Below are positions 1 through 64,000 of a stretch of DNA of 64,000 bases, in pieces. Each line of letters opens with the position of its first letter. Position 1 is the stretch's first letter. The DNA is taken from IMG/VR virus record IMGVR_UViG_3300031957_002411, positions 1 through 64,000 of that record. The stretch is one strand, 5' to 3'. A program made the position numbers and the translations under genes. Source of the stretch: a virus. The notes under the pieces are model-generated. The model was not told where the DNA came from and made no database searches. It saw only the letters and a list, made by a program, of their open reading frames with translations.

Positions 1-108
1 ATTAATGAAACATTGTATATTGGAACCGTTAGTTTAACAAGAACTAAAGCTAACAAACAAGTATGCAAGGATTTAATTAGTGAAGGTATCAAGGTTGATT
101 TTGTGTAA
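1..108 (+). CDS. C-terminal end of an unidentified protein (partial)
   Basis: An open frame enters from the left edge and ends at TAA 106-108, leaving 35 residues that finish in KVDFV. The piece is mixed polar and hydrophobic, with no motif that identifies a family. It is accepted as coding because it is open from the first base, the next gene follows 19 bases later with its own ribosome site, and composition matches its neighbours. The start and most of the protein lie outside the window. Confidence 0.5.
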   Translation: MNETLYIGTVSLTRTKANKQVCKDLISEGIKVDFV

Positions 109-127
109 CTTTATAGAAAGGTTGATA

Positions 128-304
128 ATGAATAGTAAAAGTTATTTTTTGGTCGCAGCGTTTGCGAGTTTTGTTTTGAGTGTTTCCCTGTGGTTTTTTG
201 GTGATCAGGAGATTGCCAAGCAGCAGGGTATTTTCGTGGGACTTTGGGTTCCAAGTATTTTGACGCTTGGTACTTATTTCTGTCCCGCCTGCGATAAGGG
301 ATAA
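128..304 (+). CDS. Small two-helix membrane protein
   Basis: This 58-residue protein has two hydrophobic segments (about residues 6-24 and 34-50) and ends with a CPAC motif. I chose the ATG at 128 because AGAAGG-like purines (AGAAAGG, 115-121) sit at the right distance; the longer frame from 80 overlaps the previous gene. CPAC near the C-terminus could bind metal or form a disulfide. Small membrane proteins of this kind, with GLWVPSI-like second helices, occur in phages and aquatic bacteria, but I cannot assign a function. Confidence 0.6.
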   Translation: MNSKSYFLVAAFASFVLSVSLWFFGDQEIAKQQGIFVGLWVPSILTLGTYFCPACDKG

Positions 305-306
305 TT

Positions 307-465
307 ATGGACAATATGACACTGTTTTTCTGCGGTGTTGTTGTAACCCTCATTGCAGGAATGGGAGTAATTACAAGCGAGGTTTTTCTTGGTTACAAGC
401 GTTTTATGCGTAAATATAAGCATGAAAAGCAGGAAAACCAACAAAAAGTATTTAAATTTAAGTAA
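307..465 (+). CDS. Small single-pass membrane protein
   Basis: ATG 307 opens a 52-residue frame two bases after the previous stop. It has one hydrophobic segment (about residues 5-29) followed by a strongly basic tail rich in Lys and Gln, as expected for an inner-membrane protein with its C-terminus inside. It lies just upstream of tRNA-Arg and is probably cotranscribed with the gene before it. No family is recognised. Confidence 0.5.
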   Translation: MDNMTLFFCGVVVTLIAGMGVITSEVFLGYKRFMRKYKHEKQENQQKVFKFK

Positions 466-471
466 ATACTA

Positions 472-543
472 GGCTCTATAGTTCAATGGATAGAACATCG
501 GTCTTCTAAACCGACAATGTGGGTTCGACTCCCGCTGGAGCTA
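472..543 (+). tRNA. tRNA-Arg, anticodon TCT
   Basis: A complete cloverleaf can be drawn. Acceptor 472-478 pairs with 536-542 (two G-U pairs) with discriminator A543. D stem is 481-484/493-496. Anticodon stem 498-502/510-514 encloses anticodon TCT at 505-507. T stem 519-523/531-535 has the loop TTCGACT. CCA is not encoded. It reads AGA and AGG, which are very common arginine codons in this window, so it probably supports phage codon use in a host with fewer such tRNAs. Confidence 0.93.
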
Positions 544-585
544 TTATAGTGTATATATACCATAGTCACACACGGAGGCAAAGCT

Positions 586-960
586 ATGAAATACTATGTT
601 TTTTTAGCAGCATTTACTTTATATGTTTCAGCATACACATTGCTGGGATTTGGAAGAGAACCTTACAATATTGAGTTTCTTGTCAGTGAACAACCTGCTA
701 AGGCTAAATTAATTATTTTCTCTGCTGATTGGTGTTCTCCATGTCAAGCAGCAAAAAGGGCGATGAAAGAGAATGTAGACTTAAAAAGAGTCGTAGACAG
801 TTACGAAGTAACATACTATGACTTTGATACAGAAATGATAATGAAGAGAAAATATAAGATTCAAAAAATTCCTACATTTATTATACTGACAGATGACGAA
901 GAAATAAGAAGACAGGTTGGATTTAGTAGCTCGGATAAATTAAAAAAGTTTTTAGATTAG
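586..960 (+). CDS. Membrane-anchored thioredoxin-like protein
   Basis: The 124-residue protein has an N-terminal hydrophobic segment (about 3-20; signal or anchor) followed by a thioredoxin fold. The redox motif is C50-S-P-C53 in a WCSPCQ context, and the cis-proline loop KIPTF lies near residue 97. The usual role is thiol-disulfide exchange, here probably outside the cytoplasmic membrane. A strong GGAGG site precedes ATG 586. The next gene, a c-type cytochrome protein with CxxCH motifs, begins three bases after the stop. That suggests, without proving, that it keeps haem-binding or disulfide cysteines in the right state. Confidence 0.8.
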   Translation: MKYYVFLAAFTLYVSAYTLLGFGREPYNIEFLVSEQPAKAKLIIFSADWCSPCQAAKRAMKENVDLKRVVDSYEVTYYDFDTEMIMKRKYKIQKIPTFIILTDDEEIRRQVGFSSSDKLKKFLD

Positions 961-963
961 ATT

Positions 964-3282
964 ATGTTAAGATTAATTCTTACCATTATATTATCCTTAT
1001 CAGCATCTACAGCATTATCGCAACAAAATGGTATACAATTTTTTGAGAAGAATATTCGCCCTGTTTTAAACACGCAATGCTATTCATGTCATTCTTCTAC
1101 GTCTAAAGATGTCAAGGGAGGACTGTCCCTAGATACTAGACAAGGTATATTAAACGGTGGTGATTCTGGACCATCGGTTGTTCCCGGTAAGATAGATGAG
1201 AGTTTATTATTAGACTACATTGAGTCTGGTGATATGCCTCCAGATAATCCTCTGAGTGAGGAAGTTGTTGATAATTTTAGACAATGGATTAAAATGGGTA
1301 TGCCTGACCCAAGATACAAGCCTGAGAACAGAGCGGTAGAATTAAGACAGGCTAGAAATTTTTGGGCATTCAAAAAAGTAACAAGACCTCCTGTAGCTAA
1401 ATATGATGATGGCACAGAAATAGATGCCATATTAAATTTAGAAATAGAAAAACACAAATTAAAACCAGTAGAGGCAGCAGATGATTATACTATTATGCGT
1501 AGGCTTTATTTCGATCTTATTGGCTTACCGCCGAGCGTCGAACAAATAAAAGGTTATATAAATGATACATCAGAAGATAAGTATGAGAAGTTAGTTGATA
1601 GTTTATTGCAGGACGAAGGGTTTGGAGAAAAGTGGGGACGACATTGGCTTGATGTGGCACGGTTTGCAGAATCCTCTGGACAAGATAGAAATTTAGTTAG
1701 TCCATACGCTTGGAGATACAGAGATTATGTAATAGATAGTTTCAATCAAGATAAGCCATACGATCAATTCATTATAGAACAAATAGCTGGTGATCTACTA
1801 CCACACAAAAATTATAAAGAATACAATAATAATAGAATAGCTACGGGATTTCTGACAATAGGAACTAAGAACATACAGGCGCAGATTAGACAGTTTGAGG
1901 CAGATCGCAACGACGATCAGATAGACGCTATTACCAGAGGTTTTCTAGGCATGACATTGAGTTGTGCAAGATGCCATGATCATAAGTTTGACCCATTCTC
2001 TCAGCAAGATTATTATGGTGTAGCTGGAGTATTTAATAACACAAAAAACATGGACGGGTTGTATAGAGGTAATAATAACACTGGCTATCTTGGTGATTAT
2101 GATTTTCTTGTGAACGAAAAAACTGAAGAATTATACAAAAATAAAAAGATAGAAGAATGGTTTTTACTTTGTGATATTAAAAATGCTGAATACCAAATAG
2201 AATCTATTAAGACTTGGAACAAAAGAGCTACAGAAGATCAACTTAACAGAGAATTAGGTAGGAGACAGAAGATACTAAATGAAGCTAAATCAAAATTACC
2301 TGAAGAGTATTTAAAATACTTAGAGGATCTAGAACCTATAATGTCTGTTAAAGATAAAGATAAGATGAGTGAAGTAAAACTGGCAATCAGGGGCGAAGTA
2401 AATAATCTGGGCGATGAAGTACCAAGAAGATTACCAGAGATATTTAGTGATAGACCTAATCTTGACTTTGATAATACAAGTGGACGATACGAACTTGCGA
2501 AATGGGTAACACACAAGACTAATCCTTTGACATATAGAGTACATGTAAACAGAGTATGGATGCATTTGTTTGGCAAAGGTATACTAGACAGTTTTGATAA
2601 TTTTGGTATACTGGGTGGAGAACCTACCAACCTTAAACTGATGAACTATTTGTCAACAAAGTTTGTTACAGGTAGACTATCCAATAAAAGACTTATTAAA
2701 ACTATTGTCATGAGCAATGCTTATAGACGTAGTAGTAAGTTTGATAAACATAATTTTGAAATAGATCCTGACAATATTTACTTCTGGAGAATGAACGAGA
2801 AAAGATTAGAGGCTGAACAAATTAGGGATTCATTACTGTTTGTCTCAGGTAAACTAGACGGATCGCACAGCAACATAAGTGATTTTCAAACAGATATAAA
2901 AAATGCAGGCAAAGAACTAAGAAAGTATATAGGAGAAACAAAGTCTAGATCAATTTATATACCATCCTTGAGAGATAATAAGATTGAGATACTAGACATA
3001 TTCGACAGACCAGATAATAGTTTGCTTAGTGCTGAGAGAAGTGTTACGACAGTATCTACGCAGGCTTTATTCTTGATGAATAATCCTAAGATCATAGCAT
3101 TATCGCAAGAACAGGCGAAAGAGTTATCTGATGTTAATGAAATATTCTTAAAATTTTTAGGTCGTCCACCTGACGAAACTGAACTAGAAGCATCAATAGA
3201 TTTTATAGAAGCAGATAATAATAATCTCGCACACTTAATACAAATACTAATCTGCACAGGAGAATTTCGTAATGTTAAATAG
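964..3282 (+). CDS. Planctomycete-type cytochrome c / DUF1549 / DUF1553 protein
   Basis: This 772-residue protein has a Sec signal (about 1-20), then a planctomycete-type cytochrome c domain with haem motif C39-Y-S-C42-H43. A DUF1549 domain follows (roughly 148-345) with a second CxxCH at C334-C337-H338, and a DUF1553 domain (roughly 500-755). The architecture is common and multiplied in Planctomycetes and Verrucomicrobia genomes, where these genes pair with DUF1501 genes exactly as here. The biochemical role is not established; an extracytoplasmic electron-transfer or substrate-processing role is usually assumed. Its length is slightly short for the family. Base composition and codon use look like the surrounding phage genes, so any transfer was not very recent. 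I know of no common phage equivalent. Confidence 0.9.
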   Translation: MLRLILTIILSLSASTALSQQNGIQFFEKNIRPVLNTQCYSCHSSTSKDVKGGLSLDTRQGILNGGDSGPSVVPGKIDESLLLDYIESGDMPPDNPLSEEVVDNFRQWIKMGMPDPRYKPENRAVELRQARNFWAFKKVTRPPVAKYDDGTEIDAILNLEIEKHKLKPVEAADDYTIMRRLYFDLIGLPPSVEQIKGYINDTSEDKYEKLVDSLLQDEGFGEKWGRHWLDVARFAESSGQDRNLVSPYAWRYRDYVIDSFNQDKPYDQFIIEQIAGDLLPHKNYKEYNNNRIATGFLTIGTKNIQAQIRQFEADRNDDQIDAITRGFLGMTLSCARCHDHKFDPFSQQDYYGVAGVFNNTKNMDGLYRGNNNTGYLGDYDFLVNEKTEELYKNKKIEEWFLLCDIKNAEYQIESIKTWNKRATEDQLNRELGRRQKILNEAKSKLPEEYLKYLEDLEPIMSVKDKDKMSEVKLAIRGEVNNLGDEVPRRLPEIFSDRPNLDFDNTSGRYELAKWVTHKTNPLTYRVHVNRVWMHLFGKGILDSFDNFGILGGEPTNLKLMNYLSTKFVTGRLSNKRLIKTIVMSNAYRRSSKFDKHNFEIDPDNIYFWRMNEKRLEAEQIRDSLLFVSGKLDGSHSNISDFQTDIKNAGKELRKYIGETKSRSIYIPSLRDNKIEILDIFDRPDNSLLSAERSVTTVSTQALFLMNNPKIIALSQEQAKELSDVNEIFLKFLGRPPDETELEASIDFIEADNNNLAHLIQILICTGEFRNVK

Positions 3283-4570
3283 AAGAAATTTATTACAAGC
3301 CAGTAGTTTTGGTTTTGGTATGCTTGCTCTCAAAGGATTGATTGCAGAAGAGGCTATGCGAAATAATAAAAGAGTTATCTTTATGTATATGAATGGAGGC
3401 ATGACACATACAGATACTTTTGATTACAAACCTTTAATGGTAGAAAAAGATGGCACAGACGATCCTGTAAGTAAAGGTAGAAAGATTGTAAAGCCCGGAG
3501 TGCCATTGACTCCTGCTGGCAAAAGTGGTATAGAGATTAGCGAGAATTTCCCGCATCTAAGAAAACATGCAGATGATTTATGCTTACTCAACGGCATGAA
3601 AAGTAAAACAGGCAATCATAATCAAGCTAGAAGTTTATTGCACACAGGTAATTTTCAATTCAGCAGACCTAGCATGGGTAGCTGGCTATTATATGGATTA
3701 GGCACAGAGAATAAAGAATTGCCGGGGTTCATAACTATAGATGCTAATATCGGCCCTGATAACTATGGCAGTGCTTTTTTGCCAGCAGTATACCAAGGAA
3801 CTGCTATCAATGCTGGAAATGTTCAAAGTCCTATTCCTAATCTTAAAAGTCCAATAGCATTAGAAAAACAAAGAGAGAACCTAGATTTCCTCAGAGATTT
3901 AAATGGTCATCAATTAGGCAATGGTGAGAATAGCAGACTAGAAGGATTGATTGAGAGTTATGAATTGGCTTTTAGGATGCAGACAAGTGTTCCTAGTACT
4001 ATTAATATTACAAACGAACCACCAGCAGTATTAGAAAAATATGGAATAAATGATAAAGCTACAGCTAAATTTGGACGACAATGTTTATTAGCAAAGAAGT
4101 TTAGTGAAGCAGGAGTAAGGTTTGTAGAAATTGGACATGGTGGATGGGACATGCATCAGAATATTGTGGCAAATTTACAAAAACAAGCGTATAATATAGA
4201 TAAGCCAATTAGTGGTCTAATACAAGATTTGAAGGACTGCGGCCTTTTTGAAGACACAATTATATTGTTTGGCAGTGAATTTGGAAGAACTCCGGGTATA
4301 AAAGAAGGTGCAACTGGCAGAGATCATAACAATGGTGGATTTTCTATGTGGATGGCAGGCGGTGGGATTAAAGGTGGAATTAGACACGGTTCTACAGACG
4401 ATTTTGGACATAAAGCAATTCCAGAATATAGCATGGACATGCATGATTTACATGCTACAATTTTACATCTCATGGGCATAGACCACACTAAACTAACATA
4501 TAGATATAGTGGTAGAGATTTTAGGTTGACAGATGTGTTTGGTAATGTACAATATGATATTATAGCTTAG
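3272..4570 (+). CDS. DUF1501 family protein with Tat signal
   Basis: This 432-residue protein starts inside the previous gene (11-base overlap, GGAG-type site just upstream), so the two are translationally linked. The N-terminus has a twin-arginine signal (R4-R5-N-L-L followed by a hydrophobic stretch to about 25), predicting folded export. The rest matches DUF1501, a family in the alkaline phosphatase/sulfatase superfamily: MYMNGGMTHTDTFD near the start, GHGGWDMH near residue 290, a GSEFGRTP motif and a DHNNGGFSMW motif. Its activity is unproven. The stop codon's last base is also the first base of the tmRNA gene. Confidence 0.9.
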   Translation: MLNRRNLLQASSFGFGMLALKGLIAEEAMRNNKRVIFMYMNGGMTHTDTFDYKPLMVEKDGTDDPVSKGRKIVKPGVPLTPAGKSGIEISENFPHLRKHADDLCLLNGMKSKTGNHNQARSLLHTGNFQFSRPSMGSWLLYGLGTENKELPGFITIDANIGPDNYGSAFLPAVYQGTAINAGNVQSPIPNLKSPIALEKQRENLDFLRDLNGHQLGNGENSRLEGLIESYELAFRMQTSVPSTINITNEPPAVLEKYGINDKATAKFGRQCLLAKKFSEAGVRFVEIGHGGWDMHQNIVANLQKQAYNIDKPISGLIQDLKDCGLFEDTIILFGSEFGRTPGIKEGATGRDHNNGGFSMWMAGGGIKGGIRHGSTDDFGHKAIPEYSMDMHDLHATILHLMGIDHTKLTYRYSGRDFRLTDVFGNVQYDIIA

Positions 4571-4907
4571 GGGGCGTAAAGGTTTCGACAGGTAAAAAGA
4601 AATATAGATCGCATCGGGTAGTTGATCAAGAGGCTACCTTAAAACTTGATTACAATTTTAATTGCCGATACTTCTGTATTAGCACTCGCTGCTTAGTGAG
4701 CGGGGTTTCCTAAACCCTGTTGCCCAATTAGGATGACTCCGATAATCGGATAGGGAACGCAACCTGAACTAAATAAGAAATTGGCGTATTCGTCATGGCG
4801 CTGGAAAGACAGATAGTTTTGTTTGTAGTATTAATAACAACAAACTAACGATGTAGAAGTTTATGTGGAGTTTATACTGGACAGGGGTTCGATTCCCCTC
4901 GCCTCCA
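4570..4907 (+). ncRNA. ssrA: tmRNA (trans-translation RNA)
   Basis: The 5' end GGGGGCG followed by the conserved AAGGTTTCGACAGG pairs with CGCCTCC at 4900-4906 (discriminator A4907), and the T arm GGGGTTCGATTCCCC lies at 4884-4898. The tag frame reads GCC at 4664 to TAG at 4694-4696, giving ADTSVLALAA, with the stop codon in the loop of a 6-bp helix (4685-4690/4699-4704). The hydrophobic ALAA-type end fits proteolysis by ClpXP. The RNA frees stalled ribosomes with SmpB, which is not in this window and would come from the host. CCA is not encoded. The first G is shared with the stop codon of the upstream gene. Confidence 0.93.
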
Positions 4908-4924
4908 CTTAGGAAAGGACAACA

Positions 4925-5566
4925 ATGATCTTTAATTTACAATCTATCAATGCTCAATTGAATTTTGATATAACAGGTGTTATACACGTTGGTGCATTTG
5001 ATGGTGCAGAGTTAACAACATACAGGAAGTTAAATCTATTTAATACTATATTGTTTGAACCACAACGTGAAATGTATAATGTGGTTAGCCATAAGTGTAT
5101 TGACGATGAAGTTGTATATAATATAGCTCTTGGTTCAGAAGATATAGAAACAGAGATGTTTATATCTGATAAGGCTGGTGGTATGGCTAATGGTGCTACT
5201 CAGTCTAGTTCTATACTACAACCTAAAGTTCATCTGACAGAACATCCAGAGATTACATTTCCAAAGAAAGAAAATATCGTTGTAAAAAGATTTGACAATT
5301 TTGTACAATCTAATAACATTGATGTATCTGGTTATAACATGCTTAACGTAGACGTTCAAGGTTACGAACTAGAAGTGTTTAAAGGATTTGGTGACTACTT
5401 AAATCAGATTGATATTATTATTGCAGAGGTCAACAGAAACGAAGTTTACAAAGATTGTGCTATGATTGGCGATATTGACAATTACTTACTAAAGTATGGC
5501 TTAAAACAAGCCTCTGTTTACTGGCAATCTGCAAGCTGGGGAGATGCGATTTATGTCAGAAACTAA
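4925..5566 (+). CDS. FkbM-family SAM-dependent methyltransferase
   Basis: This 213-residue protein matches the FkbM class of O-methyltransferases. The nucleotide-binding opening GVIHVGAFDGAE lies near residues 18-30, an acidic ILFEP follows, and the LNVDVQGYELEVFKG motif (about 142-157) is diagnostic. Such enzymes usually methylate sugar hydroxyls on glycans or secondary metabolites. It starts glycan island 1, 17 bases after the tmRNA, with an AGGAAAGG site. The acceptor cannot be deduced. Confidence 0.85.
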   Translation: MIFNLQSINAQLNFDITGVIHVGAFDGAELTTYRKLNLFNTILFEPQREMYNVVSHKCIDDEVVYNIALGSEDIETEMFISDKAGGMANGATQSSSILQPKVHLTEHPEITFPKKENIVVKRFDNFVQSNNIDVSGYNMLNVDVQGYELEVFKGFGDYLNQIDIIIAEVNRNEVYKDCAMIGDIDNYLLKYGLKQASVYWQSASWGDAIYVRN

Positions 5567-6503
5567 ACATCTAGTAACTCTTAGCGATCATAATTACTTA
5601 GTATACGGCCTTAGTCTCTATGATTCTTTAGAAGAATACGATGACCAAAAAGACACATTTATCTTACATTATTTATGCACCAGCCAAGAAGCTTACGATA
5701 AACTGTCTTCTTTAAGTCTACCAAATATTGTTCCATATAATATAAAAGACTTAGAAAGCGATGAAGATTTTCTAAGATTAAAGAACAATCAACAGAGTAA
5801 TACAACTTCTGGGTATGATGGTAACAATCATTTTCACTGGGCATTGGCATCCTTCTTCTCGTATTATTTAATGGAGAATCATGATTTACCCCATATCGTT
5901 TACATTGATAGTGATATTATGTTTTACAATCCTGTGGACAGAGTGTTAGACGCAATGCAGGATAAGAGTATTGGAATTATTACTCATAAGCATATGGCTT
6001 TAGAAAAATCCAACAAAAATGTAGGATATTATAATGTAGGCGTTATAGTATTTAAAAATACAGAAGTTGGAAAGTCTTGTCTAAAATTTTGGAGAGACTG
6101 CTGTATTGATACAGATAATAAATATGCAGAAGATTTTGGTACGTGTGGTGATCAAAAGTATTTAGAGTTATTCGATGAATTGTTTGACGAAAAAGAAATT
6201 AAAGTTTTGTGTCATGATGTTGGCAACATAGCGCCTTGGAATTTGCATATGTGTAAATTGCTTGGTAATAATGAAATGATGTGGTATGATCACAAAGGTT
6301 TTGTGCTACAGCCTGAGCAGAGTAAACTGCAAGATATAGTTTTCATGCACTTCAGTCATTTTACTCCAGATTTCGAGAGCGGATCTTTTAGGCTTGACAG
6401 AGGTGGTGAATGGGGTCCAATAGCGTCATACGAAAATGTTGTAGATTTGTATAGAGAGTATTATATAACTTGTTCACATACAAAAAGGAAATATAACTTA
6501 TGA
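5553..6503 (+). CDS. GT8-like glycosyltransferase
   Basis: The protein (316 residues from ATG 5553) has the GT-A layout of family 8-like transferases: an N-terminal strand VTLSDHNYL, the metal-binding DxD in YIDSDIMFYNP (about residue 125) and a C-terminal region with HFSHFTP. I prefer ATG 5553 over 5544 because the GGGGAG site at 5538-5543 is nine bases upstream of 5553 but touches 5544. It overlaps the methyltransferase before it by 14 bases. The likely role is adding a sugar from a nucleotide sugar; donor and acceptor are unknown. Confidence 0.75.
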   Translation: MSETKHLVTLSDHNYLVYGLSLYDSLEEYDDQKDTFILHYLCTSQEAYDKLSSLSLPNIVPYNIKDLESDEDFLRLKNNQQSNTTSGYDGNNHFHWALASFFSYYLMENHDLPHIVYIDSDIMFYNPVDRVLDAMQDKSIGIITHKHMALEKSNKNVGYYNVGVIVFKNTEVGKSCLKFWRDCCIDTDNKYAEDFGTCGDQKYLELFDELFDEKEIKVLCHDVGNIAPWNLHMCKLLGNNEMMWYDHKGFVLQPEQSKLQDIVFMHFSHFTPDFESGSFRLDRGGEWGPIASYENVVDLYREYYITCSHTKRKYNL

Positions 6504-7225
6504 CTAATGGAACGTATGTAGATTCTTGGAAAAGTTCAAAAAAAGCTTTTTATGATCAACTTAAATTAAATATGAGGGAAATGAAAGATAATCCCCCAGT
6601 TCATTGGCAAAATTTTATTGATTACATTAACGAGTGTAAGCCACAAAGAATAGTTGATGTTGGATGTGGAGCTGGCATATATTCTAAACTTTGTCATTAT
6701 ACTAAACCTAACTATGGACAAGACCATGACACTAAGATTGAATATATTGGATATGATTATGCTGAAGCAGCAGTAGAAGTTGCAAATGAAGCTTGGACTG
6801 AAGGAGTTATAGAAGATCCCAGAAGTAGAATAGTGTTGAATAATCATGTTAAAACAAATTGTAGTTTTCATGTTAAAGGCTATGAAGATATTACAAAAGA
6901 GGATATCAGAGATGGAGATTTATTAGTAGCTAATGGTTTAATTACTGTAATGGAAAATGGAATTGAATGTTTAGAACATCTGCTTTCTTTACAATGCAAA
7001 AATGTTCTTATACAGAGACAGGTAGTTACAGAAAAAGAAACATATGTAACAACTTATAACGCTTACGGTTTTACCACATATCTTTACCACATGAACAAAA
7101 AAGAACTTAAATCTATAGTAAGAAAATATAATTACGATATAGAACTGATACGTCTTGGCGCAAGAACAGTAGATGATGAAAACTTCGATGCTCACTACGA
7201 TATGCTTCTAAAATTACAGGATTAA
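6500..7225 (+). CDS. Class I SAM-dependent methyltransferase
   Basis: The 241-residue protein carries the SAM-binding motif I IVDVGCGAGIYSKL (about residues 51-64), and an acidic residue after the second strand (IGYDYAEAAVEVA) fits a Rossmann-fold methyltransferase. The ATG overlaps the preceding stop by four bases. Its place among glycosyltransferases suggests a sugar or glycan substrate, but the substrate region has no family marker. It is distinct from the two FkbM enzymes. Confidence 0.8.
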   Translation: MTNGTYVDSWKSSKKAFYDQLKLNMREMKDNPPVHWQNFIDYINECKPQRIVDVGCGAGIYSKLCHYTKPNYGQDHDTKIEYIGYDYAEAAVEVANEAWTEGVIEDPRSRIVLNNHVKTNCSFHVKGYEDITKEDIRDGDLLVANGLITVMENGIECLEHLLSLQCKNVLIQRQVVTEKETYVTTYNAYGFTTYLYHMNKKELKSIVRKYNYDIELIRLGARTVDDENFDAHYDMLLKLQD

Positions 7226-7229
7226 GGTT

Positions 7230-8111
7230 ATGAAAATTACATTTGGTATGATAGTATTTAATGGAAATTATGTGCTAAAAGAAGCCATAGAATCTATTTA
7301 TCCATACGCTCATCAAATTTTAGTAGCAGAAGGCCCAGTTCAATATTGGCAAGACGAGGGCTATCAAACTTCAAATGATGGCACGAACGATGTTTTATCT
7401 CAGCTTTACGACCCAGATCATAAAATAACTATAGTACACAGTCAATATAAAGAGAAGGATGATCAGTGCAATATGTACATGAGTCTTATGAAGCCAGATA
7501 CAGACTATGTATGGAATTTAGATTGCGATGAAGTATTCAAACCTAAAGATACAGAAAAAGTTTTAGAGTTACTTGAAAAAGAAAAGTACACATCTGTTGG
7601 ATTTAAGAGTCAAACTTTTTACGGAGGCTTTGAAAGATATCTTACAGGGTTTGAAGAAAATGCAGAATTTATTAGAATTAGAAAAGTATATCCCGGTTCT
7701 TATTGGTCTACACACAGACCGCCAACAGTGGCGCATGTAGTAAAAGCAGAGGACAGACTACCTGAAAAGCACTTAAACTACAACGTTTTGGCTGATGAAC
7801 ACGATGTAAGAATGTACCATTACTCTTATGTGTTCCCACATCAAGTGTTTAACAAGATAAAATATTATAAAGAGTTTTTAAATAGTGCGAATACTATAGA
7901 TAATTATTTTTCACATGTATATCTGCCTTGGGTTATAGGTAGTGATCATATGAAAAACATGATAGAAGACAAATATCATGGAGTTCACGAATGGATACCG
8001 CAAGCTAGAGGGGAATGCAGAACAGCAAAGTTTACAGGTGAGCATCCAGAAGTTATAAATATAGAAGAATTGAACCACAAACTTGAGAAACAATTGAGTA
8101 AATATATATGA
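7230..8111 (+). CDS. Family 2-like glycosyltransferase
   Basis: This 293-residue protein begins with a GT-A strand (KITFGMIVFNGNYVLKEA) and has the metal-binding acidic motif WNLDCDEVF near residue 91. The remainder (YKEFLNSA, HEWIP) resembles phage and bacterial GT2-like transferases. It follows the methyltransferase by four bases. The donor is unknown; the C-terminal half has several His and Tyr residues but no recognisable extra domain. Confidence 0.78.
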   Translation: MKITFGMIVFNGNYVLKEAIESIYPYAHQILVAEGPVQYWQDEGYQTSNDGTNDVLSQLYDPDHKITIVHSQYKEKDDQCNMYMSLMKPDTDYVWNLDCDEVFKPKDTEKVLELLEKEKYTSVGFKSQTFYGGFERYLTGFEENAEFIRIRKVYPGSYWSTHRPPTVAHVVKAEDRLPEKHLNYNVLADEHDVRMYHYSYVFPHQVFNKIKYYKEFLNSANTIDNYFSHVYLPWVIGSDHMKNMIEDKYHGVHEWIPQARGECRTAKFTGEHPEVINIEELNHKLEKQLSKYI

Positions 8112-8716
8112 AACCTTCAGTAATTTGTTGTGGATCTTTTCCATACAAGAATATTGATATAAATTACATAGTTGATTCTTTTGATACTATAATTAGACAC
8201 AACATGCTAGTGCCAAATTGTGGGTATGGGCTTAGAGATTCAACCATCCATGTGCTAAATAATCATTTATCTAAATATTGGAAGCAAAAAATTTCTATTG
8301 ACAGGTGGTGTAAAATATATGAAAACCTCTATAATATAAGTAGAGAGCATATTGAAAAATTTCACGATTATGTAAATAGAGACAATATAAATTTAATTAA
8401 CTATCCTACTAATAATACAGAATTAATGCAGGAAATATGCAAAAATAACAATGTAGAATATAATGTAACTGCTAAAATTCTTAGGTGTGGTTTAAGTTCT
8501 GTAGCTGCTTGTATATCAGATGGTTTAAAACCTTTCATGATTGGATACTCGATAGACGAAGAAAGCACGTTAGAGCATGTTTACAAGCATGATCGTACAA
8601 TTAACAAGAAATGGCATAATGCGTTGGAAGAAATCACCTTGATAAAATCTCTACATAAAGCTGGCTTAGTAGACGCTACGCTTTGCTGCTTAGAAGACAA
8701 AGATCATTTATCATGA
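8108..8716 (+). CDS. Sialyltransferase-like (GT29-like) protein
   Basis: The 202-residue protein has two blocks resembling sialylmotifs of family GT29. Near residues 6-46 a Cys-Gly-Ser start leads to DSFDTIIRHN and then GYGLRDST, like motif L. Near 126-150 RCGLSSVAACISDG leads to FMIGYS, like motif S. A later H..LEEITLIKSLHKAG block fits the family's C-terminal part. If right, it transfers a CMP-activated sugar. The similarity is by eye and partial, so another GT fold remains possible. A CMP-sugar synthetase-like gene at 56173 gives supporting context. Confidence 0.5.
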   Translation: MKPSVICCGSFPYKNIDINYIVDSFDTIIRHNMLVPNCGYGLRDSTIHVLNNHLSKYWKQKISIDRWCKIYENLYNISREHIEKFHDYVNRDNINLINYPTNNTELMQEICKNNNVEYNVTAKILRCGLSSVAACISDGLKPFMIGYSIDEESTLEHVYKHDRTINKKWHNALEEITLIKSLHKAGLVDATLCCLEDKDHLS

Positions 8717-9633
8717 TAAACTTATTCAATGTCAATCATTACAAGATAGATACTGCACAGTTTTCAAATTTATTGCATGACAAATGTGTAACAGAGTTTG
8801 AAAATGATTTTGCAGATTATGTAGGTGCAAAGTATGCATGTACAGCAAATAGTGCGTCAAGCCTTATCTTTTTAAGTCTTCTCAGATATGCACCAACTGT
8901 AGTAAAGATACCTACCATAATGCCCATAGTGGTTCCTAATGTAATAACTAACACTAGGCACAAAATTATATTCTATGATGATCCTGATTGGGTGGGTCAT
9001 TGCTATCATTTACATGATAACATATACGATTCAGCCCAAGAAGTATCTAGAGATATTTACAAAAAAATAAATGATGACAACGCCATAATGATATTTAGCT
9101 TCTATCCAACAAAGCCAGTTGGCAGTTGCGATGGTGGAATGGTAGTCTGCAATGACTATGACACAATACAATATTTTAAAACAATGACTATGAATGGCAC
9201 AACGCAAAATAGTGATAGCTGGAAAAGAAGTCAGACAGTTGCTGGATATAAGATGCATATTAATTCTTTACAAGCTGCAATGGCTCATTCAAACCTTAAA
9301 AAGTTAGATACAAAAAATAAAATATTAGAAGAGATAAAGGGGATATACAATAAAACATTTGGTATACAAAATACTAGCAATCATCTATATAGAATTAAGG
9401 TTGCTAATAACGCTTTATTCTTGAAGAAGATGGCAGAATGTGGTATACAGTGTGGTATACATTATGAAACTTGTCACAATAAAACATTTTTCAATTGCAA
9501 CCAACAGTCTTTACCTATATCAGAATCAGCATCCATGCACTATGCAAGTATACCATTTCATGAAGGACTATCTGTAAACGACATCAAAAAAGTGATAACA
9601 TACACTCATAAATTTTCAAAGGATAACAGATGA
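8713..9633 (+). CDS. DegT/DnrJ/EryC1-type aminotransferase
   Basis: This 306-residue PLP enzyme resembles sugar aminotransferases. It has YVGAKYACTANSASSLIFLSLL near the N-terminus (cofactor and dimer region) and FSFYPTKPVGSCDGGMVV, where the lysine is the probable Schiff-base residue (about 127). A closing block ASIPFHEGLS.NDI is typical of the family. The ATG at 8713 makes a four-base ATGA overlap with the previous stop, so it is preferred over an upstream TTG. It is short for the family (usually about 370), mainly in the C-terminal domain. It probably forms an amino sugar on a nucleotide carrier. Confidence 0.78.
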   Translation: MINLFNVNHYKIDTAQFSNLLHDKCVTEFENDFADYVGAKYACTANSASSLIFLSLLRYAPTVVKIPTIMPIVVPNVITNTRHKIIFYDDPDWVGHCYHLHDNIYDSAQEVSRDIYKKINDDNAIMIFSFYPTKPVGSCDGGMVVCNDYDTIQYFKTMTMNGTTQNSDSWKRSQTVAGYKMHINSLQAAMAHSNLKKLDTKNKILEEIKGIYNKTFGIQNTSNHLYRIKVANNALFLKKMAECGIQCGIHYETCHNKTFFNCNQQSLPISESASMHYASIPFHEGLSVNDIKKVITYTHKFSKDNR

Positions 9634-10553
9634 ATAGGATTATAGTTACTGGTGGAAAAGGTTTTTTAGGTAAAGTAGTAACCACCAATCTACATTCTAT
9701 GGGTATGGTACATGCTCTTGATAGTTCAATGTATGATCTTAGATCTTACGAAGAAACAGAGCAGATGTACATAGATTTTAATCCTAATATTGTTGTACAT
9801 TTAGCCGCTACGGTTGGAGGTATTGGGGCTAACAAAGAAAATCCGGGTAAATTTATTGAAGAAAACCTAGTAATGGGATATAATACTATCAAGTTAGCAA
9901 AAGAATATGGTGTTGAAAAATTTGTAATGCTAGGAACAGTGTGTTCATATCCCAAACATTGCCCAGTACCATTTAAAGAAGAGGATTTATGGAATGGCTA
10001 TCCAGAAGAAACAAATGCTCCATACGGAATAGCTAAGAAAACTCTTATGCAGATGATACAATCTTACAATCAACAGTATGGATTTAATGCAATTAATCTC
10101 ATACCCGTGAATATGTATGGGCCTAATGATAATTTTGATCCTAAATCTAGCCACGTTATACCTGCACTGATTTTAAAATTCCAACAAGCAATTGATAATG
10201 GTCATGAACCTGTTGAGATCTGGGGGACAGGTAGGGCTAGTAGAGAATTTCTATACGTTGATGATTGTGCAGAAGCTATAAAACTTGCAATCAAAAAATA
10301 TAATAGACCTGAACCAACAAATATTGGAACAGGTAAAGAAATTACAATTATGGAATTAGCACAGAAAATATCAATAATTATGGGACATAAAGGAAGCATA
10401 CACTATAATCCTAAATATCCAGATGGTCAACCAAGAAGATGCTTAGATACATCTAAGGCTAAAGAACGTTTTGGCTTTGAAGCAACAACTGATTTCGACA
10501 CAGGACTAACTAAAACAATAGAATGGTTTAGAAATGATTACAGTAATACTTAA
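9630..10553 (+). CDS. fcl: GDP-L-fucose synthase (SDR epimerase/reductase)
   Basis: The 307-residue protein starts with the NAD(P)-binding IVTGGKGFLGK (about 4-14) and has the family signature SYPKHCPVPFKEEDLWNG, the catalytic YGIAKK, and INLIPVNMYGPNDNF. These match GDP-4-keto-6-deoxymannose epimerase/reductase, which makes GDP-L-fucose. The length is normal for the family. ATGA overlap links it to the aminotransferase. The enzyme that makes its substrate, GDP-mannose 4,6-dehydratase, is not in this window and may be from the host or elsewhere in the phage. Confidence 0.9.
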   Translation: MNRIIVTGGKGFLGKVVTTNLHSMGMVHALDSSMYDLRSYEETEQMYIDFNPNIVVHLAATVGGIGANKENPGKFIEENLVMGYNTIKLAKEYGVEKFVMLGTVCSYPKHCPVPFKEEDLWNGYPEETNAPYGIAKKTLMQMIQSYNQQYGFNAINLIPVNMYGPNDNFDPKSSHVIPALILKFQQAIDNGHEPVEIWGTGRASREFLYVDDCAEAIKLAIKKYNRPEPTNIGTGKEITIMELAQKISIIMGHKGSIHYNPKYPDGQPRRCLDTSKAKERFGFEATTDFDTGLTKTIEWFRNDYSNT

Positions 10554-11280
10554 TGGGTACAGAAGACCTCATGTTCTAGAAGAACAGTATAACGCTATCA
10601 AAAATCAAACTTTAAATGAGATTGATGGTATAATGCTGTGGTGTAATTTTGATGAAGAGTCTATGTCTAAGTATCCAGCCCACGTAGTACAAAATTGTAC
10701 AGCTGCTTTTTGCAATCAAAATTTAGGCGTATGGGCTAGATTTTCTTACGCACTGAATAGTTTTTCAAAGTATATTTGCATGATTGACGATGATACTATA
10801 CCGGGATCAAAATGGCTACAAAACTGTGTTGATACCATGCAAACACACAGGGGAGTATTAGGATGCAGAGGTGTTCGCATGACCGGCGATGATTATTTAA
10901 ATTACCCCGGATGCCAATATGAAAGTTTTGGAGCAAGTAATCCTAATGAACAAGTTGAAGCAGTAGATATAATGGGTCACTGCTGGTTTTTTGAAAGAGA
11001 ATGGCTAAGGGCATACTGGGCTGAATCGCCATCTTCTAGATTAACAAGTGGTGGAGAAGATATGCACATGTCTTATGTGGTGCAAAAACATTTGGGTTTA
11101 TATACTTACGTTCCACCACATCCAAAAGATGATAAAGAAATGTGGGGTTCTCTTGATCCAAATACTCATGGTGAGGATATGGTAGCTACTTCTAGGACGG
11201 GAGAAGGCCACATGCAAGCACACGCATATTGGAACTATATTATAAAAAATGGTTATACTCTGGTTAAGGATAGAAAATGA
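10534..11280 (+). CDS. Family 2-like glycosyltransferase
   Basis: This 248-residue protein opens with a GT-A strand (MITVILNGYRRPHVLEEQ) and carries the acidic metal site MIDDDTIPG (about residues 87-95), followed by a membrane-independent catalytic region with GEDMHMSYV. The DDD plus later ED pattern is usual for inverting GT2 enzymes. It begins 20 bases inside the fcl gene, implying coupled translation. The acceptor is unknown; it could use GDP-fucose, but nothing in the sequence proves the donor. Confidence 0.75.
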   Translation: MITVILNGYRRPHVLEEQYNAIKNQTLNEIDGIMLWCNFDEESMSKYPAHVVQNCTAAFCNQNLGVWARFSYALNSFSKYICMIDDDTIPGSKWLQNCVDTMQTHRGVLGCRGVRMTGDDYLNYPGCQYESFGASNPNEQVEAVDIMGHCWFFEREWLRAYWAESPSSRLTSGGEDMHMSYVVQKHLGLYTYVPPHPKDDKEMWGSLDPNTHGEDMVATSRTGEGHMQAHAYWNYIIKNGYTLVKDRK

Positions 11281-12311
11281 TATTAGTAGCATTTGGAACA
11301 AGACCAGAATGGATTAAAATCAAACCTGTTTTAGAACAGTTCAGGCGTGGTCAAATTCCATACAAAATTATATCAACTGGTCAACACTGTGACATAATTG
11401 ATAAATCTGTAAAACATCACAATATAGAATATTTAAGTATACCTGAACAACATAATAGGCTGGATGATATTGTAAAGGCTGTAATAGATAATGGCGATAC
11501 AATTTACGAAGGTGTAAACCATGTCATGGTTCAAGGCGATACTACATCTGCATTTGCAGTTGCTTTAGGCGCATTTCATAGAAGAATTAAAGTGATACAT
11601 CTTGAAGCAGGACTTAGATCTTGGGATATGTATAATCCATATCCAGAAGAATTCAACAGAGTTACAATTAGCAGTATGGCAGATATACATCTTTGTCCGA
11701 CTGAGACTAATGCTGAAGTTATAAGAAAAAATCACAGCGGCAAGGTGTTTGTGGTAGGTAATACAGTACTAGACAATCTTACTCACTTGAAGCCATCTCT
11801 TGGAGATACTGTATTAATAACCATGCATAGGCGTGAAAATTTATCTATTATTGACAAATGGTTTGAAGCTATTGAAAAGGTAGCAGAAGATAATCCAAAT
11901 TTAAAGTTTATATTTCCTATGCATCCAAACCCAGACATAAGAAAACATAAAAAAATGTTAAAACATGTTGAAGTTGTGAAGCCTTTATCGTATAATGACT
12001 GTATAGAGATATTATCTAAATGCGCAATAGTTATTACAGACAGCGGTGGATTGCAGGAAGAGTCATCATTCTTTAAAAAGAAATGTATTGTATGTAGAAA
12101 AACAACAGAACGAACAGAAGGTGATGGATCGTTTGCTCGTATGTGTCATTCACCAGACAAGTTAAAAAAAATATTTAAAGACGCAAAGATAGAAATGGTA
12201 GATCAACCGTGTCCATATGGTGACGGTAACGCAAGTGTAAAGATTCTAAAAATAATTAAAAAGGAAACGTATAAAGATGCAGCCATCTATAAAACAAGAA
12301 AATCTAGGTAA
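11277..12311 (+). CDS. wecB: UDP-N-acetylglucosamine 2-epimerase (non-hydrolysing)
   Basis: The 344-residue protein shows the family signature along its whole length: FGTRPEWIK at the start, VQGDTTSAFAVALGAF (about 85-100), HLEAGLRSWDMYNPYPEEFNR, VVGNTVLDNL, and ITDSGGLQEESSF near the UDP site. It interconverts UDP-GlcNAc and UDP-ManNAc in the cytoplasm. The GTRPE.IK start and SGG..EE loop are intact, so activity is likely. ATGA overlap joins it to the glycosyltransferase before it. It could feed ManNAc-type sugars to a nonulosonate pathway with genes near 45-57 kb. Confidence 0.93.
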   Translation: MILVAFGTRPEWIKIKPVLEQFRRGQIPYKIISTGQHCDIIDKSVKHHNIEYLSIPEQHNRLDDIVKAVIDNGDTIYEGVNHVMVQGDTTSAFAVALGAFHRRIKVIHLEAGLRSWDMYNPYPEEFNRVTISSMADIHLCPTETNAEVIRKNHSGKVFVVGNTVLDNLTHLKPSLGDTVLITMHRRENLSIIDKWFEAIEKVAEDNPNLKFIFPMHPNPDIRKHKKMLKHVEVVKPLSYNDCIEILSKCAIVITDSGGLQEESSFFKKKCIVCRKTTERTEGDGSFARMCHSPDKLKKIFKDAKIEMVDQPCPYGDGNASVKILKIIKKETYKDAAIYKTRKSR

Positions 12312-12909
12312 TTACATAGTACCTGAAGAAGTAAAAGAAGGTGTTTGTTTAGAAATAGGAGCAAATGTAGGATCTTTTACAGATAAATACAAAGATTTCT
12401 TTGGCTTATTACACTATTACGAACCAATTACAGATTGCTTTAATGTTATAAAACAAAAACTTGAAGCATCGAACAATCCTCTAAGAAATGTAATAGGTTT
12501 TAACAAAGCATGTTATGATAAATCTGGAGAAGAACTAGAAATATTGTTGCATATAAATAATGACAGTGGCTCATCTGCTGTAAAAACAGATTTAACAAAA
12601 GACCATGAAGAGTGGAAAGATGGTAACGTCATTCAAAAAGTTTCAACTATTTCATTAGAAGACGCAATAGAAGAAATTGGTGGAAGCGTAGACTATTGCA
12701 AATGCGACTGTGAAACAAGCGAGTATTATATATTCATGAGCAAGGATCTTAGTGCCATAAATTACATAGGCATGGAAGTACACTGGCAAATGGGAGAAGA
12801 ACGACAACATGAATTACTAAAACATATTTCTAAAACTCACAAGTTTGTTATGGGCCATGCAGGTTACACTTATGGTATTAATAGAGAAATACTGCTAAAG
12901 AGGAAATAA
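12277..12909 (+). CDS. FkbM-family methyltransferase
   Basis: This 210-residue protein has the SAM-binding start CLEIGANVGSFTDKY (about 23-37), an acidic YYEP strand, and the FkbM-type block VDYCKCDCETSEYYIF (about 137-152). It belongs to the same broad class as the gene at 4925 but is only distantly similar by eye. Its start lies 35 bases inside the epimerase gene. The sugar hydroxyl it methylates is unknown. Two FkbM enzymes in one island suggest a glycan with more than one O-methyl group. Confidence 0.78.
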   Translation: MQPSIKQENLGNYIVPEEVKEGVCLEIGANVGSFTDKYKDFFGLLHYYEPITDCFNVIKQKLEASNNPLRNVIGFNKACYDKSGEELEILLHINNDSGSSAVKTDLTKDHEEWKDGNVIQKVSTISLEDAIEEIGGSVDYCKCDCETSEYYIFMSKDLSAINYIGMEVHWQMGEERQHELLKHISKTHKFVMGHAGYTYGINREILLKRK

Positions 12910-12910
12910 A

Positions 12911-13657
12911 ATGAAACTATCAACAGTTCCAAAAAAAGATATTAAGCATGATATAAAAGTGTTTGAAGAAAAGCTAAAGAACAAAGAAAACTTTACTTTT
13001 TCTAAATACGCTGATGGTGAATGGTCTGTAATTACAAATCAATCTCTCAATAATAAAGAGTTTTGGTTTGATGCCAACAATGTCATGGATGGCTACAAAA
13101 GAACAAAACTTCTAGAGTCTTTCCAATATCATCATCCAAATTATTACGTTGGGGTTTCTTGCCCATGTTGCCAAGGTTTAGAAATTCATAAGAAAATGAT
13201 ACAGGAATGCAAACAAGATGAAGACCATATAACTTGGGCTAATCTTTGGGTAAATAATAACTATAATTATTTTACATCTAATATCTTACCGTTGTTCAAA
13301 GATCGTGATGTGGTTCTATATTCAAACAAAGAAGGGAAGTTTGAAAATCTACCTTTTAAGCCTATACAAATTTTTCCAGTTGAGAAGAATGCTTGGGCTT
13401 CTAATTGGAATTTTATAGAAGAAAGTAAACACTTTGTAAAAAATAATGACATAGAAAATGCTTTGTTTTTATTTTGTTGTGGGCCGTTTGGAAATATTTT
13501 AGCACATGAGCTAACAAGTTGTTGTCCACAGAATACATATTTAGACATTGGATCTACCTTAAATCCATATTTACAATCTGAAGGTTTTGTAAGAGATTAT
13601 TATGTTCAGGGTTCTTTCTTTTCTCAAATGGAGTGTATTTGGAATAATGAAGAATAA
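12911..13657 (+). CDS. GT-D fold (DUF1792-like) glycosyltransferase
   Basis: The 248-residue protein has FTFSKYADGEW (D35-G36-E37), the hallmark DGE of GT-D transferases of the DUF1792 type, and a C-terminal FCCGPFGNILAHEL followed by YLDIGSTLNPY, which also matches that group. DUF1792 enzymes add glucose to serine-linked glycans in Gram-positive adhesins; here the substrate is unknown. It starts one base after the previous stop with an AGAGGAAA site. The many Trp, Tyr and Cys residues are normal for the fold. I am fairly confident of the fold and less so of the activity. Confidence 0.65.
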   Translation: MKLSTVPKKDIKHDIKVFEEKLKNKENFTFSKYADGEWSVITNQSLNNKEFWFDANNVMDGYKRTKLLESFQYHHPNYYVGVSCPCCQGLEIHKKMIQECKQDEDHITWANLWVNNNYNYFTSNILPLFKDRDVVLYSNKEGKFENLPFKPIQIFPVEKNAWASNWNFIEESKHFVKNNDIENALFLFCCGPFGNILAHELTSCCPQNTYLDIGSTLNPYLQSEGFVRDYYVQGSFFSQMECIWNNEE

Positions 13658-14561
13658 AAAGGTTACAAACTGTTATTACAACAGATCTTGTAGTGGGGTG
13701 GGAGATTTTTTACGTGGTTGTTGTCATCTTTTTGATATTTTAAATAACAACCTATCAATCTCTTTTAGCGCTCACGATCTAGGAAACTATATTTCTACGA
13801 AGTGTAAAAAGAAAATAGTTGACGATGAAATATTTGACACAGAAAGTTACAACAAAGATAACTGTGATAAGTATAATTACTTTGATAATATGAAAACAAA
13901 TTTAGAAAATGCACTAAACAACAACGAGGAAGATATGAAATTGTTCTCTAATTATTCTGATCACATTGTAGATTTAGAGGGTTACTTTTTATCACAAGAC
14001 TGTAAATCTTTCATGAAAGATAATATCATCTTTAGTGATGACATAGAGAGAGAGTTTTCTGAGCTGGGTATTGAAGATTATAATGTAATTCATTTTAGAC
14101 TAGGTGATAGGGAGTGTTGTGAAAGTGTCACGAATGAAGAACTAGATAGATACAATATCAATACTGCCATGTTCGACATAGACTACGGCAATTTATTTAG
14201 AGAGGTTTATTCATATTACCTACGTAGTAATCCAATTATAGGAGAAGAAAAAACCTTGGTAGTGCTTTCAGACTCTAATAAATTCAAAGATTTTCTAGAG
14301 GTCTTTTTAGGAGATAAACCTTGGGATATTCGCGTTATACACAAAAAAAGTCTACATTCTTCAGACAATCCGGGTTTTGTTAAGAGTTTAAACGTTGACA
14401 GGGAAGAAAAAATTGATAAAATGAGGTATGTAGCGTTAGATATGAAGGTCATTTCTAAGGCAAGTGAGATAAAATCATACAGTGTTTATCCTTGGGGATC
14501 TGGTTTTGCCTTCTGGTTAGCTAGGATATTTGATATTCCAATCTCTAATAATAGTGTATAA
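13647..14561 (+). CDS. Fucosyltransferase-like (GT11/GT23 superfamily) protein
   Basis: From ATG 13647 the protein has 304 residues. An N-terminal SCSGVGDFLRGCCHLF block resembles the start of GT11-like transferases. IHFRLGD (H149, R151, G153, D154) matches the HxRxGD donor-binding motif of alpha-1,2/1,6-fucosyltransferases, and LVVLSDSNKFKDFL fits the following S-D strand. I chose 13647 because the upstream ATG at 13602 lies deep in the previous gene. GDP-fucose synthase upstream gives supporting context. Identification is by motif only; the exact family is uncertain. Confidence 0.58.
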   Translation: MKNKKVTNCYYNRSCSGVGDFLRGCCHLFDILNNNLSISFSAHDLGNYISTKCKKKIVDDEIFDTESYNKDNCDKYNYFDNMKTNLENALNNNEEDMKLFSNYSDHIVDLEGYFLSQDCKSFMKDNIIFSDDIEREFSELGIEDYNVIHFRLGDRECCESVTNEELDRYNINTAMFDIDYGNLFREVYSYYLRSNPIIGEEKTLVVLSDSNKFKDFLEVFLGDKPWDIRVIHKKSLHSSDNPGFVKSLNVDREEKIDKMRYVALDMKVISKASEIKSYSVYPWGSGFAFWLARIFDIPISNNSV

Positions 14562-14580
14562 TATCTATTGGAGGTTATTG

Positions 14581-14976
14581 ATGTTTAGTTTTATAGATAA
14601 AATGTACGGTAGGTCTCCTAAATGGAGGTCTGTGCGTAATGAATATATAAAAAATAATCCCACATGCGCTGCTTGTGGACGAAAAGATGGGCTTCAAGTG
14701 CATCATATCGTTCCTTATCACGTAGACCCTAGCAAAGAGTTAGACCCTACAAATCTTATCACACTATGCGGAAAATATTGTCATTTCGTATTTGGGCATT
14801 TCATGGATTGGAAAAGCTGGAATGAGAATGTAGTACGCGACTGTACCTTATATCATCTCGCAAAGAAAGATCGACCACACAGAGAAGTATTCGGTACTCC
14901 CCCAAAGGAGTGGTCCAATGCGGTATTTAATTTTATCTTTGATTATTTTACTTGGCCTTTCATCGACCGCGATTAG
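14581..14976 (+). CDS. HNH endonuclease
   Basis: The 131-residue protein has a compact HNH domain. Zinc ligands come as CAAC (about 25-28), the catalytic block is LQVHHIVPYHVD (about 38-49), and NLITLCGKYCH supplies the N and second cysteine pair. Starting at ATG 14581 puts GGAGG ten bases upstream; the longer frame uses a TTG inside the previous gene. Such genes in phages are packaging-associated or free-standing homing nucleases. With no terminase nearby, a mobile nuclease is more likely. Its end overlaps the next gene by 59 bases. Confidence 0.82.
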   Translation: MFSFIDKMYGRSPKWRSVRNEYIKNNPTCAACGRKDGLQVHHIVPYHVDPSKELDPTNLITLCGKYCHFVFGHFMDWKSWNENVVRDCTLYHLAKKDRPHREVFGTPPKEWSNAVFNFIFDYFTWPFIDRD

Positions 14977-15724
14977 CGGAACTAGAGATCCTAATACACC
15001 AGATTCCAAGCATTTAGCCTATGGCGAAAAACATGAATGCGTTGTTCCAGTAAAAGGCAAAATGAAAGTTAAAACGGTAGAAGGTGAAGAAATAGAAGTT
15101 ACTGCTTCTGGTTCTGGAGTTATTATAAAAAAAAGATATGTGCTAACAGCAGCACATGTTGTCCAAGGAACAAAAGATCCATACATAATTTTAAACGGAA
15201 AAAAGATACAAATTGAATGGGTTGTAATACCAAAAGCTTTTGATATAAATAAAACAGGACCAAACGATATAGCATTATGCAGACTACATGAAGATGCTAT
15301 AGTAGATTTTTATCCAGAACTATACGACAAAGACGATGAAATAGGCAAATTATGTAGTTTAGCTGGATGGGGTATGCATGGAACTTGGAAAACTGGCACT
15401 GTGTACGATGACGACAAGCGTAGAGCTGGGTCTAACTATGTTGATCCTATTATGTTCAAAGGAATGATAACATGCTCTTTACAAGATGTGAGCAAAAGAA
15501 CAAGTTTAGAGTTTTTGATTGGCAATGGCGACAGTGGTGGTGGATTGTTTATAGATAAAAAAATTGCTGGAATACATTCTTGCATTTACACAGGAGATGG
15601 TAAACTAGATTCTAGTTATAAAGATTATTCAGCCCACACTAGAGTAAGCCTTCACAAATCTTGGATTGACTTGATTACAAACAATTATGAAGAAATTTTA
15701 CAAAAAATTGCACCAGATAGTTGA
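14918..15724 (+). CDS. Exported trypsin-like serine protease
   Basis: This 268-residue protein has a Sec signal (about 1-20, LSLIILLGLSSTAISG) and a complete chymotrypsin-fold triad: H80 in LTAAHVV, D117 in NDIALCRL and S206 in GNGDSGGGLF. The SGSGVII opening before the His is typical. It probably cuts proteins outside the cytoplasmic membrane. AAAGGAG lies before ATG 14918. Most of the start region overlaps the HNH gene's end in another frame. An exported trypsin-like protease is unusual for a phage; its target could be a surface or competitor protein. Confidence 0.87.
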   Translation: MRYLILSLIILLGLSSTAISGTRDPNTPDSKHLAYGEKHECVVPVKGKMKVKTVEGEEIEVTASGSGVIIKKRYVLTAAHVVQGTKDPYIILNGKKIQIEWVVIPKAFDINKTGPNDIALCRLHEDAIVDFYPELYDKDDEIGKLCSLAGWGMHGTWKTGTVYDDDKRRAGSNYVDPIMFKGMITCSLQDVSKRTSLEFLIGNGDSGGGLFIDKKIAGIHSCIYTGDGKLDSSYKDYSAHTRVSLHKSWIDLITNNYEEILQKIAPDS

Positions 15725-15749
15725 CTTTTTACTGTAAACACAGTATAAT
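15721..15749 (+). promoter_or_regulatory. Sigma-70-type promoter before thyX
   Basis: TTGACT at 15721-15726 and a perfect TATAAT at 15744-15749 are separated by 17 bases. The -35 box overlaps the stop codon of the protease gene. A 5' leader of about 15-20 bases with GAGGAAAGGA precedes thyX at 15771. This is among the best promoters in the window and looks readable by a host housekeeping sigma factor. Confidence 0.82.
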
Positions 15750-15770
15750 TGGAATAGAGGAAAGGAACAT

Positions 15771-16415
15771 ATGAACACAGTAAAGCTTGTATCAATAACC
15801 CCCGATGCAGAAAAAACTATAGCCTATTGCGCTAGAGTGTCTAACCCTAACAATCAAGATACAAATGAGTATGCCAAACTTTTAAGGTATTGCATACAGC
15901 ATGGTCATTGGTCTATTTTTGAAATGGCTAATATGGTTCTTGAGATAAATACCACAAGAGGTATTGCAGCACAAATATTGAGACATCGTAGTTTTAGTTT
16001 TCAGGAATTTTCCCAAAGATACGCTGATACTTCGTTTCTTGGCAAGTCTATATCTACTCCAGATTTAAGATCACAAGACAATAAAAACCGTCAAAACAGC
16101 ATAGATGATCTTGACCAAGAAGTTAAACATAAGTATAATGTACAGATGAGAGAATTATTCTCAAAGTCTAAAGCATTATATGACGATATGATTAATAATG
16201 GAGTTGCAAAAGAGTGCGCAAGATTTGTATTGCCACTGGCTACTCCAACTAGAATGTATATGAATGGAACCATACGAAGTTGGATTCATTATATAAACTT
16301 AAGAGAGGGTCACGGGACTCAAAAAGAACACATGGATGTGGCAAATATGTGTAAGGATATTTTTATGAAACAATTACCCGTAGTATCGGAGGCATTAGGT
16401 TGGAATGTTAGATGA
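15771..16415 (+). CDS. thyX: Flavin-dependent thymidylate synthase ThyX
   Basis: The 214-residue protein carries the ThyX motif RHRSFSFQEFSQR at 71-83 and the downstream RFVLPLATPTRMYMNGTIRSW block that binds dUMP and FAD. It converts dUMP to dTMP with methylene-tetrahydrofolate and reduced flavin. The length is typical. It begins a short transcript with its own promoter and overlaps the next gene by 11 bases. It works in series with the dCMP deaminase (18403) and dUTPase (32063) to make dTTP. Confidence 0.95.
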   Translation: MNTVKLVSITPDAEKTIAYCARVSNPNNQDTNEYAKLLRYCIQHGHWSIFEMANMVLEINTTRGIAAQILRHRSFSFQEFSQRYADTSFLGKSISTPDLRSQDNKNRQNSIDDLDQEVKHKYNVQMRELFSKSKALYDDMINNGVAKECARFVLPLATPTRMYMNGTIRSWIHYINLREGHGTQKEHMDVANMCKDIFMKQLPVVSEALGWNVR

Positions 16416-16860
16416 AGCTACAATCGAAGTAACAGATAGGCATATCAATGAGGCTTATAATTCTCTTAATCATGTCAATGGTGCTACTGTAAATCCTTTA
16501 GAGATTGCAGCAGCAGAAGTATTGAAAATTGATTTAGAGAGGGTAGAAGTAAAACATGATAGATTATTTGTCTGGATGTACGACGATTCAGACTATATAC
16601 TATACAAATATGATGAAGAGTCATATGTAAAGGTATATGATTTTTTAAATGAGTGGCAACTAGTACTACAAGGTGTGGAAGACGGTATTCCCACTAAATT
16701 TGAGGGTGATCTTATTTCTTTTAATGTAGAGGTGGATGATGATACAGGAACTCACTCCAATCATTGGCATGGAGCAAGCCTTTATTTTAGCGGGTTTGCC
16801 GACGAACTTGATTCTCACAAAAAAAATCTAAAGTTTCGTTTGACAGATGACGAATATTAA
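16405..16860 (+). CDS. Unidentified acidic protein
   Basis: This 151-residue protein is strongly acidic (many Asp and Glu, especially DDSDY and VEVDDDTGTH) with no signal or membrane segment. It starts inside the end of thyX, so the two are translated together, with GGAGG about 12 bases upstream. The stop overlaps the spacer of the next promoter. An acidic DNA-mimic or a small regulatory protein is conceivable, but I recognise no family. Confidence 0.7.
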   Translation: MLDEATIEVTDRHINEAYNSLNHVNGATVNPLEIAAAEVLKIDLERVEVKHDRLFVWMYDDSDYILYKYDEESYVKVYDFLNEWQLVLQGVEDGIPTKFEGDLISFNVEVDDDTGTHSNHWHGASLYFSGFADELDSHKKNLKFRLTDDEY

Positions 16861-16867
16861 GTATAAT
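16840..16867 (+). promoter_or_regulatory. Sigma-70-type promoter before rIIB
   Basis: Consensus TTGACA (16840-16845) and consensus TATAAT (16862-16867) are 16 bases apart, with the -35 box inside the previous coding region. The rIIB-like gene begins 35 bases further with CAGGAGA. Both boxes are perfect, so it is likely a strong early promoter used by host polymerase. Confidence 0.85.
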
Positions 16868-16902
16868 GATGGTAGGAGATTTTTAACACACAGGAGATTG
16901 AA

Positions 16903-17769
16903 ATGAATTACATTATTGCAAATGACGGAAACGTAACAGCGACAGTAGCAGGTGAAGTTTACACCTTTGGCAAGTCGCATCCAAGATACGAAAGACTTAT
17001 TACTCATCTTAAGAATAATAATGTCGAACACTTTGAGGCATCCTATGATATCGTGTCGCATGTAAATGCGTATTGCGATGGATATGCCAGCGTTGAGAAT
17101 GGCAAGATGAAATGGGATGGGATTGATATGCCAGAGATGTTTGGTGGTACAATCCTTGATATGATCCAGCAGGGTTATCCTTTTGAGCCTATGCTTAACT
17201 TCCTTGATAACATGTCGCAGAATCCATCTGACCATGCTATCACAGAACTGTTTGAGTTTATGGAAAATAAGAACATGCCTATCACACCTGATGGACATTT
17301 CTTAGCATATAAAGCAGTATCTTCTAACTATAAAGATTTGTACTCTAATACATTTGATAACAGTGTTGGAAGTACGTGTGAGGTTCCACGTAGCAAAGTA
17401 AATGGAAACAGAGAACATCATTGTGCTGCTGGACTACACGTTGGAGCATTTGATTATGCCAAGTCATATGGCGGGATCGACTTGGATGATGACGAAGGCG
17501 GTGGTGGCAACAAGCTTATGATTTGCAAGGTTAATCCACGCGATGTTGTAAGTGTGCCAAACGACTGCCGTTGTCAGAAGTTACGCTGCTGTAAGTACGA
17601 AGTAGTCAGTGAGTTTGAAGACTTACTAAAGAGTGTTGTCCACATGACAAAGGACGACATTGACTACTCTAATCTCAAGAAGCGTAATAAGGAATGGATT
17701 GTCGAGGTCACTGCTAAGTTGGAGCGTGTCAATAACGTTCTCAAGAAGCGTGAAGCTGTTCTTAGCTAG
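16903..17769 (+). CDS. rIIB: rIIB-like protein
   Basis: The 288-residue protein matches the rIIB family of T4-like phages: FLDNMSQNPSDHAITELFEF (about 105-124), MPITPDGHFLAYKAVSSNYKDL, an R-S-K-V region, CAAGLHVGAFDYAKSY (about 173-188) and VNPRDVVSVPNDC (about 208-220). In T4, rIIA and rIIB work at the membrane in lysis inhibition and protection against exclusion; the mechanism is unclear. No rIIA is seen here. The gene has a strong promoter of its own and is followed by a terminator, so it is probably a single-gene transcript. Its third-codon positions look more G/C-rich than its neighbours. Confidence 0.85.
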   Translation: MNYIIANDGNVTATVAGEVYTFGKSHPRYERLITHLKNNNVEHFEASYDIVSHVNAYCDGYASVENGKMKWDGIDMPEMFGGTILDMIQQGYPFEPMLNFLDNMSQNPSDHAITELFEFMENKNMPITPDGHFLAYKAVSSNYKDLYSNTFDNSVGSTCEVPRSKVNGNREHHCAAGLHVGAFDYAKSYGGIDLDDDEGGGGNKLMICKVNPRDVVSVPNDCRCQKLRCCKYEVVSEFEDLLKSVVHMTKDDIDYSNLKKRNKEWIVEVTAKLERVNNVLKKREAVLS

Positions 17770-17781
17770 TGACTGTGGGGA

Positions 17782-17831
17782 GGGGTGGGGCAAGTAGTGT
17801 GTGGCTTGCCTCATCCCGGTCTTTATTTTTA
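17782..17831 (+). terminator. Rho-independent terminator after rIIB
   Basis: Bases 17782-17794 pair with 17805-17817 as a 13-bp stem (two G-U pairs) with a 10-base loop, followed by GG and a T-rich run TCTTTATTTTT ending near 17831. It starts 13 bases after the rIIB stop, closing that transcript. The next gene starts at 17849. Confidence 0.75.
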
Positions 17832-17848
17832 CACATGGAAGCGGGGCC

Positions 17849-18010
17849 ATGAATTTGTGGAGAGTCTGGTGCAAAGCACTGGGAGAAAAAGCTGGGACAA
17901 CAGATAGACAGAGTGATGGTATTGCTTTTATAAGAACATTACTTGTCATGCAAGCAGTTGTCACTAACTTATTTATTGTTGCGAATATTCTAAAAGGATG
18001 GTACAATTGA
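17849..18010 (+). CDS. Small membrane-associated protein
   Basis: From ATG 17849 there are 53 residues: a basic start (MNLWRVWCKALGEKAG), then one hydrophobic segment (about 27-46). GGAAGCGGGG precedes the ATG at a workable distance; the longer frame would begin inside the terminator. Helix orientation suggests the C-terminus is outside. Function unknown. It overlaps the next gene by 13 bases. Confidence 0.55.
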   Translation: MNLWRVWCKALGEKAGTTDRQSDGIAFIRTLLVMQAVVTNLFIVANILKGWYN

Positions 18011-18288
18011 AAGAGATACACCCAGCAACTTGGATTATTTGGGGCTTGCTAATGATTAGTATAACAACCAACTGGGTACAATGGCTCCAAATAAAACAGT
18101 TAGAAAAAGAATTAGCGCCTGTTATAATTAGACCACATATTAGAGCTTACGAAGAACCAGATGAAAACACGTATGTAGACCAAATTAAACCTATTGATTT
18201 TTATTTAGTTTATAAGTATTGGTTTGACGAAGAGTGGAGACAGGCAGACGAAATAACTAGAAATGAATCATGGCATTACCAGCAATAA
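17998..18288 (+). CDS. Single-pass membrane protein, acidic tail
   Basis: This 96-residue protein has one hydrophobic segment (about 12-27), then an amphipathic stretch (IKQLEKEL) and an acidic, Tyr- and Trp-rich tail. ATG 17998 has AAAAGG too close; a TTG at 18007 would give better spacing, so the true start may be three codons later. Family unknown. Its end overlaps the next small gene by 19 bases. Confidence 0.6.
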   Translation: MVQLKEIHPATWIIWGLLMISITTNWVQWLQIKQLEKELAPVIIRPHIRAYEEPDENTYVDQIKPIDFYLVYKYWFDEEWRQADEITRNESWHYQQ

Positions 18289-18428
18289 TTATATCTACAC
18301 TGTGCTATCTATGGACAACTACTGCATGTATAATTGGAAAAGATTATCCACACGCTTTGATGTGGTTTGCATACGCTTTGGCAAACACAGGGTTACTATG
18401 GTATGAGTTCAATAAAATGGGACAATAG
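18270..18428 (+). CDS. Small membrane protein (52 residues)
   Basis: ATG 18270 opens 52 codons ending at TAG 18426-18428. Nearly the whole chain is hydrophobic, with two possible helices (about 3-21 and 28-45) separated by GKDYPH. It overlaps the previous gene by 19 bases and the dCMP deaminase start by 26 bases, a tight packing seen elsewhere here. No clear Shine-Dalgarno site. Function unknown; the composition resembles small phage membrane proteins. Confidence 0.5.
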   Translation: MALPAIIISTLCYLWTTTACIIGKDYPHALMWFAYALANTGLLWYEFNKMGQ

Positions 18429-18840
18429 ATTTTTAGATATGGCTAAGTTAGTTTCTACTTGGTCAAAAGATCCCTCTACAAAAGTTGGCGCAGTTATAGT
18501 TGATACTAATAATAGAGTCGTGTCTGTAGGATATAATGGTTTTCCACAAAAAATTTCAGATAATGATAGGTTAGAAAACAGAGAAGAAAAGTATAATATT
18601 ATTGTACACGCAGAGGCTAATGCGTTAATGTTTGCTAATAGATCTGTCAATGGGTATACTTTATATACTTATCCATTTCAGCCTTGCTCTAGATGTGCTT
18701 CTTTAATTATACAATCAGGCATAAAAAGAGTAGTAACAATAATTAATGAAGACAAAAAATGGGAAGAGAACTTCAAACTTGCAAAACGTTTACTATCAGA
18801 AGCAAATATAAAATTGGATTACTATGGACACATCACCTGA
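18403..18840 (+). CDS. Deoxycytidylate deaminase
   Basis: The 145-residue protein (ATG 18403) has the zinc-dependent cytidine/dCMP deaminase signature. H-A-E-A-N (about 67-71) supplies the His ligand and catalytic Glu, and PFQPCSRCASLI (about 88-99) supplies two Cys ligands. It turns dCMP into dUMP, the substrate for ThyX. I prefer ATG 18403 to ATG 18367, whose extra 12 residues overlap the small membrane gene and are not like the family start (SSIKWDNRFLDMAKL). Confidence 0.9.
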   Translation: MSSIKWDNRFLDMAKLVSTWSKDPSTKVGAVIVDTNNRVVSVGYNGFPQKISDNDRLENREEKYNIIVHAEANALMFANRSVNGYTLYTYPFQPCSRCASLIIQSGIKRVVTIINEDKKWEENFKLAKRLLSEANIKLDYYGHIT

Positions 18841-19027
18841 TAAATACAATGATATAGAAGCATTAGTTTATGAATGCATAGCTTCTCATAACGAGATGAT
18901 ACTAGTAGAGCTGATTAATAACTTAGAAAAAGAATATATAGAATTAGCTAAACTCTCAACGTTTGGTGAATATGAAAGTGATTGGTCACACGAAGATGTT
19001 TTAAATTATGTTACATTTAATACATAG
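18824..19027 (+). CDS. Small acidic helical protein
   Basis: This 67-residue protein is acidic and predicted mostly helical (ALVYECIASHNEMILVELINNLEKE by composition), with no cysteine pair or membrane segment. It starts 17 bases inside the dCMP deaminase gene, so it is likely cotranslated with it. No family is recognised. Confidence 0.55.
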   Translation: MDTSPDKYNDIEALVYECIASHNEMILVELINNLEKEYIELAKLSTFGEYESDWSHEDVLNYVTFNT

Positions 19028-19072
19028 TTTTTTTATTGGAATATTGCTATAACTATATTGGAGGAAAAAATA

Positions 19073-19264
19073 ATGTCTGTAGAAGAAATGGCTCAAGCCC
19101 ATCTAAATACAATACAAAAGACAATAGTAGATCTGCAAAACCAGAGAGTAACTATTGAAAATGAAATTGTTAGGCTTACTGAATACTTGCAACGAGGCGC
19201 GATGTTATTAGAAGAACGTCAAAACTTGTCAAGTACAGCAACTGTTAGTGATTCTAGTTTATAA
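19073..19264 (+). CDS. Small coiled-coil protein
   Basis: A 63-residue protein whose middle (about 8-50) has heptad spacing of Ile, Leu and Val with Glu and Gln, so it probably forms a coiled coil, followed by a Ser/Thr-rich tail. ATG 19073 follows TTGGAGGAAAAAA, an excellent ribosome site; a TTG at 19058 overlaps that site and is rejected. A possible extended -10 box (TGC TATAAC, 19045-19053) lies upstream. Function unknown. Confidence 0.65.
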   Translation: MSVEEMAQAHLNTIQKTIVDLQNQRVTIENEIVRLTEYLQRGAMLLEERQNLSSTATVSDSSL

Positions 19265-19276
19265 GAGGAGTTTTAT

Positions 19277-19594
19277 ATGAATGTTAGTAATGTAATTGAA
19301 AAGTTGAATGGTGTCGCTCATTCGTACCACTGGGATGTTGACAACAAGCGTGTTGTTGCAACTCTGCGTAGTGGTAGCTATCGTGGGCATACACTAAATC
19401 CATTGACAGCTTTAGCTCATAAGGCTGGTCATGGAGTTTTTGAAAATACGAGGGATGGCACTGAATATGCTGCAAGCCTTTTGGGTATTCCTCGTAGCAC
19501 TGCTAGAGCGATTTATAGTGCAACACTTGGCACTCACAATCGTGGTAATACACAGGTGCTTCGTGGTAAAATTAGATCTGCATTGGAGGTATAG
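19277..19594 (+). CDS. Unidentified small basic protein
   Basis: This 105-residue protein is basic, with a His/Gly-rich middle (SGSYRGHTLNPLTALAHKAGHGVF) and a possible helix-turn-helix-like stretch AASLLGIPRSTARAIYSAT (about 65-83). AGAGGAG precedes the ATG. It sits between a coiled-coil gene and ssb. A nucleic-acid-binding role is possible, but I recognise no family. Its codon choice (CGT, GGT) is more like highly expressed genes than most neighbours. Confidence 0.65.
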   Translation: MNVSNVIEKLNGVAHSYHWDVDNKRVVATLRSGSYRGHTLNPLTALAHKAGHGVFENTRDGTEYAASLLGIPRSTARAIYSATLGTHNRGNTQVLRGKIRSALEV

Positions 19595-19597
19595 CGT

Positions 19598-19933
19598 ATG
19601 AATATGAATCATTGGAATGGAGCGGGTAGACTTACTAGAGACGCTGACTTTAGCGAAACTCAAAAAGGTACGTCAATGTCTAAATTCCGTATGGCTGTAA
19701 ACGACAGAAGGAACGATGATACCCTGTATCTAAATGTTCTATGCTTTGGCAAAATGGCTGAAGCTTTAAAAGATCATCTTAAGAGAGGTAGATTAGTAGG
19801 AGTGCAAGGAAAGATTAAGATAGACGATTATCAAGACAAAGAGGGTAATCCAAGAAATTCGGTATGCGTTATGGCAGATGAAATTTCTCTTGGACCTCAA
19901 AGTGCCTCTACGCAGGAGAAAAATGATAGTTAA
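19598..19933 (+). CDS. ssb: Single-stranded DNA-binding protein (SSB)
   Basis: The 111-residue OB-fold protein has the SSB pattern: GAGRLTRDADF near the start, SKFRMAVNDRR, LNVLCFGKMAEALKDHLKRGRLVGVQGKIK and a final VMADEISL strand. It coats single-stranded DNA during replication. The acidic C-terminal tip usual in bacterial SSBs is only weakly kept (QEKNDS). GGAGG lies before the ATG. A terminator follows directly. A second SSB-like gene is at 61331. Confidence 0.85.
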   Translation: MNMNHWNGAGRLTRDADFSETQKGTSMSKFRMAVNDRRNDDTLYLNVLCFGKMAEALKDHLKRGRLVGVQGKIKIDDYQDKEGNPRNSVCVMADEISLGPQSASTQEKNDS

Positions 19934-19956
19934 CTCAATCTAATCATCCGATCTAG

Positions 19957-19998
19957 AATAGCCCGATGCGTTTATTCGTTTTCGGGCTATTTTTTTTC
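19957..19998 (+). terminator. Rho-independent terminator after ssb
   Basis: A 10-bp stem (19957-19966 with 19982-19991, core ATAGCCCGA/TCGGGCTAT) and 15-base loop are followed by a run of eight T. It lies 24 bases after the ssb stop and just before a promoter, so it separates two transcription units. Confidence 0.88.
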
Positions 19999-20008
19999 AA
20001 CTATACGA

Positions 20009-20036
20009 TTGACTTTGCCGATAGTAGTGTTATACT
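20009..20036 (+). promoter_or_regulatory. Sigma-70-type promoter
   Basis: TTGACT (20009-20014) and TATACT (20031-20036) are 16 bases apart, placed between the ssb terminator and the gene at 20056, which has AAAGGAGAAA. The arrangement terminator, promoter, ribosome site is a clean transcript boundary. Confidence 0.78.
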
Positions 20037-20055
20037 TGAAACAAAGGAGAAAATT

Positions 20056-20511
20056 ATGAATCCACAACCAGAATTTTTAGAAGTTCTTCCGGTTACAATT
20101 GGTTTTTGCTTGATGGTTCTGTGGTTTGCTGCTAATCCTAAGAATCATTACAAATTTTCAGATAAATTTACACTCGCTGAGTGGGTAGACGAGTCGCCTA
20201 CTGAGCATCCAAAACCACCACCAGTTCCTACTGTAGATGTATCGTTGTATTGTAAAGAGAGTAAGAAGTCTACACATACAAAGAAATCTAATATTAATGC
20301 GTCTAGAAAGCCTTCAAAACAATCTAAGCCAACAAAATCTCGCAACCATAATGGTTATACAGATTTACAACAAGACTGTTTTGATGCATTGAAGTCATTA
20401 GGTATTAAAAGCGTAAAAGAAAGAAAATACATCGTAAGCAAAACTTTCAATGAACATGATCCAAAAACTATTCAAGAATTTCTTACAATTACAATGAGTA
20501 GGAGTTGCTAA
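20056..20511 (+). CDS. Membrane-anchored basic protein
   Basis: This 151-residue protein has one N-terminal hydrophobic segment (about 11-26), a proline-rich stretch (HPKPPPVPTVD), a Ser/Lys-rich linker (about 70-97) and a small C-terminal domain (LQQDCFDALKSLGIKSVKERKYIV). The C-terminal block resembles a RuvA C-terminal-like or Holliday-type helical domain found in several phage proteins, but the match is weak. ATG 20056 has a strong site and fits the promoter; the longer frame starts in the terminator. Confidence 0.6.
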   Translation: MNPQPEFLEVLPVTIGFCLMVLWFAANPKNHYKFSDKFTLAEWVDESPTEHPKPPPVPTVDVSLYCKESKKSTHTKKSNINASRKPSKQSKPTKSRNHNGYTDLQQDCFDALKSLGIKSVKERKYIVSKTFNEHDPKTIQEFLTITMSRSC

Positions 20512-21047
20512 TGAATAATCTAAAGAATATGAGAACTTACTTGGCTGGAGCTATGGATAGAGTAGTTGACGGTGGTATTGGATGGAGAAATGCGATTACA
20601 CCAATGTTACAAGAATTGAGCGTCAGCGTTATAAACCCTTGTGATAAACCTATAGAATCTGCAAAAGAAGGTCCAGATACTAGAACTATAATAGAATATT
20701 ATAAACAAACTGGACAGTTTCATAAAATTAGAGAAGAATATGGACACATAAGAAATGCAGATCTAAGATGTGTCGATGTATCTGATTTTGTTATAGCTAA
20801 TATAAATATGAATGTACACATGTGTGGCTCATACGAAGAAATAGCTACAGCTAATAGACAGAAGAAACCAATTTTAGTATGGTGCGAACAAGGCAAAATG
20901 GCAGCACCTAACTGGTTGTTTTTTATGCTGCCACATGAACACATATTCAGCAGCATGGATTCAATGTTGGCTTACTTATACGATGTATCAAAATGTGAAG
21001 ATACAGGAAAATTAAAAAGATGGTTTTTCTTTAAGGAGGAAAAATGA
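20511..21047 (+). CDS. Nucleoside 2-deoxyribosyltransferase-like protein
   Basis: The 178-residue protein opens with RTYLAGAMD, the substrate-binding start of the nucleoside 2-deoxyribosyltransferase-like fold. It continues with a helix-strand pattern to VSDFVIANINMNVHMCGSYEEIATANRQKKPILVW, where the Glu in SYEE fits the catalytic residue. Related phage and bacterial proteins act on nucleosides or nucleotides in salvage; the substrate here is not known. ATG 20511 follows TAGGAG and touches the previous stop. An upstream TTG lies in that ribosome site and is rejected. Confidence 0.68.
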   Translation: MNNLKNMRTYLAGAMDRVVDGGIGWRNAITPMLQELSVSVINPCDKPIESAKEGPDTRTIIEYYKQTGQFHKIREEYGHIRNADLRCVDVSDFVIANINMNVHMCGSYEEIATANRQKKPILVWCEQGKMAAPNWLFFMLPHEHIFSSMDSMLAYLYDVSKCEDTGKLKRWFFFKEEK

Positions 21048-22114
21048 TAAATGTCATAGCACCAATAAATCCTTTAGGTTATGGGATTGCTGGATTAAAT
21101 ATAACAAAACAACTGATAAATATAACTGATGTGGCACTCTGGGTCATTGGTCAAGCTCAGTTAGACAGTCAGCTAGATGCAGATGCATTGAGTAAAGCTG
21201 CAAAAAACACTGCTCTCTTTGACATTGACGCTCCATGTTTAAAAATTTGGCATCAACATGATATGGCTATGTTTGTTGGTCGTGGAGAAAGAATAGGATT
21301 TCCCATATTTGAACTGGACTCATTCAACGAAGTAGAAAAACATAACCTAAATTCACTAGATAGAATTTTCGTATGCTCACAATGGGCTAAAGACATTGTT
21401 CTGAAAGATATTAATATTAGTGAGAATAAGGTGAATGTAGTTCCTTTGGGGGTTGACAGCAATTTATTTCAACCAAGTGAATCAAAATCAACAAAAACTA
21501 TATTTTTTAACTGTGGTAAATGGGAAATCAGAAAAGGCCATGATATTTTAGTTAATATATTTAACAAGGCTTTTAATGAAGATGATGATGTGGAACTGTG
21601 GATGATGACTACAAATCCGTTTTTATCTCCAGAAGAAGACCAACAATGGAAAAATCTGTATTTAAACAGTAAATTAGGAGATAAAATTAAGTTTATTGAT
21701 AGGGTCGCTACACACAATGAAGTGTATAATATTATGCGCAGAACCGATTGTGGCATCTTCCCATCTAAAGCAGAGGGTTGGAATCTAGAATTATTGGAGA
21801 TGCTTTCTTGTGGCAAAACGGTTATTACCACTAATTACACAGCGCATACAGAATTCTGTACAGATGAAAATTCCTACTTAGTGAATATTAAAGACAAAGA
21901 ACCTGCATATGATGGAAAATGGTTCAATGGTGATACTGGGTCGTGGGCAAAGATATCTGACACAGAAATAGATTTATTTGTGGATTACATGAGAGATGTC
22001 CATAATCGTAAGTGTAATAACAAACTGGGTTTAAATGAAAATGGAGTTAAAACAGCTAAGAGTTTTAGTTGGGCTAATTCTGCCTCAACCATTAAAGAGA
22101 TAATAAATGGATAA
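21044..22114 (+). CDS. Family 4-like glycosyltransferase
   Basis: The 356-residue protein has a two-domain GT-B layout. The N-terminal part has PLGYGIAGLNI, and the C-terminal part starts at NCGKWEIRKGHDIL (about 152) and contains EGWNLELLEMLSCGKTVITTNY (about 243-264), the EX7E donor-site motif. It probably uses a nucleotide sugar. It is separate from both glycan islands, following an ATGA overlap after a nucleotide-metabolism-like gene, so it may serve a different acceptor, for example a virion protein or DNA base. Confidence 0.8.
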   Translation: MINVIAPINPLGYGIAGLNITKQLINITDVALWVIGQAQLDSQLDADALSKAAKNTALFDIDAPCLKIWHQHDMAMFVGRGERIGFPIFELDSFNEVEKHNLNSLDRIFVCSQWAKDIVLKDINISENKVNVVPLGVDSNLFQPSESKSTKTIFFNCGKWEIRKGHDILVNIFNKAFNEDDDVELWMMTTNPFLSPEEDQQWKNLYLNSKLGDKIKFIDRVATHNEVYNIMRRTDCGIFPSKAEGWNLELLEMLSCGKTVITTNYTAHTEFCTDENSYLVNIKDKEPAYDGKWFNGDTGSWAKISDTEIDLFVDYMRDVHNRKCNNKLGLNENGVKTAKSFSWANSASTIKEIING

Positions 22115-22448
22115 TACAGAAGAAAAATTTGATGATGAAACTCTGGCAGCGATTACCTATCTAGCAAATGAAGAAGATGGCGAGATAGTAATTGATGTTG
22201 CTTTGTCAGATTATGACGAAAAATCCGCAAAAGCGTTATGTTCTATTCTAAGAGTATTGTCTAACGAAGCATCCATTCTAGAGACGATAAGCATAATCAA
22301 GGACTCTCTGATAGCAGCTGGAAAACAAGAGATGTTAATACAAATTTTGGCAGAAGTTGGAGCAATCGCAACTGACAAAGCATACAAAAAAAAGAATGAT
22401 CAAAATAATGATGACAAACCTTGCATATCTCCTTCAGATATGCTTTAA
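22107..22448 (+). CDS. Unidentified acidic helical protein
   Basis: This 113-residue protein is acidic through most of its length and ends with a Lys/Asn-rich linker (AYKKKNDQNNDDKP). It overlaps the glycosyltransferase gene by eight bases. The spacing of hydrophobic residues suggests helices, but no motif or family is seen. Confidence 0.6.
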   Translation: MDNTEEKFDDETLAAITYLANEEDGEIVIDVALSDYDEKSAKALCSILRVLSNEASILETISIIKDSLIAAGKQEMLIQILAEVGAIATDKAYKKKNDQNNDDKPCISPSDML

Positions 22449-22461
22449 TAAAGGAGAAAAT

Positions 22462-22884
22462 GTGTCAACTAAAAAAACCACTAAAAGAAGAATTGGATGG
22501 CAAAAGTATGAAGATTTACTAGAAAAACAAATCTCATCCCCAATGCTCAAAACTATTATACAGCAAATGATTTCATATGGTGGCAACGAGGATGAGCTTG
22601 ACGAAGCAGAAGAAGATCTTTATACTAGTACTGGGCCACAGTCTGATTTACCTTTACTTCCTATCAGTCAACAATTGATGGATGATATGGCTATGCTTTC
22701 TAATTTTGATTGTTGGATTGGTCACACAAACTTTGATATTACTAAAGACATAAAATCCAAATTGAATAAAACAGAAGGCGTAGAATTACTAAAAATTATT
22801 AGTAGGTACAGGTTTTTTGTTGGTGTTGGGCAAATGTTTGATTTTAAACAGGTTCGTAAAAATATTGAAATTAATATTATATAA
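22462..22884 (+). CDS. Unidentified phage protein (GTG start)
   Basis: The likely start is GTG 22462, which follows AAAGGAGAAAAT; the longer frame uses an upstream ATG inside the previous gene. The 140-residue product has a basic N-terminus (STKKTTKRRIGWQKYEDLLEKQ) and an acidic middle (DELDEAEEDL), with the C-terminal part LLKIISRYRFFVGVGQMFDFKQV. It could be a small neck, tail or assembly protein, since it sits next to the sigma-like gene and virion genes. No family is recognised. Confidence 0.65.
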   Translation: MSTKKTTKRRIGWQKYEDLLEKQISSPMLKTIIQQMISYGGNEDELDEAEEDLYTSTGPQSDLPLLPISQQLMDDMAMLSNFDCWIGHTNFDITKDIKSKLNKTEGVELLKIISRYRFFVGVGQMFDFKQVRKNIEINII

Positions 22885-22894
22885 AGGAGATTAT

Positions 22895-23377
22895 ATGAGC
22901 GATGATACTTGCATGAATACTAAAATTGAAAATGCTCTGATGGACAAGGATATTAGTAAAATAATGACCAAGGCAACAAGACCATTTTTAAATCAACTAA
23001 ATAGTGAGGATGTTTATACGTGTAAAATAAATGCATTATGGAAATCCTTTCTAAATTATGATCCTGATTTTGGTACTAAGTTTACCACCTATTTGTACAC
23101 TGGTGTGTTTATTGAGTGTTTAAAAGCTGCCAAATTCTTGGAAAAATCTAAGAGGTTTAAACAACTTCACGATGGCGTTACAGTAGAAAATAATGATTAT
23201 GAGCTATTTGTAGACATACTGGACGAGGCTGAAAACGGTCAGGAAAAGAACATGATAATTGATAAAATGTCCAAAATGACCAATAAAGAACTCAGTGCAA
23301 AATATGGTCTAGGAAAAGAAACCATGCGTAAAAAAATGAAGAAAATAACCAGCAAATTTCGTCACAAATTCACGTAA
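22895..23377 (+). CDS. Sigma-factor-like protein (phage late sigma candidate)
   Basis: This 160-residue protein resembles a minimal sigma-70. Residues 44-80 (KINALWKSFLNYDPDFGTKF, then TTYLYTGVFIECLK) match region 2, where DP..G.KF..YLY...R.EC is the usual pattern of core-binding and -10-recognition helices. Residues about 128-152 (MTNKELSAKYGLGKETMRKKM) form a helix-turn-helix like region 4. Phages such as T4 use small sigma-like proteins for late promoters. ATG 22895 has ATAAAGGAGA. It directly precedes the virion gene block, which suits a late role. Confidence 0.72.
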   Translation: MSDDTCMNTKIENALMDKDISKIMTKATRPFLNQLNSEDVYTCKINALWKSFLNYDPDFGTKFTTYLYTGVFIECLKAAKFLEKSKRFKQLHDGVTVENNDYELFVDILDEAENGQEKNMIIDKMSKMTNKELSAKYGLGKETMRKKMKKITSKFRHKFT

Positions 23378-23382
23378 TGGTG

Positions 23383-23388
23383 TATAAT
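23383..23388 (+). promoter_or_regulatory. Candidate late -10 element TATAAT
   Basis: GTGTATAATTTATTA contains a perfect TATAAT at 23383-23388 but no convincing -35 box 16-18 bases upstream. It lies just after the sigma-like gene and 75 bases before the first virion-type gene. A very similar GTGTATAAT occurs at 14554-14562. It may be a phage late or extended -10 promoter. Confidence 0.4.
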
Positions 23389-23462
23389 TTATTAGGAATA
23401 GGACTAAAAAGGATGAGTGGACATTGCTTTTAACACAATTACATTATATACGGAGATGATAT

Positions 23463-24134
23463 ATGTCTACTACAGCTGCAAAACAAGCTGGTGGTGCTGA
23501 AAAAGTTGATGGCGGTACAGTCGTCAATGCAGGTACTCCAGCGTCAGATAGTCCTATTACTGACACGCTAAATCCCAATGAGCTAGCTACAGGTTCTGAG
23601 TACGGCTCACAGGTTATTGCTAACGACGGTGGAGATACACCGGGGTTCACAGATCCTGCTGGCGTAACCACTGCTAAATCTGCTGGTACGGGTGGTTTGG
23701 CTTATTTTCCAACCAAAGAAGAAAGAAATTTCCTTATTAAAGGTGCTGGAGCCACTGGTGCTGGTAAAATTAATAATGATGCTTCAACGCTTCTAACCAT
23801 TCCCGGCGCACAATACGATAGCGTTGGTGTTGATGGAATTCATGAAACTGTCTCGACACGCAGAATTGGAAGTGCCTCTGATGTAGCTTTTGATGTCCTT
23901 GCTGTTCCTAGCAGCGGTGTTGTTCCGGGCAGGACCAAGGGTTCAAATGCTGGGGATGCACAAAACTTTGTACAAGCTGGCGATGGAAGCACTGCTGCCA
24001 CGGATGATGCAGGGACTCCAACAAGAGCTGTTCCGGGTGAACTTACCTATCACTTTGGTGGTCTTGGTAAGGCTACAACGGATGAGTACAAGGCTAGAGA
24101 TGCATTTGAAGACGCAACTGATACGTCTTCATAA
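23463..24134 (+). CDS. Probable virion protein, Gly/Ala/Thr-rich
   Basis: The 223-residue protein has low-complexity, Gly-, Ala-, Ser- and Thr-rich composition (for example AAKQAGGAEKVDGG), few charged clusters and no signal or membrane segment, much like head decoration or tail appendage proteins. Its G+C content is visibly higher than the neighbours, and GGAGATGATAT precedes the ATG. A hairpin follows the stop. This suggests a highly expressed structural protein, but no family is recognised. Confidence 0.6.
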   Translation: MSTTAAKQAGGAEKVDGGTVVNAGTPASDSPITDTLNPNELATGSEYGSQVIANDGGDTPGFTDPAGVTTAKSAGTGGLAYFPTKEERNFLIKGAGATGAGKINNDASTLLTIPGAQYDSVGVDGIHETVSTRRIGSASDVAFDVLAVPSSGVVPGRTKGSNAGDAQNFVQAGDGSTAATDDAGTPTRAVPGELTYHFGGLGKATTDEYKARDAFEDATDTSS

Positions 24135-24158
24135 TTTATTTTGTTTAAGCAAAAAGAT

Positions 24159-24180
24159 GCGCCCTTCAAACGAAGGGCGT
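24159..24180 (+). terminator. Perfect hairpin between two virion-region genes
   Basis: CGCCCTTC (24160-24167) pairs perfectly with GAAGGGCG (24172-24179), with a 4-base AAAC loop and a G-T pair outside. On the + strand it is not followed by a T run; the A-rich run before it would make a T run only on the - strand. It may be an RNA-stability or attenuating hairpin and not a strong terminator. Confidence 0.5.
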
Positions 24181-24207
24181 GTCTACATTATATAAAGAGG
24201 CAAAAAA

Positions 24208-24798
24208 GTGACAGAATTAAATCCAGAAATAATAACAATTATATTTGGAGGAGTAAGCGGTGGAATTGGGCTTATTACTATATTTTGGAAGAAGTTTTTA
24301 AAGCCAATAGTAAAATTATGCAAAAATCAAGATCTTTTTATGGAGTCTGTGGCTGAAATAAAAAAAGAACTTACAACTAATGGTGGAAGTAGCCTAAAAG
24401 ATGCTATAATATCTATGGGCAAAAGTTGTGAAAGGATAGAAGAAAGACAAAAAGTTATCATACAAAGAACTAAAGCTGCCTTACACTACAGTGGCGCTGC
24501 TTTGTTTGAGACAGATGAAGACGGAAGAATGATATGGAGCAATGCTAATTTTTTCAAATATCTACCAGCGGGTGGAACGCATCTTGAAGGATTTGATTGG
24601 CTGAATATTATTCATGAAGACGAAAGAGAAGATGTCTTAAAAGAATTTATATCTTGTTTAACAATGAATAGAAGATTCTCAAGACCAGCAAAAAATTTCG
24701 ATGGACAAGAAATAAGATTTTTAGGTTATCCTTATCGTATAGACGAGGATAAACATGGAGGTTTCCTAGTAAGTGTTTCAAAAACTGAAGAGGTATAA
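24208..24798 (+). CDS. Membrane-anchored PAS-domain protein
   Basis: The 196-residue protein has an N-terminal membrane segment (about 8-27), a coiled-coil-like linker (about 45-90) and a C-terminal PAS-like domain (about 93-190). Its pattern is ALFETDEDGRMIWSNANFFKYL, then GFDWLNIIHEDEREDVL, and a closing strand GGFLVSVS. PAS domains bind small ligands or sense redox and light. No kinase or output domain is present. The start is GTG 24208 after AAAGAGGC. It lies just before a small membrane protein and a papain-like protease. A sensory role in lysis timing or membrane response is possible but untested. Confidence 0.75.
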   Translation: MTELNPEIITIIFGGVSGGIGLITIFWKKFLKPIVKLCKNQDLFMESVAEIKKELTTNGGSSLKDAIISMGKSCERIEERQKVIIQRTKAALHYSGAALFETDEDGRMIWSNANFFKYLPAGGTHLEGFDWLNIIHEDEREDVLKEFISCLTMNRRFSRPAKNFDGQEIRFLGYPYRIDEDKHGGFLVSVSKTEEV

Positions 24799-24800
24799 AA

Positions 24801-25022
24801 ATGTCAGATAATAATAATTCACCAGCATTTAGTCTTAACGTAGCAGATGTACTTGATATTGCTAAGAACACTGCGCTAGTAGCATTGGCTGCTGGCCTTA
24901 CTTATCTTGGTGAAAATCTTGGAAATCTAGACTTGGGAAATGCGGGTGTTATGCTTGTGCCAATTGCAGCAGTTGTAATTAATACTGTTGTTAAATGGGC
25001 TAAGAATAACACATCGGAGTAA
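24801..25022 (+). CDS. Small two-helix membrane protein, holin-like
   Basis: The 73-residue protein has two hydrophobic segments (about 20-36 and 47-63) with a short polar turn GENLGNLDLGNAG and a charged tail (KWAKNNTSE), which is the layout of class II-like phage holins. GAGGTATAAAA precedes the ATG. It is two bases after the PAS gene and three bases before the protease gene. The assignment is from topology and context only. Confidence 0.5.
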   Translation: MSDNNNSPAFSLNVADVLDIAKNTALVALAAGLTYLGENLGNLDLGNAGVMLVPIAAVVINTVVKWAKNNTSE

Positions 25023-25025
25023 AAA

Positions 25026-25946
25026 ATGTTTAATACACCGCGAGATATCTTGAAAGCTTACAAGGATGGTCTTGTAGGCTCATGGTGCGATCCAGAAGAT
25101 ACTGATAAACTTTTGGGAGAGTTGCCACACCCACTATTTGGTGTAGCTGCTTCTGATTTGTATAGTAGTGGCAAAGGGAAAGTTGCTTTACTCTATAAAT
25201 CTGCACAAAAATATGATCCCACCTTTGGTCCTCATGAGCGACAAACCACAGGTGACTGTGTTTCACACTCTACACGCACAGCGGTAGATGTAACTCGCTG
25301 CCACGAAATTGTTGGGGGAGACAGAGAAGATTTTGTTGCTAGAGGAGCTACAGAAGCTATTTATGGTTCTCGCGGTCATGGTGGTCAAGGAATGTCATGC
25401 TCTGTCGCTGCTAGATTTGTACATCAAAATGGTGGCATTCTAGTAAGAAAAGATTATGGATTTGTTGATTTATCTAAATATAATAGTAGAATAGGTACAA
25501 ACTGGGGAAGAAGTGGTGTACCTAAACAAGTAAAAGAAGAAGGCAAGAAACATCAAGTAAAAACTATTAGTCTTGTAAAATCTGTAGACGAAGCAAGAGA
25601 TGCTATTGCTAACGGGTATGCTTTAAGTGTCTGTAGTAATTATGGATTTTCCTCACGCCGTAGTGAACATGGTATAGCAAAAAAAAGCGGGTCTTGGAAT
25701 CACGCAATGGCATGGGTGGCGATGGACGACTCTCATGAGATATATAAGGAAACATTATTCTTAATTCAAAATAGCTGGGGAGCATTTAATAGTGGTCCCA
25801 AAAGATTTGATCAACCAGACGGATCATTTTGGATTAGAGAAAGAGATGCTGCTGGTATGCTCAATCAAAATGGAGCTTGGGCATTTAGTGACGTAGATGG
25901 CTTTCCACCACGAAAAGTAGATTGGACTATCGACGAGGTATTTTAA
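25026..25946 (+). CDS. Papain-like cysteine protease domain protein
   Basis: This 306-residue protein has a papain-type triad in order: Q73 with C78 in RQTTGDCVSHS, H226 in GSWNHAMAW and N249 in FLIQNSWGAF. The NSWG pattern is typical of C1 peptidases. No signal or pro-region is clear. In phages, such enzymes may process virion proteins or act on cell-wall peptides; the position between a holin-like gene and fibre genes allows either. The GC content is moderate and similar to neighbours. The stop overlaps the next start. Confidence 0.8.
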   Translation: MFNTPRDILKAYKDGLVGSWCDPEDTDKLLGELPHPLFGVAASDLYSSGKGKVALLYKSAQKYDPTFGPHERQTTGDCVSHSTRTAVDVTRCHEIVGGDREDFVARGATEAIYGSRGHGGQGMSCSVAARFVHQNGGILVRKDYGFVDLSKYNSRIGTNWGRSGVPKQVKEEGKKHQVKTISLVKSVDEARDAIANGYALSVCSNYGFSSRRSEHGIAKKSGSWNHAMAWVAMDDSHEIYKETLFLIQNSWGAFNSGPKRFDQPDGSFWIRERDAAGMLNQNGAWAFSDVDGFPPRKVDWTIDEVF

Positions 25947-27130
25947 TGGCTGCTATTTATCAGAGACTACAATTTAGAAGAGGGCAAGCAGGTCATTTTG
26001 CCATACACAATCCGATACTAGCTAGTGGTGAACCAGCGTTCACTATGGATACGCAAGTAATGAAGGTTGGAAATGGCTCTGACAGATGGAATGATTTGCC
26101 AGTGTTTTCTTCTGGTGTAAGCGATGCTGCTGGAGCTACATTTGCACAACTAGCGACTGTTTCTGGTATGCTAGATATAGCTTCTGGTATCGCAGTGTAT
26201 TCATCAGGCCAACAAAGTCTTGATGTAAGTAAAATTAATGCTGTTTCAGGCATTGCAAGTACTGCTTCCGGTATTTCTATATTTGCATCTGGACAAACTA
26301 TTTTATTAACAGCTTCTAGTGGAGCATTGAACACAAGCGTAGGACTACTCGAAGTATCTTCTGGTAATTTAAATACCAGCTCTGGCTTGCTCAATACAAG
26401 CGTTGGAGTGCTAGAAACTAACTCTGGCTTGCTCAATACAAGCGTAGGACTACTCGAAGTATCTTCTGGTAATTTAAATACCAGCGTTGGAGTGCTAGAA
26501 ACTAACTCTGGCTTGCTCAATACAAGCGTTGGAGTGCTAGAAACTAACTCTGGCTTGATCAATACAAGCGTTGGATTGCTTGAAGTTGCTTCTGGCGCAC
26601 TTAACACTAACCTTGGAACTGCTGAATCTGACATTATCATAGTTTCTGGTATTGCAGAAGCTGGAGGTGGCGGTGGTGCTACTGCTTCTCAACTAACTGG
26701 AGTTTCTGGAATAGCTGATACAGCTTCTGGTATTTCTGTTTTTGCTTCTGGGCAAACAATATTGCTTGCAGCAGCATCTGGCGCACTTAACACTAGCCTT
26801 GGAGTTGCTGAATCTGACATTGTTATTGTCTCAGGTATTGCAGAAGCTGGAGGTGGCGGTGGTGCTACTGCTTCTCAATTAACAGGAGTGTCTGGTATTG
26901 CTGATACTGCTTCAGGGATATCAGTGTTTGCTTCTGGTCAGACTATTTTAAATACTTCAAATAACACAATAGTATCAGGAATATCAGTACATTCTGTTAG
27001 TGGTAGTGTAACCTACAACTCAACAGCTAGTGGCAATATTAGTGGCATAAATACCATGCTTTTAGTAGATCAAGCTGCTTACAATTCACTTAACAAAGAT
27101 TCAAACACACTTTACTTTATACCGGAGTAA
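25946..27130 (+). CDS. Tail fibre with Mtd-like N-terminal domain and heptad repeats
   Basis: From ATG 25946 (GAGG upstream) the protein has 394 residues. The first 50 or so (IYQRLQFRRGQAGHFA, ASGEPAFTMDT, VMKVGNGSDRWNDLP) match the N-terminal domain of Bordetella phage major tropism determinant, a virion-attachment domain. Residues 126-223 are 14 seven-residue repeats of the form G-L-L-x-T-S-V, a likely trimeric stalk, followed by two 62-residue repeats. No catalytic motif is seen. It is a probable host-recognition fibre, expressed with the smaller fibre that follows. Confidence 0.85.
   Translation: MAAIYQRLQFRRGQAGHFAIHNPILASGEPAFTMDTQVMKVGNGSDRWNDLPVFSSGVSDAAGATFAQLATVSGMLDIASGIAVYSSGQQSLDVSKINAVSGIASTASGISIFASGQTILLTASSGALNTSVGLLEVSSGNLNTSSGLLNTSVGVLETNSGLLNTSVGLLEVSSGNLNTSVGVLETNSGLLNTSVGVLETNSGLINTSVGLLEVASGALNTNLGTAESDIIIVSGIAEAGGGGGATASQLTGVSGIADTASGISVFASGQTILLAAASGALNTSLGVAESDIVIVSGIAEAGGGGGATASQLTGVSGIADTASGISVFASGQTILNTSNNTIVSGISVHSVSGSVTYNSTASGNISGINTMLLVDQAAYNSLNKDSNTLYFIPE
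26321..26614 (+). repeat. 14 tandem 21-bp units encoding heptads
   Basis: Fourteen consecutive 21-base units encode heptads of the form G-[LVNA]-[LI]-[NE]-[TV]-[SN]-[SVL] (residues 126-223 of the fibre). A larger near-identical block recurs with a 105-base offset (26336 and 26441, five units apart), showing recent internal duplication. Such stalks can change length by slippage or recombination. Confidence 0.9.
26591..26962 (+). repeat. Two 186-bp direct repeats in fibre gene
   Basis: Copies at 26591-26776 and 26777-26962 encode a 62-residue module with SGALNT, VSGIAEA, five Gly, TASQLTGVSGIADTASG and FASGQT. They are about 85-90 percent alike by eye, mostly silent differences. Degenerate forms of the SGIA.TASGI..FASGQ part also occur near 26240-26310, so the fibre grew by repeated duplication. 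Confidence 0.85.
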
Positions 27131-27134
27131 TATA

Positions 27135-27599
27135 ATGCCAGATTACAGTAAAACACGCATACAGTTTCGCAGAGGGACTGCCGCAGAATTTGCTTCTGCT
27201 AATCCAGTGCTAGCGTCTGGAGAACCAGCATTTGCAGTAAATACTAATACCTTAAAAATAGGCGATGGAGAAACTGCTTATTCTAGTCTTTCTGCTGTTG
27301 CTGGAGGTGGAGGTGGGATTAGCAATGTTGTAGAAGATACAACTCCACAGCTTGGTGGTAATTTAGATCTTAATTCTAAAGACATAACCGGAGAAGGTGA
27401 TATACTAAGCACTGGAAGTGGTAACTTCGATCAAGGAGTTTTTGTAAGCGGTGATCCTGCTGTAAAATCTAGTGCATCGTCTGCGCTTGCTTCTGGTAGT
27501 TTGAATGTTAGTGGTGTAACTAATATGGTAATCACAGATTTAGCTGGCTACTCAGGCATAGCAGTGCCAGATGACAATACAATATATTTTATAGTCTAA
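27135..27599 (+). CDS. Short fibre with Mtd-like N-terminal domain
   Basis: The 154-residue protein repeats the attachment-domain pattern of its neighbour (IQFRRGTAAEFASANPV, ASGEPAFAVNT, TLKIGDGETAYSSL), then a five-Gly linker and a short beta-rich body ending in DDNTIYFIV, which resembles the neighbour's DSNTLYFIPE end. It looks like a small fibre or a capping or adaptor protein derived from the same ancestor. It starts four bases after the long fibre. Confidence 0.8.
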   Translation: MPDYSKTRIQFRRGTAAEFASANPVLASGEPAFAVNTNTLKIGDGETAYSSLSAVAGGGGGISNVVEDTTPQLGGNLDLNSKDITGEGDILSTGSGNFDQGVFVSGDPAVKSSASSALASGSLNVSGVTNMVITDLAGYSGIAVPDDNTIYFIV

Positions 27600-27609
27600 G
27601 GGTATAAAA

Positions 27610-27729
27610 ATGTCAAATCAACAAGAAGGCAGGAAAGGGTTGTCAAACATAGCTCTTTACTATGTTGGTGATAGAAAAATAAATCAGATTAAAAAGGGAA
27701 CTAAAGTAATATACCCATCAGAAGGTTAA
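27610..27729 (+). CDS. Mini-protein, tail-type (39 residues)
   Basis: ATG 27610 opens 39 codons with the motif IALYYVGDRKINQIKKGTKVIYPS. This YVG...I..I.KGT.VIYP pattern is a repeat I know from phage tail and fibre proteins. GGGTATAAAA lies just before the start. The next gene encodes a related protein. Likely a small virion part that folds with a larger partner. Confidence 0.6.
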   Translation: MSNQQEGRKGLSNIALYYVGDRKINQIKKGTKVIYPSEG

Positions 27730-27733
27730 GAAT

Positions 27734-27838
27734 ATGGCTGGAAAGGTAAGCTTATCCGATATAGCTTCATATTATGTAGGCAATGTCGCAATAGCTAAAA
27801 TTTACAAAGGCACTAAAGTAATATATCCAGAATCGTAA
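27734..27838 (+). CDS. Mini-protein paralogous to the preceding one (34 residues)
   Basis: ATG 27734 opens 34 codons: a polar start, then IASYYVGNVAIAKIYKGTKVIYPES, clearly similar to the protein before it. The shared Y-V-G and K-G-T-K-V-I-Y-P supports coding over chance. The gap after the previous stop is four bases. Tandem duplication of a tail-associated module is the likely origin. Confidence 0.58.
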   Translation: MAGKVSLSDIASYYVGNVAIAKIYKGTKVIYPES

Positions 27839-27858
27839 CTTAGTAAAGGAGAATAATA

Positions 27859-28080
27859 ATGGCAGTCGTATCAACTACAGATGTAGTAACAAATCCAAAC
27901 ACTTCTTCAGAAGCAACTAAAGAAGCAACAGTCGTAGTAACATGTCTAGCAACTGGTGAGCATAAAACTATTGATGCAACATTAGATGTTAGTCCAAGTT
28001 ACACTGTAATTGAAGCTAGACTAACTAGTAGATTTGATGACATTGCATACTATAATGCAGTAGATGGAGGCACTCCATGA
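27859..28080 (+). CDS. Unidentified small beta-rich protein
   Basis: This 73-residue protein (TKEATVVVTCLATGEHKTIDATLDVSPSYTVIEARL) is rich in Thr and Val, suggesting a beta structure. AAAGGAGAATAAT precedes ATG 27859. It lies between tail-type mini-genes and a run of membrane proteins, and the next start overlaps its stop. A small virion or receptor-binding accessory is possible; no family is recognised. Confidence 0.6.
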   Translation: MAVVSTTDVVTNPNTSSEATKEATVVVTCLATGEHKTIDATLDVSPSYTVIEARLTSRFDDIAYYNAVDGGTP

Positions 28081-28457
28081 TAAAGGAATCAAGACTAAAT
28101 TTCATATTTATTCTTGTAGTAGCTTTTGCTTCATACATGGCGTTCAATCAAAAGTCTGCAAACATAGATGGTGGAACTCCATATAGTTGTAATACAGAAG
28201 ATATTACAAACATGTACGCAGACTACATTCAAAAATGGAAACAAGAGGTCAATATTGCATTTAATGAAGCTGAAGAAGAAATTATAGATATTGATACTCC
28301 AGATATTGTTGGTCCAGATCCAGATCCAAAAAAATGTATTTGTGGTGGATCGGGATGGATCAAACAAGGCGATGGTCATAAAACAAAATGCCCTTATCAT
28401 GGAACAGGGATGGGTGATATTATAGAAAAAAATGGATTAATTTTACATAGACATTAA
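28077..28457 (+). CDS. Membrane-anchored protein with small zinc-finger-like motif
   Basis: The 126-residue protein has one N-terminal membrane segment (about 8-22), an acidic helical linker and an Asp/Pro hinge (DTPDIVGPDPDPKK), then CICGGSGWIKQGDGHKTKCPYHG (about 91-113 by motif). The paired C.C and C..H with Gly-rich surroundings resemble a DnaJ-type or GXG zinc-binding loop. Function unknown. It is the first of four successive genes with membrane or export segments. Confidence 0.62.
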   Translation: MIKESRLNFIFILVVAFASYMAFNQKSANIDGGTPYSCNTEDITNMYADYIQKWKQEVNIAFNEAEEEIIDIDTPDIVGPDPDPKKCICGGSGWIKQGDGHKTKCPYHGTGMGDIIEKNGLILHRH

Positions 28458-28470
28458 GATTGGAGATATG

Positions 28471-28758
28471 ATGGAAGTAGAAATGATACTAAGAATATCA
28501 GCTGTTGTTATTGCTGCTATGTTATTATTTGGAAATGTAGATATATCATATTGGAAAAATAAATTTACAGCACTCTTTAAAAGAAAACCAAGACCAGTTA
28601 TTGATGAGATAGAAGTAGAAAACGATAAAGCTTTCCTAGATATTGTAGATCTGTGGTATTCTCTGAGAAATAAATGCTCAGACCAAGAACTAACTCAGGC
28701 TGTAGAAAAATTGGACGAGGTATTTCCATTATTGAATGCGGAGAATGAAGATGCTTAA
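28471..28758 (+). CDS. Single-pass membrane protein with cytosolic tail
   Basis: The 95-residue protein has one hydrophobic segment (about 7-20), then a basic block (YWKNKFTALFKRKPRP) and an acidic helical tail. ATG 28471 is five bases after TTGGAG; ATG 28468 is too close. The basic block just after the helix suggests that the tail faces the cytoplasm. A similar helix, YWK and basic plan is seen at 36153. Function unknown. Confidence 0.58.
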   Translation: MEVEMILRISAVVIAAMLLFGNVDISYWKNKFTALFKRKPRPVIDEIEVENDKAFLDIVDLWYSLRNKCSDQELTQAVEKLDEVFPLLNAENEDA

Positions 28759-29221
28759 AAAGATTGTAATAATTACACTTTTAGCTTACGGTGTATTTGG
28801 AGGCGGTTTGTTGGATATTCTAGACAAACTGCCTAAACCAGATCCTAAACCTAATCCACCAGCTAAAATATTAAACATTGACACGCCTAGTCAAGATGTA
28901 ATTGATAGAGTAAAATTATTTTCCGACATAGTAACTGATCCTACTGATAAAGCTAAACTGGCGATTTTTAATTATGAATTTGCAACTAGAGTGTTGTCTT
29001 ATGACATAACATCTCAGCAGACAAATGATGTCTATACACTTGCTGGTAAGAAATTTTTTAAAAAAGCACTAGTAGATAAGTATGAAGGTCTAGCAGAAAA
29101 CATCGTAGATCTTCTAACAGAATGTATAGGGGAAGAAAATCACACACTCTCACAAAAGGAGAAGGAATCACTTCATGAGTATTTCTTAGCGGTAGCTTGG
29201 GTTCTAATACAGAAAGGTTAA
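28751..29221 (+). CDS. Exported or membrane-tethered protein with Pro-rich linker
   Basis: The 156-residue protein begins with a basic, then hydrophobic, signal-like segment (MLKKIVIITLLAYGVFGGG), followed by a proline linker (PKPDPKPNPPAKI) and a helical domain ending in YFLAVAWVLIQKG. ATG 28751 lies seven bases after CGGAG, better than 28736 or 28745. It starts eight bases inside the previous gene. The layout could fit a spanin-like or periplasmic protein, but no motif proves it. Confidence 0.6.
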   Translation: MLKKIVIITLLAYGVFGGGLLDILDKLPKPDPKPNPPAKILNIDTPSQDVIDRVKLFSDIVTDPTDKAKLAIFNYEFATRVLSYDITSQQTNDVYTLAGKKFFKKALVDKYEGLAENIVDLLTECIGEENHTLSQKEKESLHEYFLAVAWVLIQKG

Positions 29222-29225
29222 GTAT

Positions 29226-29849
29226 ATGTCACCTAGAGAAATATATGAAAATATATCTAATTTATTTAACGGAGAAGGTATTGTAGTCAAAGGATTTAAG
29301 ATTACATCAAAAACCCCAACTGTTGCTACTGTAAGATATGATAATGAAATTGCACATATTACATTTGGCGAGAATCAACCTAAAGCAGAAATTACAAAAA
29401 TAATTACAATTTATGCATACATTGAAAAAATAGTTTTTGGGCCAGAAGGTGGATCAATTAAGTTAAGAAACTTTCCAGACTTTAGTTTTAGTTATGCAGA
29501 AGAATTATCTACAACTTGTGCCACGTTTGACAACTCTGATATTTGCAATGAAATAGAAGTAAAATATTGTAAAAAATCTTACAAAGATATTGCTAAAAAG
29601 TGCTTGCAATATTCAGAAGAATGGGCTACAATGTCTATGTGTAATGGTATAACTTTTGATAATGCCGATTATTTTGATAGATGGAGACTTAAGGATCAGT
29701 GCTATAACTTTGTATATGAAAATGCAGTCGAAGAGGCAGAAGAAAAATACGGATCAATTATATTGACATGGATTTTCCTGTATGTCATCTTACCAACTAT
29801 CATAAGATGGATTGTAAATAGATTTTTAGATAAATTATTTGATACTTAA
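29226..29849 (+). CDS. C-terminally membrane-anchored protein
   Basis: This 207-residue protein has no N-terminal signal, six or more Cys in its middle part (STTCATFDNSDICNEIEVKYC), and one strongly hydrophobic segment near the C-terminus (about 181-198) followed by a basic tail. That suggests a tail-anchored protein. The Cys residues could bind metal or form disulfides. It is the last of the run of membrane proteins before the RNR gene. No family is recognised. Confidence 0.62.
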   Translation: MSPREIYENISNLFNGEGIVVKGFKITSKTPTVATVRYDNEIAHITFGENQPKAEITKIITIYAYIEKIVFGPEGGSIKLRNFPDFSFSYAEELSTTCATFDNSDICNEIEVKYCKKSYKDIAKKCLQYSEEWATMSMCNGITFDNADYFDRWRLKDQCYNFVYENAVEEAEEKYGSIILTWIFLYVILPTIIRWIVNRFLDKLFDT

Positions 29850-29869
29850 AGAAAACACGGAGCTAGTAA

Positions 29870-32053
29870 ATGTCACTCAAGTCACTGATGAGTTATACGT
29901 TCGTATCTAAATATGCGAGGTGGGATGAAAAAAAATTAAGAAGAGAAACATGGGGCGAATCAGTAGATAGAGTAAGGCAAATGATGGTTGATAAGTATGG
30001 AGATACGCCAGAAGTATCTAAGGCCATTGACCAAGCTTATGGTGACATGAAAAAGAAAAAGATCCTTGGCTCACAAAGAGCTTTACAGTTTGGTGGATCT
30101 CCAGTATTTAAACACAATGCTAGAATATATAATTGTATTGCGTCGTATATTGATAGAGTAAGATTCTTTCAAGAATGTATGTATTTACTATTATGTGGAT
30201 GTGGTACTGGATTCTCTGTACAAAAACATCACATAGCCAAACTCCCTAATCTAATTAAAGAGAAAACAGGTCAGAAAAAATATGTAATTAAGGACTCCAT
30301 AGAGGGATGGTCAGATGCTGTAGGTGTTCTTGTCTCTAGTTATTTTAAGGGGTGTGACTTATTCCCAGAATACAGCGGTAAGAACGTGATGTTTGATTAT
30401 TCAGAAATCAGACCAGCAGGTGCATACCTCAAATCCAGTGGTGGAAAAGCACCCGGACCAGACCCTCTTAAAAATGCCTTGACACATATTAAAAAGGTTT
30501 TAGACTTGGCAGTTAAGAATGGTCAAAAAAAGATTACTCCAATCCAAGCATATGATATAGTAATGTATAGTGCAGACGCAGTAATCAGCGGAGGGGTTCG
30601 TCGTAGTGCTACGATCTGCGTATTTTCTGGTGATGATGAAGAGATGGCAAAAGCTAAAACTGGTAATTGGTTTACAGAAAATCCACAACGTGGAAGATCT
30701 AACAATTCTGCGCTATTGTTACGAGGCGAAACAACTAAAGAACAATTCGCCACATTGATGGAGTCAGTTAAAGAGTTTGGAGAACCCGGATTCGTGTGGT
30801 CTGATTCTACAGAACTGATTGTAAACCCTTGCGTAGAAATTGGCATGTGGCCTGTTGATGAACAAACTGGTGAAACTGGTTGGCAAGCATGTAATCTTTC
30901 TACAATTAACTGTGCCAAAGTAACCACAAAGAAAGAATTCTACAAAGCCTGTGAATCTGCTGCAATTATTGGCACACTACAAGCTGGATTTGCTAGTTTC
31001 CCATACCTTGGGGAAGTGTCAGAAAGAATTATTAGTCGTGAAGCTTTGCTTGGCGTATCAATGACAGGAGTTATGGAACAGCATGAAATATGTCTTGATC
31101 CAGAAGTGCAAAAGAAAGGTGCAGAGATAGTAAAAGAAACTAATGCTAAATTAGCAAAATGTATTGGCATTAATCAAGCGGCTCGTACAACTTGTGTTAA
31201 ACCAGAAGGTACATCTAGTTGCATCCTTGGCACATCTTCTGGCATTCACCCACATCACGCTAAGAGATACATCCGTAGAGTCCAAGCAAATAAAATGGAG
31301 CCTATATACCAGTATTTTAAAACTATCAATCCTAGAGCGTGTGAAGAGTCTGTATGGTCTAATAATGACTCAGATGATGTAGTTTCTTTTTGCGTAGAAG
31401 TTCCAGACGGTGCAAAAATTAAAAATCAAGTTGGTGCTGTTGATTTACTTGAATATGTCAAGAGTACACAACGTAATTGGGTTATTACTGGCACGAATCC
31501 AAAACAATGTACCCAGCCTTGGTTAACACATAATGTATCTAATACTATAAATGTTAAGCCAGATGAATGGGAAGATGTAACAGATTTTATTTATAAGCAT
31601 CGTAAATATTTTTGTGGTGTTTCCCTGCTTCCAATTGCTGGTGATAAAGATTATGCACAAGCACCTTTCACAACTGTGTATTTACCTAGTGAGCAAATAC
31701 AGCATTATGGAGATGCAGCGATGTTTGTAAGTGGTCTAATAGAAGTTGGACTATCTTTGTATGAAGATAACTTATGGGCAGCATGTGATAGCTTACTTGG
31801 TGTTGGTCAAAAAGTAAAGGGTAAAGAAAAGATTGCATACAAAGAACGATGCCAAAAATTTTCTGATAAATACATGGATGGCGATCTAAAAAGATTGACA
31901 TACTGTATGAAAGATGTATATAATTGGCATGAATGGTTAGATATTCAGCGTGAGTATAAAGAAGTTGACTATACAAATGTAATCGAAGAACAAAACAATG
32001 TAAATCCAGTACAGGAAGTAGCCTGCGCTGGAGGTAAATGTGATATTATTTAG
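29870..32053 (+). CDS. nrdJ: Adenosylcobalamin-dependent ribonucleotide reductase (class II)
   Basis: The 727-residue protein matches monomeric class II ribonucleoside-triphosphate reductase. It has the substrate-site YNCIASYID, the radical-site NPCVEIGM (C321), a second ACNLSTINC cysteine, GTSSGIHPHHAKRYIRR near the middle, and a C-terminal redox pair C719-A-G-G-K-C724. It reduces NTPs to dNTPs and needs vitamin B12 and thioredoxin- or similar-type reductant, so the host must supply cobalamin. No B12 riboswitch is visible in the 20-base gap upstream. It opens the nucleotide/replication module; CGGAG lies before the ATG. Confidence 0.95.
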   Translation: MSLKSLMSYTFVSKYARWDEKKLRRETWGESVDRVRQMMVDKYGDTPEVSKAIDQAYGDMKKKKILGSQRALQFGGSPVFKHNARIYNCIASYIDRVRFFQECMYLLLCGCGTGFSVQKHHIAKLPNLIKEKTGQKKYVIKDSIEGWSDAVGVLVSSYFKGCDLFPEYSGKNVMFDYSEIRPAGAYLKSSGGKAPGPDPLKNALTHIKKVLDLAVKNGQKKITPIQAYDIVMYSADAVISGGVRRSATICVFSGDDEEMAKAKTGNWFTENPQRGRSNNSALLLRGETTKEQFATLMESVKEFGEPGFVWSDSTELIVNPCVEIGMWPVDEQTGETGWQACNLSTINCAKVTTKKEFYKACESAAIIGTLQAGFASFPYLGEVSERIISREALLGVSMTGVMEQHEICLDPEVQKKGAEIVKETNAKLAKCIGINQAARTTCVKPEGTSSCILGTSSGIHPHHAKRYIRRVQANKMEPIYQYFKTINPRACEESVWSNNDSDDVVSFCVEVPDGAKIKNQVGAVDLLEYVKSTQRNWVITGTNPKQCTQPWLTHNVSNTINVKPDEWEDVTDFIYKHRKYFCGVSLLPIAGDKDYAQAPFTTVYLPSEQIQHYGDAAMFVSGLIEVGLSLYEDNLWAACDSLLGVGQKVKGKEKIAYKERCQKFSDKYMDGDLKRLTYCMKDVYNWHEWLDIQREYKEVDYTNVIEEQNNVNPVQEVACAGGKCDII

Positions 32054-32062
32054 GAGGTTATA

Positions 32063-32488
32063 ATGGTTTTTGTGCATTTTAAATTGTTGAACGGAGTAGC
32101 AACCAAACCAACTAAGGCTCACCGTGGTGACGCTGGCTATGATTTGTACTCATCTGAGGATACAGTCATTGTTGGCAGACAACGTACAACTATAAAAACG
32201 GGAGTCTCTTTAGATATGTCAGAGGGTATGGCTGGATTAATCTGGCCTCGTTCTGGCCTTTCTGTTAAAAAGGGACTAGATGTTTTAGCTGGAGTCGTGG
32301 ACTCTGGCTATAGGGGAGAGATCATGGTTTGTTTATACAATACTTCTGACGAAGATGTAGAAATAAATTGTGGGGATAGAATCGCGCAGATTATATTCCA
32401 AGAGGTTCCTCTAGTTTCTCTAATAGAATCAGAAAAATTAGAGACCTCGCAACGAGGGAGTAATGGTTTTGGCAGCACAGGCATTTAA
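32063..32488 (+). CDS. dut: dUTP diphosphatase (trimeric type)
   Basis: The 141-residue protein shows all five dUTPase motifs: HRGDAGYDLYS (20-30), WPRSGLSVKKG, GVVDSGYRGEI, GDRIAQIIF and the C-terminal RGSNGFGSTG. It splits dUTP to dUMP and pyrophosphate, keeping uracil out of DNA and feeding ThyX. TAGGAGGT precedes the ATG. The end overlaps the PhoH gene by 26 bases. Confidence 0.95.
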   Translation: MVFVHFKLLNGVATKPTKAHRGDAGYDLYSSEDTVIVGRQRTTIKTGVSLDMSEGMAGLIWPRSGLSVKKGLDVLAGVVDSGYRGEIMVCLYNTSDEDVEINCGDRIAQIIFQEVPLVSLIESEKLETSQRGSNGFGSTGI

Positions 32489-33146
32489 TAATAGAAAAAA
32501 GCGTAAAGAACAAAAAGCAAGCAAACCAAACGTTCTGGAGGCTAAGACTGAAAACCAAAAAGATTATATAAGATCAATAGTAGAAAACGACGTTGTTTTC
32601 TGTACTGGACCTTCTGGTAGTGGTAAATCATTTATCGCTGCTGGAATTGCAGCACAAAAGATTTTAAAAGACGAGATAGACATGATCATTGTAACTCGTC
32701 CTTTAGTTTGTGCAGGTAAAGATATTGGATCTTTGCCGGGAGAACTGAATGAGAAAATTAAACCTTATCTACAACCTATGGAAGAAAATCTACGTTACTT
32801 TCTAGGTAGAGATAAGTTTGGTTATTATTTCAATCAGCGTAGGATAAGATTTGAGCCGTTAGAAACAATGCGTGGATCTACGTTTCATGATTCTTACATG
32901 ATTTTAGATGAAGCGCAAAACTGTACACTAGAACAAATTAAAATGTTTGTTACACGTATGGGTAGACATTCTAAAGCTCTTATAAATGGTGATAATAAAC
33001 AGACAGATATCTATAAATATACTGGATTAGATACCTGTATGCAAAAATTATCCAATGTTACTGGGGTCGGAATCTCTAAATTAGAGTATCATGATATACA
33101 GAGGAATGGAATTATTGGGGCAGTATTGTACGCACTGGAGAGTTAA
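32463..33146 (+). CDS. phoH: PhoH-like ATPase
   Basis: The 227-residue protein has Walker A TGPSGSGKSF (48-57) and Walker B YMILDEAQNCT with the DEAQN pattern of the PhoH family. PhoH proteins are P-loop ATPases related to superfamily 1 helicases and common in marine phages; the role in infection is unknown. AACGAGGGAGTA lies before the ATG. It starts inside dut and ends with TAATG shared with the next gene. Confidence 0.92.
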   Translation: MVLAAQAFNNRKKRKEQKASKPNVLEAKTENQKDYIRSIVENDVVFCTGPSGSGKSFIAAGIAAQKILKDEIDMIIVTRPLVCAGKDIGSLPGELNEKIKPYLQPMEENLRYFLGRDKFGYYFNQRRIRFEPLETMRGSTFHDSYMILDEAQNCTLEQIKMFVTRMGRHSKALINGDNKQTDIYKYTGLDTCMQKLSNVTGVGISKLEYHDIQRNGIIGAVLYALES

Positions 33147-33484
33147 TGTTATACGATTATGGATGCCACGAATGTGGTGAGACTCTAAAGGATGTCAAAC
33201 AATCTATTCATGATGAAGCACTAACACTATGCCCATCGTGTGGTAAACATTCCTTAGAAAGAGTACCATATGGTGGGCTAGGTTCTTTTATGAAGCATGG
33301 ATCTAATACTATTGGTAGTCAAGCTGATAAGAACTGGTCTAACATGGGTCATTATCAAAAATCAGAAATTGAGTCTAAACGCAAGAGAGATCCTGCGGCA
33401 GAAAAGAAAAGGCAAGAGCGAAAAGAAATTAATAAAATGACAGCAAAGCAAAAGGAAAGGTATATAAAAACAGGTGAAAAATGA
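33146..33484 (+). CDS. FmdB-type zinc ribbon protein
   Basis: The 112-residue protein begins with a zinc ribbon, C7-H-E-C10-G and C29-P-S-C32-G, spaced as in FmdB-like proteins (LYDYGCHECGETL). The rest is a basic, Lys/Arg-rich helical tail (KRKRDPAAEKKRQERKEINK). It may bind nucleic acid or regulate transcription. The start shares bases with the PhoH stop. Confidence 0.75.
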   Translation: MLYDYGCHECGETLKDVKQSIHDEALTLCPSCGKHSLERVPYGGLGSFMKHGSNTIGSQADKNWSNMGHYQKSEIESKRKRDPAAEKKRQERKEINKMTAKQKERYIKTGEK

Positions 33485-33819
33485 AATACGTTGAAAAATA
33501 CTCTGTAAAAGATGACAAAAAAGAAACTGACAATAAGCAATATAATTCTTATGGAGAAACAGTGTCAACAGGAGAAGAGAAGATTTATGCAGAATACAAA
33601 GCTATAACTCTATCAGACAGTGTTCAAAAAAAGTTTTTTGTGCTTACATCTAATGGAAGTCTATTTGACCCAAGAGGAACAGATAGCCATAGAATAAATA
33701 CCATTCGTACAGAACTAAAGTCAACATCAAAACAAACATTTGATTATTATTTACAATATCTTAAAACTAAAAATACTTTATACATGCGTAGAGCAGAGAG
33801 GAGTTTTATCAATGGCTAA
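33481..33819 (+). CDS. Unidentified protein in replication module
   Basis: This 112-residue protein has a charged N-terminus and a soluble, mixed body (YAEYKAITLSDSVQKKFFVL, then DPRGTDSHRINTIRTEL). ATGA overlap links it to the zinc ribbon gene, and its end overlaps the next gene by eight bases. No family is recognised; conserved position suggests a phage-specific accessory role. Confidence 0.62.
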   Translation: MKYVEKYSVKDDKKETDNKQYNSYGETVSTGEEKIYAEYKAITLSDSVQKKFFVLTSNGSLFDPRGTDSHRINTIRTELKSTSKQTFDYYLQYLKTKNTLYMRRAERSFING

Positions 33820-34114
33820 AAAAGGACCAATTAGTAAGATAGAAGCATTCTATATTGAAAGCAAGCAACGAGATCTGACTTTGGCAGAAATTGCAGTTGA
33901 TCTAGATAGGTCAGTATCTTCAATTGAAAAGTATCTCAAGAAATCTGTAGCTGAAGCGCCCAGACAAACTGGTGTTAAAGTTGGCGATCAATTTGCTAGA
34001 AATGACAGAGGTAGCGTTGTAATGACAGAAAATGCTTCACAGATGTCAGACGAAAAAAGAAAGAGTTCTGTTAGAAAACCTCAACATTGTGTAACTAAGA
34101 TTAAGAAGGACTAA
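33812..34114 (+). CDS. Small protein with helix-turn-helix-like segment
   Basis: From ATG 33812 (AGAGGAG upstream) the 100-residue protein has AFYIESKQRDLTLAEIAVDLDRSVSSIEKYLKK (about 9-41 by motif), a good candidate helix-turn-helix, then a disordered basic tail. The longer frame starts far inside the preceding gene. Possible transcription or replication regulator. Confidence 0.6.
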   Translation: MAKKGPISKIEAFYIESKQRDLTLAEIAVDLDRSVSSIEKYLKKSVAEAPRQTGVKVGDQFARNDRGSVVMTENASQMSDEKRKSSVRKPQHCVTKIKKD

Positions 34115-34551
34115 TGAGCTATATTTTTGGTAAAGATCAATGGCTAATACGTTATCGCAAACCAGAGAACAGAAGGAAGATCTGGATTTATGTAGTGACC
34201 TCTGATGGTCAAGACATATTTATGGATGACTACAAGCACTGGTTAACATTCCAAGATTATATTGATAAGAATAATTTACAAATTAAAAAGATTGGTCTAC
34301 AATTCAAGTCAACAGTAGTACAGCATGACGTTGAAGATGCTGAAGCAGTGTATGTTATAAAATCTGTAAAAGGAGAATTACATGCAGAAACTCTTCAGTG
34401 CTACACTTTGGGCTTGTTAAAAGATGGAAAAGTTAGTAAAACATTTTACATACTACCTTCCTTGGTACGTGATATAAGATGTGTTGACGATTTTGAAGGT
34501 TGTTTTAAAGAGGCTTTTGTATACAATGTCAGACAGAGCGAAACCATTTAG
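34114..34551 (+). CDS. Unidentified protein in replication module
   Basis: This 145-residue soluble protein alternates strands and helices (IYVVTSDGQDIFMDDYKHWLTF, then AEAVYVIKSVKGELHAETLQCYTLGLL). It starts at TAATG, sharing bases with the previous stop, and its end overlaps the next gene by 26 bases. No motif is recognised. Confidence 0.6.
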   Translation: MSYIFGKDQWLIRYRKPENRRKIWIYVVTSDGQDIFMDDYKHWLTFQDYIDKNNLQIKKIGLQFKSTVVQHDVEDAEAVYVIKSVKGELHAETLQCYTLGLLKDGKVSKTFYILPSLVRDIRCVDDFEGCFKEAFVYNVRQSETI

Positions 34552-35047
34552 TCAGAAGTATCAAAAGCAATGGTCTGAAACACATAAGTACAAACATATT
34601 CACACTGGTGAGTATTGTACATTTGAATCATACCTTGCTGAATATTTGATTATCAGATGGACAGAAGCTTTCAAGATGGAAAAACCATCTTATAAATTCT
34701 GGACAGTGGGTGATAAATATCATGACATGTTTATGAGAAACATGAAAGCTGCAAAAGGATTGCAAAAAAAGTTTAAAGAGAGTATAATCTTAGAGGCTAT
34801 CAAGTCAGATCACTTCAAGAAAATATATCACATAGGATTAAAAGCGTATGGACCAAGAGGGTGGAAATATAATCAAGTAGCTGTGCAAGCTATTAAGAAC
34901 TATAACAAAGAGGTAAAGGATGCTGAAAAGCTAGCAAATAAATCCAAGCAAACAAAAAAAATAGTTGAAGAAAAGAAAGAAGTCAAAAGAAGAAAACAAG
35001 TATATTCAAAAAGTAAAAAATCATTAAACAAATTGAGGGATCTATGA
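34526..35047 (+). CDS. Unidentified basic protein upstream of recA
   Basis: The 173-residue protein starts at ATG 34526 and has a soluble N-terminal domain (CTFESYLAEYLIIRWTEAFKMEKPSYKFW) and a long Lys-rich C-terminal helix. The N-terminal block resembles phage proteins that sit next to recombination genes, but I cannot name a family. It overlaps recA by four bases. Confidence 0.6.
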   Translation: MSDRAKPFSQKYQKQWSETHKYKHIHTGEYCTFESYLAEYLIIRWTEAFKMEKPSYKFWTVGDKYHDMFMRNMKAAKGLQKKFKESIILEAIKSDHFKKIYHIGLKAYGPRGWKYNQVAVQAIKNYNKEVKDAEKLANKSKQTKKIVEEKKEVKRRKQVYSKSKKSLNKLRDL

Positions 35048-36156
35048 GCAAGTTAAAAAAGAAAAAGATAGCAAACAAATTTGATACCGATGTTGTAAGT
35101 AATTCAATTGTTAGCAAGTATGGCGATGTTGTTTGCACTGGCACAGATGTACTAGAAACTATCAATAGATTAGAGGTTATTGGTGTTTCCCCTGCGTTGG
35201 ATATTGCGCTTGGCGGTGGCTTGAGGGAAGGTTCTGTTGTTGTAATGACAGGCGATCCCAAGTCAGGCAAAACAACAACAGCATTACACTTTGCAGCAAA
35301 GTGTCAAGCCAAAGGAAAGCGTGTGATTTACCTAAATACTGAAGGTAGATTATCAAAACAAAACTTTGATGGTATTAAGGGTCTAGACCCTGAAGGTATT
35401 CTAATTGTGCAATCTACAGATGATAAGATTTTATCAGCAGAAGAATTTTTAAACATTACAGAGTATTATATTAATAATGATCCGGGTTGCTTGATCATTG
35501 CAGATTCGTTGTCCAACATGGTTCCATCAGTAGAGCTAGATGGTGAAGTGCGTACAGGTGTGCGTAACGCATTACCTCGATTGCTATCTATGTTTTTCAA
35601 GCGTATCAGTGGTTCGCTAATGAAGAACAAGACTATTCTCATAGCTGTAACTCATAATATTGCAAATACTGGTGGATCACCATATGCTCCAGCAAAGATG
35701 GCAGACTGTGGCAACATGCTACAGTATCAGGCTGGCACTAATATGGTAATCACACACCGTGGGCGTTGGCAAGTACCAAAAGATACTGGGCCTCACGTTG
35801 GTCAAATTGCCAACTGGAATATCAAAACATCTTGTGCTGGCGGTACTCCCAACAGCACAGCAGAAAGTTGGATTAGATACGGAATTGGTCTAGATGAAGT
35901 CCAAGAAGTAGTTCAAATTGCTTGTGAGTTTAGACTAATAAAAGCCGCTGGAGCTTGGTACACAATACAGTGTGCTGTTGATAACTTAGAAGATCCGGTA
36001 GTACAGAACATACTATCTGCCAATAAAATTTCTGATAAACCAGAAGATATAGAAAGATTTTTTAAATTTCAAGGTGCTAATAATTTAGCGACATTTCTTA
36101 ATGATAATCCAGACATTGCGACATTTGTATACGACAAAATAAAGGAATTATTTTGA
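35044..36156 (+). CDS. recA: RecA/UvsX-like recombinase
   Basis: The 370-residue protein has Walker A GDPKSGKTTT (70-79) with the RecA-type LGGGLREGSVVVMTG lead-in, a Walker B strand CLIIADSLSNM, and the later AVTHNIANTGGSPYAPAK and VITHRGRW blocks. It forms filaments on single-stranded DNA for strand exchange and replication restart. The long N-terminal extension and C-terminal domain are not bacterial LexA-type. It overlaps the next gene by four bases. Confidence 0.9.
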   Translation: MSKLKKKKIANKFDTDVVSNSIVSKYGDVVCTGTDVLETINRLEVIGVSPALDIALGGGLREGSVVVMTGDPKSGKTTTALHFAAKCQAKGKRVIYLNTEGRLSKQNFDGIKGLDPEGILIVQSTDDKILSAEEFLNITEYYINNDPGCLIIADSLSNMVPSVELDGEVRTGVRNALPRLLSMFFKRISGSLMKNKTILIAVTHNIANTGGSPYAPAKMADCGNMLQYQAGTNMVITHRGRWQVPKDTGPHVGQIANWNIKTSCAGGTPNSTAESWIRYGIGLDEVQEVVQIACEFRLIKAAGAWYTIQCAVDNLEDPVVQNILSANKISDKPEDIERFFKFQGANNLATFLNDNPDIATFVYDKIKELF

Positions 36157-36356
36157 ATATAGAAACTATACTAAATATATGTGCTGGAATTATACTTGCA
36201 AAAATTCTAATAGGAGTTGTTAATGAAGGTTACTGGTATAAATGGCAAAGAATACGCTTGGAATTTAACAAGCTATTCCGTAGACGCAAACGACAAACGC
36301 AAGCGGTCAAAGTTCCACGTTCGCGCAAGAGAACTCTTGAAGACTATCTTCCATAG
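36153..36356 (+). CDS. Small membrane protein (TTG start)
   Basis: A TTG at 36153 after AAAGGAATTA opens 67 codons. The product has one hydrophobic segment (about 5-21), then a strongly basic stretch (RLEFNKLFRRRKRQTQ) and ends LEDYLP. It overlaps the next gene almost entirely in another frame for 134 bases, so one of the two starts may be wrong. The layout resembles the protein at 28471. Function unknown. Confidence 0.45.
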   Translation: MNIETILNICAGIILAKILIGVVNEGYWYKWQRIRLEFNKLFRRRKRQTQAVKVPRSRKRTLEDYLP

Positions 36357-36645
36357 CTACAGGATACTAGAAGAAGTTAAATTACCGGGAAGTACTGAAT
36401 CGCACAGAAAAGGTGTACTATATTTAGATTTTTATATACCACAGATTATGATGGCTATAGAGGTTCATGGTCAACAACATTATGAATACACACCATTCTT
36501 CCACAAGAATAAAGCAGACTTTGCACTTGCGCAAGCCAAAGATGATGATAAGATTAGATGGTGCGAATTAAATAAAATTGATATAATAGTATTAAAGCAC
36601 TCTGACACAGACGAGCAATGGAGAGATCAAATTGAAAACGGTTAA
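36223..36645 (+). CDS. PD-(D/E)XK-type endonuclease (DUF559/VSR-like)
   Basis: This 140-residue protein (ATG 36223, TAGGAGTT upstream) has YLDFYIPQIMMAIEVHGQQHY (about 70-90 by motif) with the acidic, E-x-H-G-Q pattern of VSR/DUF559-like nucleases, and later DDKIRWCELNKIDIIVL. Free-standing nucleases of this kind occur in phages as mobile or repair enzymes. It overlaps the small membrane gene before it. Confidence 0.65.
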   Translation: MKVTGINGKEYAWNLTSYSVDANDKRKRSKFHVRARELLKTIFHSYRILEEVKLPGSTESHRKGVLYLDFYIPQIMMAIEVHGQQHYEYTPFFHKNKADFALAQAKDDDKIRWCELNKIDIIVLKHSDTDEQWRDQIENG

Positions 36646-37093
36646 TGAGCAGTTGGCTGACTTGAAGGCTATGGTTGATGAATTTCTAGGTGGCAATAAC
36701 ACTAGATTTGCTAACTTTAAAGAAGAATTTTTACTAGCTGCTGACTTATCCCAAGAACAGATTAGAGCTTTGACTAAGGACGAATTGTTTGAAAATGGAT
36801 ACATTTTATATAGTTATGCTTCATACATACAGGACGAAATGAACATGCAAAAAATTGCACTAGATTGGTGCAATGATAAGCTAGATAAGATGGTAGCTAA
36901 GAATATAAATGAATTTAACCCATATACTAAACACGACATGCGTAGACAGTTGATTGTCATGAATGACGAGTTCGCAAACGCTGTAGATCACTACAGACAG
37001 ATCGCTCACGCAAGAGTGCAATCATTAGAGGGTAAGGTATACGAACTAAAAAGAAAAGCAGATATATTATTAGAGAAAGGTAAAAGATCATGA
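36632..37093 (+). CDS. Unidentified helical protein
   Basis: The best start is TTG 36632, six bases after GGAGAG; the first in-frame ATG (36671) lacks as good a site. The 153-residue product is almost all helical, with charged coiled-coil-like stretches (VQSLEGKVYELKRKADILLEKGK). It overlaps the nuclease by 14 bases and the next gene by four. No family is recognised. Confidence 0.62.
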   Translation: MKTVNEQLADLKAMVDEFLGGNNTRFANFKEEFLLAADLSQEQIRALTKDELFENGYILYSYASYIQDEMNMQKIALDWCNDKLDKMVAKNINEFNPYTKHDMRRQLIVMNDEFANAVDHYRQIAHARVQSLEGKVYELKRKADILLEKGKRS

Positions 37094-37509
37094 ATCTAAA
37101 AAGTTTTGTTGATGGTTTAGACAATTCGGAAAGAGAAGAGTTACTAGATATTCTTACAGGACGTATGGATCAGTCTACAACAATGCCACCACACATTGCT
37201 AAGGAGTTTGAGGAAGAAGTTGAAAAACCTCAAAGAGCGCAAGAAGATTTTACAATGCACAAGAATAAAAGTAATAACGGTGTTAAAAATAAGAGAAGAG
37301 AACCAGTAAAAGCTAGAGCAAATACTTGGACAGATACTGGAGAACACAAAGAAGTAGCAACTCCAAATGTGCAAAGGACTCCTAGAAATAGGCCATCGCC
37401 CAAAAAGAAAGATGTTCGATGTAATACTTGTGGCAAAACGTTTAAGGTAAATGCTAGTATTGTGTATGGTGAATACTACAGGTGCGAAAGGTGCGTGGGG
37501 TCACGATAA
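37090..37509 (+). CDS. Protein with C-terminal zinc ribbon
   Basis: This 139-residue protein has a short helical N-terminus (LDNSEREELLDILTGRM), a long basic, disordered middle (about 45-105), and a C-terminal zinc ribbon CNTCGKTFKV ... YYRCERCVG. Such layouts occur in primase- or transcription-associated phage proteins. It lies between a coiled-coil gene and a GNAT gene. Function unknown. Confidence 0.62.
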   Translation: MNLKSFVDGLDNSEREELLDILTGRMDQSTTMPPHIAKEFEEEVEKPQRAQEDFTMHKNKSNNGVKNKRREPVKARANTWTDTGEHKEVATPNVQRTPRNRPSPKKKDVRCNTCGKTFKVNASIVYGEYYRCERCVGSR

Positions 37510-37514
37510 GTATT

Positions 37515-37928
37515 ATGATAAAACGAATAGATTCTAGCCACAATATAGATGAGTACTTTGATTGTGTTAAGGATTTAATGAGAAGTAATGCTAGGCCAGA
37601 TGATGATAAAGAAGCTTTGTCTAAAATCATGTATCCTACAAATAATTATCATGTATATGTTTATATTTATTATGGTAAAATAATTGCTACAAGCGCTATA
37701 ATGTATGAGTACAAAATACGATACACACGACCAAAGGCTTATATTGAAGACGTTGCTGTACACCCAAAGCATAGAGGTAAAGGTCTAGGTAAAAAAATGG
37801 TGGAACACTGCCTGTCTTGTGCTAAAAAAAGAAACTGTTATAAGGTAGTATTGAGTTGTGATGACAATGTTGTAGGTTTTTATGAAAACCTTGGGTTCAA
37901 AAAAGAAATAAACTTTATGGTTAAATAG
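37515..37928 (+). CDS. GNAT-family N-acetyltransferase
   Basis: The 137-residue protein has the GNAT acetyl-CoA site VAVHPKHRGKGLGKKMVEHCL (R/Q-x-x-G-x-G/A type, about 80-100 by motif), preceded by an AYIEDVAV strand and followed by VVLSCDDNVVGFYENLGFKKE. It transfers an acetyl group, possibly to an amino sugar, a small molecule or a protein. ATG 37515 is preferred to an upstream frame that lies in the previous gene. No specificity marker is seen. Confidence 0.85.
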   Translation: MIKRIDSSHNIDEYFDCVKDLMRSNARPDDDKEALSKIMYPTNNYHVYVYIYYGKIIATSAIMYEYKIRYTRPKAYIEDVAVHPKHRGKGLGKKMVEHCLSCAKKRNCYKVVLSCDDNVVGFYENLGFKKEINFMVK

Positions 37929-37929
37929 T

Positions 37930-39399
37930 ATGGAAAAGTTGTTAGATGTTGGTGCAGAACGAGCAGTGCTAGCTGGATTACTCCAGTATGGCATAGATGG
38001 ATATGTTGGAATATCTGATTTGATTACTTCTGAAACGTTTGGGAATACGAATAATCAAATTATATACAACTGTATAGAAAAGATTATTGCTGATGATAAA
38101 TCTGTGGACATAGCATCTATATTATCTGCCGCAGAGCAGCTTAATCATTCAGACATTATTAATACTAAGCAAGAATTGAAATATATAAAATCTCTGATGG
38201 TCTTTCCAGTAAACAGAGACAATATTTTTAATTTTGCAATACAGATGAAAAAGTTTGAATTTGCTAGAAAAATTAAGAAACTTACTAGTAAAGTTCACAA
38301 AGATATGGATGATGTCACTGGTTCTGAAACAATCAATGAAATCATACAGAAATTAGAAGATCCTGTAACAGACTTTCTAAGGGAAGATGATGGCGGTGAG
38401 AATCCAGAAAAAATTGGCTCAGGAGCAGAAGATTATGTCAAATTTCTCGAAGAAAATAAATGCGATATCATTGGTATACCCACGGGATTCGCTAGATATG
38501 ACGAAGCCATTGGGGGTGGTCTTAGACGAAAATGCGTTGACCTTGTATCTGCAAGACCAAAAGTTGGTAAGTCAGTATTCGCTGATAATGTTGCCCTTAA
38601 CGTATCTTCACTAGACATTCCAGTTTTAGTTTTAGATACTGAGATGTCCAAGGAAGATCATCTGAATAGATTAATTGCAAACATAAGCGGCGTTCCCATA
38701 AACGAAGTAGCAACTGGAAAATTTGTAGAAGATCCCTACAAGCAGCAAAAGGTTCAAGAAGCGGTACAAAAATTATCTGACATACCATATAGTTATGTAA
38801 GTGTCGCTGGCAAACCATTTGAACAAATTCTAAATATTATTAAAAGGTGGATAGTACAAGAAGTAAAAACTGATGATTCTGGAAAAACAAATGATTGCGT
38901 GGTCATCTATGACTATCTTAAGCTGATGTCATCTTCATCTATTACAAACAATATTCAAGAATATCAAGCATTAGGATTCCAGATTACCTCTCTTCATAAT
39001 TTATGCGTTAAGCTAGACATACCATGTCTATCTTTCGTGCAATTAAATAGAGATGGAATCACAAAAGAAAGCACGGACGCTGTAAGTGGTTCTGACCGCT
39101 TGATATGGCTGTGTACATCTTTTAGTATATTCAAAACAAAATCTACAGAAGAATTAGCTGAAGATGGACCAAACGCAGGAAACAGAAAGCTTGTACCCAT
39201 TGTTTCTCGTCATGGTGCTGGTATGGATGATGGAGATTACATCAATATGCAGATGCAAGGCGCACACGCAAAACTGATAGAGCTACAATCCAGAAATGAA
39301 TTTAAGAATCAACCAGTAGGCGATACTGGGCTAATCAACAATGACTCTATGAAAAAACTAGCAAATGAACTTAAAACAGATCAAGAAGATGCTGAATGA
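37930..39399 (+). CDS. dnaB: DnaB-type replicative helicase
   Basis: The 489-residue protein has an N-terminal helical domain with AERAVLAGLLQY (9-20), typical of DnaB, a linker, and a RecA-like motor. Walker A is SARPKVGKSV (207-216). VLDTEMSKEDH, VVIYDYLKLM and the final SRHGAGMDDGDYI block also match hexameric helicases. It unwinds DNA at the fork and works with the primase that follows. TAG and ATG are adjacent to the GNAT gene. It overlaps the primase by 35 bases. Confidence 0.9.
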   Translation: MEKLLDVGAERAVLAGLLQYGIDGYVGISDLITSETFGNTNNQIIYNCIEKIIADDKSVDIASILSAAEQLNHSDIINTKQELKYIKSLMVFPVNRDNIFNFAIQMKKFEFARKIKKLTSKVHKDMDDVTGSETINEIIQKLEDPVTDFLREDDGGENPEKIGSGAEDYVKFLEENKCDIIGIPTGFARYDEAIGGGLRRKCVDLVSARPKVGKSVFADNVALNVSSLDIPVLVLDTEMSKEDHLNRLIANISGVPINEVATGKFVEDPYKQQKVQEAVQKLSDIPYSYVSVAGKPFEQILNIIKRWIVQEVKTDDSGKTNDCVVIYDYLKLMSSSSITNNIQEYQALGFQITSLHNLCVKLDIPCLSFVQLNRDGITKESTDAVSGSDRLIWLCTSFSIFKTKSTEELAEDGPNAGNRKLVPIVSRHGAGMDDGDYINMQMQGAHAKLIELQSRNEFKNQPVGDTGLINNDSMKKLANELKTDQEDAE

Positions 39400-40387
39400 A
39401 AATGCACATCTAGTTTTTGCAGAACTAGGCATGAAGTGTGAAACATTCTCAGACAATATATACTCTACGTGTCCAGTGCATGAGGGCAGCGATAATCCAA
39501 GAGCTTTCTCATTTTCTCCACAAAAAGGTATATGGAAGTGTTGGACGAGGGACTGTCAATCTGAATGTGGAAACGATCTGTTTGGTCTTATCGCTGGAGC
39601 TTTATCTGCACAGGAAGGCAGAACAGTTGAATTTAAAGAAGCTTTAGCTTGGGCGTGTAAGATTTTAAATGTAAAACAAACGTATACCCGTGGAACTCCT
39701 AGTCCAGTAGAAGAATTAGAAGATCCGTTCCAACAAATGATAAATATTATGAGTACCATGCCCGCTCCACATGAACATAAAACAGTGGAGATGGATGTAA
39801 ATATCGAGATACCATCACAGTATTTTGTGGAGAGAAACTATAATAAAAGAACTATGAAACACTTTGGGATTGGCGATTGTTATTCTAAGTGCAAATTAAA
39901 TGAAAGGGCGATAATTCCTATACATGACGAAAGTGGAAAACGATTAATTGGATTGATAGGAAGATCTACTAGAGACTACAGAATACCCAAATTTTTATTT
40001 TATCCTACTGGTTTTGACAAAAGATACTGTTTATACAACTACCACAGGGCAATCAAAAAAGCAATAGAAACCTCTTGCCTCTATATAGTTGAAGGACAAG
40101 GCGATGTCTGGAAACTATACGAAGCGGGAGTTCACAATGCTGTGAGCATCTTTGGTAAAACTGTATCAAGTCAACAACAACAAAAACTAATGAGTATACC
40201 AGTAACACATTTAATTATACTTACTGACAATGATCAAGCAGGAAGAGAGTCTAAGGTTCAAATAAAAAGGGATCTTGGAAGAATGTTCAAGCTTACTTTT
40301 CCAAAGCTAGCTCATAAAGATGTTGGAGATATGAAGGTAAAAGATATTAAATTAAACATTTTATCTAATCTAAAGGGTACTTACTAA
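39365..40387 (+). CDS. dnaG: DnaG-type primase
   Basis: The 340-residue protein has a CHC2-type zinc-binding site (C36, H39, C59, C64; CPVH...CW...C) and a TOPRIM domain (YIVEGQGDVW, then IILTDNDQAGR, about 225-290). It makes RNA primers for lagging-strand synthesis. ATG 39365 gives a 35-base overlap with the helicase; ATG 39389 is an alternative with a poorer fit to the zinc domain. The order helicase, primase, kinase is a classic phage replication group. Confidence 0.88.
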   Translation: MNLKQIKKMLNENAHLVFAELGMKCETFSDNIYSTCPVHEGSDNPRAFSFSPQKGIWKCWTRDCQSECGNDLFGLIAGALSAQEGRTVEFKEALAWACKILNVKQTYTRGTPSPVEELEDPFQQMINIMSTMPAPHEHKTVEMDVNIEIPSQYFVERNYNKRTMKHFGIGDCYSKCKLNERAIIPIHDESGKRLIGLIGRSTRDYRIPKFLFYPTGFDKRYCLYNYHRAIKKAIETSCLYIVEGQGDVWKLYEAGVHNAVSIFGKTVSSQQQQKLMSIPVTHLIILTDNDQAGRESKVQIKRDLGRMFKLTFPKLAHKDVGDMKVKDIKLNILSNLKGTY

Positions 40388-41133
40388 TGGTAAAGATTAT
40401 AGGAATATCAGGAAGAAAACAGGCTGGTAAGAATACAGTCGCTAACTATATAAATGGCGATATACTAAAAACACACGGTATGGTAGATGATTTTTCAATA
40501 AATACTAATGGCGAATTAGAAATAAACACAACTGACTCAAACGGTCACAAAGATTGGGGCGTGTTTGATGTAACCAGAAAAGATAATTCATTTCTTGAGT
40601 ATGCAGAAAAAGAACTTTGGCCTTACGTAAAGCTGTATCATTTTGCAGATTCTCTCAAAGAAATTGCTATAAATTTGTTTGATATCAACGCTGTAAAAGT
40701 TTATGGAACAGACGATCAAAAAAACACAATGACAAAAATAAAATGGCAAAATATGCCTGAGTATAATGGTGATAAATCAGGTAATATGACTATAAGGGAG
40801 TTTCTTCAGCATTTTGGAACAAATGTCATGAGAAAAATAAAAAACGACATATGGGTGTCTGATACCATAAAAAGGATTCTTTTTGAAGATTCTGAGGTAG
40901 CAATTATACCAGACGTTAGATTTCCAAATGAGGTAGATACAATACAGGAAAATGGTGGAATTGTAGTTAGATTAACTAGAGATGTATATACTGATAAACA
41001 CAAATGTGAAGCATCTTTAGATCAAGAAAACTTTAATTGGGATAAGTTTGATTACATTGTTGATAATAATAATTGTAATATAGATAGTCTGTGTGAGTCA
41101 CTGGAACAAATTAAACACATATGGAGTAATTAA
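40387..41133 (+). CDS. Deoxynucleoside monophosphate kinase (phage type)
   Basis: The 248-residue protein has P-loop ISGRKQAGKNTVA (7-19) and the phage dNMP kinase pattern REFLQHFGTNVMRKIKNDIW followed by IIPDVRFPNEVDTI and a VVRLTRD strand. T4 gp1-type enzymes phosphorylate dNMPs to dNDPs. TAATG links it to the primase. Good match to the family over the whole length. Confidence 0.88.
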   Translation: MVKIIGISGRKQAGKNTVANYINGDILKTHGMVDDFSINTNGELEINTTDSNGHKDWGVFDVTRKDNSFLEYAEKELWPYVKLYHFADSLKEIAINLFDINAVKVYGTDDQKNTMTKIKWQNMPEYNGDKSGNMTIREFLQHFGTNVMRKIKNDIWVSDTIKRILFEDSEVAIIPDVRFPNEVDTIQENGGIVVRLTRDVYTDKHKCEASLDQENFNWDKFDYIVDNNNCNIDSLCESLEQIKHIWSN

Positions 41134-42171
41134 ATGTTAGTAACCTACATAAGATCATCTAGTTATAATAATTATGCATACTGTCAAATGCAATACTTTA
41201 TAACATACAATCTTGGGCATCAATCTAAGAGTGGCAAGAAAGCAGACATGGGTACAATGGTACACAAGGTCATGGAAGTTTTAGCTGGATTGAAAAAGTA
41301 CGAGCAAGACAAACCAAAGGTTAAATTTTTAAAAGTAGATGACGACGCTATTGGTAAGTTTAAGTGTAGAAAAGAAGAACTGCATACTGATGAATTAGTA
41401 AATCAATTAATTGATCTCAGCATAGATTCCTATGAAGCAAAGTCTCCCCACAGTTTTAGCAAAACGGATAGATCAGAAATAGCAAAAACCGCTTGGTGCT
41501 TTTTAACTCACAGCGATTGTCAATTCGATCCTAGACTAAGGGATATTCACTATCCAGAACCGCACTTTGATATACCTATTGAAGAAGATTGGGCTAAATT
41601 TGAGTATGAAATAGATGGCAAAAAGGTTACTGGTAGATTAGCAATCAAAGGCACAATTGACCTTGTAACTAAGATTAATGATGATACAATAGAGGTTGTC
41701 GATTGGAAAACAGGCAGGAGAATGGATTGGGCTACGGGGGAAGTCAAAGATTACGAGAAATTAGAGAATGATCCACAGTTATTATTATACTATTATGCAA
41801 TCTCTAAACTATATCCTGAATTTCCTAACAGAATCATGAGTATTTTCTTTTATAAAGACAAGGATGGTAATCCTGACCCGTCGCCTTTCAGTATATGCTT
41901 CTCACCGGAAGATGAAGAAAGATTCTTAGAAATGCTAAAAAATAGAGTAAATGAAATTAGACAAAATATGCTGCCTGAACCCCTAGATCCTAACAGAAAA
42001 CACTGGAAATGCACTGCTTTATGTCATTTTTGCAAGAACAATTGGCCCGGAACTGACGAAAAAATGTGTATTTATATAGAGAAGTACTTGAAAAAACATG
42101 GAATGGAGAAAACTGTTGCTGATTGCAGCAGGGAAGGTTTTGATATAGGATTTTACGAAGCACCGGGATAA
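41134..42171 (+). CDS. RecB/Cas4-like nuclease with cysteine cluster
   Basis: The 345-residue protein has a PD-(D/E)XK nuclease core: KGTIDLVTKIND (D) and VVDWKTGRR (D..K) with QLLLYYYAISKLYP after them. One cysteine near the N-terminus (C17) and a C-terminal CTALCHFC ... C set (from about residue 293) fit a Cas4/AddB-type iron-sulfur cluster. No CRISPR array or other cas gene is nearby, so a phage recombination or DNA-processing nuclease is more likely than CRISPR adaptation. It follows the kinase directly (TAAATG). Confidence 0.8.
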   Translation: MLVTYIRSSSYNNYAYCQMQYFITYNLGHQSKSGKKADMGTMVHKVMEVLAGLKKYEQDKPKVKFLKVDDDAIGKFKCRKEELHTDELVNQLIDLSIDSYEAKSPHSFSKTDRSEIAKTAWCFLTHSDCQFDPRLRDIHYPEPHFDIPIEEDWAKFEYEIDGKKVTGRLAIKGTIDLVTKINDDTIEVVDWKTGRRMDWATGEVKDYEKLENDPQLLLYYYAISKLYPEFPNRIMSIFFYKDKDGNPDPSPFSICFSPEDEERFLEMLKNRVNEIRQNMLPEPLDPNRKHWKCTALCHFCKNNWPGTDEKMCIYIEKYLKKHGMEKTVADCSREGFDIGFYEAPG

Positions 42172-42176
42172 AGGAT

Positions 42177-43043
42177 ATGATAAAAAAAGATAATAAATTA
42201 CTGACGATAGGAATGGCTACCTACGATGATTATGACGGTTTGTATTTTTCAATACAGAGTTTACAGTTATATCATCCAATCGCTAGAAGTGATGATGTAG
42301 AAATACTAGTTATCGACAATAATCCAGACAGTGAACACGGAAAAGCGACTAAGAATTTAGTAGAAGGATGGATAAAAAACGGACGATATATACCATTTAC
42401 AGCAAGAAAAACAACAGCTTGTAGAAATGAGATTTTCAGGAATGCAAGGGGCAGATATACAATATCTATGGATTCTCATGTTCTGTTCATGAAAAATTCA
42501 TTAGAATCCTTGATACAGTATTACGGAATGAATCCTAATTGTAAAGACATAGTTCAAGGACCACTAATTTATGATGACTTAAAACTGGCTTCAACTCATT
42601 TCAAAAAAGATTGGGGTGGTGACATGTATGGTAAATGGGCTACAGATAAAGAAGGTTTAGCGACTAATAAGCCTTTCCCCATACCAATGCAAGGATTAGG
42701 TGTATTCTCTTGTGAGACGCATAATTGGAGAGGTTTTAATAAATATTTTAGAGGATTTGGTGGAGAAGAAGGATATATTCATGAAAAATTTAGAATGATG
42801 GGCGGCAGGGCCATATGTTTACCGCAATTTAAGTGGCTTCACAGATTTGGAAGACCCGGAGGTGTTCCTTATCCACTAAAAATAGAAGATAGAATATGGA
42901 ACTATTTTATAGGATGGTTAGAACTGTATCAGGATGAAAATCATCAAATGATACAAGACATTTATAATTATTTTAAAACTCGTATTCCTGTGCAGACTTT
43001 AGACAATATTCTAAATGAAGCTAAAGAAAAAATGTTAATTTAA
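42177..43043 (+). CDS. Family 2 glycosyltransferase (polypeptide GalNAc-T-like)
   Basis: The 288-residue protein opens with LTIGMATYDDYDGL, has the metal site ISMDSHVLF (about 94-102) and a downstream WRGFNKYFRGFGGEEGYIHEKF block found in polypeptide-type and phage GT2 enzymes. It starts glycan island 2, right after the replication module. Substrate unknown. Confidence 0.78.
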   Translation: MIKKDNKLLTIGMATYDDYDGLYFSIQSLQLYHPIARSDDVEILVIDNNPDSEHGKATKNLVEGWIKNGRYIPFTARKTTACRNEIFRNARGRYTISMDSHVLFMKNSLESLIQYYGMNPNCKDIVQGPLIYDDLKLASTHFKKDWGGDMYGKWATDKEGLATNKPFPIPMQGLGVFSCETHNWRGFNKYFRGFGGEEGYIHEKFRMMGGRAICLPQFKWLHRFGRPGGVPYPLKIEDRIWNYFIGWLELYQDENHQMIQDIYNYFKTRIPVQTLDNILNEAKEKMLI

Positions 43044-43053
43044 GGAGAATAAA

Positions 43054-43899
43054 ATGCCCACACCTAAACGTGGAAAAGAAGAAGATCGCAATAAATTCAT
43101 GTCCAGATGTATGCGTGATCCTAACATGAAAGAAGATTACAAGGAAGGCAATCAAAGAGTTGCTGTATGCCTAAATCAAGCTACAGAGGGTATGGATTTG
43201 ATTCAAAAAGCAGACTTTGAGAAACAAGTTAAAGAATATGGATATGCGGAAGAACTTGATGAAAACAATTTTTACGTTCCAGCAGAAGCTGAATACGAAG
43301 ATTTTGGGGAACCAGAAGAAGAATGGGACATTTCGATAGCAAAACCGGGACTTTGGGAAAATATTCGCAGAAAAAAAGAACGTGAAGGCAAGAACTATAA
43401 GCCAGCTAGAACTGAAAAAGAAGGTAGGCCCACACAAGAGCAACTTAAAAGAGCGCAATCAGAACCAAGCGAAAAGCAAAAAAAAGCTCTTGATAAAAAC
43501 AAAGATGGCAAGATCAGCAAGGAAGATTTTGAATTGCTACGTAAAGGTAAAAGTTCGTACAAGTATGAAGATCCAAAAACAGGACAAGTATTTACCTATA
43601 CAAGAAGAGGTAACTATAAAAATGGAGATACGCCCTTAATATATAAAGGTGAAGCAGCGGAATATCAGGGTAGAAAAGTTAAACTTGGTAAGCCATTCCT
43701 CACTCCAGACGGTCCTAAAAAAAGAAGCGTATATGTAAAGAATGATAAAGGTAACGTAGTCAAGGTAAACTTTGGCGATCCTAATATGGAAATTAAAAAG
43801 GATAATCCTGCAAGAAGGAAGTCTTTCAGGGCTAGACATAACTGCGATAACCCCGGACCACGCTGGAAAGCACGATACTGGTCCTGCAAAGCTTGGTAA
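43054..43899 (+). CDS. Probable virion-associated protein with EF-hand-like loop
   Basis: The 281-residue protein starts with KFMSRCMRDPNMKEDYKEGNQRVAVCLNQ, a cysteine motif I know from the N-termini of many phage proteins. In the middle it has DKNKDGKISKEDF (about 147-159), an EF-hand-like calcium loop. The C-terminus (FGDPNM ... ARRKSFRARHNCDNPGPRWKARYWSCKAW by pattern) is a conserved basic, Cys-containing domain seen in phages and giant viruses, which I cannot name. GGAG lies before the ATG. Confidence 0.7.
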   Translation: MPTPKRGKEEDRNKFMSRCMRDPNMKEDYKEGNQRVAVCLNQATEGMDLIQKADFEKQVKEYGYAEELDENNFYVPAEAEYEDFGEPEEEWDISIAKPGLWENIRRKKEREGKNYKPARTEKEGRPTQEQLKRAQSEPSEKQKKALDKNKDGKISKEDFELLRKGKSSYKYEDPKTGQVFTYTRRGNYKNGDTPLIYKGEAAEYQGRKVKLGKPFLTPDGPKKRSVYVKNDKGNVVKVNFGDPNMEIKKDNPARRKSFRARHNCDNPGPRWKARYWSCKAW

Positions 43900-43909
43900 G
43901 GAGTAAAAA

Positions 43910-44536
43910 ATGAAATACATTAACGATATAGACAAACAAATATGTAAATCTGACGAGGGCAATATGGCTAAGGGCCAGCTTATGAAAATCTCTAAGCAGG
44001 CTGGAGAGCTAGCTGAAAAAATACAAAGTGGTATGAATTTAGACGCTTGGGTACAAGACAAGATATCTAAAGCAGAACATTTTATTGAAGCGGCATATGA
44101 CTTCATGATGTACAGCGAAACAGAAGCGTCACAAACACAAGCAGACAAGCCGGGACCAAAAGATCCTAGAAGAACTCCTGCGCCTAAGAAAGATCAGAAA
44201 AAGGGCAGTAAGAAAAACAAGCCTGATAGTGCTAAAGATGATAAAGGTAAGATTAGCTTTAATCAAAGCACTACAAAAAGGCTACAGCAAAAAGTAAAAG
44301 AACATAACGCAAAGGGTAAGGGTAGCAAGGCAACGCTTGGTATGCTCAAGGCAGTGTACAGAAGAGGTGCTGGTGCATACTCTACTTCTCATGCGCCTAA
44401 AATGAGTAGAGATGGTTGGGCTATGGCTAGAGTAAACGCCTTTCTTACGCTACTCAGAACAGGTAGACCCTCTAACTCAGGTTATAAACAAGACAATGAC
44501 TTGTTGCCCAAGGGACATCCGAGAAGTTCAAAATGA
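43910..44536 (+). CDS. Conserved phage/giant-virus-type protein
   Basis: This 208-residue protein has a helical N-terminus (about 1-70), a Lys/Pro-rich linker, and a C-terminal domain with MSRDGWAMARVNAFLTLLRTGRPS and DNDLLPKGHP, a pattern common in phages and giant viruses. It directly follows the EF-hand-like gene, and I have seen the two domain types together. Likely a virion or packaged protein; the name is unknown to me. Confidence 0.65.
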   Translation: MKYINDIDKQICKSDEGNMAKGQLMKISKQAGELAEKIQSGMNLDAWVQDKISKAEHFIEAAYDFMMYSETEASQTQADKPGPKDPRRTPAPKKDQKKGSKKNKPDSAKDDKGKISFNQSTTKRLQQKVKEHNAKGKGSKATLGMLKAVYRRGAGAYSTSHAPKMSRDGWAMARVNAFLTLLRTGRPSNSGYKQDNDLLPKGHPRSSK

Positions 44537-44754
44537 CACTAAAGAAAAAATGGATCGAGCATTTAAGTGAAAATCATATGACCTACTGGGAACATTGGAA
44601 GTTTGCAGTGAGTCATGGGCTAACATGTGTAAAAGCTGGAATATACTTGTGTATACATGGCTTTTTCCCTTGTTGGTACAGAAAAGCCGGAACTAAACTA
44701 GTGCATAAATTAGAACAAGATTTTACTGAGAGAGAAAATGAGCTTAATAAATAA
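44533..44754 (+). CDS. DUF6356-like small protein
   Basis: This 73-residue protein has WIEHLSENHMTYWEHWKFAVSHG and AGIYLCIHGFFPCWY, matching a small family with HL.E..MTY..H and IH..FP motifs (I believe DUF6356). One hydrophobic stretch may lie in or on the membrane. ATGA overlap on the left and 17-base overlap on the right link it to its neighbours. Function unknown. Confidence 0.6.
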   Translation: MTLKKKWIEHLSENHMTYWEHWKFAVSHGLTCVKAGIYLCIHGFFPCWYRKAGTKLVHKLEQDFTERENELNK

Positions 44755-45442
44755 AGTATCTGCGATTATTGATAACAAAGTTCCACTGAAAGATCTTACA
44801 TATTCTCAACCATTTGTGTATGAATCAGGACAGGGTATACTTAGTATAAATTGGAAAAATATTCTACCAAAACCACCTGCTAATGACAGCATAACCACCA
44901 AAAAAGAACTAGATTTGGTCATTGAAGCAGCAGCTAATAGAAGTAATAAAGCTACTGAACTAGTATATAAAGTAGACGATGACCCTTTGCATTTATTCTA
45001 CGATTTTCTAGAAAAGAAGAAATTAGAATATAATAGAAGTCTGTTTGACGAATACTATAATATATTAGAGTCTTACATGTATGCTACAAAATATCATTAC
45101 AATAGACCTAGACCAGAGCAAATTGCACCTTATTACAATCAAGAAGTCAAAGTTATATATACATCTACGCATCAAACTCCAGCATATCCTAGTGGTCACA
45201 CAGCGTATGCAGCCTTAGCAGCACATATGTTATCTAAGAAATTTCCAGAATATAAAAAACAATTTTTCGACTTGGCAAAACAGGCTGGAACTGCTAGAAT
45301 ATTACAGGGGGTTCACTTTCCCTCTGATAATGTCGCTGGAATAACTCTCGCAAAATTTATATTTAAAGAGATTGAAAGGAAGGTCCAAGATGTCTCAAAA
45401 AGAACCAAAACGTATCCCTCTGACTACACCCGGACAACCTAA
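44738..45442 (+). CDS. PAP2-type acid phosphatase
   Basis: The 234-residue protein has all three PAP2 motifs: K..YNRPRP (about 118-128), YPSGHTAYA (about 149-157), and ARILQGVHFPSDN (about 187-199). Such enzymes remove phosphate from lipids or from undecaprenyl diphosphate. No membrane segments are predicted, so it is a soluble type. Given the glycan genes on both sides, recycling of a lipid carrier is a reasonable but unproven role. Confidence 0.85.
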   Translation: MSLINKVSAIIDNKVPLKDLTYSQPFVYESGQGILSINWKNILPKPPANDSITTKKELDLVIEAAANRSNKATELVYKVDDDPLHLFYDFLEKKKLEYNRSLFDEYYNILESYMYATKYHYNRPRPEQIAPYYNQEVKVIYTSTHQTPAYPSGHTAYAALAAHMLSKKFPEYKKQFFDLAKQAGTARILQGVHFPSDNVAGITLAKFIFKEIERKVQDVSKRTKTYPSDYTRTT

Positions 45443-45488
45443 GCGTATAAAAGAACCTAAAAGAAGGCCGTTGCGACCAAAGAAATAA
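45390..45488 (+). CDS. Tiny basic Pro-rich protein (32 residues)
   Basis: ATG 45390 opens 32 codons, overlapping the PAP2 gene's end in another frame and stopping at TAA 45486-45488. About half the residues are Lys, Arg or Pro (PKRIPLTTPGQPKRIKEPKR by pattern). GAAAGGAAGG precedes the ATG at a good distance. It could bind nucleic acid or act as a packaged basic peptide. Support is moderate because the frame is short. Confidence 0.4.
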   Translation: MSQKEPKRIPLTTPGQPKRIKEPKRRPLRPKK

Positions 45489-45516
45489 TTGATTTAGGAC
45501 TTCACAAGGAAACGAA

Positions 45517-46371
45517 ATGAACGTTGTACCCATACCACCTTCGTATAACGAAGATCAATCTCTATCACTAAAAGATACAGAATTTTACATTAAATTTCTA
45601 GAAGTAAATCATTGCCAAGCAGTGATGACTACCGCTGGAACCTCCCAGTTTAATCTACTGTCTATAGAGGAAATCAAGGAATTAAACTCATGTGTGTGTG
45701 ATTTTTCTGGTAAAAAGATTATTGGTTTACCACCTTTATCTCTTGTAAAAGTAATTGAATTTGTGAAATCCTGCACAGAGTCGGAAGATTCGCACTGGAT
45801 GGCATTGTACCCAGACAGATACTACGACGATGATTCTATTGTTGAATATTTTCTAAGGATTAGAGAGCATACTAACAAAGCTATTTATGTTCACGGTATG
45901 TTTACTAGATCTGGATACGGAGGTACTTGGAATTACACCGCTGATGTTTTGAATAAACTGTGGGATCAAGGCATTATATGTGGAATTAAAGAAGAACATA
46001 GCGACCTTGCCAAAGCATTCAATGTTCTAAATAAATGCCCTAAAAATCTAGATGTAATCGTAGCTGGAGGCAGTATGAGAAGACATCAGTTTTTAAAGAA
46101 CGCTGGAGCAAACTCTTTTCTTGCTGGCATTGGTAATATATTTCCTAGCATAGAACAGAAATATTGTGATGGTGTTGATATTGATAAATGCTTGCAAAAA
46201 GAAAGTACGTTGTTTAGTACATTCGGAAAGTATGGTTGGCACAGATCTCTAAGAATAGGTCTTGCTCTATCTAATCTTTGTTGTTATAATGATAGAATGC
46301 CATATCCAAAGAGAGACACAGAAGTTGTCAACGCAATAAAGAAAGTTTTGGAGAAGATATCAAATGTATAA
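45517..46371 (+). CDS. DHDPS/N-acetylneuraminate lyase family aldolase
   Basis: The 284-residue protein is in the class I aldolase family of DapA and NanA. It has VMTTAGTSQFNLLSIEE near the start (pyruvate-site G-T-S pattern), HGMFTRSGYGG in the middle, and the Schiff-base lysine K158 in ICGIKEEHSD. It joins or splits pyruvate and an aldehyde, as in dihydrodipicolinate or sialic acid synthesis. Next to a KdsA-like gene, a nonulosonate role is more likely than lysine synthesis. GGAAACGAA lies before the ATG. Confidence 0.75.
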   Translation: MNVVPIPPSYNEDQSLSLKDTEFYIKFLEVNHCQAVMTTAGTSQFNLLSIEEIKELNSCVCDFSGKKIIGLPPLSLVKVIEFVKSCTESEDSHWMALYPDRYYDDDSIVEYFLRIREHTNKAIYVHGMFTRSGYGGTWNYTADVLNKLWDQGIICGIKEEHSDLAKAFNVLNKCPKNLDVIVAGGSMRRHQFLKNAGANSFLAGIGNIFPSIEQKYCDGVDIDKCLQKESTLFSTFGKYGWHRSLRIGLALSNLCCYNDRMPYPKRDTEVVNAIKKVLEKISNV

Positions 46372-47167
46372 AACTTGGATATTGGGACCATGCTCTATAG
46401 AGTCGGAAGCATTGTTTTTCGAGTGTCTTGCTGAAATCAACTCAATTATGGATACTAGAACTGTTCATAGAGAATCCGATGATACATGGTACATGAAAGC
46501 TAGTTTTGATAAGGCAAATAGGACATCCTTACATGGTGGTCGTGGTCCGGGTCTGGAAGAAGCTTTAAAAATATGGGCTGCTGCAAAAGAGAAATACCCA
46601 AAAGTTAAATTTACAACAGATGTGCATGAGTGCCATCAAGTAGAAAAACTAAAGGGTGTTATTGATGTAGTGCAAATACCAGCATTTTTGTCGCGTCAGA
46701 CTGATCTTATTGTAGAGTGTGCTAAACACTTTGATGTTGTCAATATTAAAAAAGGTCAATGGCTTGGTCCAAATAACCTTAAAGCTTCTGTAGATAAGAT
46801 TAAAGAAACAAACGATAAGTGTCAAGCTTGGGTTTGTGACAGAGGATCAAACTTTGGTTATCATGATTTGTTTGTAAACTTTGGAATTGTAGACGAACTC
46901 AAAAAGTGTTATGACAAAGTAATCCTTGATTGCACACATTCAACCCAAAGATCCAGAGAAGTGTATGGCGTACAAGGCGATCCAGTATTAGCTGAGAGAT
47001 ACTTTTTAGCTGCTGATATTTTTAATTACGATGGAGTTTTTGCAGAGGTTCATCCTAGACCAAAAGAGTCTGTGTCAGATGGAGAATGTCTTATTGATCT
47101 TGAACGACTTCGTTCTTTAGTTATAGAGGCTAAATCTATTAAAAGATTGAGAGAAAAATTACGATGA
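46364..47167 (+). CDS. kdsA: 3-deoxy-8-phosphooctulonate (Kdo-8-P) synthase
   Basis: The 267-residue protein follows the KdsA pattern over its length: ILGPCSIES, KASFDKANRTS, RGPGLEEAL, TTDVHECHQVE, VVQIPAFLSRQTDLI, VNIKKGQWLGP, ILDCTHSTQ and FAEVHPRPKESVSDG. It joins phosphoenolpyruvate and arabinose 5-phosphate to make Kdo-8-P; closely related enzymes use other aldose phosphates. The PEP-site residues are present. It overlaps the aldolase by eight bases. A phage-borne kdsA is notable. Confidence 0.9.
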   Translation: MYKTWILGPCSIESEALFFECLAEINSIMDTRTVHRESDDTWYMKASFDKANRTSLHGGRGPGLEEALKIWAAAKEKYPKVKFTTDVHECHQVEKLKGVIDVVQIPAFLSRQTDLIVECAKHFDVVNIKKGQWLGPNNLKASVDKIKETNDKCQAWVCDRGSNFGYHDLFVNFGIVDELKKCYDKVILDCTHSTQRSREVYGVQGDPVLAERYFLAADIFNYDGVFAEVHPRPKESVSDGECLIDLERLRSLVIEAKSIKRLREKLR

Positions 47168-47838
47168 TAATGCAAACTCTTTTACACACCAATCCTATAG
47201 AGGACATGAAAGATGTGCTAGTAGAAGACGGTGTTTTTAAGATTGATAATTACATTTCTGATACAACTCTACAAGAATTATACGACGATGTGCTACAAAG
47301 ATGCACTACTGAGGCCGGTCATTATGAGTTTGGAAGAAACTACAGGGGTGGAGACTTATCAACATATAATAAGTCAAATATAATTCATAGAGTATACAAT
47401 GCGGAATGGATGAGAAAACTACATGATTTGTACACTGGTAGGCCACAGACATATGGAATGAACGTATTTGCTACGCATGATTATAAATACGATGGAGAGC
47501 TAGCTAGAAATGGTTGGCTACACTTCGATAGACATTGGAGGCTAAAGTTTTTTCTGTACCTTACCGATATAGACGTTAGTTCAGGTGCATTTAGTTGTTC
47601 AGTTGGTTCTAGATTTGCTGGATCAGTGCTTAGAGAAAAAGCTTGGCAGCAACCTAAATATGAAGACGTAAAAAATAGGATAGAGCTAGATTATCCAGAT
47701 TTAATTGATAAATATCCAGCAGAACCAGTTGAGGGCAAAGCTGGAACTTTAATAGTATTTGATACGGACACTTTCCATAAGGGTGGCAAGTGCGAAGATG
47801 GAAAAGAAAGACTAATCGTGAGGTTGCATTGTGGATAA
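47164..47838 (+). CDS. PhyH-type Fe(II)/2-oxoglutarate dioxygenase
   Basis: The 224-residue protein has WLHFDRHWRLKFFLYLTDI with the H-x-D metal pair, then SGAFSCSVGS and TLIVFDTDTFHKGG with the distal histidine, and ERLIVRLH with the 2-oxoglutarate-binding arginine. This is the phytanoyl-CoA dioxygenase-like fold. It may hydroxylate a sugar or lipid part of the glycan. It starts with ATGA overlap. Confidence 0.78.
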   Translation: MIMQTLLHTNPIEDMKDVLVEDGVFKIDNYISDTTLQELYDDVLQRCTTEAGHYEFGRNYRGGDLSTYNKSNIIHRVYNAEWMRKLHDLYTGRPQTYGMNVFATHDYKYDGELARNGWLHFDRHWRLKFFLYLTDIDVSSGAFSCSVGSRFAGSVLREKAWQQPKYEDVKNRIELDYPDLIDKYPAEPVEGKAGTLIVFDTDTFHKGGKCEDGKERLIVRLHCG

Positions 47839-49000
47839 AGTTAAATTTCTTGATTTAGGCAAACAACCTATAGCAAATAGATTTTTAAGTAAAGATGATT
47901 TTGAGAATGAATTTTTCTATAATCTTCAAGTTGGCGTAGACAAAGAAACAATGCTAGTTACACACATGAACTATGTAGATGCACCACTTATGTTCAATGA
48001 CAACTATGCATATAGGGGTTCAATGTCAAAGACTATGGTTAATCATTTTCAGAGTTTTAGTTCATTGATCAGAACATCCTTAAAACCTGAAGCAAAGATT
48101 TTAGAAATAGGTAGCAATGACGGAGTGTTCCTAAAAAATTGGCATACAGATAATACTATTGCTGTAGAGCCTTGTGGTAACTTTGCAAAAGAAACAAATG
48201 ATTTAGGATATAAAACATATGATGAATTTTGGACAGAGGATTTAGCAGAAAGAATAGTAGAAGAACACGGTCAGATGGACTTTATTTTTTCAGCTAATTG
48301 TATGTGTCACATACCAGATTTAGACCAAACTTTTAACGCTATAGTAAAAGTCATGGATCATAATGGTATATTTGTGTTTGAAGACCCATCATTATTACAA
48401 ATGATTTGTTTAAATTCATATGATCAAATATACGATGAACACCCACATGTATTTTCAATAACATCTTTAGATAGAATATTAAGAAAACATGGACTATTTA
48501 TAATTAAAGTAGAAAATACTACAGTGCATGGTGGATCAAATAGAGTATGGGTTCAGAAAAAACATGCAAATAGGGATAGAACAGTAGAAGATAATCTCAA
48601 TGCAGAAAGAGTAATGGGGCTTTGTGATATGTCTACTTATGATAAATTCGCTGAGTCTGTAGACAAGTCAAAAAATGATTTAGTAAATCTGTTGAAAAGA
48701 TGTAAAGCTGATGGTAATAAAGTTATATCATACGGCGCAACTTCAAAATCAACTACTGTATTTAATTACTGCAATATTGGAACTAATCTTATTGACTATA
48801 TTACAGACACTACCCCTGAAAAACAAGGACTTTATTCTCCCGGTATGCACATACCAATTATACCACCGGAGCAGGGAGTTGATAAAACAGTAGACTTTGC
48901 TTATTTAGGTGCTTGGAATTTTGCTCAAGAAATACAAGAAAAAGAAAAGAACTTTCATGGGAAATTTATAACACATGTACCTACAGTAAGGATATTATGA
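47831..49000 (+). CDS. NDP-hexose C-methyltransferase-like enzyme
   Basis: The 389-residue protein has a SAM-binding core (AKILEIGSNDGVFLKNW, about 91-107), the FSANCMCHIPDLDQTF block and a C-terminal domain (KVISYGATSKSTTVFNYC) as in TylC3-type sugar C-methyltransferases. The usual N-terminal zinc Cys motif is not clear. GTG 47831 is the start, overlapping the dioxygenase by eight bases. It probably adds a branch methyl to a dTDP-keto-sugar made by the RmlA/RmlB genes downstream. Confidence 0.8.
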   Translation: MDKVKFLDLGKQPIANRFLSKDDFENEFFYNLQVGVDKETMLVTHMNYVDAPLMFNDNYAYRGSMSKTMVNHFQSFSSLIRTSLKPEAKILEIGSNDGVFLKNWHTDNTIAVEPCGNFAKETNDLGYKTYDEFWTEDLAERIVEEHGQMDFIFSANCMCHIPDLDQTFNAIVKVMDHNGIFVFEDPSLLQMICLNSYDQIYDEHPHVFSITSLDRILRKHGLFIIKVENTTVHGGSNRVWVQKKHANRDRTVEDNLNAERVMGLCDMSTYDKFAESVDKSKNDLVNLLKRCKADGNKVISYGATSKSTTVFNYCNIGTNLIDYITDTTPEKQGLYSPGMHIPIIPPEQGVDKTVDFAYLGAWNFAQEIQEKEKNFHGKFITHVPTVRIL

Positions 49001-49398
49001 ATTATCACGAAGACGATAGGGGTCAAAGATTATTTGATCTGTTTCCAGAACTTAATGGTCAAGTAAATATTACCTATGTAAACTCAACAAGCCATGTTGT
49101 AGCTTGGCATAGACACGAAATACAAACTGATTATTGGTTTTGCCCAAAGGGTTCTTTTAAGGTTGGTTTAGGATATGAAAGAGATGATGGTACGGTAGAT
49201 GTAGATGTAGTTTGGCATTATATATCAGACAAGAACCATCGTGTCCTTGAAATACCTCCGGGCGTGTGGCACGGATATAAAGCTTTACAACCAGAATCAA
49301 TTATGTTATACTACCTTACAGAAAAATATAATTTTGCAGATGAAGAAAAAGTTTTACCCGGAGCGTTCCACGAAGATTGGAACACAATAAGTCAATGA
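48997..49398 (+). CDS. Cupin, dTDP-sugar 3,5-epimerase-like (RmlC-like)
   Basis: The 133-residue protein has a single cupin barrel with VVAWHRHEIQTDYWFCPKGSFKVGL and LEIPPGVWHGYKAL (about 87-100), resembling the RmlC/WxcM branch of sugar cupins. The start ATG makes an ATGA overlap with the previous stop. It may epimerise or isomerise a nucleotide sugar, together with the next cupin. Confidence 0.68.
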   Translation: MNYHEDDRGQRLFDLFPELNGQVNITYVNSTSHVVAWHRHEIQTDYWFCPKGSFKVGLGYERDDGTVDVDVVWHYISDKNHRVLEIPPGVWHGYKALQPESIMLYYLTEKYNFADEEKVLPGAFHEDWNTISQ

Positions 49399-49847
49399 AG
49401 ACTAAATATGGACTACCAACAGTTCAAGATATAAAGATTATTAGCTTTCCACTCAATATTACTACGTTGGGTAACGGTCAAAATGCTGGTCATCTAGTGG
49501 CAATTAATATGCCTGAATTGCCTTTTATTCCTAAAAGGATGTTTCATGTGTCAAATGTTCAGCATAGATTTGATCGAGGTAGACATGCACATTATGATAC
49601 TACTCAATTGATAACGTGTGTAAGCGGTAGCGTTAAGCTAACTTTGAAAGATGGAATAGGTGGCGTTGTGTCTTTCAATCTATCACAACCTCAAACTGCC
49701 ATCCTTGTACCTAGAATGATATGGGATGAAGTGAATTACGCTGACTCTCAATCTACTTTATTGGTTTTTAGTGACACAGAGTACGATCCAGAAGATTACA
49801 TTATCAGTTGGGATAAATATATAAATGAATATAATAAAACCTCATGA
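49395..49847 (+). CDS. Cupin, sugar 3,4-ketoisomerase-like (FdtA/QdtA-like)
   Basis: This 150-residue protein matches FdtA-like cupins: RMFHVSNVQHRFDRGRHAHYDTTQ, LTLKDGIGGVVSFNL, AILVPRMIWDEVNYADSQSTLLVFSDTEYDPEDYI. Members move the keto group from C4 to C3 of dTDP-4-keto-6-deoxy sugars, which precedes transamination at C3. The ATG overlaps the previous stop (ATGA). Best candidate step between RmlB and the aminotransferase at 8713. Confidence 0.82.
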   Translation: MKTKYGLPTVQDIKIISFPLNITTLGNGQNAGHLVAINMPELPFIPKRMFHVSNVQHRFDRGRHAHYDTTQLITCVSGSVKLTLKDGIGGVVSFNLSQPQTAILVPRMIWDEVNYADSQSTLLVFSDTEYDPEDYIISWDKYINEYNKTS

Positions 49848-50472
49848 AAACTTTGATGCTTGGTATATTGACAATTTTGTACCATCAAGCGGATTAGTTA
49901 GAGCAGCAGCAGAAAGTTTTGATAGACTAGCACCTGAGTGGTGGGTCTCATATGGCGATGAAGGACAGATAGGTAAATGTTCTCCCGCATCTATACAGTC
50001 AATTACGCATGAGTGCTTAGTGGTAATGGACTACATAGCGACACATTTTGACACCACTGCGATAAATAAGAAAGACAAAACTTTCCCAGATTTAACTGGT
50101 TACGGTGGTGGTATGATGGTGACACCAAATAAAAATGGTGAAGGAGGGTTTCTTGGTATGCACATAGATGCTCAAACTCACAAGCTTCACACAAACTGGA
50201 AGAGAGAATACAGTGTAGTTCTTGGTTTATCAGAAGACTATGATTCTTCGTTCGATCTAAGATTGCACAATGGAGAGCAACATTGCAGATTACCTTACAA
50301 ATTCAATAGACTAAATATATTTAAGTTTCATGAAAACTCTTGGCATGGATTTCCAGAGATTACAAAAGGTAAAGACAGGAAAACTATTGGCCTAATGTAT
50401 TGGTCTATAACAGATGAGGAAATGTCTTTTACTAAAGCTAGATTTAATAGGGAACTAAATTTTAATGAATGA
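49825..50472 (+). CDS. 2-oxoglutarate/Fe(II) oxygenase
   Basis: The 215-residue protein has GFLGMHIDAQTHKL with the H-x-D metal pair, then FHENSWHGFPEITKGKDRKTIGLMYW with the second His and the 2-oxoglutarate-binding Arg. This is the prolyl-hydroxylase-like double-stranded beta-helix fold. The substrate could be a sugar, a protein or a lipid. It overlaps both neighbours. Two oxygenases of different subfamilies occur in this island. Confidence 0.78.
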   Translation: MNIIKPHENFDAWYIDNFVPSSGLVRAAAESFDRLAPEWWVSYGDEGQIGKCSPASIQSITHECLVVMDYIATHFDTTAINKKDKTFPDLTGYGGGMMVTPNKNGEGGFLGMHIDAQTHKLHTNWKREYSVVLGLSEDYDSSFDLRLHNGEQHCRLPYKFNRLNIFKFHENSWHGFPEITKGKDRKTIGLMYWSITDEEMSFTKARFNRELNFNE

Positions 50473-51454
50473 TGTTTGCTTACTAGTCACAGTTAGGACA
50501 AGAAGAGATAATATACCAAAACTATGTGGTTACTACAAAGACTTTCCTTGTAGAAAAATATTATCAGATAATTACGACACACCATATGAAGATATCGAAC
50601 TAATTAAAGAGTGTGGATTTGAGTATATACATAGTGATCCTAGCAAATGGTGGTGGGATATCCTAGCAGATATTTCTTTAAGTATTGAACAAAAGTACAT
50701 GATACAAGTAGCAGACGATGATAGAATATTAAAATCAGGTCTGATAAAAAGTTTAGATTTGTTAAGACAAAATGAAGATATGGTCACATGCGATGGTGGT
50801 CAACTAGGATTTAATGTGGCACATAATCCAGATATTTCAAGAGTTACTGTAAAAAACTTAGGAAGTGGTTCGTATTACAAACAAAATACAATGAACCCTG
50901 ATTCGCGGCAACGATTAATAAATTTTTATTTTCATAATTACTATGATATCATACATTCAGTTCATAAAACTGAAGTACATGCTAGAGTATATGATTTCTT
51001 AAGAAGTAGTGGCGCAAGGAAATCCCTAAACGCAGAGGGGAATTTTTTCACAATTATGGCTCTAGATGCAGGCAAAAAGGGTTCTGTTGCTCCATATGCA
51101 ATGTTAGTTAGAAATACAAACACAAAAGACAGAGAAATAGAAATGGGTCATGAAAGGAAGTTGTATGAATTACTTGGTTGGAATTTAGATTCAGAATTTA
51201 CTGAGAAAAAACAAAATTTGGTAGAATTATCTGAAATTGTTCTAAAAGATACTTTACTTTTAGATAAAGATCAAAATACTGTAGATAAAATTGATTTTCT
51301 ACATGGACTGACAACTGCCTATATTAAATTCTGGAGAAGAGATATACATAGTAAGAGATTTACTCCGTGTCCTGATAGACGTTTAGATTTCAACGAATAT
51401 ATGCACGAAAGTCAAGTTACAGAAATATCTAACTGTATAAGGAATATGAAGTGA
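50465..51454 (+). CDS. TIGR00180-like glycosyltransferase
   Basis: The 329-residue protein starts with VCLLVTVRTRRDNIPKL, has the acidic motif YMIQVADDDRILKSG (about 76-90) and a long helical C-terminal part, as in the glycosyltransferase group of the gene at 52754 (TIGR00180-type). It probably adds one sugar. It starts inside the oxygenase gene. Confidence 0.7.
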   Translation: MNDVCLLVTVRTRRDNIPKLCGYYKDFPCRKILSDNYDTPYEDIELIKECGFEYIHSDPSKWWWDILADISLSIEQKYMIQVADDDRILKSGLIKSLDLLRQNEDMVTCDGGQLGFNVAHNPDISRVTVKNLGSGSYYKQNTMNPDSRQRLINFYFHNYYDIIHSVHKTEVHARVYDFLRSSGARKSLNAEGNFFTIMALDAGKKGSVAPYAMLVRNTNTKDREIEMGHERKLYELLGWNLDSEFTEKKQNLVELSEIVLKDTLLLDKDQNTVDKIDFLHGLTTAYIKFWRRDIHSKRFTPCPDRRLDFNEYMHESQVTEISNCIRNMK

Positions 51455-52155
51455 GATTACTAGTATCTGGTGGGAATGGCAAATTTTGCAATAAACTTAT
51501 ACAAAAAAATAAAGATCATGAAATATTTGCGCCTGATAGATATGACATGGATATTACTAATATTAATTCTGTAAAAAGCAATATTAGTAAATTCAAACCA
51601 GATATATTTTTACACGCAGCAGCACTGACTAGACCAATGGTTAACCATGTAGACAGGCCACACATAAGTATAAAAACTAATATTATTGGTACTGGAAATG
51701 TCTGTTTAGCTTGCATGGAAAGTAATCTAAAACTAGTCTATATTTCTACTGATTATGTATATCCCGGCACGAAAGGTGATTATAGAGAAGATGATCCCCT
51801 TTTACCAGTAAATGAGTACGCTTGGTCTAAATTGGGTGGAGAATGTGCTGTGCATTTATACAAAAATTCACTTATAATTAGGACTTGTATGACAGAAAAA
51901 CCCTTTGTGCATACCCACGCATTAGTAGATTGTAAAAAAAGCATGATTTATATTGACGATGCAGCAGAAATATGCTTGAAAATTTTAGGCCAAACGGGTA
52001 TCATTAATTTAGGCGGGTCTCCTACTTCTCCTTACGAATTTGTAAAAAAAGATAATAAAGACATAGGGAAGATATATATGGAAGACGTATCAGATGTTGA
52101 TATGGCTGAAGATAGTACGATGAATATAGACAAGCTAAAAAAGGCATTGACATGA
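51451..52155 (+). CDS. RmlD-like NAD-dependent reductase/epimerase
   Basis: The 234-residue SDR has LLVSGGNGKFCNKLIQ at the N-terminus, ISTDYVYPGTKGDY (about 98-111) and the catalytic YAWSKLGGE (about 126). The pattern follows RmlD, the last step to dTDP-rhamnose, but the protein is shorter than the usual 280-300. The start is GTG 51451, giving a GTGA overlap. It may reduce a keto-sugar at the end of the pathway. Confidence 0.75.
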   Translation: MRLLVSGGNGKFCNKLIQKNKDHEIFAPDRYDMDITNINSVKSNISKFKPDIFLHAAALTRPMVNHVDRPHISIKTNIIGTGNVCLACMESNLKLVYISTDYVYPGTKGDYREDDPLLPVNEYAWSKLGGECAVHLYKNSLIIRTCMTEKPFVHTHALVDCKKSMIYIDDAAEICLKILGQTGIINLGGSPTSPYEFVKKDNKDIGKIYMEDVSDVDMAEDSTMNIDKLKKALT

Positions 52156-52757
52156 AAAAATTAAATTTAGGATGTGCATGTCGATTTTTAGAAGGATATA
52201 TCAATATAGATATGGATTCTATTGAGGACATAAAGCACAGATATCCAAACGTAAATATAAATGATAACATAGAATTTATTCAAGCAAATGTATTAGAATT
52301 GCCATTCGACGATGAATCAATTGATGAGGTTAGGTGTGACGCATTAGTAGAACATTTTTCATTCAAAGAAGAATCATTGTTTTTTAATGAAGTCAATAGA
52401 GTTTTAAAATCAGGGGGTAATTTTAATTTCTCTACTCCCGATTTTGATGAGACAATTAGAAAATGGACACAGGCTAAAGATGATTGGAAAGAATTTTTTA
52501 GAAACGATGAAGAGGCTATCAGGAATGAACATTGGTTTGGCAATAATTCCTATTCTACAGAAAATAAGTGGGGCTATTTAACAGCTTGCATCTTTGGCAC
52601 ACAAAATGGAGTGGGACAATTCCACAAGAACGCATATACTGAAGATAAAATTATAGCTATTTGCAAAGCAATGGATTTTACTCCACCAAAAATTACCCGA
52701 TTTATATGGAAAAAAGATAGAGATATAATGCTTCAAGCAGAGACCTTTAAGAAATGA
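52152..52757 (+). CDS. Class I SAM-dependent methyltransferase
   Basis: The 201-residue protein has LNLGCACRFLEGYINID (about 4-20), IEFIQANVLELPFDDESIDEV and EVNRVLKSGGNFNFSTPDF, the standard pattern of small-molecule methyltransferases. ATGA overlap. A sugar or lipid-linked glycan is the probable substrate. Confidence 0.8.
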   Translation: MKKLNLGCACRFLEGYINIDMDSIEDIKHRYPNVNINDNIEFIQANVLELPFDDESIDEVRCDALVEHFSFKEESLFFNEVNRVLKSGGNFNFSTPDFDETIRKWTQAKDDWKEFFRNDEEAIRNEHWFGNNSYSTENKWGYLTACIFGTQNGVGQFHKNAYTEDKIIAICKAMDFTPPKITRFIWKKDRDIMLQAETFKK

Positions 52758-53761
52758 ATTTAGAAGATTGCTTATGTGTTCTTATACCACTTAAAGGTAG
52801 GGAAATAGAAACGCACAGAATAATAAAGTACTTTCAAAAGGTAAAGCTACCTTTTAAAATCCTATTTGCTGATGGTGGCGATAGGGACTTATCTTACGAT
52901 ATAGACAGAACTAATCTAGATATAGAATATTTTTACAATGGTCCAGATAGAACCATACATGATTTCATGCGCAAGATGCGTATAGCGTTTGATAAAATTG
53001 AACAACCGCTTACAATAATGGTAGATAATGATGATTTTATTTCCGTGTCTGGAATGATAGATGCAATTAAATATCTAGAAAAACATGATGAATTTTCTAG
53101 TTATAGAGAGAATGTTTTTTCCTGTAACAGTTTTGTGCCATTGTATGAATCAACATCTATTGATGATGACGATTTATTTTCCAGAATTTTTTCCGCTATG
53201 AATAATAGAACTGTATCATGGCATGATGTAACAAGAACCCACTACAATAAAATATTGTTTAGAATATTAGATCAATGCAATGTCAACGATCTACAGATGA
53301 CTTTTTCTTCTCATATGTTTTGGTCTGAAATTTATGGAAAGTCTTACAAAGGCTTTGATAAAAACTACTACTACCATGTTCTTAGTAATAGCTTAGTGCA
53401 AAACAGAGGAATATTCACTAAATACAACCAATGGATGTTTGACAAAAAATTTGAAAACTCTTTTTCTATTATATTAAGCGCTGCATCTCAAGCTATAGCT
53501 ACGGTTCATGACGCAACCATTCTCGAAATAAAGGATAGACTTGGTGGATTTTATCTAATAGATTTAGCGAAAAGGAACAACATTTCAATTTCAGAACTTA
53601 ATCTCATGAAATATATTAATCAATCCAATAAATACGATGATATTTGTAAGAGGTTGGTAAAACCAGTTCATGATGCGCCCCTATCTTTTAAAATAACTAA
53701 TAATTATACTAATGAAATTACGCCACATGAAGAACTTAGCATAGTAAGGGCATTAATATGA
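52754..53761 (+). CDS. TIGR00180-like glycosyltransferase
   Basis: This 335-residue protein begins CVLIPLKGREIETHRIIKYF, has MVDNDDFISVSGMIDAI (about 96-112) as its acidic site and matches TIGR00180-type transferases. It is related in plan to the gene at 50465. It starts with ATGA overlap and ends overlapping the next methyltransferase. Confidence 0.75.
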   Translation: MNLEDCLCVLIPLKGREIETHRIIKYFQKVKLPFKILFADGGDRDLSYDIDRTNLDIEYFYNGPDRTIHDFMRKMRIAFDKIEQPLTIMVDNDDFISVSGMIDAIKYLEKHDEFSSYRENVFSCNSFVPLYESTSIDDDDLFSRIFSAMNNRTVSWHDVTRTHYNKILFRILDQCNVNDLQMTFSSHMFWSEIYGKSYKGFDKNYYYHVLSNSLVQNRGIFTKYNQWMFDKKFENSFSIILSAASQAIATVHDATILEIKDRLGGFYLIDLAKRNNISISELNLMKYINQSNKYDDICKRLVKPVHDAPLSFKITNNYTNEITPHEELSIVRALI

Positions 53762-54519
53762 AACAAGTTATTAATTGGATGCCAGAATCTGATCCATACA
53801 CAAAAAAGGGCGAAATTGAAGTTCACTCTATTATACATGATATCATGTCAAAAGATGGTCATCATAAATTTAAAAGTAAACAAAATAGAATAAACATATT
53901 AGAACAAGCAGAGAAAGTGATAGATAAACGTATATCTGGTAACGTTTTGGATATAGGATGTGGTAATGGATATGCGTCTATATTCCTAGCTAAAAATAGA
54001 CCAATAGACGTTGTACACAGCATGGAATGTAACATGCCTGCAATTGACGGTCTAGTAAGAAACCATTTTATTCAAGCGGGGATAGATGATAACAAATACG
54101 ATCTAGTCTTGGGCAGCTTTAACAATATTAAGATGAAGCAATTTTATAATTATGTAGTATCTTTAGGCGCTTTGCATCATTCATCAAACTTACTTAAAAC
54201 TGTATCTGAAATTTACTCGTCATTGCAATGTGGTGGATACTTGATAGCCCACGAACCATACATGAGTAGTTTTACTCCAAATAAAAAGTATTTACAAAAA
54301 GATAGCACTTCAAAAAAAGTACAAGGATTAGTGGATTGGAAAGAGTCTAACAGAGATGACCACTTCTTTAGAGAATGCGAATGGCTTACAGCGTTTCATC
54401 ACGCAGGATTTAATATTGTTTGTTTTGAGCGCGAGAGTAAAGATGATGATATACTAAATGCAATCATAGTATTACAAAAACCACACAAAGAGCTAGAATA
54501 CATCCCACATAAATGGTAA
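53758..54519 (+). CDS. Class I SAM-dependent methyltransferase
   Basis: The 253-residue protein has VLDIGCGNGYASIFLAKN (about 63-80), NYVVSLGALHHSSNLLKTV and a G-G-Y-L-I-A-H-E-P strand, typical of Methyltransf_11/25-type enzymes. It lies between a glycosyltransferase and RmlA. Substrate unknown. Confidence 0.8.
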   Translation: MKQVINWMPESDPYTKKGEIEVHSIIHDIMSKDGHHKFKSKQNRINILEQAEKVIDKRISGNVLDIGCGNGYASIFLAKNRPIDVVHSMECNMPAIDGLVRNHFIQAGIDDNKYDLVLGSFNNIKMKQFYNYVVSLGALHHSSNLLKTVSEIYSSLQCGGYLIAHEPYMSSFTPNKKYLQKDSTSKKVQGLVDWKESNRDDHFFRECEWLTAFHHAGFNIVCFERESKDDDILNAIIVLQKPHKELEYIPHKW

Positions 54520-54529
54520 GGAGACAATA

Positions 54530-55237
54530 ATGAAAGGCATAATATTAGCTGGTGGAACAGGTAGCCGTTTGTACCCACTAACAAAAGTGACTAATAAACA
54601 CCTTTTGCCCATAGGATCATTCCCTATGATTCATTATCCCATAATTAGCATGACAAATGCAGGAATTAAAGATATTATGATTATCAGTGGAACTGGTCAT
54701 GTTGGCAATATGATTAATTTTTTAGGAAGTGGAAGTGGATACGACTGTGATTTTACTTTTAAGGTGCAAGATAGACCAGATGGAATAGCTGGTGCATTAA
54801 AGCTTTGCAAAAATTTTGTTGGGAACGATAGTTGTCTTGTCATACTTGGTGACAATATTTTTGAAAGAGATCTATCTAAGGATGTAAAAGAGTTTAAATC
54901 TGACATGAAATTATTTTTCAAACAAGTACCAGATCCAGAAAGATTTGGCGTAGCAGTTTTGAACAAAGAAGACAAATTAGTTAAGATTGAAGAAAAGCCT
55001 AAAAAACCAAAAAGTAATCTTGCATGTATGGGCGTATACATGTATAATAGTATGGTGTTTGATTGTCTAAATAAAATTAAAAAATCACCTAGAGGTGAAT
55101 ATGAAATTACAACAGTTAATAATTGTATGTTGAGAAAATACGAATCAGAATTTAGTATTATAGATGGTTTTTGCGTGGATGCAGGAACTATGGAGTCTTA
55201 TCACGGAACAAGCAGGTTAATGTATGAGCAAGAATAA
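54530..55237 (+). CDS. rmlA: Glucose-1-phosphate thymidylyltransferase-like (RmlA)
   Basis: The 235-residue protein opens with GIILAGGTGSRLYPLTKVTNKHLLPI, the nucleotidyltransferase signature, and has DNIFERDL with the metal-binding Asp, then ERFGVAVLN and VKIEEKPKKPKSN. It makes dTDP-glucose from dTTP and glucose 1-phosphate; close relatives use other NTPs. It is shorter than most RmlA enzymes (about 290), lacking some C-terminal residues. AAGGAGACAATA precedes the ATG. It overlaps RmlB by 14 bases. Confidence 0.88.
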   Translation: MKGIILAGGTGSRLYPLTKVTNKHLLPIGSFPMIHYPIISMTNAGIKDIMIISGTGHVGNMINFLGSGSGYDCDFTFKVQDRPDGIAGALKLCKNFVGNDSCLVILGDNIFERDLSKDVKEFKSDMKLFFKQVPDPERFGVAVLNKEDKLVKIEEKPKKPKSNLACMGVYMYNSMVFDCLNKIKKSPRGEYEITTVNNCMLRKYESEFSIIDGFCVDAGTMESYHGTSRLMYEQE

Positions 55238-56180
55238 TGTACTGATAACGGGCTGTGCTGGTTTTATAGGTAGTCACTATCTAGACCTACTATTACAGAA
55301 CGGTCACAAAGTTATAGGCGTGGACAGCATGACCTATGCCAGTAAACTTTCTAACTTTGAACATCACATGACTGATAAAAACTTTGAATTTCACAAAGCA
55401 GATATTTGTAGAACAATGTTCATGATTGCTTTATGTGAAATACATGAGATTGATTATATAATAAATTTTGCCGCTGAAACACATGTGGATAATTCCATAT
55501 TAGGTGGTGATTGTTTTATTAACTCCAATGTCTCAGGCGTTAAATCCTTGATGGAAGTTTGCAAACGATTAGAGATTCCCATATGTCACATATCTACAGA
55601 TGAAGTATACGGACCAATAAAACAAGGATCGTTTAGTGAATATGCTAATTTATCTCCAAAAAATTATTATTCAGCTACCAAAGCTGCTGCTGAACATATA
55701 GTGTCTGCTTATGCAAACACATTTAAAGTGCCTTACACTATGGTAAGAATGAGCAATAATTACGGCCCAAGACAACATGACGAAAAGTTTTTGCCAACAA
55801 TACTAAGATCTATAAAGCAAGGCACTAAGATACCATTATATGGAGATGGAAAACAAGTAAGAGATTGGATTTTCGTAAAAGATTCTGTGAATATAATATA
55901 CAAAATATTAGAAGAGTATGACAGATTTGAAGAAATACCATTTAGTAATCAGGTTTATAATGTAAGTTTACGTGATGAAAAACAAAACAAAGATGTCATA
56001 CAAAGTGTTCTTTCACTTATGAATCTAGAGTGGGACGATCATGTGCGATACGTGGAAGATAGACTTGGACATGATGTGCGATACAGTATTCACAATGAGA
56101 AGATAGGTGATATAATTGAAAGCATTGATACTACTAGTTTTGAAAATGGACTAAGAAGGACAATCCAATACTATGAATAA
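55224..56180 (+). CDS. rmlB: dTDP-glucose 4,6-dehydratase-like (RmlB)
   Basis: The 318-residue SDR has VLITGCAGFIGSHYLDLLLQ, FAAETHVDNSI (about 88-98), ISTDEVYGP, the catalytic YYSATKAAAEH and MVRMSNNYGPRQHDEKFLPT. These are the RmlB landmarks. It makes dTDP-4-keto-6-deoxyglucose, the branch point for rhamnose, fucosamine and branched sugars. Direct overlap with RmlA supports coupling. Confidence 0.9.
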   Translation: MSKNNVLITGCAGFIGSHYLDLLLQNGHKVIGVDSMTYASKLSNFEHHMTDKNFEFHKADICRTMFMIALCEIHEIDYIINFAAETHVDNSILGGDCFINSNVSGVKSLMEVCKRLEIPICHISTDEVYGPIKQGSFSEYANLSPKNYYSATKAAAEHIVSAYANTFKVPYTMVRMSNNYGPRQHDEKFLPTILRSIKQGTKIPLYGDGKQVRDWIFVKDSVNIIYKILEEYDRFEEIPFSNQVYNVSLRDEKQNKDVIQSVLSLMNLEWDDHVRYVEDRLGHDVRYSIHNEKIGDIIESIDTTSFENGLRRTIQYYE

Positions 56181-56856
56181 ATTAGCAGTTATTCCCGCTA
56201 GAGCAGGATCTACTAGACTTAAAAATAAGAATACTTACCCACTGTTGGGCGAACCTCTGATAAGGTGGGTGACAAAATCAGTAATTTGTTCTAAACGTTT
56301 TGATAAAGTCTTAATATCTACAGATAGTGATGAAATATTCAATTGTGTAGAAGATTTAGAAGTAGAAAGACATGAAAGACCTGAAGAACATGCAACAACA
56401 AAATCAACAGTCTTAGACGCGATGATAGATTTAATGGAAAACTACGAAACGCATGATGTATTTTCTTACTTTTTACCAACGTGTCCATTTATCACTTCTG
56501 AACAGGTGGCTTCTGGCGTTGACATGTTAGAAAAATATAGGTGCGATTCAGTTATTAGTATGACAGAAATGCAAGACACTGTACAATTAGCCTGCCTAAT
56601 GAGTCAAGATAGGGTGCTTCCAGTTTTTGACAATCTTGAAGCTGGTCTTACTAACAGTAAATTTATTAAAAAATACTACAAACCTTCAGGCGCATTTTAC
56701 ATGGGATTCTGGGACTCAATACTAAAATATAGAAACTTTTTTGTAGGAGATACAAGAGGTGTACTTATACCAACAGATAATTCAGTTGATATAAATAATA
56801 TTGAAGACATACATTACGCTGAAACGATAGGAGCAAAGAATGGTTATTTATGTTGA
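56173..56856 (+). CDS. CMP-sugar synthetase (acylneuraminate cytidylyltransferase-like)
   Basis: The 227-residue protein has LAVIPARAGSTRLKNKNTYPLLGEPLI, the CTP-binding start of NeuA/KdsB enzymes, ISTDSDEIFN, and DVFSYFLPTCPF. Later FIKKYYKPSGAFYMGF and VDINNIEDIHYAE resemble the NeuA group more than KdsB. It couples CTP to a nonulosonate or Kdo-like acid. It overlaps the dehydratase by eight bases and the next gene by 17. Probable partner of the kdsA-like and aldolase genes. Confidence 0.82.
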   Translation: MNKLAVIPARAGSTRLKNKNTYPLLGEPLIRWVTKSVICSKRFDKVLISTDSDEIFNCVEDLEVERHERPEEHATTKSTVLDAMIDLMENYETHDVFSYFLPTCPFITSEQVASGVDMLEKYRCDSVISMTEMQDTVQLACLMSQDRVLPVFDNLEAGLTNSKFIKKYYKPSGAFYMGFWDSILKYRNFFVGDTRGVLIPTDNSVDINNIEDIHYAETIGAKNGYLC

Positions 56857-57145
56857 TATAGATAATACGATTTGTAAAACTAATAGTTCTGCTGAGTATG
56901 ATAAAGCAGTGCCAATTAATTCAAGAATTGAAAAAATCAACAAGCTTTATGACGCTGGACACACTATAATATATTGGACAGCTAGAGGAACTAAAACAGG
57001 AAAGAATTGGAAAGACTTAACAGTGAGACAATTTAGAGAATGGGGCGTAAGGTGTCACGAATTACATTTTAAAAAGCCAGTGTACGATCTGTTTATTGAT
57101 GATAAAAATATAGAGTCTAATACTTATTTTGAAGACGTAGATTGA
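56840..57145 (+). CDS. HAD-type phosphatase (capsule type)
   Basis: The 101-residue protein has VDIDNTICKT (D6 and D8), IIYWTARGTKTG (motif II Thr) and YDLFIDDKN (motif III/IV Asp pair), a compact HAD phosphatase like capsule-biosynthesis enzymes. It may remove phosphate from a Kdo-8-P- or nonulosonate-9-P-type product before CMP activation. Confidence 0.8.
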   Translation: MVIYVDIDNTICKTNSSAEYDKAVPINSRIEKINKLYDAGHTIIYWTARGTKTGKNWKDLTVRQFREWGVRCHELHFKKPVYDLFIDDKNIESNTYFEDVD

Positions 57146-57157
57146 TAGGAGAAAACA

Positions 57158-58723
57158 TTGAACTGGTTTCCATTGAAGAACTTTACGCATTATAGTTTAC
57201 TAAGAGGATTCTCTAAGCCACACGAACTTGCAAAGATTTGTGCTGACAATGATTATCCAGCATGTGGTATTACAGACTACAAATCTATATCAGGCGCTGT
57301 GTCTTTTCACCAAGCTTGTAAAAAAGTTGGAATCAAGCCAATCATAGGATGCTCATTTGATAACACGACTGTATACGCAAAAAACAAAGATGGATGGCAC
57401 GATCTAATACAAATGGTATCAATGACTGACGAAAATGGCAACATGCCAACAGATATTGCTAAAGATATTATTAGTAGAAATAACCTAGTAGCACTACCAA
57501 AATCTAAAGATAAAATAAAACCTTCGTATTATGTAAAAAAAGAACAAGCTGGATTACATAGAGTTTTATTATGTTCTGCCCTAAAAACAACACTGCCCAA
57601 AATCCAAACTCAAATACGTAAAAAAGAATTAGACAAAGATATACTAGAGTACTTCAATAAAGATGATAAATGTGTCACTGAAGGTGAGGTGACTAAAGAA
57701 TTAGAATACATATACAATTCTTGTGAAGAATACGATATACTAAGCCCACCAATGTTGCCTACCTTTGTTTGTCCTAATGGTATGTCACAAGAAGAATATC
57801 TAACAAATATGGCTAGAAAGGGATATACTGAATTATTAAAACCAAAGGTTGGTAAAGACAAAGAAAAGCAAAAAGTTTATGGTGACAGATTTCAGAAAGA
57901 GTTAGAGGTAATCAGAAATGCAGACCTGTTTGGCTACTTCTTGATTGTTCAAGATATTATCAGACATATAGAAAAAGATATGGGTTGTTTAGCTGGACCG
58001 GGGAGAGGATCTGCTGCTGGTTGTCTGATATCATATCTTATTGGAATCACTAAGATTGATCCAGTAGAACATGATTTGCTATTTGAAAGATTTTATAATG
58101 CGGGTCGTAATGCTGGTGGTAACGTTTCTTTGCCCGATATTGACATGGACGTTCCGGGCAAGAGAAGAGATGATGTCATAGACTATCTCAAGGAAACATA
58201 TGGTAAAGAACATGTTAGTCAAATGATTACGTTTGGAAGACTACAGGGACGTAGTGCTATTAAAGAAGTTTTAAGAATTAATGATGCTTGTTCCTTTAGC
58301 GAAATGAACACTATAACTAAAAGTGTTCCAAATGAAGCAGAAATATCTGACCAACTGGTAGAAATGGACGATGAAGATAGATCAATTATTAAATGGTCTC
58401 TCATGAATCGTGCAGACGAACTAAGAGATTTTTGTCATATAACAGACGATGGAAAGCTTGAAGGTGACTACGCAGAGTATTTCCAGCAAGCAATAGAAAT
58501 AGAGGGAACTTTTAAAACGCAGGGTAAACATGCTGCTGGTGTTGTCATATCAAAAGACAAGCTGAAGAATGTTTGCCCAATGGTAGAACAGAAAGGATCT
58601 ATTGAAAAGATAGCAGGTTTAGAAATGTCTGATCTAGAAGCGCTAGGTCATGTAAAATTTGACGTTCTAGGAATCAATCTTCTAGATAAACTCATGAAAA
58701 TTAAGGAATTAACTAATGGCTAA
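57158..58723 (+). CDS. dnaE: DNA polymerase III alpha (DnaE), N-terminal piece
   Basis: The 521-residue protein (TTG start after TAGGAGAAAA) is the first half of a DnaE polymerase. The PHP domain at the N-terminus has lost its first H-x-H metal motif (WFPLKNFTHYSLL where HLH/HSEYS is usual). The catalytic aspartates are all here: D327 and D329 in LPDIDMDV and D502 in HVKFDVLGI. It ends at KELTNG where a normal DnaE goes on to the fingers. It must pair with the piece at 59724. Confidence 0.9.
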   Translation: MNWFPLKNFTHYSLLRGFSKPHELAKICADNDYPACGITDYKSISGAVSFHQACKKVGIKPIIGCSFDNTTVYAKNKDGWHDLIQMVSMTDENGNMPTDIAKDIISRNNLVALPKSKDKIKPSYYVKKEQAGLHRVLLCSALKTTLPKIQTQIRKKELDKDILEYFNKDDKCVTEGEVTKELEYIYNSCEEYDILSPPMLPTFVCPNGMSQEEYLTNMARKGYTELLKPKVGKDKEKQKVYGDRFQKELEVIRNADLFGYFLIVQDIIRHIEKDMGCLAGPGRGSAAGCLISYLIGITKIDPVEHDLLFERFYNAGRNAGGNVSLPDIDMDVPGKRRDDVIDYLKETYGKEHVSQMITFGRLQGRSAIKEVLRINDACSFSEMNTITKSVPNEAEISDQLVEMDDEDRSIIKWSLMNRADELRDFCHITDDGKLEGDYAEYFQQAIEIEGTFKTQGKHAAGVVISKDKLKNVCPMVEQKGSIEKIAGLEMSDLEALGHVKFDVLGINLLDKLMKIKELTNG

Positions 58724-59396
58724 TAGAGACTTTATTGTATTTGACTTTGAAACAGGAAGTCGTAATCCTCATAAAACACAACCCACGCAAATTGCTGCTT
58801 TGGCTTTAGATGGTCGTAATCTTGCTATGAAAGGTACATTCAACAGTGAAATTAGACCTATCTTAAACGACGAAGCCGCTATTGCTGCTGGGTTAGATCC
58901 AATTGAAGACGGAGCATTAAAAGTTACAGGAAAAAATAGAAAAGATCTAGCGAAGGCTCCAACTCTAAAATCAGTTTGGAAAAAGTTTTGCACATTTGTA
59001 GATAAGTATAATTGGAAAAAAGATCCATTTTATAATCCTATACCTGTTGGATATAATATTATAGGATTTGACATGGTTATAATCAACAGGTTATGTAAAG
59101 AGTATGGACCATTTGACGATGCTAGACAACAGCAAAAAATATTTAGCAGAGTTCACAAATGTGACGTTATGGATAACATGCATATGTGGACAGAGGGTGA
59201 TCCTAGCATCAGATCTATCAGCATGGATACGTTGCGTGAACGCATGGGACTGTCGAAAGAAAATGCACATGATGCGTTGCAAGATGTTAAGGATACGACT
59301 AATATATTTATAAAGCTACTAAAGACTCATCGCGCAGTTTACCAAGAAATACAACTAGACAAGGCTTTTGCTAATGGAAACCTCTACGTTAAGTAA
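58716..59396 (+). CDS. DEDDh 3'-5' exonuclease (DnaQ-like)
   Basis: The 226-residue protein has the three DnaQ exo motifs: FIVFDFETGS (D10, E12), a middle Asp in YNIIGFDMVIINR, and AHDALQDVKDT with the His and final Asp. It can proofread. It lies between the two DnaE pieces, with starts overlapping by eight bases, so it is probably the proofreading subunit of this phage polymerase, replacing the degenerate PHP domain. Confidence 0.88.
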   Translation: MANRDFIVFDFETGSRNPHKTQPTQIAALALDGRNLAMKGTFNSEIRPILNDEAAIAAGLDPIEDGALKVTGKNRKDLAKAPTLKSVWKKFCTFVDKYNWKKDPFYNPIPVGYNIIGFDMVIINRLCKEYGPFDDARQQQKIFSRVHKCDVMDNMHMWTEGDPSIRSISMDTLRERMGLSKENAHDALQDVKDTTNIFIKLLKTHRAVYQEIQLDKAFANGNLYVK

Positions 59397-59724
59397 AGTA
59401 TGCAAGACCTGTGGTATAAAAAAGTCAAACGATGAGTTTGTAAAGGCTGATGGTCAACATCGCTCAACGAGAAACAGATGCAAAGATTGTCATAAAGCAC
59501 AAGCAAACATACGAAAGAAGTTAAGAAAAGAAAACCCACCGCCAAAAAGTGGGAAATGTCCAATATGTCAAAAGCATACAGAGGATTGGGTTTTAGATCA
59601 TTGCCATGTTAATGAAAGTTTTAGAGGATATATCTGTAGATACTGTAACTCTGGGATAGGATTGTTAGGCGACGATGTAGACGGTGTGGTCAACGCATTG
59701 AATTATTTAATTGAAAGAAGATAA
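59374..59724 (+). CDS. Endonuclease VII-like (recombination) nuclease
   Basis: The 116-residue protein has CKTCGIKKSNDEF and CKDCHK zinc-like pairs, then CPICQKHTEDWVLDHCHVNESFRGYICRYCNSGIG (pattern of T4 endonuclease VII: DH.H, RG..C..CN..G, then DD). Such enzymes resolve Holliday junctions, but free-standing copies also act as mobile nucleases. ATG 59374 has AAGG nine bases upstream. Its placement between the polymerase pieces suggests an invading gene. Confidence 0.82.
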   Translation: METSTLSKVCKTCGIKKSNDEFVKADGQHRSTRNRCKDCHKAQANIRKKLRKENPPPKSGKCPICQKHTEDWVLDHCHVNESFRGYICRYCNSGIGLLGDDVDGVVNALNYLIERR

Positions 59725-61283
59725 TGAAATACAACGACGAAAAAACTTGGCAGTTGTTTGAGGAAGGCAAAACAAAAGGTGTCTTCCAGTTAGAGAGTAA
59801 TCTTGGTAAGTCTTGGTCTAAGAAATTAGCACCAAGTAATATAGAAGAATTGTCAGCACTTATTGCGATTATTCGTCCGGGCTGTTTAAAAGCATATGTT
59901 GATGGAAAATCTATGAGCCAACATTTTATTGATCGTAAGCATGGTCGTGAAGAAGTCACGTACCTACATGAATCTCTAGAAGAAATTTTAGCACCAACGT
60001 ATGGCGTTCTTGTGTATCAAGAGCAGTCCATGCGTATTGCGCAAAAAATAGCAGGATTTGATCTACAAGAAGCAGATGAGCTTCGTAAAGCCATTGGAAA
60101 GAAAAAGGCTGACCTAATGGCTAAAGTTAAAAAGAAATTTATAGCTGGTGCAAAAAAGGTTGGTATAGTCAACAAGGAAGAAGCAGAAGAAATATTTGGA
60201 TGGATTCAAGCATCTTCTAGGTACGCATTTAACAAATCACATAGTATATCATATGCTGTTTGTTCATATTGGAGCGCGTATGAGAAAGCTCATCATCCAG
60301 AAGAATTTTTCTTATCATATTTGTACTATGCAAATGAAAAACAAGACCCACATCAAGAAGTATATGAATTATTTTCTGAGGCAAAGTTATTCGATATTCA
60401 AGCAAGAACACCAAGTCTTGCAAATTTTGATACAAAGTTTAATGCTAAAAAGGGTAAAATATATTTTGGTATAAAGGATATTAAATCACTTACAGGTAAA
60501 ACTGGAGACAGAGTTGTTGACTCAGTAAAAGAAGTAGAAGAAGAACTAGGAAAACCAATGACTAAGTTCACATGGGTTGAAATACTCTTGTTCTTTGCTC
60601 CCAAAATTACTTCAACAGCTTTTAAAGCGCTTGCTTCTATAGGATTTTTTAGGGACTTTAAGGATAAAATATCTAGAAATAAAGCTCTATACGACTATGA
60701 TATATACAGATTACTAACCAAGGCAGAGCAAAAATGGATACAAACAAATTACCAAACAAAGAAATGGAAAACTTTTATAGCCTGCTTAGAGGATTTAGCA
60801 CCAACAAAAAAGAATGGTGGTGGAACCCACAAAATCGAAAGATCGCAAGCTGTTGAGAATGAGATACAGTTATTACTAGACCCTCCATACGCCTTAGATG
60901 ACGACCCAAACTGGATTATAGATCAAGAAACTAGATTTCTAGGATGCCCAGTATCAATGACTAAGGTAGAGGTTGCAGATACTTCAGCAGCTAATACCAC
61001 TTGCAAAGATATCATAAATGGTAAGAAAGGCAAAGATATATGTGTAGTGGGCAACATTCAAAGAATGGCAGACTATACTATCAGCAAGGGTGACTCAAAG
61101 GGGAAGCTCATGTCATTTCTAACCATAGAGGATGACACATGCATTTTAGATAGTGTTGTAGTATTTCCAAAAATTAGACAGAAATATAAATATATATTAT
61201 ACGAAGGTAATAATCTGATATTTTGCGGCTCTGTTGCCAAACACGAAACATCTCTAATAGTCGATAAAATTTATGAAATTTAA
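59724..61283 (+). CDS. dnaE: DNA polymerase III alpha (DnaE), C-terminal piece
   Basis: The 519-residue protein begins with WQLFEEGKTKGVFQLESNLGKSW and IEELSALIAIIRPGCL, exactly where DnaE continues after D555-equivalent. It goes on with LVYQEQSMRIAQKIAGF, ASSRYAFNKSHSISYAVCSYWSAYEKAHHPEEFF (fingers), then the helix-hairpin-helix and beta-binding region and an OB-fold part (KDICVVGNIQRMADYTISKGDSKGKLM). Together with the first piece it makes a full polymerase (about 1040 residues). TAATG overlap with the nuclease. Confidence 0.9.
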   Translation: MKYNDEKTWQLFEEGKTKGVFQLESNLGKSWSKKLAPSNIEELSALIAIIRPGCLKAYVDGKSMSQHFIDRKHGREEVTYLHESLEEILAPTYGVLVYQEQSMRIAQKIAGFDLQEADELRKAIGKKKADLMAKVKKKFIAGAKKVGIVNKEEAEEIFGWIQASSRYAFNKSHSISYAVCSYWSAYEKAHHPEEFFLSYLYYANEKQDPHQEVYELFSEAKLFDIQARTPSLANFDTKFNAKKGKIYFGIKDIKSLTGKTGDRVVDSVKEVEEELGKPMTKFTWVEILLFFAPKITSTAFKALASIGFFRDFKDKISRNKALYDYDIYRLLTKAEQKWIQTNYQTKKWKTFIACLEDLAPTKKNGGGTHKIERSQAVENEIQLLLDPPYALDDDPNWIIDQETRFLGCPVSMTKVEVADTSAANTTCKDIINGKKGKDICVVGNIQRMADYTISKGDSKGKLMSFLTIEDDTCILDSVVVFPKIRQKYKYILYEGNNLIFCGSVAKHETSLIVDKIYEI

Positions 61284-61330
61284 TTGGTTTTTTTAACTGT
61301 ACAAGCTAATATACTAAGATAGGAGAGAAT

Positions 61331-61648
61331 ATGAACAATTGTTGTTTTACTGGATACCTTGTAGAAAACCCTAGAACGTCAGTGGTCGGAGATGTCGTAC
61401 TAGCTGAGTTTACTGTGGTCGTATATAATTATAGAAGAACAAAAAGCACTGGAGAAAAGAGTAGGATACCCACTTACTTAAATTGCGAAGCTTGGCACAC
61501 AGGCGCTGAAACTATCGAAAGATTTGCAACAGAAGGAACAAAAATTACAATAAACGCTTCAGCAAAAAATAGATCTAAAGATGATGAGTCTGTTGTTTTC
61601 AGAATAAACGAATTTGACATATGCAGTCAAGACTATAACGAAGAATAG
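61331..61648 (+). CDS. ssb: Second SSB-like OB-fold protein
   Basis: The 105-residue protein has NCCFTGYLVENPRTSVV, LAEFTVVVYNYRRT, PTYLNCEAWHTGAETIERFATEGTKITINASAKNRS, the SSB strand pattern. It is less typical than the copy at 19598 and has an acidic tail (QDYNEE). It sits right after the polymerase pieces. A weak TATACT box (61310-61315) and AGGAGAGA precede it. Confidence 0.75.
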   Translation: MNNCCFTGYLVENPRTSVVGDVVLAEFTVVVYNYRRTKSTGEKSRIPTYLNCEAWHTGAETIERFATEGTKITINASAKNRSKDDESVVFRINEFDICSQDYNEE

Positions 61649-61654
61649 GACAAG

Positions 61655-63301
61655 ATGAGAAAGAAAAGAATATTATTCTGCACAGAGGCGACATTTCTAA
61701 ACACTGGCTATGCCACCTACACTAGAGAAATGCTTAAGTACTTACACAGTACAGATAAATATGAGTTGGCAGAATTAGCAGCTTACGGAGAACCAAATGA
61801 TCAAAGAGCAAAGGGCATACCTTGGAAATTTTATGGAATTATGCCAACAAATAATGCAGAGACAAATGAATACAATGCTAAACCCACTAACCAGTTTGGT
61901 GAATTTAGATTTGAAGAAATATGTTTAGATTTTAAACCAGATATTGTCTGTGACATCAGGGACTTTTGGATGCTTGACTTTGCAGAAAGGTCTCCATACC
62001 GCAAGTTTTTTAAATGGTGTATCATGCCAACAGTTGATGCAAGACCACAGGCTAGACAGTGGATTGCAACATACTCTTCAGCAGACGCTTGTTTAACATA
62101 TTCCGATTGGGCTGGGGATGTACTTAAACAACAAGCTGGAGATCATATCAATTATTTAGGTTCAGCCCCACCTTCTGCACATCCAGCATATGAACCTAAA
62201 GACAAAATTGCACTACGGAAAGCTTTTGGTATAAATGAAAATGCTAAAATCATTGGCACAGTTATGCGCAATCAACGTAGAAAATTATACCCAGATTTAT
62301 TTAAAGCATTTAGATTACTATTAGACAGTGTAGATAATCCAGAAGAATATTTCTTATATTGTCATACAAGCTATCCAGATCTTGGGTGGGAACTACCAGA
62401 ATTGATACAAGAAAACAACATCGCCTCTCACGTTTTATTTACATATGTTTGTAGAGAAACGCAACAGCCTTTTGCATCTTTGTTTAGAGGTGCTTCTGCT
62501 CAATCTCCCTATACTGGTAAATGGGGATCAACACTATCTAATGTGAGACAAGGCTTAAGTTATGAACATTTAGCAAGTGTAATTAATTTATTTGATTTAT
62601 ATGTTCAGTATGCAAATTGTGAAGGTTTTGGATTACCGCAAGTAGAAGCAGCAGCATGTGCAGTGCCAGTAATGGGTACTGATTACTCTGCTATGGAAAG
62701 TGTTCTCAGGCAACTGGATGGTACGCCCATTAAACCCAAAGCGCTCTATAAAGAGCTAGAAACTGGTTGTCTGAGAGCCGTTCCAGATAATGAACTGGCA
62801 GCAAAATTGTTTAAAGAATTTTTTGAATTACCAAAAACTGTTAGATCTAAAAAAGGTTTTGATACTAGACAGAAATTTTTAGATCTTTTTCAATGGGATA
62901 AATCTGGCAAAGTGTGGGAAAGCTATTTTGATAGTGTAGAAATTAGACCTGATACTGAGACTTGGCTATCGCCAGTTGACATACAAAATCCAGAACCAAA
63001 ACCAACTATATCACCAGAAACTAAGCACAATGATTTAGCACAATGGCTAATTGTAAATGTTCTAAAAGAACCAGATAAAATTGGAAAGTATTTAGAATCT
63101 AGATTAACAAGAGATTTAATGTATGAATGTATGTCTGCATCAACAGCTGGTATGTACTTTAATGAATTTTCTGCTGCTTTTGACGGAAAGAATCAAAGAC
63201 ATCCATTTAATTTTGACATTGCTTATAATGAGATGGCTAACATACGTTTAAGAAAAAACAAATGGGAACAAAAAAGAGCGGAGGTATTTGGGATAGAATG
63301 A
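61655..63301 (+). CDS. GT-B glycosyltransferase (family 4-like), long
   Basis: The 548-residue protein has a GT-B fold: an N-terminal domain (CTEATFLNTGYATYTREML), a linker with GTVMRNQRRKLYPDLFKAF (about 209-227) and EGFGLPQVEAAACAVPVMGTD (about 327-347), the EX7E donor site. A C-terminal extension of about 130 residues follows. Sugar donor unknown. ATGA overlap links it to the last gene. Confidence 0.82.
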   Translation: MRKKRILFCTEATFLNTGYATYTREMLKYLHSTDKYELAELAAYGEPNDQRAKGIPWKFYGIMPTNNAETNEYNAKPTNQFGEFRFEEICLDFKPDIVCDIRDFWMLDFAERSPYRKFFKWCIMPTVDARPQARQWIATYSSADACLTYSDWAGDVLKQQAGDHINYLGSAPPSAHPAYEPKDKIALRKAFGINENAKIIGTVMRNQRRKLYPDLFKAFRLLLDSVDNPEEYFLYCHTSYPDLGWELPELIQENNIASHVLFTYVCRETQQPFASLFRGASAQSPYTGKWGSTLSNVRQGLSYEHLASVINLFDLYVQYANCEGFGLPQVEAAACAVPVMGTDYSAMESVLRQLDGTPIKPKALYKELETGCLRAVPDNELAAKLFKEFFELPKTVRSKKGFDTRQKFLDLFQWDKSGKVWESYFDSVEIRPDTETWLSPVDIQNPEPKPTISPETKHNDLAQWLIVNVLKEPDKIGKYLESRLTRDLMYECMSASTAGMYFNEFSAAFDGKNQRHPFNFDIAYNEMANIRLRKNKWEQKRAEVFGIE

Positions 63302-64000
63302 AAGTTTTATACATAGGACATTTTAGAGAGGCTGGTGGTTGGTCTAATGCTGCTATAGATTTTGCATTAGCGTTAGATAAAGTTGGTGTTGACGTTGTTT
63401 GTAGAGATATAAAATTAACTGACAAACAATCTGAACTACCAGATAGAATAAAAGAATTAGAACAAAAAACATTAGACAATGTAGATTATTGTATTCAAAA
63501 TGTTTTACCACACCATCTTGTAGCAACGGACAAATTTAAAAAGAATATTGCGTATTTTTTTAGTGAGACAGCATCCATAACTAGCTCTTGGATAGACAAT
63601 CTAAATTTGATGGACGCAGTGTGGGTTCCTAATGAAACTAATCGTGATGCATTACTTGACAGTAAAATTGAAACTAATGTAGATGTCATACCTGTGCCAT
63701 GTGATCTATCTAAATTTGCAAAACAATATGATAAATTAGACATGTTAGAGGTAAATGATCAATTTAAATTTTATACAATGTGTGATTTAAATAGTCGCAA
63801 AAATATAGAATCTATCATAAAGTGTTTTCACAGTGAGTTTTGCAATGGAGAACAAGTAGCATTAGTTTTAAAGATTAATAAATATGGATTGTCTCCAGAT
63901 CAAGTAGGATTAGAATTTGAAAATATATCAAAAAATATAAAGGAACGAATGAGAATCGGCCCTGTTTCAAGTCTTGCAAAAGAAGTTATCATACCTACTT
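63298..64000 (+). CDS. Glycosyltransferase, partial (cut at window end)
   Basis: An open frame from ATG 63298 runs off the right edge (234 residues seen). It starts VLYIGHFREAGGWSNAAIDFALAL, has IPVPCDLSKFAKQYDKL and FYTMCDLNSRKNIESIIKCF, a GT4-like start and first part of the second domain. ATGA overlap with the previous gene. The C-terminal half, including the donor EX7E motif, is outside the window. Confidence 0.8.
   Translation, partial: MKVLYIGHFREAGGWSNAAIDFALALDKVGVDVVCRDIKLTDKQSELPDRIKELEQKTLDNVDYCIQNVLPHHLVATDKFKKNIAYFFSETASITSSWIDNLNLMDAVWVPNETNRDALLDSKIETNVDVIPVPCDLSKFAKQYDKLDMLEVNDQFKFYTMCDLNSRKNIESIIKCFHSEFCNGEQVALVLKINKYGLSPDQVGLEFENISKNIKERMRIGPVSSLAKEVIIPT

Follow-up and report, generated by a model that had tools for sequence, protein, structure and literature searches.

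Whether a pair of exported genes of the type found in Planctomycetota and Verrucomicrobiota (PVC) belongs to the phage genome in which it occurs, where it came from, and what it might do there are the questions raised by this locus. The window analyzed here is a stretch of 64,000 nucleotides corresponding to bases 1-64000 of a 135,790 bp IMG/VR virus record. The setting is a genuine tailed phage: genes encoding a tape measure protein, a baseplate wedge protein, and a large terminase are present in the same record outside the window, and the replication genes encode a ribonucleotide reductase, a DnaB-like helicase, a primase, a UvsX-like recombinase, and a split DNA polymerase. The polymerase gene (window 57158-61283) is in two pieces, which correspond to positions 244-614 and 627-1055 of phrog_405, with small ORFs between them. 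Among the matches listed in the isolate-phage collection, the best one to the terminase shows 27% identity. The window also encodes, at 25922-27130, a protein with an Mtd_N (major tropism determinant N-terminal) domain, a possible receptor-binding protein or diversity-generating target. An earlier note, made from the letters of the sequence, had described a thioredoxin-like (Trx) gene, a cytochrome c/DUF1549/DUF1553 gene (PSCyt), and a Tat-exported DUF1501 gene lying between a tRNA-Arg and a tmRNA, all of which were recovered at their positions:

472..543, + strand: tRNA-Arg, anticodon tct, a neighbour that is not conserved with the cassette
586..960, + strand: thioredoxin-like protein, 124 aa (PF00085, E=1e-11)
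964..3282, + strand: PSCyt1-PSCyt2(DUF1549)-PSD1(DUF1553) protein, 772 aa (Pfam)
1078..1092, + strand: first heme c motif, CYSCH, PSCyt residues 39-43
1963..1977, + strand: second heme c motif, CARCH, PSCyt residues 334-338
3272..4570, + strand: DUF1501 protein, 432 aa (Pfam, E=1e-128)
3272..3337, + strand: predicted Tat signal region of DUF1501, MLNRRNLLQASSFGFGMLALKG
4570..4908, + strand: tmRNA, tag ADTSVLALAA (Rfam RF00023, E=7e-45)
4925..12909, + strand: adjoining surface-glycan block (Pfam), with FkbM methyltransferases (4925 and 12277), GT8 (5544), a methyltransferase (6500), GT2 (7230 and 10534), a DegT aminotransferase (8683), an NAD epimerase (9630), and a UDP-GlcNAc 2-epimerase (11277)

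The Trx and PSCyt genes are separated by 3 bp and the PSCyt and DUF1501 genes overlap by 11 bp, which suggests that the three may be read as a single transcript. The tmRNA starts at the final base of the DUF1501 gene, a place occupied in most of the close relatives by a ferredoxin gene. The surface-glycan block is regarded here as the neighbourhood of the pair, and not as part of one operon with it. Further along the window (43054-44536), EF-hand-like and DUF5824-type genes were observed, the relatives of which flank the cassette in contig L001; those of the DUF5824 part follow it in L002-L005, and DUF5824-type genes are also found close to DUF1501 in many other phages.

The PSCyt protein of the window shows, in this order and above the Pfam cut-offs, the PSCyt1 (9e-14), PSCyt2/DUF1549 (3e-79), and PSD1/DUF1553 (8e-71) domains. 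Its N-terminus carries a Sec-type signal (MLRLILTIILSLSASTALSQQ), and N-terminal signal-like segments are present in the PSCyt proteins read in relatives. The two CxxCH motifs, from which heme attachment is predicted, are highly conserved among 60 aligned PSCyt proteins: Cys, Cys, and His of the second motif occur in all of them, and the three residues of the first in 55-56, the remainder being gaps. The dN/dS ratios with respect to its kin (0.065-0.10) are those of a gene under purifying selection. The PSCyt1 region resembles the cytochrome FoxE in sequence comparison, and the predicted structure is confident (pLDDT 89.5); searches with this model in the PDB and in the viral models of BFVD gave no significant fold match. 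One phage PSCyt protein matched phycobilisome-linker and DUF4214 models just under the cut-offs.

The DUF1501 protein matches PF07394 over its full length (430 bits vs. a cut-off of 27), and its dN/dS ratios (0.04-0.13) likewise reflect purifying selection; within the window's clade, dN/dS lies at 0.04-0.12. In an alignment of 60 DUF1501 proteins, about half of which come from phages, the twin arginine from which Tat transport is predicted is present in all 60, as are H116, D293, H295, D310, F337, R339, R350, and H352, while E336 is present in 59. The export proposed in the earlier note thus agrees with the Sec- and Tat-type signals found. The structure model of DUF1501 is poor (pLDDT 53, pTM 0.60), probably because of the shallow alignment. 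With this low-confidence model, all 44 Foldseek matches at E<=0.001 belong to the alkaline phosphatase superfamily, the significant ones being envelope-polymer enzymes and glycan sulfatases (LtaS, YejM, carrageenan sulfatases), and a short stretch of sequence is also shared with this superfamily. DUF1501 differs from the members of the superfamily such as LtaS, YejM, and the S1 sulfatases in several respects, however: E336-F337 aligns with their D-H metal pair, an invariant His appears to sit in the nucleophile region, by an equivalence that we infer, and the C/S-x-P-x-R sulfatase signature is absent from the window protein and occurs anywhere in the sequence in only 6 of the 60 aligned proteins. 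Since this signature is missing and E-F replaces D-H, DUF1501 may be non-hydrolytic. The invariant residues D293, H295, and H352 may form the remaining metal site.

The PSCyt-DUF1501 pair is not restricted to this record. Scans of IMG/VR with the two window proteins yielded close relatives, the longest of their contigs measuring 195 kb, and the order PSCyt then DUF1501 was found at 18 or more distinct loci (defined at 95% nucleotide identity), often in the middle of the contig. A terminase 54-64% identical to that of the window's phage was present in 7 of the 36 contigs tested, six of which hold close relatives of the pair and one of which (L114) shows DUF1501 paralogs alone in the part that was read. 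The 160-kb record G001, the contig of L001, has two terminase-like genes near its two ends (12155-14128 and 153765-155747), both with 54-55% identity to that of the window's phage. A later profile scan gave further pairs, mostly in the DUF1501-PSCyt order: this order occurs in phage contigs L276, L277, L279-L281, and L283, and L284 shows a PSCyt-DUF1501-DUF1501 arrangement. The fact that reversed and duplicated orders also occur in phages indicates that the link between the two genes survives reshuffling. Near pairs of this kind, tail-fibre genes were observed in L276 and L283, and a head protease gene in L281.

The pair is an unusual cargo for a phage, as the earlier note had supposed: neither family is present in PHROGs, and no match to the PSCyt or DUF1501 protein of the window was found in INPHARED, where the 50,697 phage records gave a single match to DUF1501, weak and partial, which lies in a fecal fragment and was obtained via a distant phage DUF1501 paralog. 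The literature searched, which covered few subscription papers or preprints, contains no report of the pair in phages, and on DUF1501 or DUF1549 in phages it contains one weak CDD remark about a 61-aa protein of a Pseudomonas phage.

The third gene varies, and so do the flanks of the cassette between relatives. The Trx-like protein of the window has the active site WCSPC and a hydrophobic N-terminus (N-terminal hydropathy 1.73), and is probably exported or membrane-anchored; PDB thioredoxins match it at 1e-8. It has one weak relative among the viral contigs, and no Trx gene lies beside PSCyt in the near kin; of the three-gene module initially proposed, the PSCyt-DUF1501 pair stands, and the idea that the thioredoxin is a constant component was rejected. 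The lineage of L011, L075, and L076 has a thioredoxin-like gene of a different kind downstream of DUF1501. A 4Fe-4S ferredoxin gene comes directly after DUF1501 in 14 contigs of the window's clade, its start codon mostly overlapping the DUF1501 stop codon, and all 14 viral contigs in which this ferredoxin was found are cassette contigs. It is missing at that place in the window, L017, L001, L002, and L009, and none was found elsewhere in the record of the window's phage. L006 has a sulfotransferase gene inserted between the PSCyt and DUF1501 genes, and L002 a sub-threshold one beside the cassette.

The framing by tRNA and tmRNA was not borne out either: in the related contigs, an adjacent tmRNA is shared only by the window's twin L017, a contig from another metagenome in which the DUF1501-tmRNA-FkbM arrangement is repeated at 100% identity. 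Another DUF1501-bearing viral contig has a tmRNA (L036:5453-5898, tag GETQLALAA) beside a tRNA-Ile. As a host marker the tmRNA is uninformative, since the matches to it in planctomycete genomes are confined to the conserved 3' end.

As regards the origin of the pair, the Pfam domains and the nearest cellular relatives are both of the PVC type, as anticipated. Among cellular DUF1501 proteins, the closest come from planctomycetes or Verrucomicrobiota (44-53% identity), and the identity of PSCyt to its bacterial relatives is mostly 36-41%. The phage copies form a clade of their own, with 61-91% identity among themselves and at most 53% to bacteria. The searches and trees proposed in the earlier note did recover viral kin, and placed the window's phage clade inside the Planctomycetota/Verrucomicrobiota set in the case of DUF1501 and among PVC sequences in that of PSCyt (fork 86, the inner order being poorly resolved). 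This position in the gene trees supports the view that the pair is host-derived and of PVC origin.

A PVC host is probable, as had been suggested, and the ferredoxin of the relatives narrows it down to Planctomycetota. Full-length orthologs of this ferredoxin (57-65%) were detected in 4 of the 30 PVC genomes chosen, of which no fewer than three are named as planctomycetes, and in 3 of 294 drawn Planctomycetota, one of which is shared with the chosen set; no full-length ortholog was found in 195 Verrucomicrobiota, where the best match was 46% over 59 residues. Since full-length orthologs were found only in Planctomycetota, the host is probably a planctomycete, this assignment being drawn from the relatives' ferredoxin and not from a spacer match. 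In the bacterial contexts read, no PSCyt-DUF1501 pair adjoins the ferredoxin gene, and the phages therefore probably combined ferredoxin and pair from separate bacterial loci.

The DUF1501 family is more widely distributed in phages than the pair. One DUF1501 profile matched 377 IMG/VR stretches (a redundant set), of which the best 80 were read. Many phage contigs carry 2-4 DUF1501 paralogs in a row, with Pfam E values of 1e-68 to 1e-128. Stretches with 2-4 paralogs and no PSCyt in the part read include L088-L090, L100-L109, L112, L121, L125, and L129; small exported proteins occur beside some of these arrays, such as the Cys-rich L109:842-1339 and L109:3837-4217. In the tree these other phage paralogs form separate deep clades, the bacterial sampling being limited to near relatives. 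Neither this family, nor the reversed gene order, nor the ferredoxin could have been noticed earlier, because other genomes were needed to see them.

Pairs of PSCyt2/PSD1 and DUF1501 genes are known in Planctomycetota and Verrucomicrobiota, with the same domains, order, adjacency, and heme and Tat motifs; those of the phages differ in that they lie in phage genomes, overlap, and have a ferredoxin or thioredoxin gene adjoining. In R. baltica, the PSD1 and PSCyt2 domains occur 41 times each (PMC2754498). The PVC DUF1501 genomic module of Kamneva et al. (2012), as described in PMC4452313 and PMC4960237, also combines DUF1501 with exported neighbours, whereas the phage-borne form consists of two genes; a link between this module and the intracellular membranes of PVC bacteria has been reported (PMC4452313). 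DUF1501-DUF1800 pairs accompanying bacterial chitin synthases (PMC5122149) likewise consist of a Tat-motif DUF1501 and a partner gene, but the partner in the phages is PSCyt2/PSD1 and not DUF1800, and no chitin synthase was seen near the pair. Like the known auxiliary metabolic genes (AMGs) of phages (photosynthesis, phoA/pstS, and glycan genes), the pair is host-derived, under selection, and carried by lytic-type phage genomes, so that it agrees with the definition of an AMG as a gene taken from the host and maintained by selection in a genuine phage; unlike them, it is a pair with Tat and heme motifs that is absent from the isolate-phage collection searched. The pair is therefore known in bacteria, with no assigned function, and its occurrence in phages is that of a host-derived module of unusual type and breadth.

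The fact that the pair is kept under strong selection in many distinct relatives suggests that it may be useful to the phages. The proposal we favor, to which we give about even weight, is that it is a periplasmic module acting on the planctomycete envelope or surface carbohydrate during infection. PSCyt would be exported by Sec, would acquire two c-type hemes via the host cytochrome maturation system, and would serve as an electron-carrying scaffold; DUF1501, with an alkaline phosphatase/sulfatase-superfamily fold and a divergent site of conserved His, Asp, and Glu residues, would be exported folded by Tat and act as the partner enzyme, possibly in a complex with PSCyt. Together they might remodel a receptor or surface polymer, aid release, or block superinfection, and the local thioredoxin or, in most close relatives, the ferredoxin would be an accessory redox gene. 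This proposal is based on the fold relatives, on the glycan, sulfotransferase, and tail-fibre neighbours, and on the bacterial context, where PSCyt genes adjoin those for sulfatases and in some cases code for carbohydrate-binding modules (PMC5615132). Several points count against it: no activity is assigned to any DUF1501 or PSCyt2/PSD1 protein in the literature found; it is hard to see what a cytoplasmic ferredoxin would contribute to a glycan reaction in the periplasm; DUF1501 paralogs occur in many phages with no PSCyt nearby; and the argument from glycan neighbours is weak, because such genes are common in these phages and the immediate surroundings of the pair vary from one relative to another.

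The chief rival is metabolic support of the host, the pair being a strict auxiliary metabolic module that boosts the breakdown of (sulfated) oligosaccharides, or the flow of electrons in the periplasm, and thereby feeds phage production. The c-type heme motifs and the ferredoxin or thioredoxin companions are consistent with this idea, as are the bacterial PSCyt genes beside sulfatase genes, for which mono- or oligomers are the inferred targets (PMC5615132), and the polysaccharide AMGs proposed in phages of Lentisphaerae (PMC11361711). We nevertheless regard it as rather unlikely: no transporter, glycoside hydrolase, or central-metabolism gene lies next to the pair in the annotated flanks, and 2-4 DUF1501 paralogs per phage are hard to reconcile with one metabolic bottleneck. 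Superinfection exclusion or counter-defence proper, in which the exported pair would block other phages or disarm an envelope-sited defence in a non-metabolic manner, overlaps with the envelope proposal, which includes receptor remodelling; export motifs, purifying selection, and repeated capture would suit it, but no match to the known anti-phage defence models of PADLOC was obtained, and it is improbable as a separate explanation. It is still harder to believe that the pair is carried in the particle or tail tip and acts like a depolymerase on the cell surface at adsorption, as the tail-fibre and head protease genes near some pairs might suggest, since the Tat signals and the signal-like segments of PSCyt would direct the proteins out of the cytoplasm, where virions form, and the pair lies outside any structural block in the window's clade. 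Lastly, a bacterial chimera, misclassified contig, or assembly join, as feared at the outset because the cassette begins 0.6 kb from the contig end and the nearest non-viral homologs are bacterial, can be practically dismissed for the pair in view of its 18 distinct loci, its mid-contig position in independent contigs from phages with terminases, the separate phage clade, and a low GC content continuous with that of the phage, the tRNA-Trx-PSCyt junction being the one part seen only in the window's record.

Few phages of the planctomycete phylum are in culture, and genes that bring no advantage in infection tend to be lost from phages. The PSCyt-DUF1501 pair provides a marker for phages of Planctomycetota; as a family carried by phages, it would rely on the host for Tat transport and cytochrome c maturation. 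Its recurrence, its pairing through rearrangement, and the presence of 2-4 paralogs in separate lineages mean that the phages offer compact, selected versions of DUF1501 and PSCyt for testing. A broader and more doubtful possibility, which we put forward tentatively, is that Tat-exported DUF1501, with or without its PSCyt partner, constitutes an apparatus, widespread but so far overlooked, by which PVC-infecting phages take over the envelope; if this were true, the phage copies would point to envelope or surface-polymer machinery as the physiological role of the large DUF1501 and PSCyt families.

What the first reader, a model, noticed from the sequence alone, without database searches (positions are those of the whole stretch)
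57158..61283. DnaE-type polymerase split into two genes with an exonuclease and a nuclease gene in the gap
The first gene carries all three catalytic aspartates (D327, D329, D502); the second holds fingers, HhH and OB parts. The break falls just after the palm. Between them are a DEDDh exonuclease and an endonuclease VII-like gene. No intein ends are visible, so the two chains must assemble. The nuclease may have caused the split. This would be a natural two-chain replicase with a gene order that carries its own proofreader.
Basis: seen in the sequence. Interest (0 to 1): 0.78.

Follow-up and report, generated by a model that had tools for sequence, protein, structure and literature searches.

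The report
Two-gene phage DnaE with intercalated exonuclease
A large group of aquatic phages makes its main DNA-copying enzyme as two separate proteins instead of one, with the gene of a likely proofreading exonuclease always lying between the two halves; the break is ancient and fixed, so the halves almost certainly reassemble without being joined.

Summary
Gene 57158-58723 encodes the PHP-like, palm and thumb part of a DnaE polymerase with all three catalytic aspartates. Gene 59724-61283 encodes the fingers, HhH and OB part. A DEDDh exonuclease and an endonuclease VII-like gene lie between them. The break is real: in 330 IMG/VR loci (218 distinct; halves down to about 43% identity) the order is DnaE-N, exonuclease, DnaE-C, and none is unsplit. 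The same pipeline scores cultured-phage and cellular DnaE as single chains. In a tree the split forms are one clade (support 0.988) with unsplit phage DnaE as sister. dN/dS is 0.02-0.08 in all three genes. No PolA or PolB was found in 25 clade records. There is no intron and no room for intein halves at the break, although some relatives carry true split inteins elsewhere in DnaE. The endonuclease VII-like gene did not cause the split: it occurs in 27 of 218 loci, always at the exonuclease/DnaE-C junction, among many other inserts. Best reading: an ancient fission fixed as a non-covalent two-chain C-family replicase, coupled with its proofreader. It is a new variant of a known kind (T4-like gp43A/B, Aeh1 NrdA, phage G). 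Activity and assembly are untested.

The parts
57158..58723 (+). dnaE-N: PHP-like domain (metal site lost), palm and thumb of a C-family polymerase; catalytic D327, D329, D502; TTG start after an AGGAGA-like site
58716..59396 (+). DEDDh 3'-5' exonuclease (epsilon/PolC-exo type), start overlaps the dnaE-N stop by 8 nt; D10, E12, D119, H185, D190
59374..59724 (+). Endonuclease VII-like (HNH superfamily) gene, probably a mobile insert; starts inside the 3' end of the exonuclease gene (ORF listed from TTG 59368)
59724..61283 (+). dnaE-C: fingers, HhH and OB region of the same C-family polymerase; start overlaps the HNH stop
61331..61648 (+). SSB-like OB protein just downstream, probably the same replication operon

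Best explanation
An ancestral phage dnaE gene was broken once, in the loop between palm and fingers (E. coli alpha about 573-590), and the break became fixed. The two genes are translated from overlapping start and stop codons together with a DEDDh exonuclease gene lodged between them. The chains fold separately (N: PHP-like, palm, thumb with the three catalytic aspartates; C: fingers, HhH, OB) and associate non-covalently into one C-family polymerase that serves as the phage replicase. The DEDDh exonuclease is its proofreader, which matters most in this phage's subclade, where the PHP metal site has decayed. The junctions on either side of the exonuclease are now tolerated insertion sites and collect endonucleases and cargo genes such as the endonuclease VII-like gene here. 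Shown: sequence, conservation, selection, monophyly, absence of intein, intron and (in the records searched) PolA/PolB. Inferred: assembly, activity, proofreading, the cause of the first break.
For: 330 loci with this architecture and none unsplit, against 4 unsplit cultured-phage controls and 75 unsplit cellular DnaE loci. The split clade is monophyletic (0.988) with an unsplit sister, Chryseobacterium phage MA9V-3, plus Dulem virus 36. dN/dS is about 0.02-0.08 in N, exonuclease and C where dS could be estimated. Distance matrices correlate (N-C 0.91, N-X 0.85, C-X 0.89), which shared ancestry alone could also give. Exactly one palm domain was found in each of 24 clade records of 67-244 kb, always in an ORF of about 520-650 aa, with no PolA and no PolB; the same holds for the window's own record. 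Exonuclease catalytic residues are identical in 318 of 318 aligned sequences. Both halves give confident models (pLDDT 88.9 and 90.0) that match Pol III alpha. Precedent: gp43A and gp43B of Aeromonas phage 25 co-purify and have polymerase activity (PMC2988022).
Against: No biochemistry and no complex model: the tool folds one chain at a time. The phages could use the host polymerase and keep this pair for something else. No sliding clamp was found in the window's own record by PF00712 (phage clamps may escape it). The sister phages are distant (stem 0.63), so the transition itself is not seen.
Confidence: 0.84

Rival explanations
1. Trans-splicing: the halves carry split-intein ends (as cyanobacterial DnaE does) or the gap is a spliced intron, so the mature polymerase is one chain.
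For: True split-intein fractures occur in the same clade at other DnaE sites (L065, L225, L226, L358), so the mechanism is available to these phages.
Against: After the palm motif DnaE-N has only 12-32 residues (n=210), too few for an N-intein, and DnaE-C has at most 69 codons upstream of TKGxFQ. There is no Hint match in the window proteins and no Rfam intron at E<=1. The gap consists of overlapping genes.
Confidence: 0.03
2. The endonuclease VII-like gene (or a direct ancestor at this spot) caused the break, as mobE did in Aeh1 nrdA.
For: Homing endonucleases are known to split phage genes (PMC2988022), and nucleases do occur at the junctions here.
Against: Endonuclease VII-like genes are in 27 of 218 distinct loci, only at the exonuclease/DnaE-C junction; 25 loci have no extra gene and 119 have only a small ORF. 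Other loci carry unrelated inserts: FkbM methyltransferases, a glycosyltransferase, a uracil-DNA glycosylase. Any causal element must be older and is gone or unrecognised.
Confidence: 0.07
3. The split pair is a decaying or accessory polymerase and another enzyme replicates the phage.
For: DnaE is error-prone or accessory in some hosts (DnaE2, DnaE3; established knowledge), and the PHP site is lost here.
Against: Strong purifying selection on all parts, invariant active sites, no PolA or PolB in 25 clade records, and DnaB-like helicase, primase, UvsX and SSB genes in the same window.
Confidence: 0.06

Closest known systems
T4-like split PolB, gp43A/gp43B (Aeromonas phages 25, 44RR; PMC2988022)
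   Same: A phage replicase encoded as two separate chains; for phage 25 they co-purify and polymerise.
   Different: B family, not C family; there a Seg endonuclease (phage 25) or an untranslated spacer (44RR) lies in the gap, not a proofreader gene.
Aeh1 NrdA genes-in-pieces (mobE; PMC2988022)
   Same: An essential phage enzyme in two chains that work together, a nuclease gene in the gap.
   Different: An insertion described in one phage; here an ancient clade-wide split in which the nuclease is optional.
Bacillus phage G DnaE (gp329, gp331, gp339; JN638751)
   Same: An isolate whose DnaE is also interrupted near the palm/fingers boundary, with unrelated genes between.
   Different: Falls outside the clade in the tree, has an intein-like Hint domain and a GIY-YIG endonuclease at a second break; no exonuclease was recognised in the gap genes tested.
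Cyanobacterial split-intein DnaE
   Same: dnaE in two genes.
   Different: Inteins ligate the two chains there; here there is no room for intein halves and the break is at a different place (site in cyanobacteria from general knowledge).
Fractured genes with split inteins (Dassa et al. 2009, cited in PMC7090010 and PMC10448857)
   Same: Phage-like genes broken into separate coding parts with a free-standing endonuclease gene involved (from the title and general knowledge; the paper was not read).
   Different: Those are healed by protein trans-splicing; this break is not. Some relatives do have such fractures elsewhere in DnaE.
Bacterial Pol III core (alpha plus epsilon) and PolC
   Same: C-family polymerase with a DEDDh proofreader.
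   Different: Alpha is one chain there; in PolC the exonuclease is a domain of the same chain.

Membership tests
C-family DNA polymerase (DnaE) | Palm with three catalytic aspartates, PF07733 | tested here: met
C-family DNA polymerase (DnaE) | Fingers, HhH and OB modules following the palm | tested here: met
   Fingers in the window protein; weak OB alignment; HHH_6 and OB in relative L358
C-family DNA polymerase (DnaE) | Modules on one polypeptide | tested here: not met
   separate ORFs throughout the clade
C-family DNA polymerase (DnaE) | Polymerase activity | not testable with these tools
   needs biochemistry
PHP proofreading DnaE | PHP metal-ligand residues | tested here: not met
   Ligand motifs lost in this phage's subclade (156 sequences); all four motifs kept in 119 others
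DEDDh (DnaQ-like) exonuclease | D-E-D-H-D catalytic residues | tested here: met
   318 of 318 aligned sequences; RNase_T match
Split-intein gene | Int-N after the N part and Int-C before the C part | tested here: not met
Group I/II intron in dnaE | Intron structure in the gap | tested here: not met
Homing-endonuclease genes-in-pieces (Aeh1 type) | Endonuclease gene present at the break throughout | tested here: not met
   Optional: endonuclease VII-like gene in 27 of 218 loci
Homing-endonuclease genes-in-pieces (Aeh1 type) | Separate chains retain activity | not testable with these tools
   dN/dS suggests function is kept
T4-like gp43A/B | B-family polymerase (PF00136) | tested here: not met

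The most novel reading that the evidence does not exclude
The clade uses an obligate three-subunit C-family core (alpha-N, exonuclease, alpha-C) in which the exonuclease is a structural part, co-translated between the halves and needed for their assembly, rather than a loosely bound proofreader. The palm/fingers break would then be a selected feature of replicase assembly.
Probability: 0.22. Interest if true: 0.82.

Novelty: new variant of a known kind. Interest (0 to 1): 0.66.

Why it matters
C-family replicases are known as single chains, or as halves ligated by inteins. A monophyletic group of aquatic phages that appears to have kept one broken at the palm/fingers boundary through deep divergence, with a proofreader gene fixed in the break, shows that this hinge can be cut for good. 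It gives a natural split point for reconstituting Pol III alpha, and a testable case of gene order and co-translation shaping replicase assembly. It also shows a replication gene break serving as a long-lived insertion site.

Tried and rejected
Frameshift or assembly error: rejected by 218 distinct loci. Intron: no Rfam match. Intein at the break: no space. Another DNA polymerase in the phage: no PolA, PolB or second palm domain. EndoVII as cause: rejected. An unsplit member of the clade: not found in five viral scans, but four of these scans kept only the best 80 loci of about 380-570 relatives, so deeper unsplit forms may exist. Cellular genomes gave two N-X-C contigs, probably phage contigs in bins. 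Two papers that may discuss split phage polymerases were not held, and Dassa 2009 was seen only as a citation. Paper searches found no description of this clade, which is weak evidence because subscription journals are not held. A first family scan of inserts failed on frame and was redone. The D502 column was mis-mapped in the script; its conservation rests.

Full report
What is there. The window lies in an IMG/VR virus record of 135,790 bases. Gene 57158-58723 (521 aa) and gene 59724-61283 (519 aa) are the two halves of one DnaE-type polymerase: Pfam gives PHP and DNA_pol3_alpha for the first and DNA_pol3_finger for the second. Against phage DnaE family phrog_405 the halves cover 244-614 and 627-1055 with almost nothing missing. 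Profile searches of solved structures place the C half from residue 590 of E. coli alpha, and bracket the break between about 629 and 650 of Taq alpha. The break therefore lies in the loop between palm and fingers, after the third catalytic aspartate. D327, D329 and D502 are invariant. Between the halves are a DEDDh exonuclease (58716-59396) and an endonuclease VII-like gene, joined by start/stop overlaps.

Is it real and general. Five scans of IMG/VR gave relatives from 100% down to about 43% identity. Six-frame profile annotation found the order DnaE-N, exonuclease, DnaE-C in all 330 loci that span it, on separate ORFs, and none unsplit (317 simple cases, 13 with a further interruption). By exonuclease DNA, 218 are distinct. 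The same pipeline returns one chain for four cultured-phage DnaE loci and for 75 cellular DnaE loci, and finds two more N-X-C contigs in MAGs labelled Flavobacteriales and Lokiarchaeota, most likely phage contigs. Limits: most scans kept only the best 80 loci, so unsplit forms further out are not excluded.

History. In a tree of 107 split representatives with unsplit phage and cellular DnaE, the split forms are one clade (support 0.988, stem 0.63) whose sister group is the unsplit DnaE of Chryseobacterium phage MA9V-3 and Dulem virus 36. Parsimony gives one ancient break, never reversed in the sample. Bacillus phage G, whose DnaE is also broken near the palm/fingers boundary, falls outside, so that break looks independent, though only 605 of 962 columns were available for it.

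Is it functional. dN/dS is about 0.02-0.08 in the three genes for pairs where dS could be estimated (several dS values are high or saturated, so these are rough). Exonuclease catalytic residues are identical in 318 of 318. Each of 24 clade records of 67-244 kb, and the window's own record, has exactly one palm domain, in a half-length ORF; neither PolA nor PolB was found. The window also holds DnaB-like helicase, primase, UvsX and SSB genes. Both halves are predicted with confidence as separate folds (pLDDT 88.9 and 90.0) and match Pol III alpha in the PDB. These models were not made as a complex.

Why not splicing. DnaE-N ends 12-32 residues after the palm motif in 210 distinct loci, and DnaE-C has at most 69 codons before its first conserved motif, so no N-intein fits. 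No intron was found. Other members of the same clade show what intein fractures look like: L065, L225, L226 and L358 have Hint or Intein_splicing matches at breaks inside DnaE-N or DnaE-C, in L065 with a nuclease-like gene between the parts, resembling the fractured genes of Dassa et al. 2009 (seen here only as a citation).

The nuclease. Endonuclease VII-like genes occur in 27 of 218 loci, only at the exonuclease/DnaE-C junction; 25 loci have no gene but the exonuclease in the gap, and 119 more have only a small ORF before it. Other loci carry an FkbM methyltransferase, a glycosyltransferase, a uracil-DNA glycosylase and unassigned genes at either junction. The junctions behave as tolerated insertion sites. 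This nuclease is a late arrival, not the cause.

Proofreading. In this phage's subclade the PHP metal-ligand motifs are lost (156 sequences), whereas 119 others keep all four that were scored (motif search only). The DEDDh site is kept throughout, which fits a shift of proofreading to the intercalated exonuclease; this is inference.

Verdict. The most likely mechanism is non-covalent assembly of two chains into one replicase with a DEDDh proofreader, as shown experimentally for split T4-like PolB, where the two chains co-purify and polymerise (PMC2988022). It is a new variant of a known kind. Assembly and activity remain to be shown.

Noticed in passing
L065:2570-5337; L225; L226; L358:12316-15223: Relatives carry split-intein fractures inside DnaE-N or DnaE-C; in L065 a nuclease-like ORF lies between the intein halves. 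Possible new split inteins.
   Followed up: partly
window 4570-4908 and 472-543: A tmRNA gene (tag ADTSVLALAA) and a tRNA-Arg(tct) in a phage record.
   Followed up: no
L471 (JN638751.1 238000-250500): Bacillus phage G DnaE is in three pieces, gp329 with a Hint domain, gp331 and gp339, with a GIY-YIG endonuclease gp330.
   Followed up: partly
L456 (NC_041887.1 61576-65329): Rhodococcus phage Weasels2 DnaE is annotated as two overlapping genes, a PHP part (305 aa) and the rest.
   Followed up: no
gap between DnaE-N and exonuclease in L086-L130: A small conserved ORF of about 60-80 aa sits before the exonuclease in the deeper subclades, in at least two unrelated families.
   Followed up: partly
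L103, L106, L117, L118, L127, L130, start of DnaE-C: DnaE-C of deep members has an N-terminal extension with a CGC motif not seen in the window protein.
   Followed up: no
L242, L243, L244, L247: DnaE-N is interrupted at another place (about profile position 225) by roughly 1.1 kb without a recognised intein.
   Followed up: partly
L030:6011-6013: A single in-frame stop codon inside DnaE-N; error, decay or readthrough not resolved.
   Followed up: no
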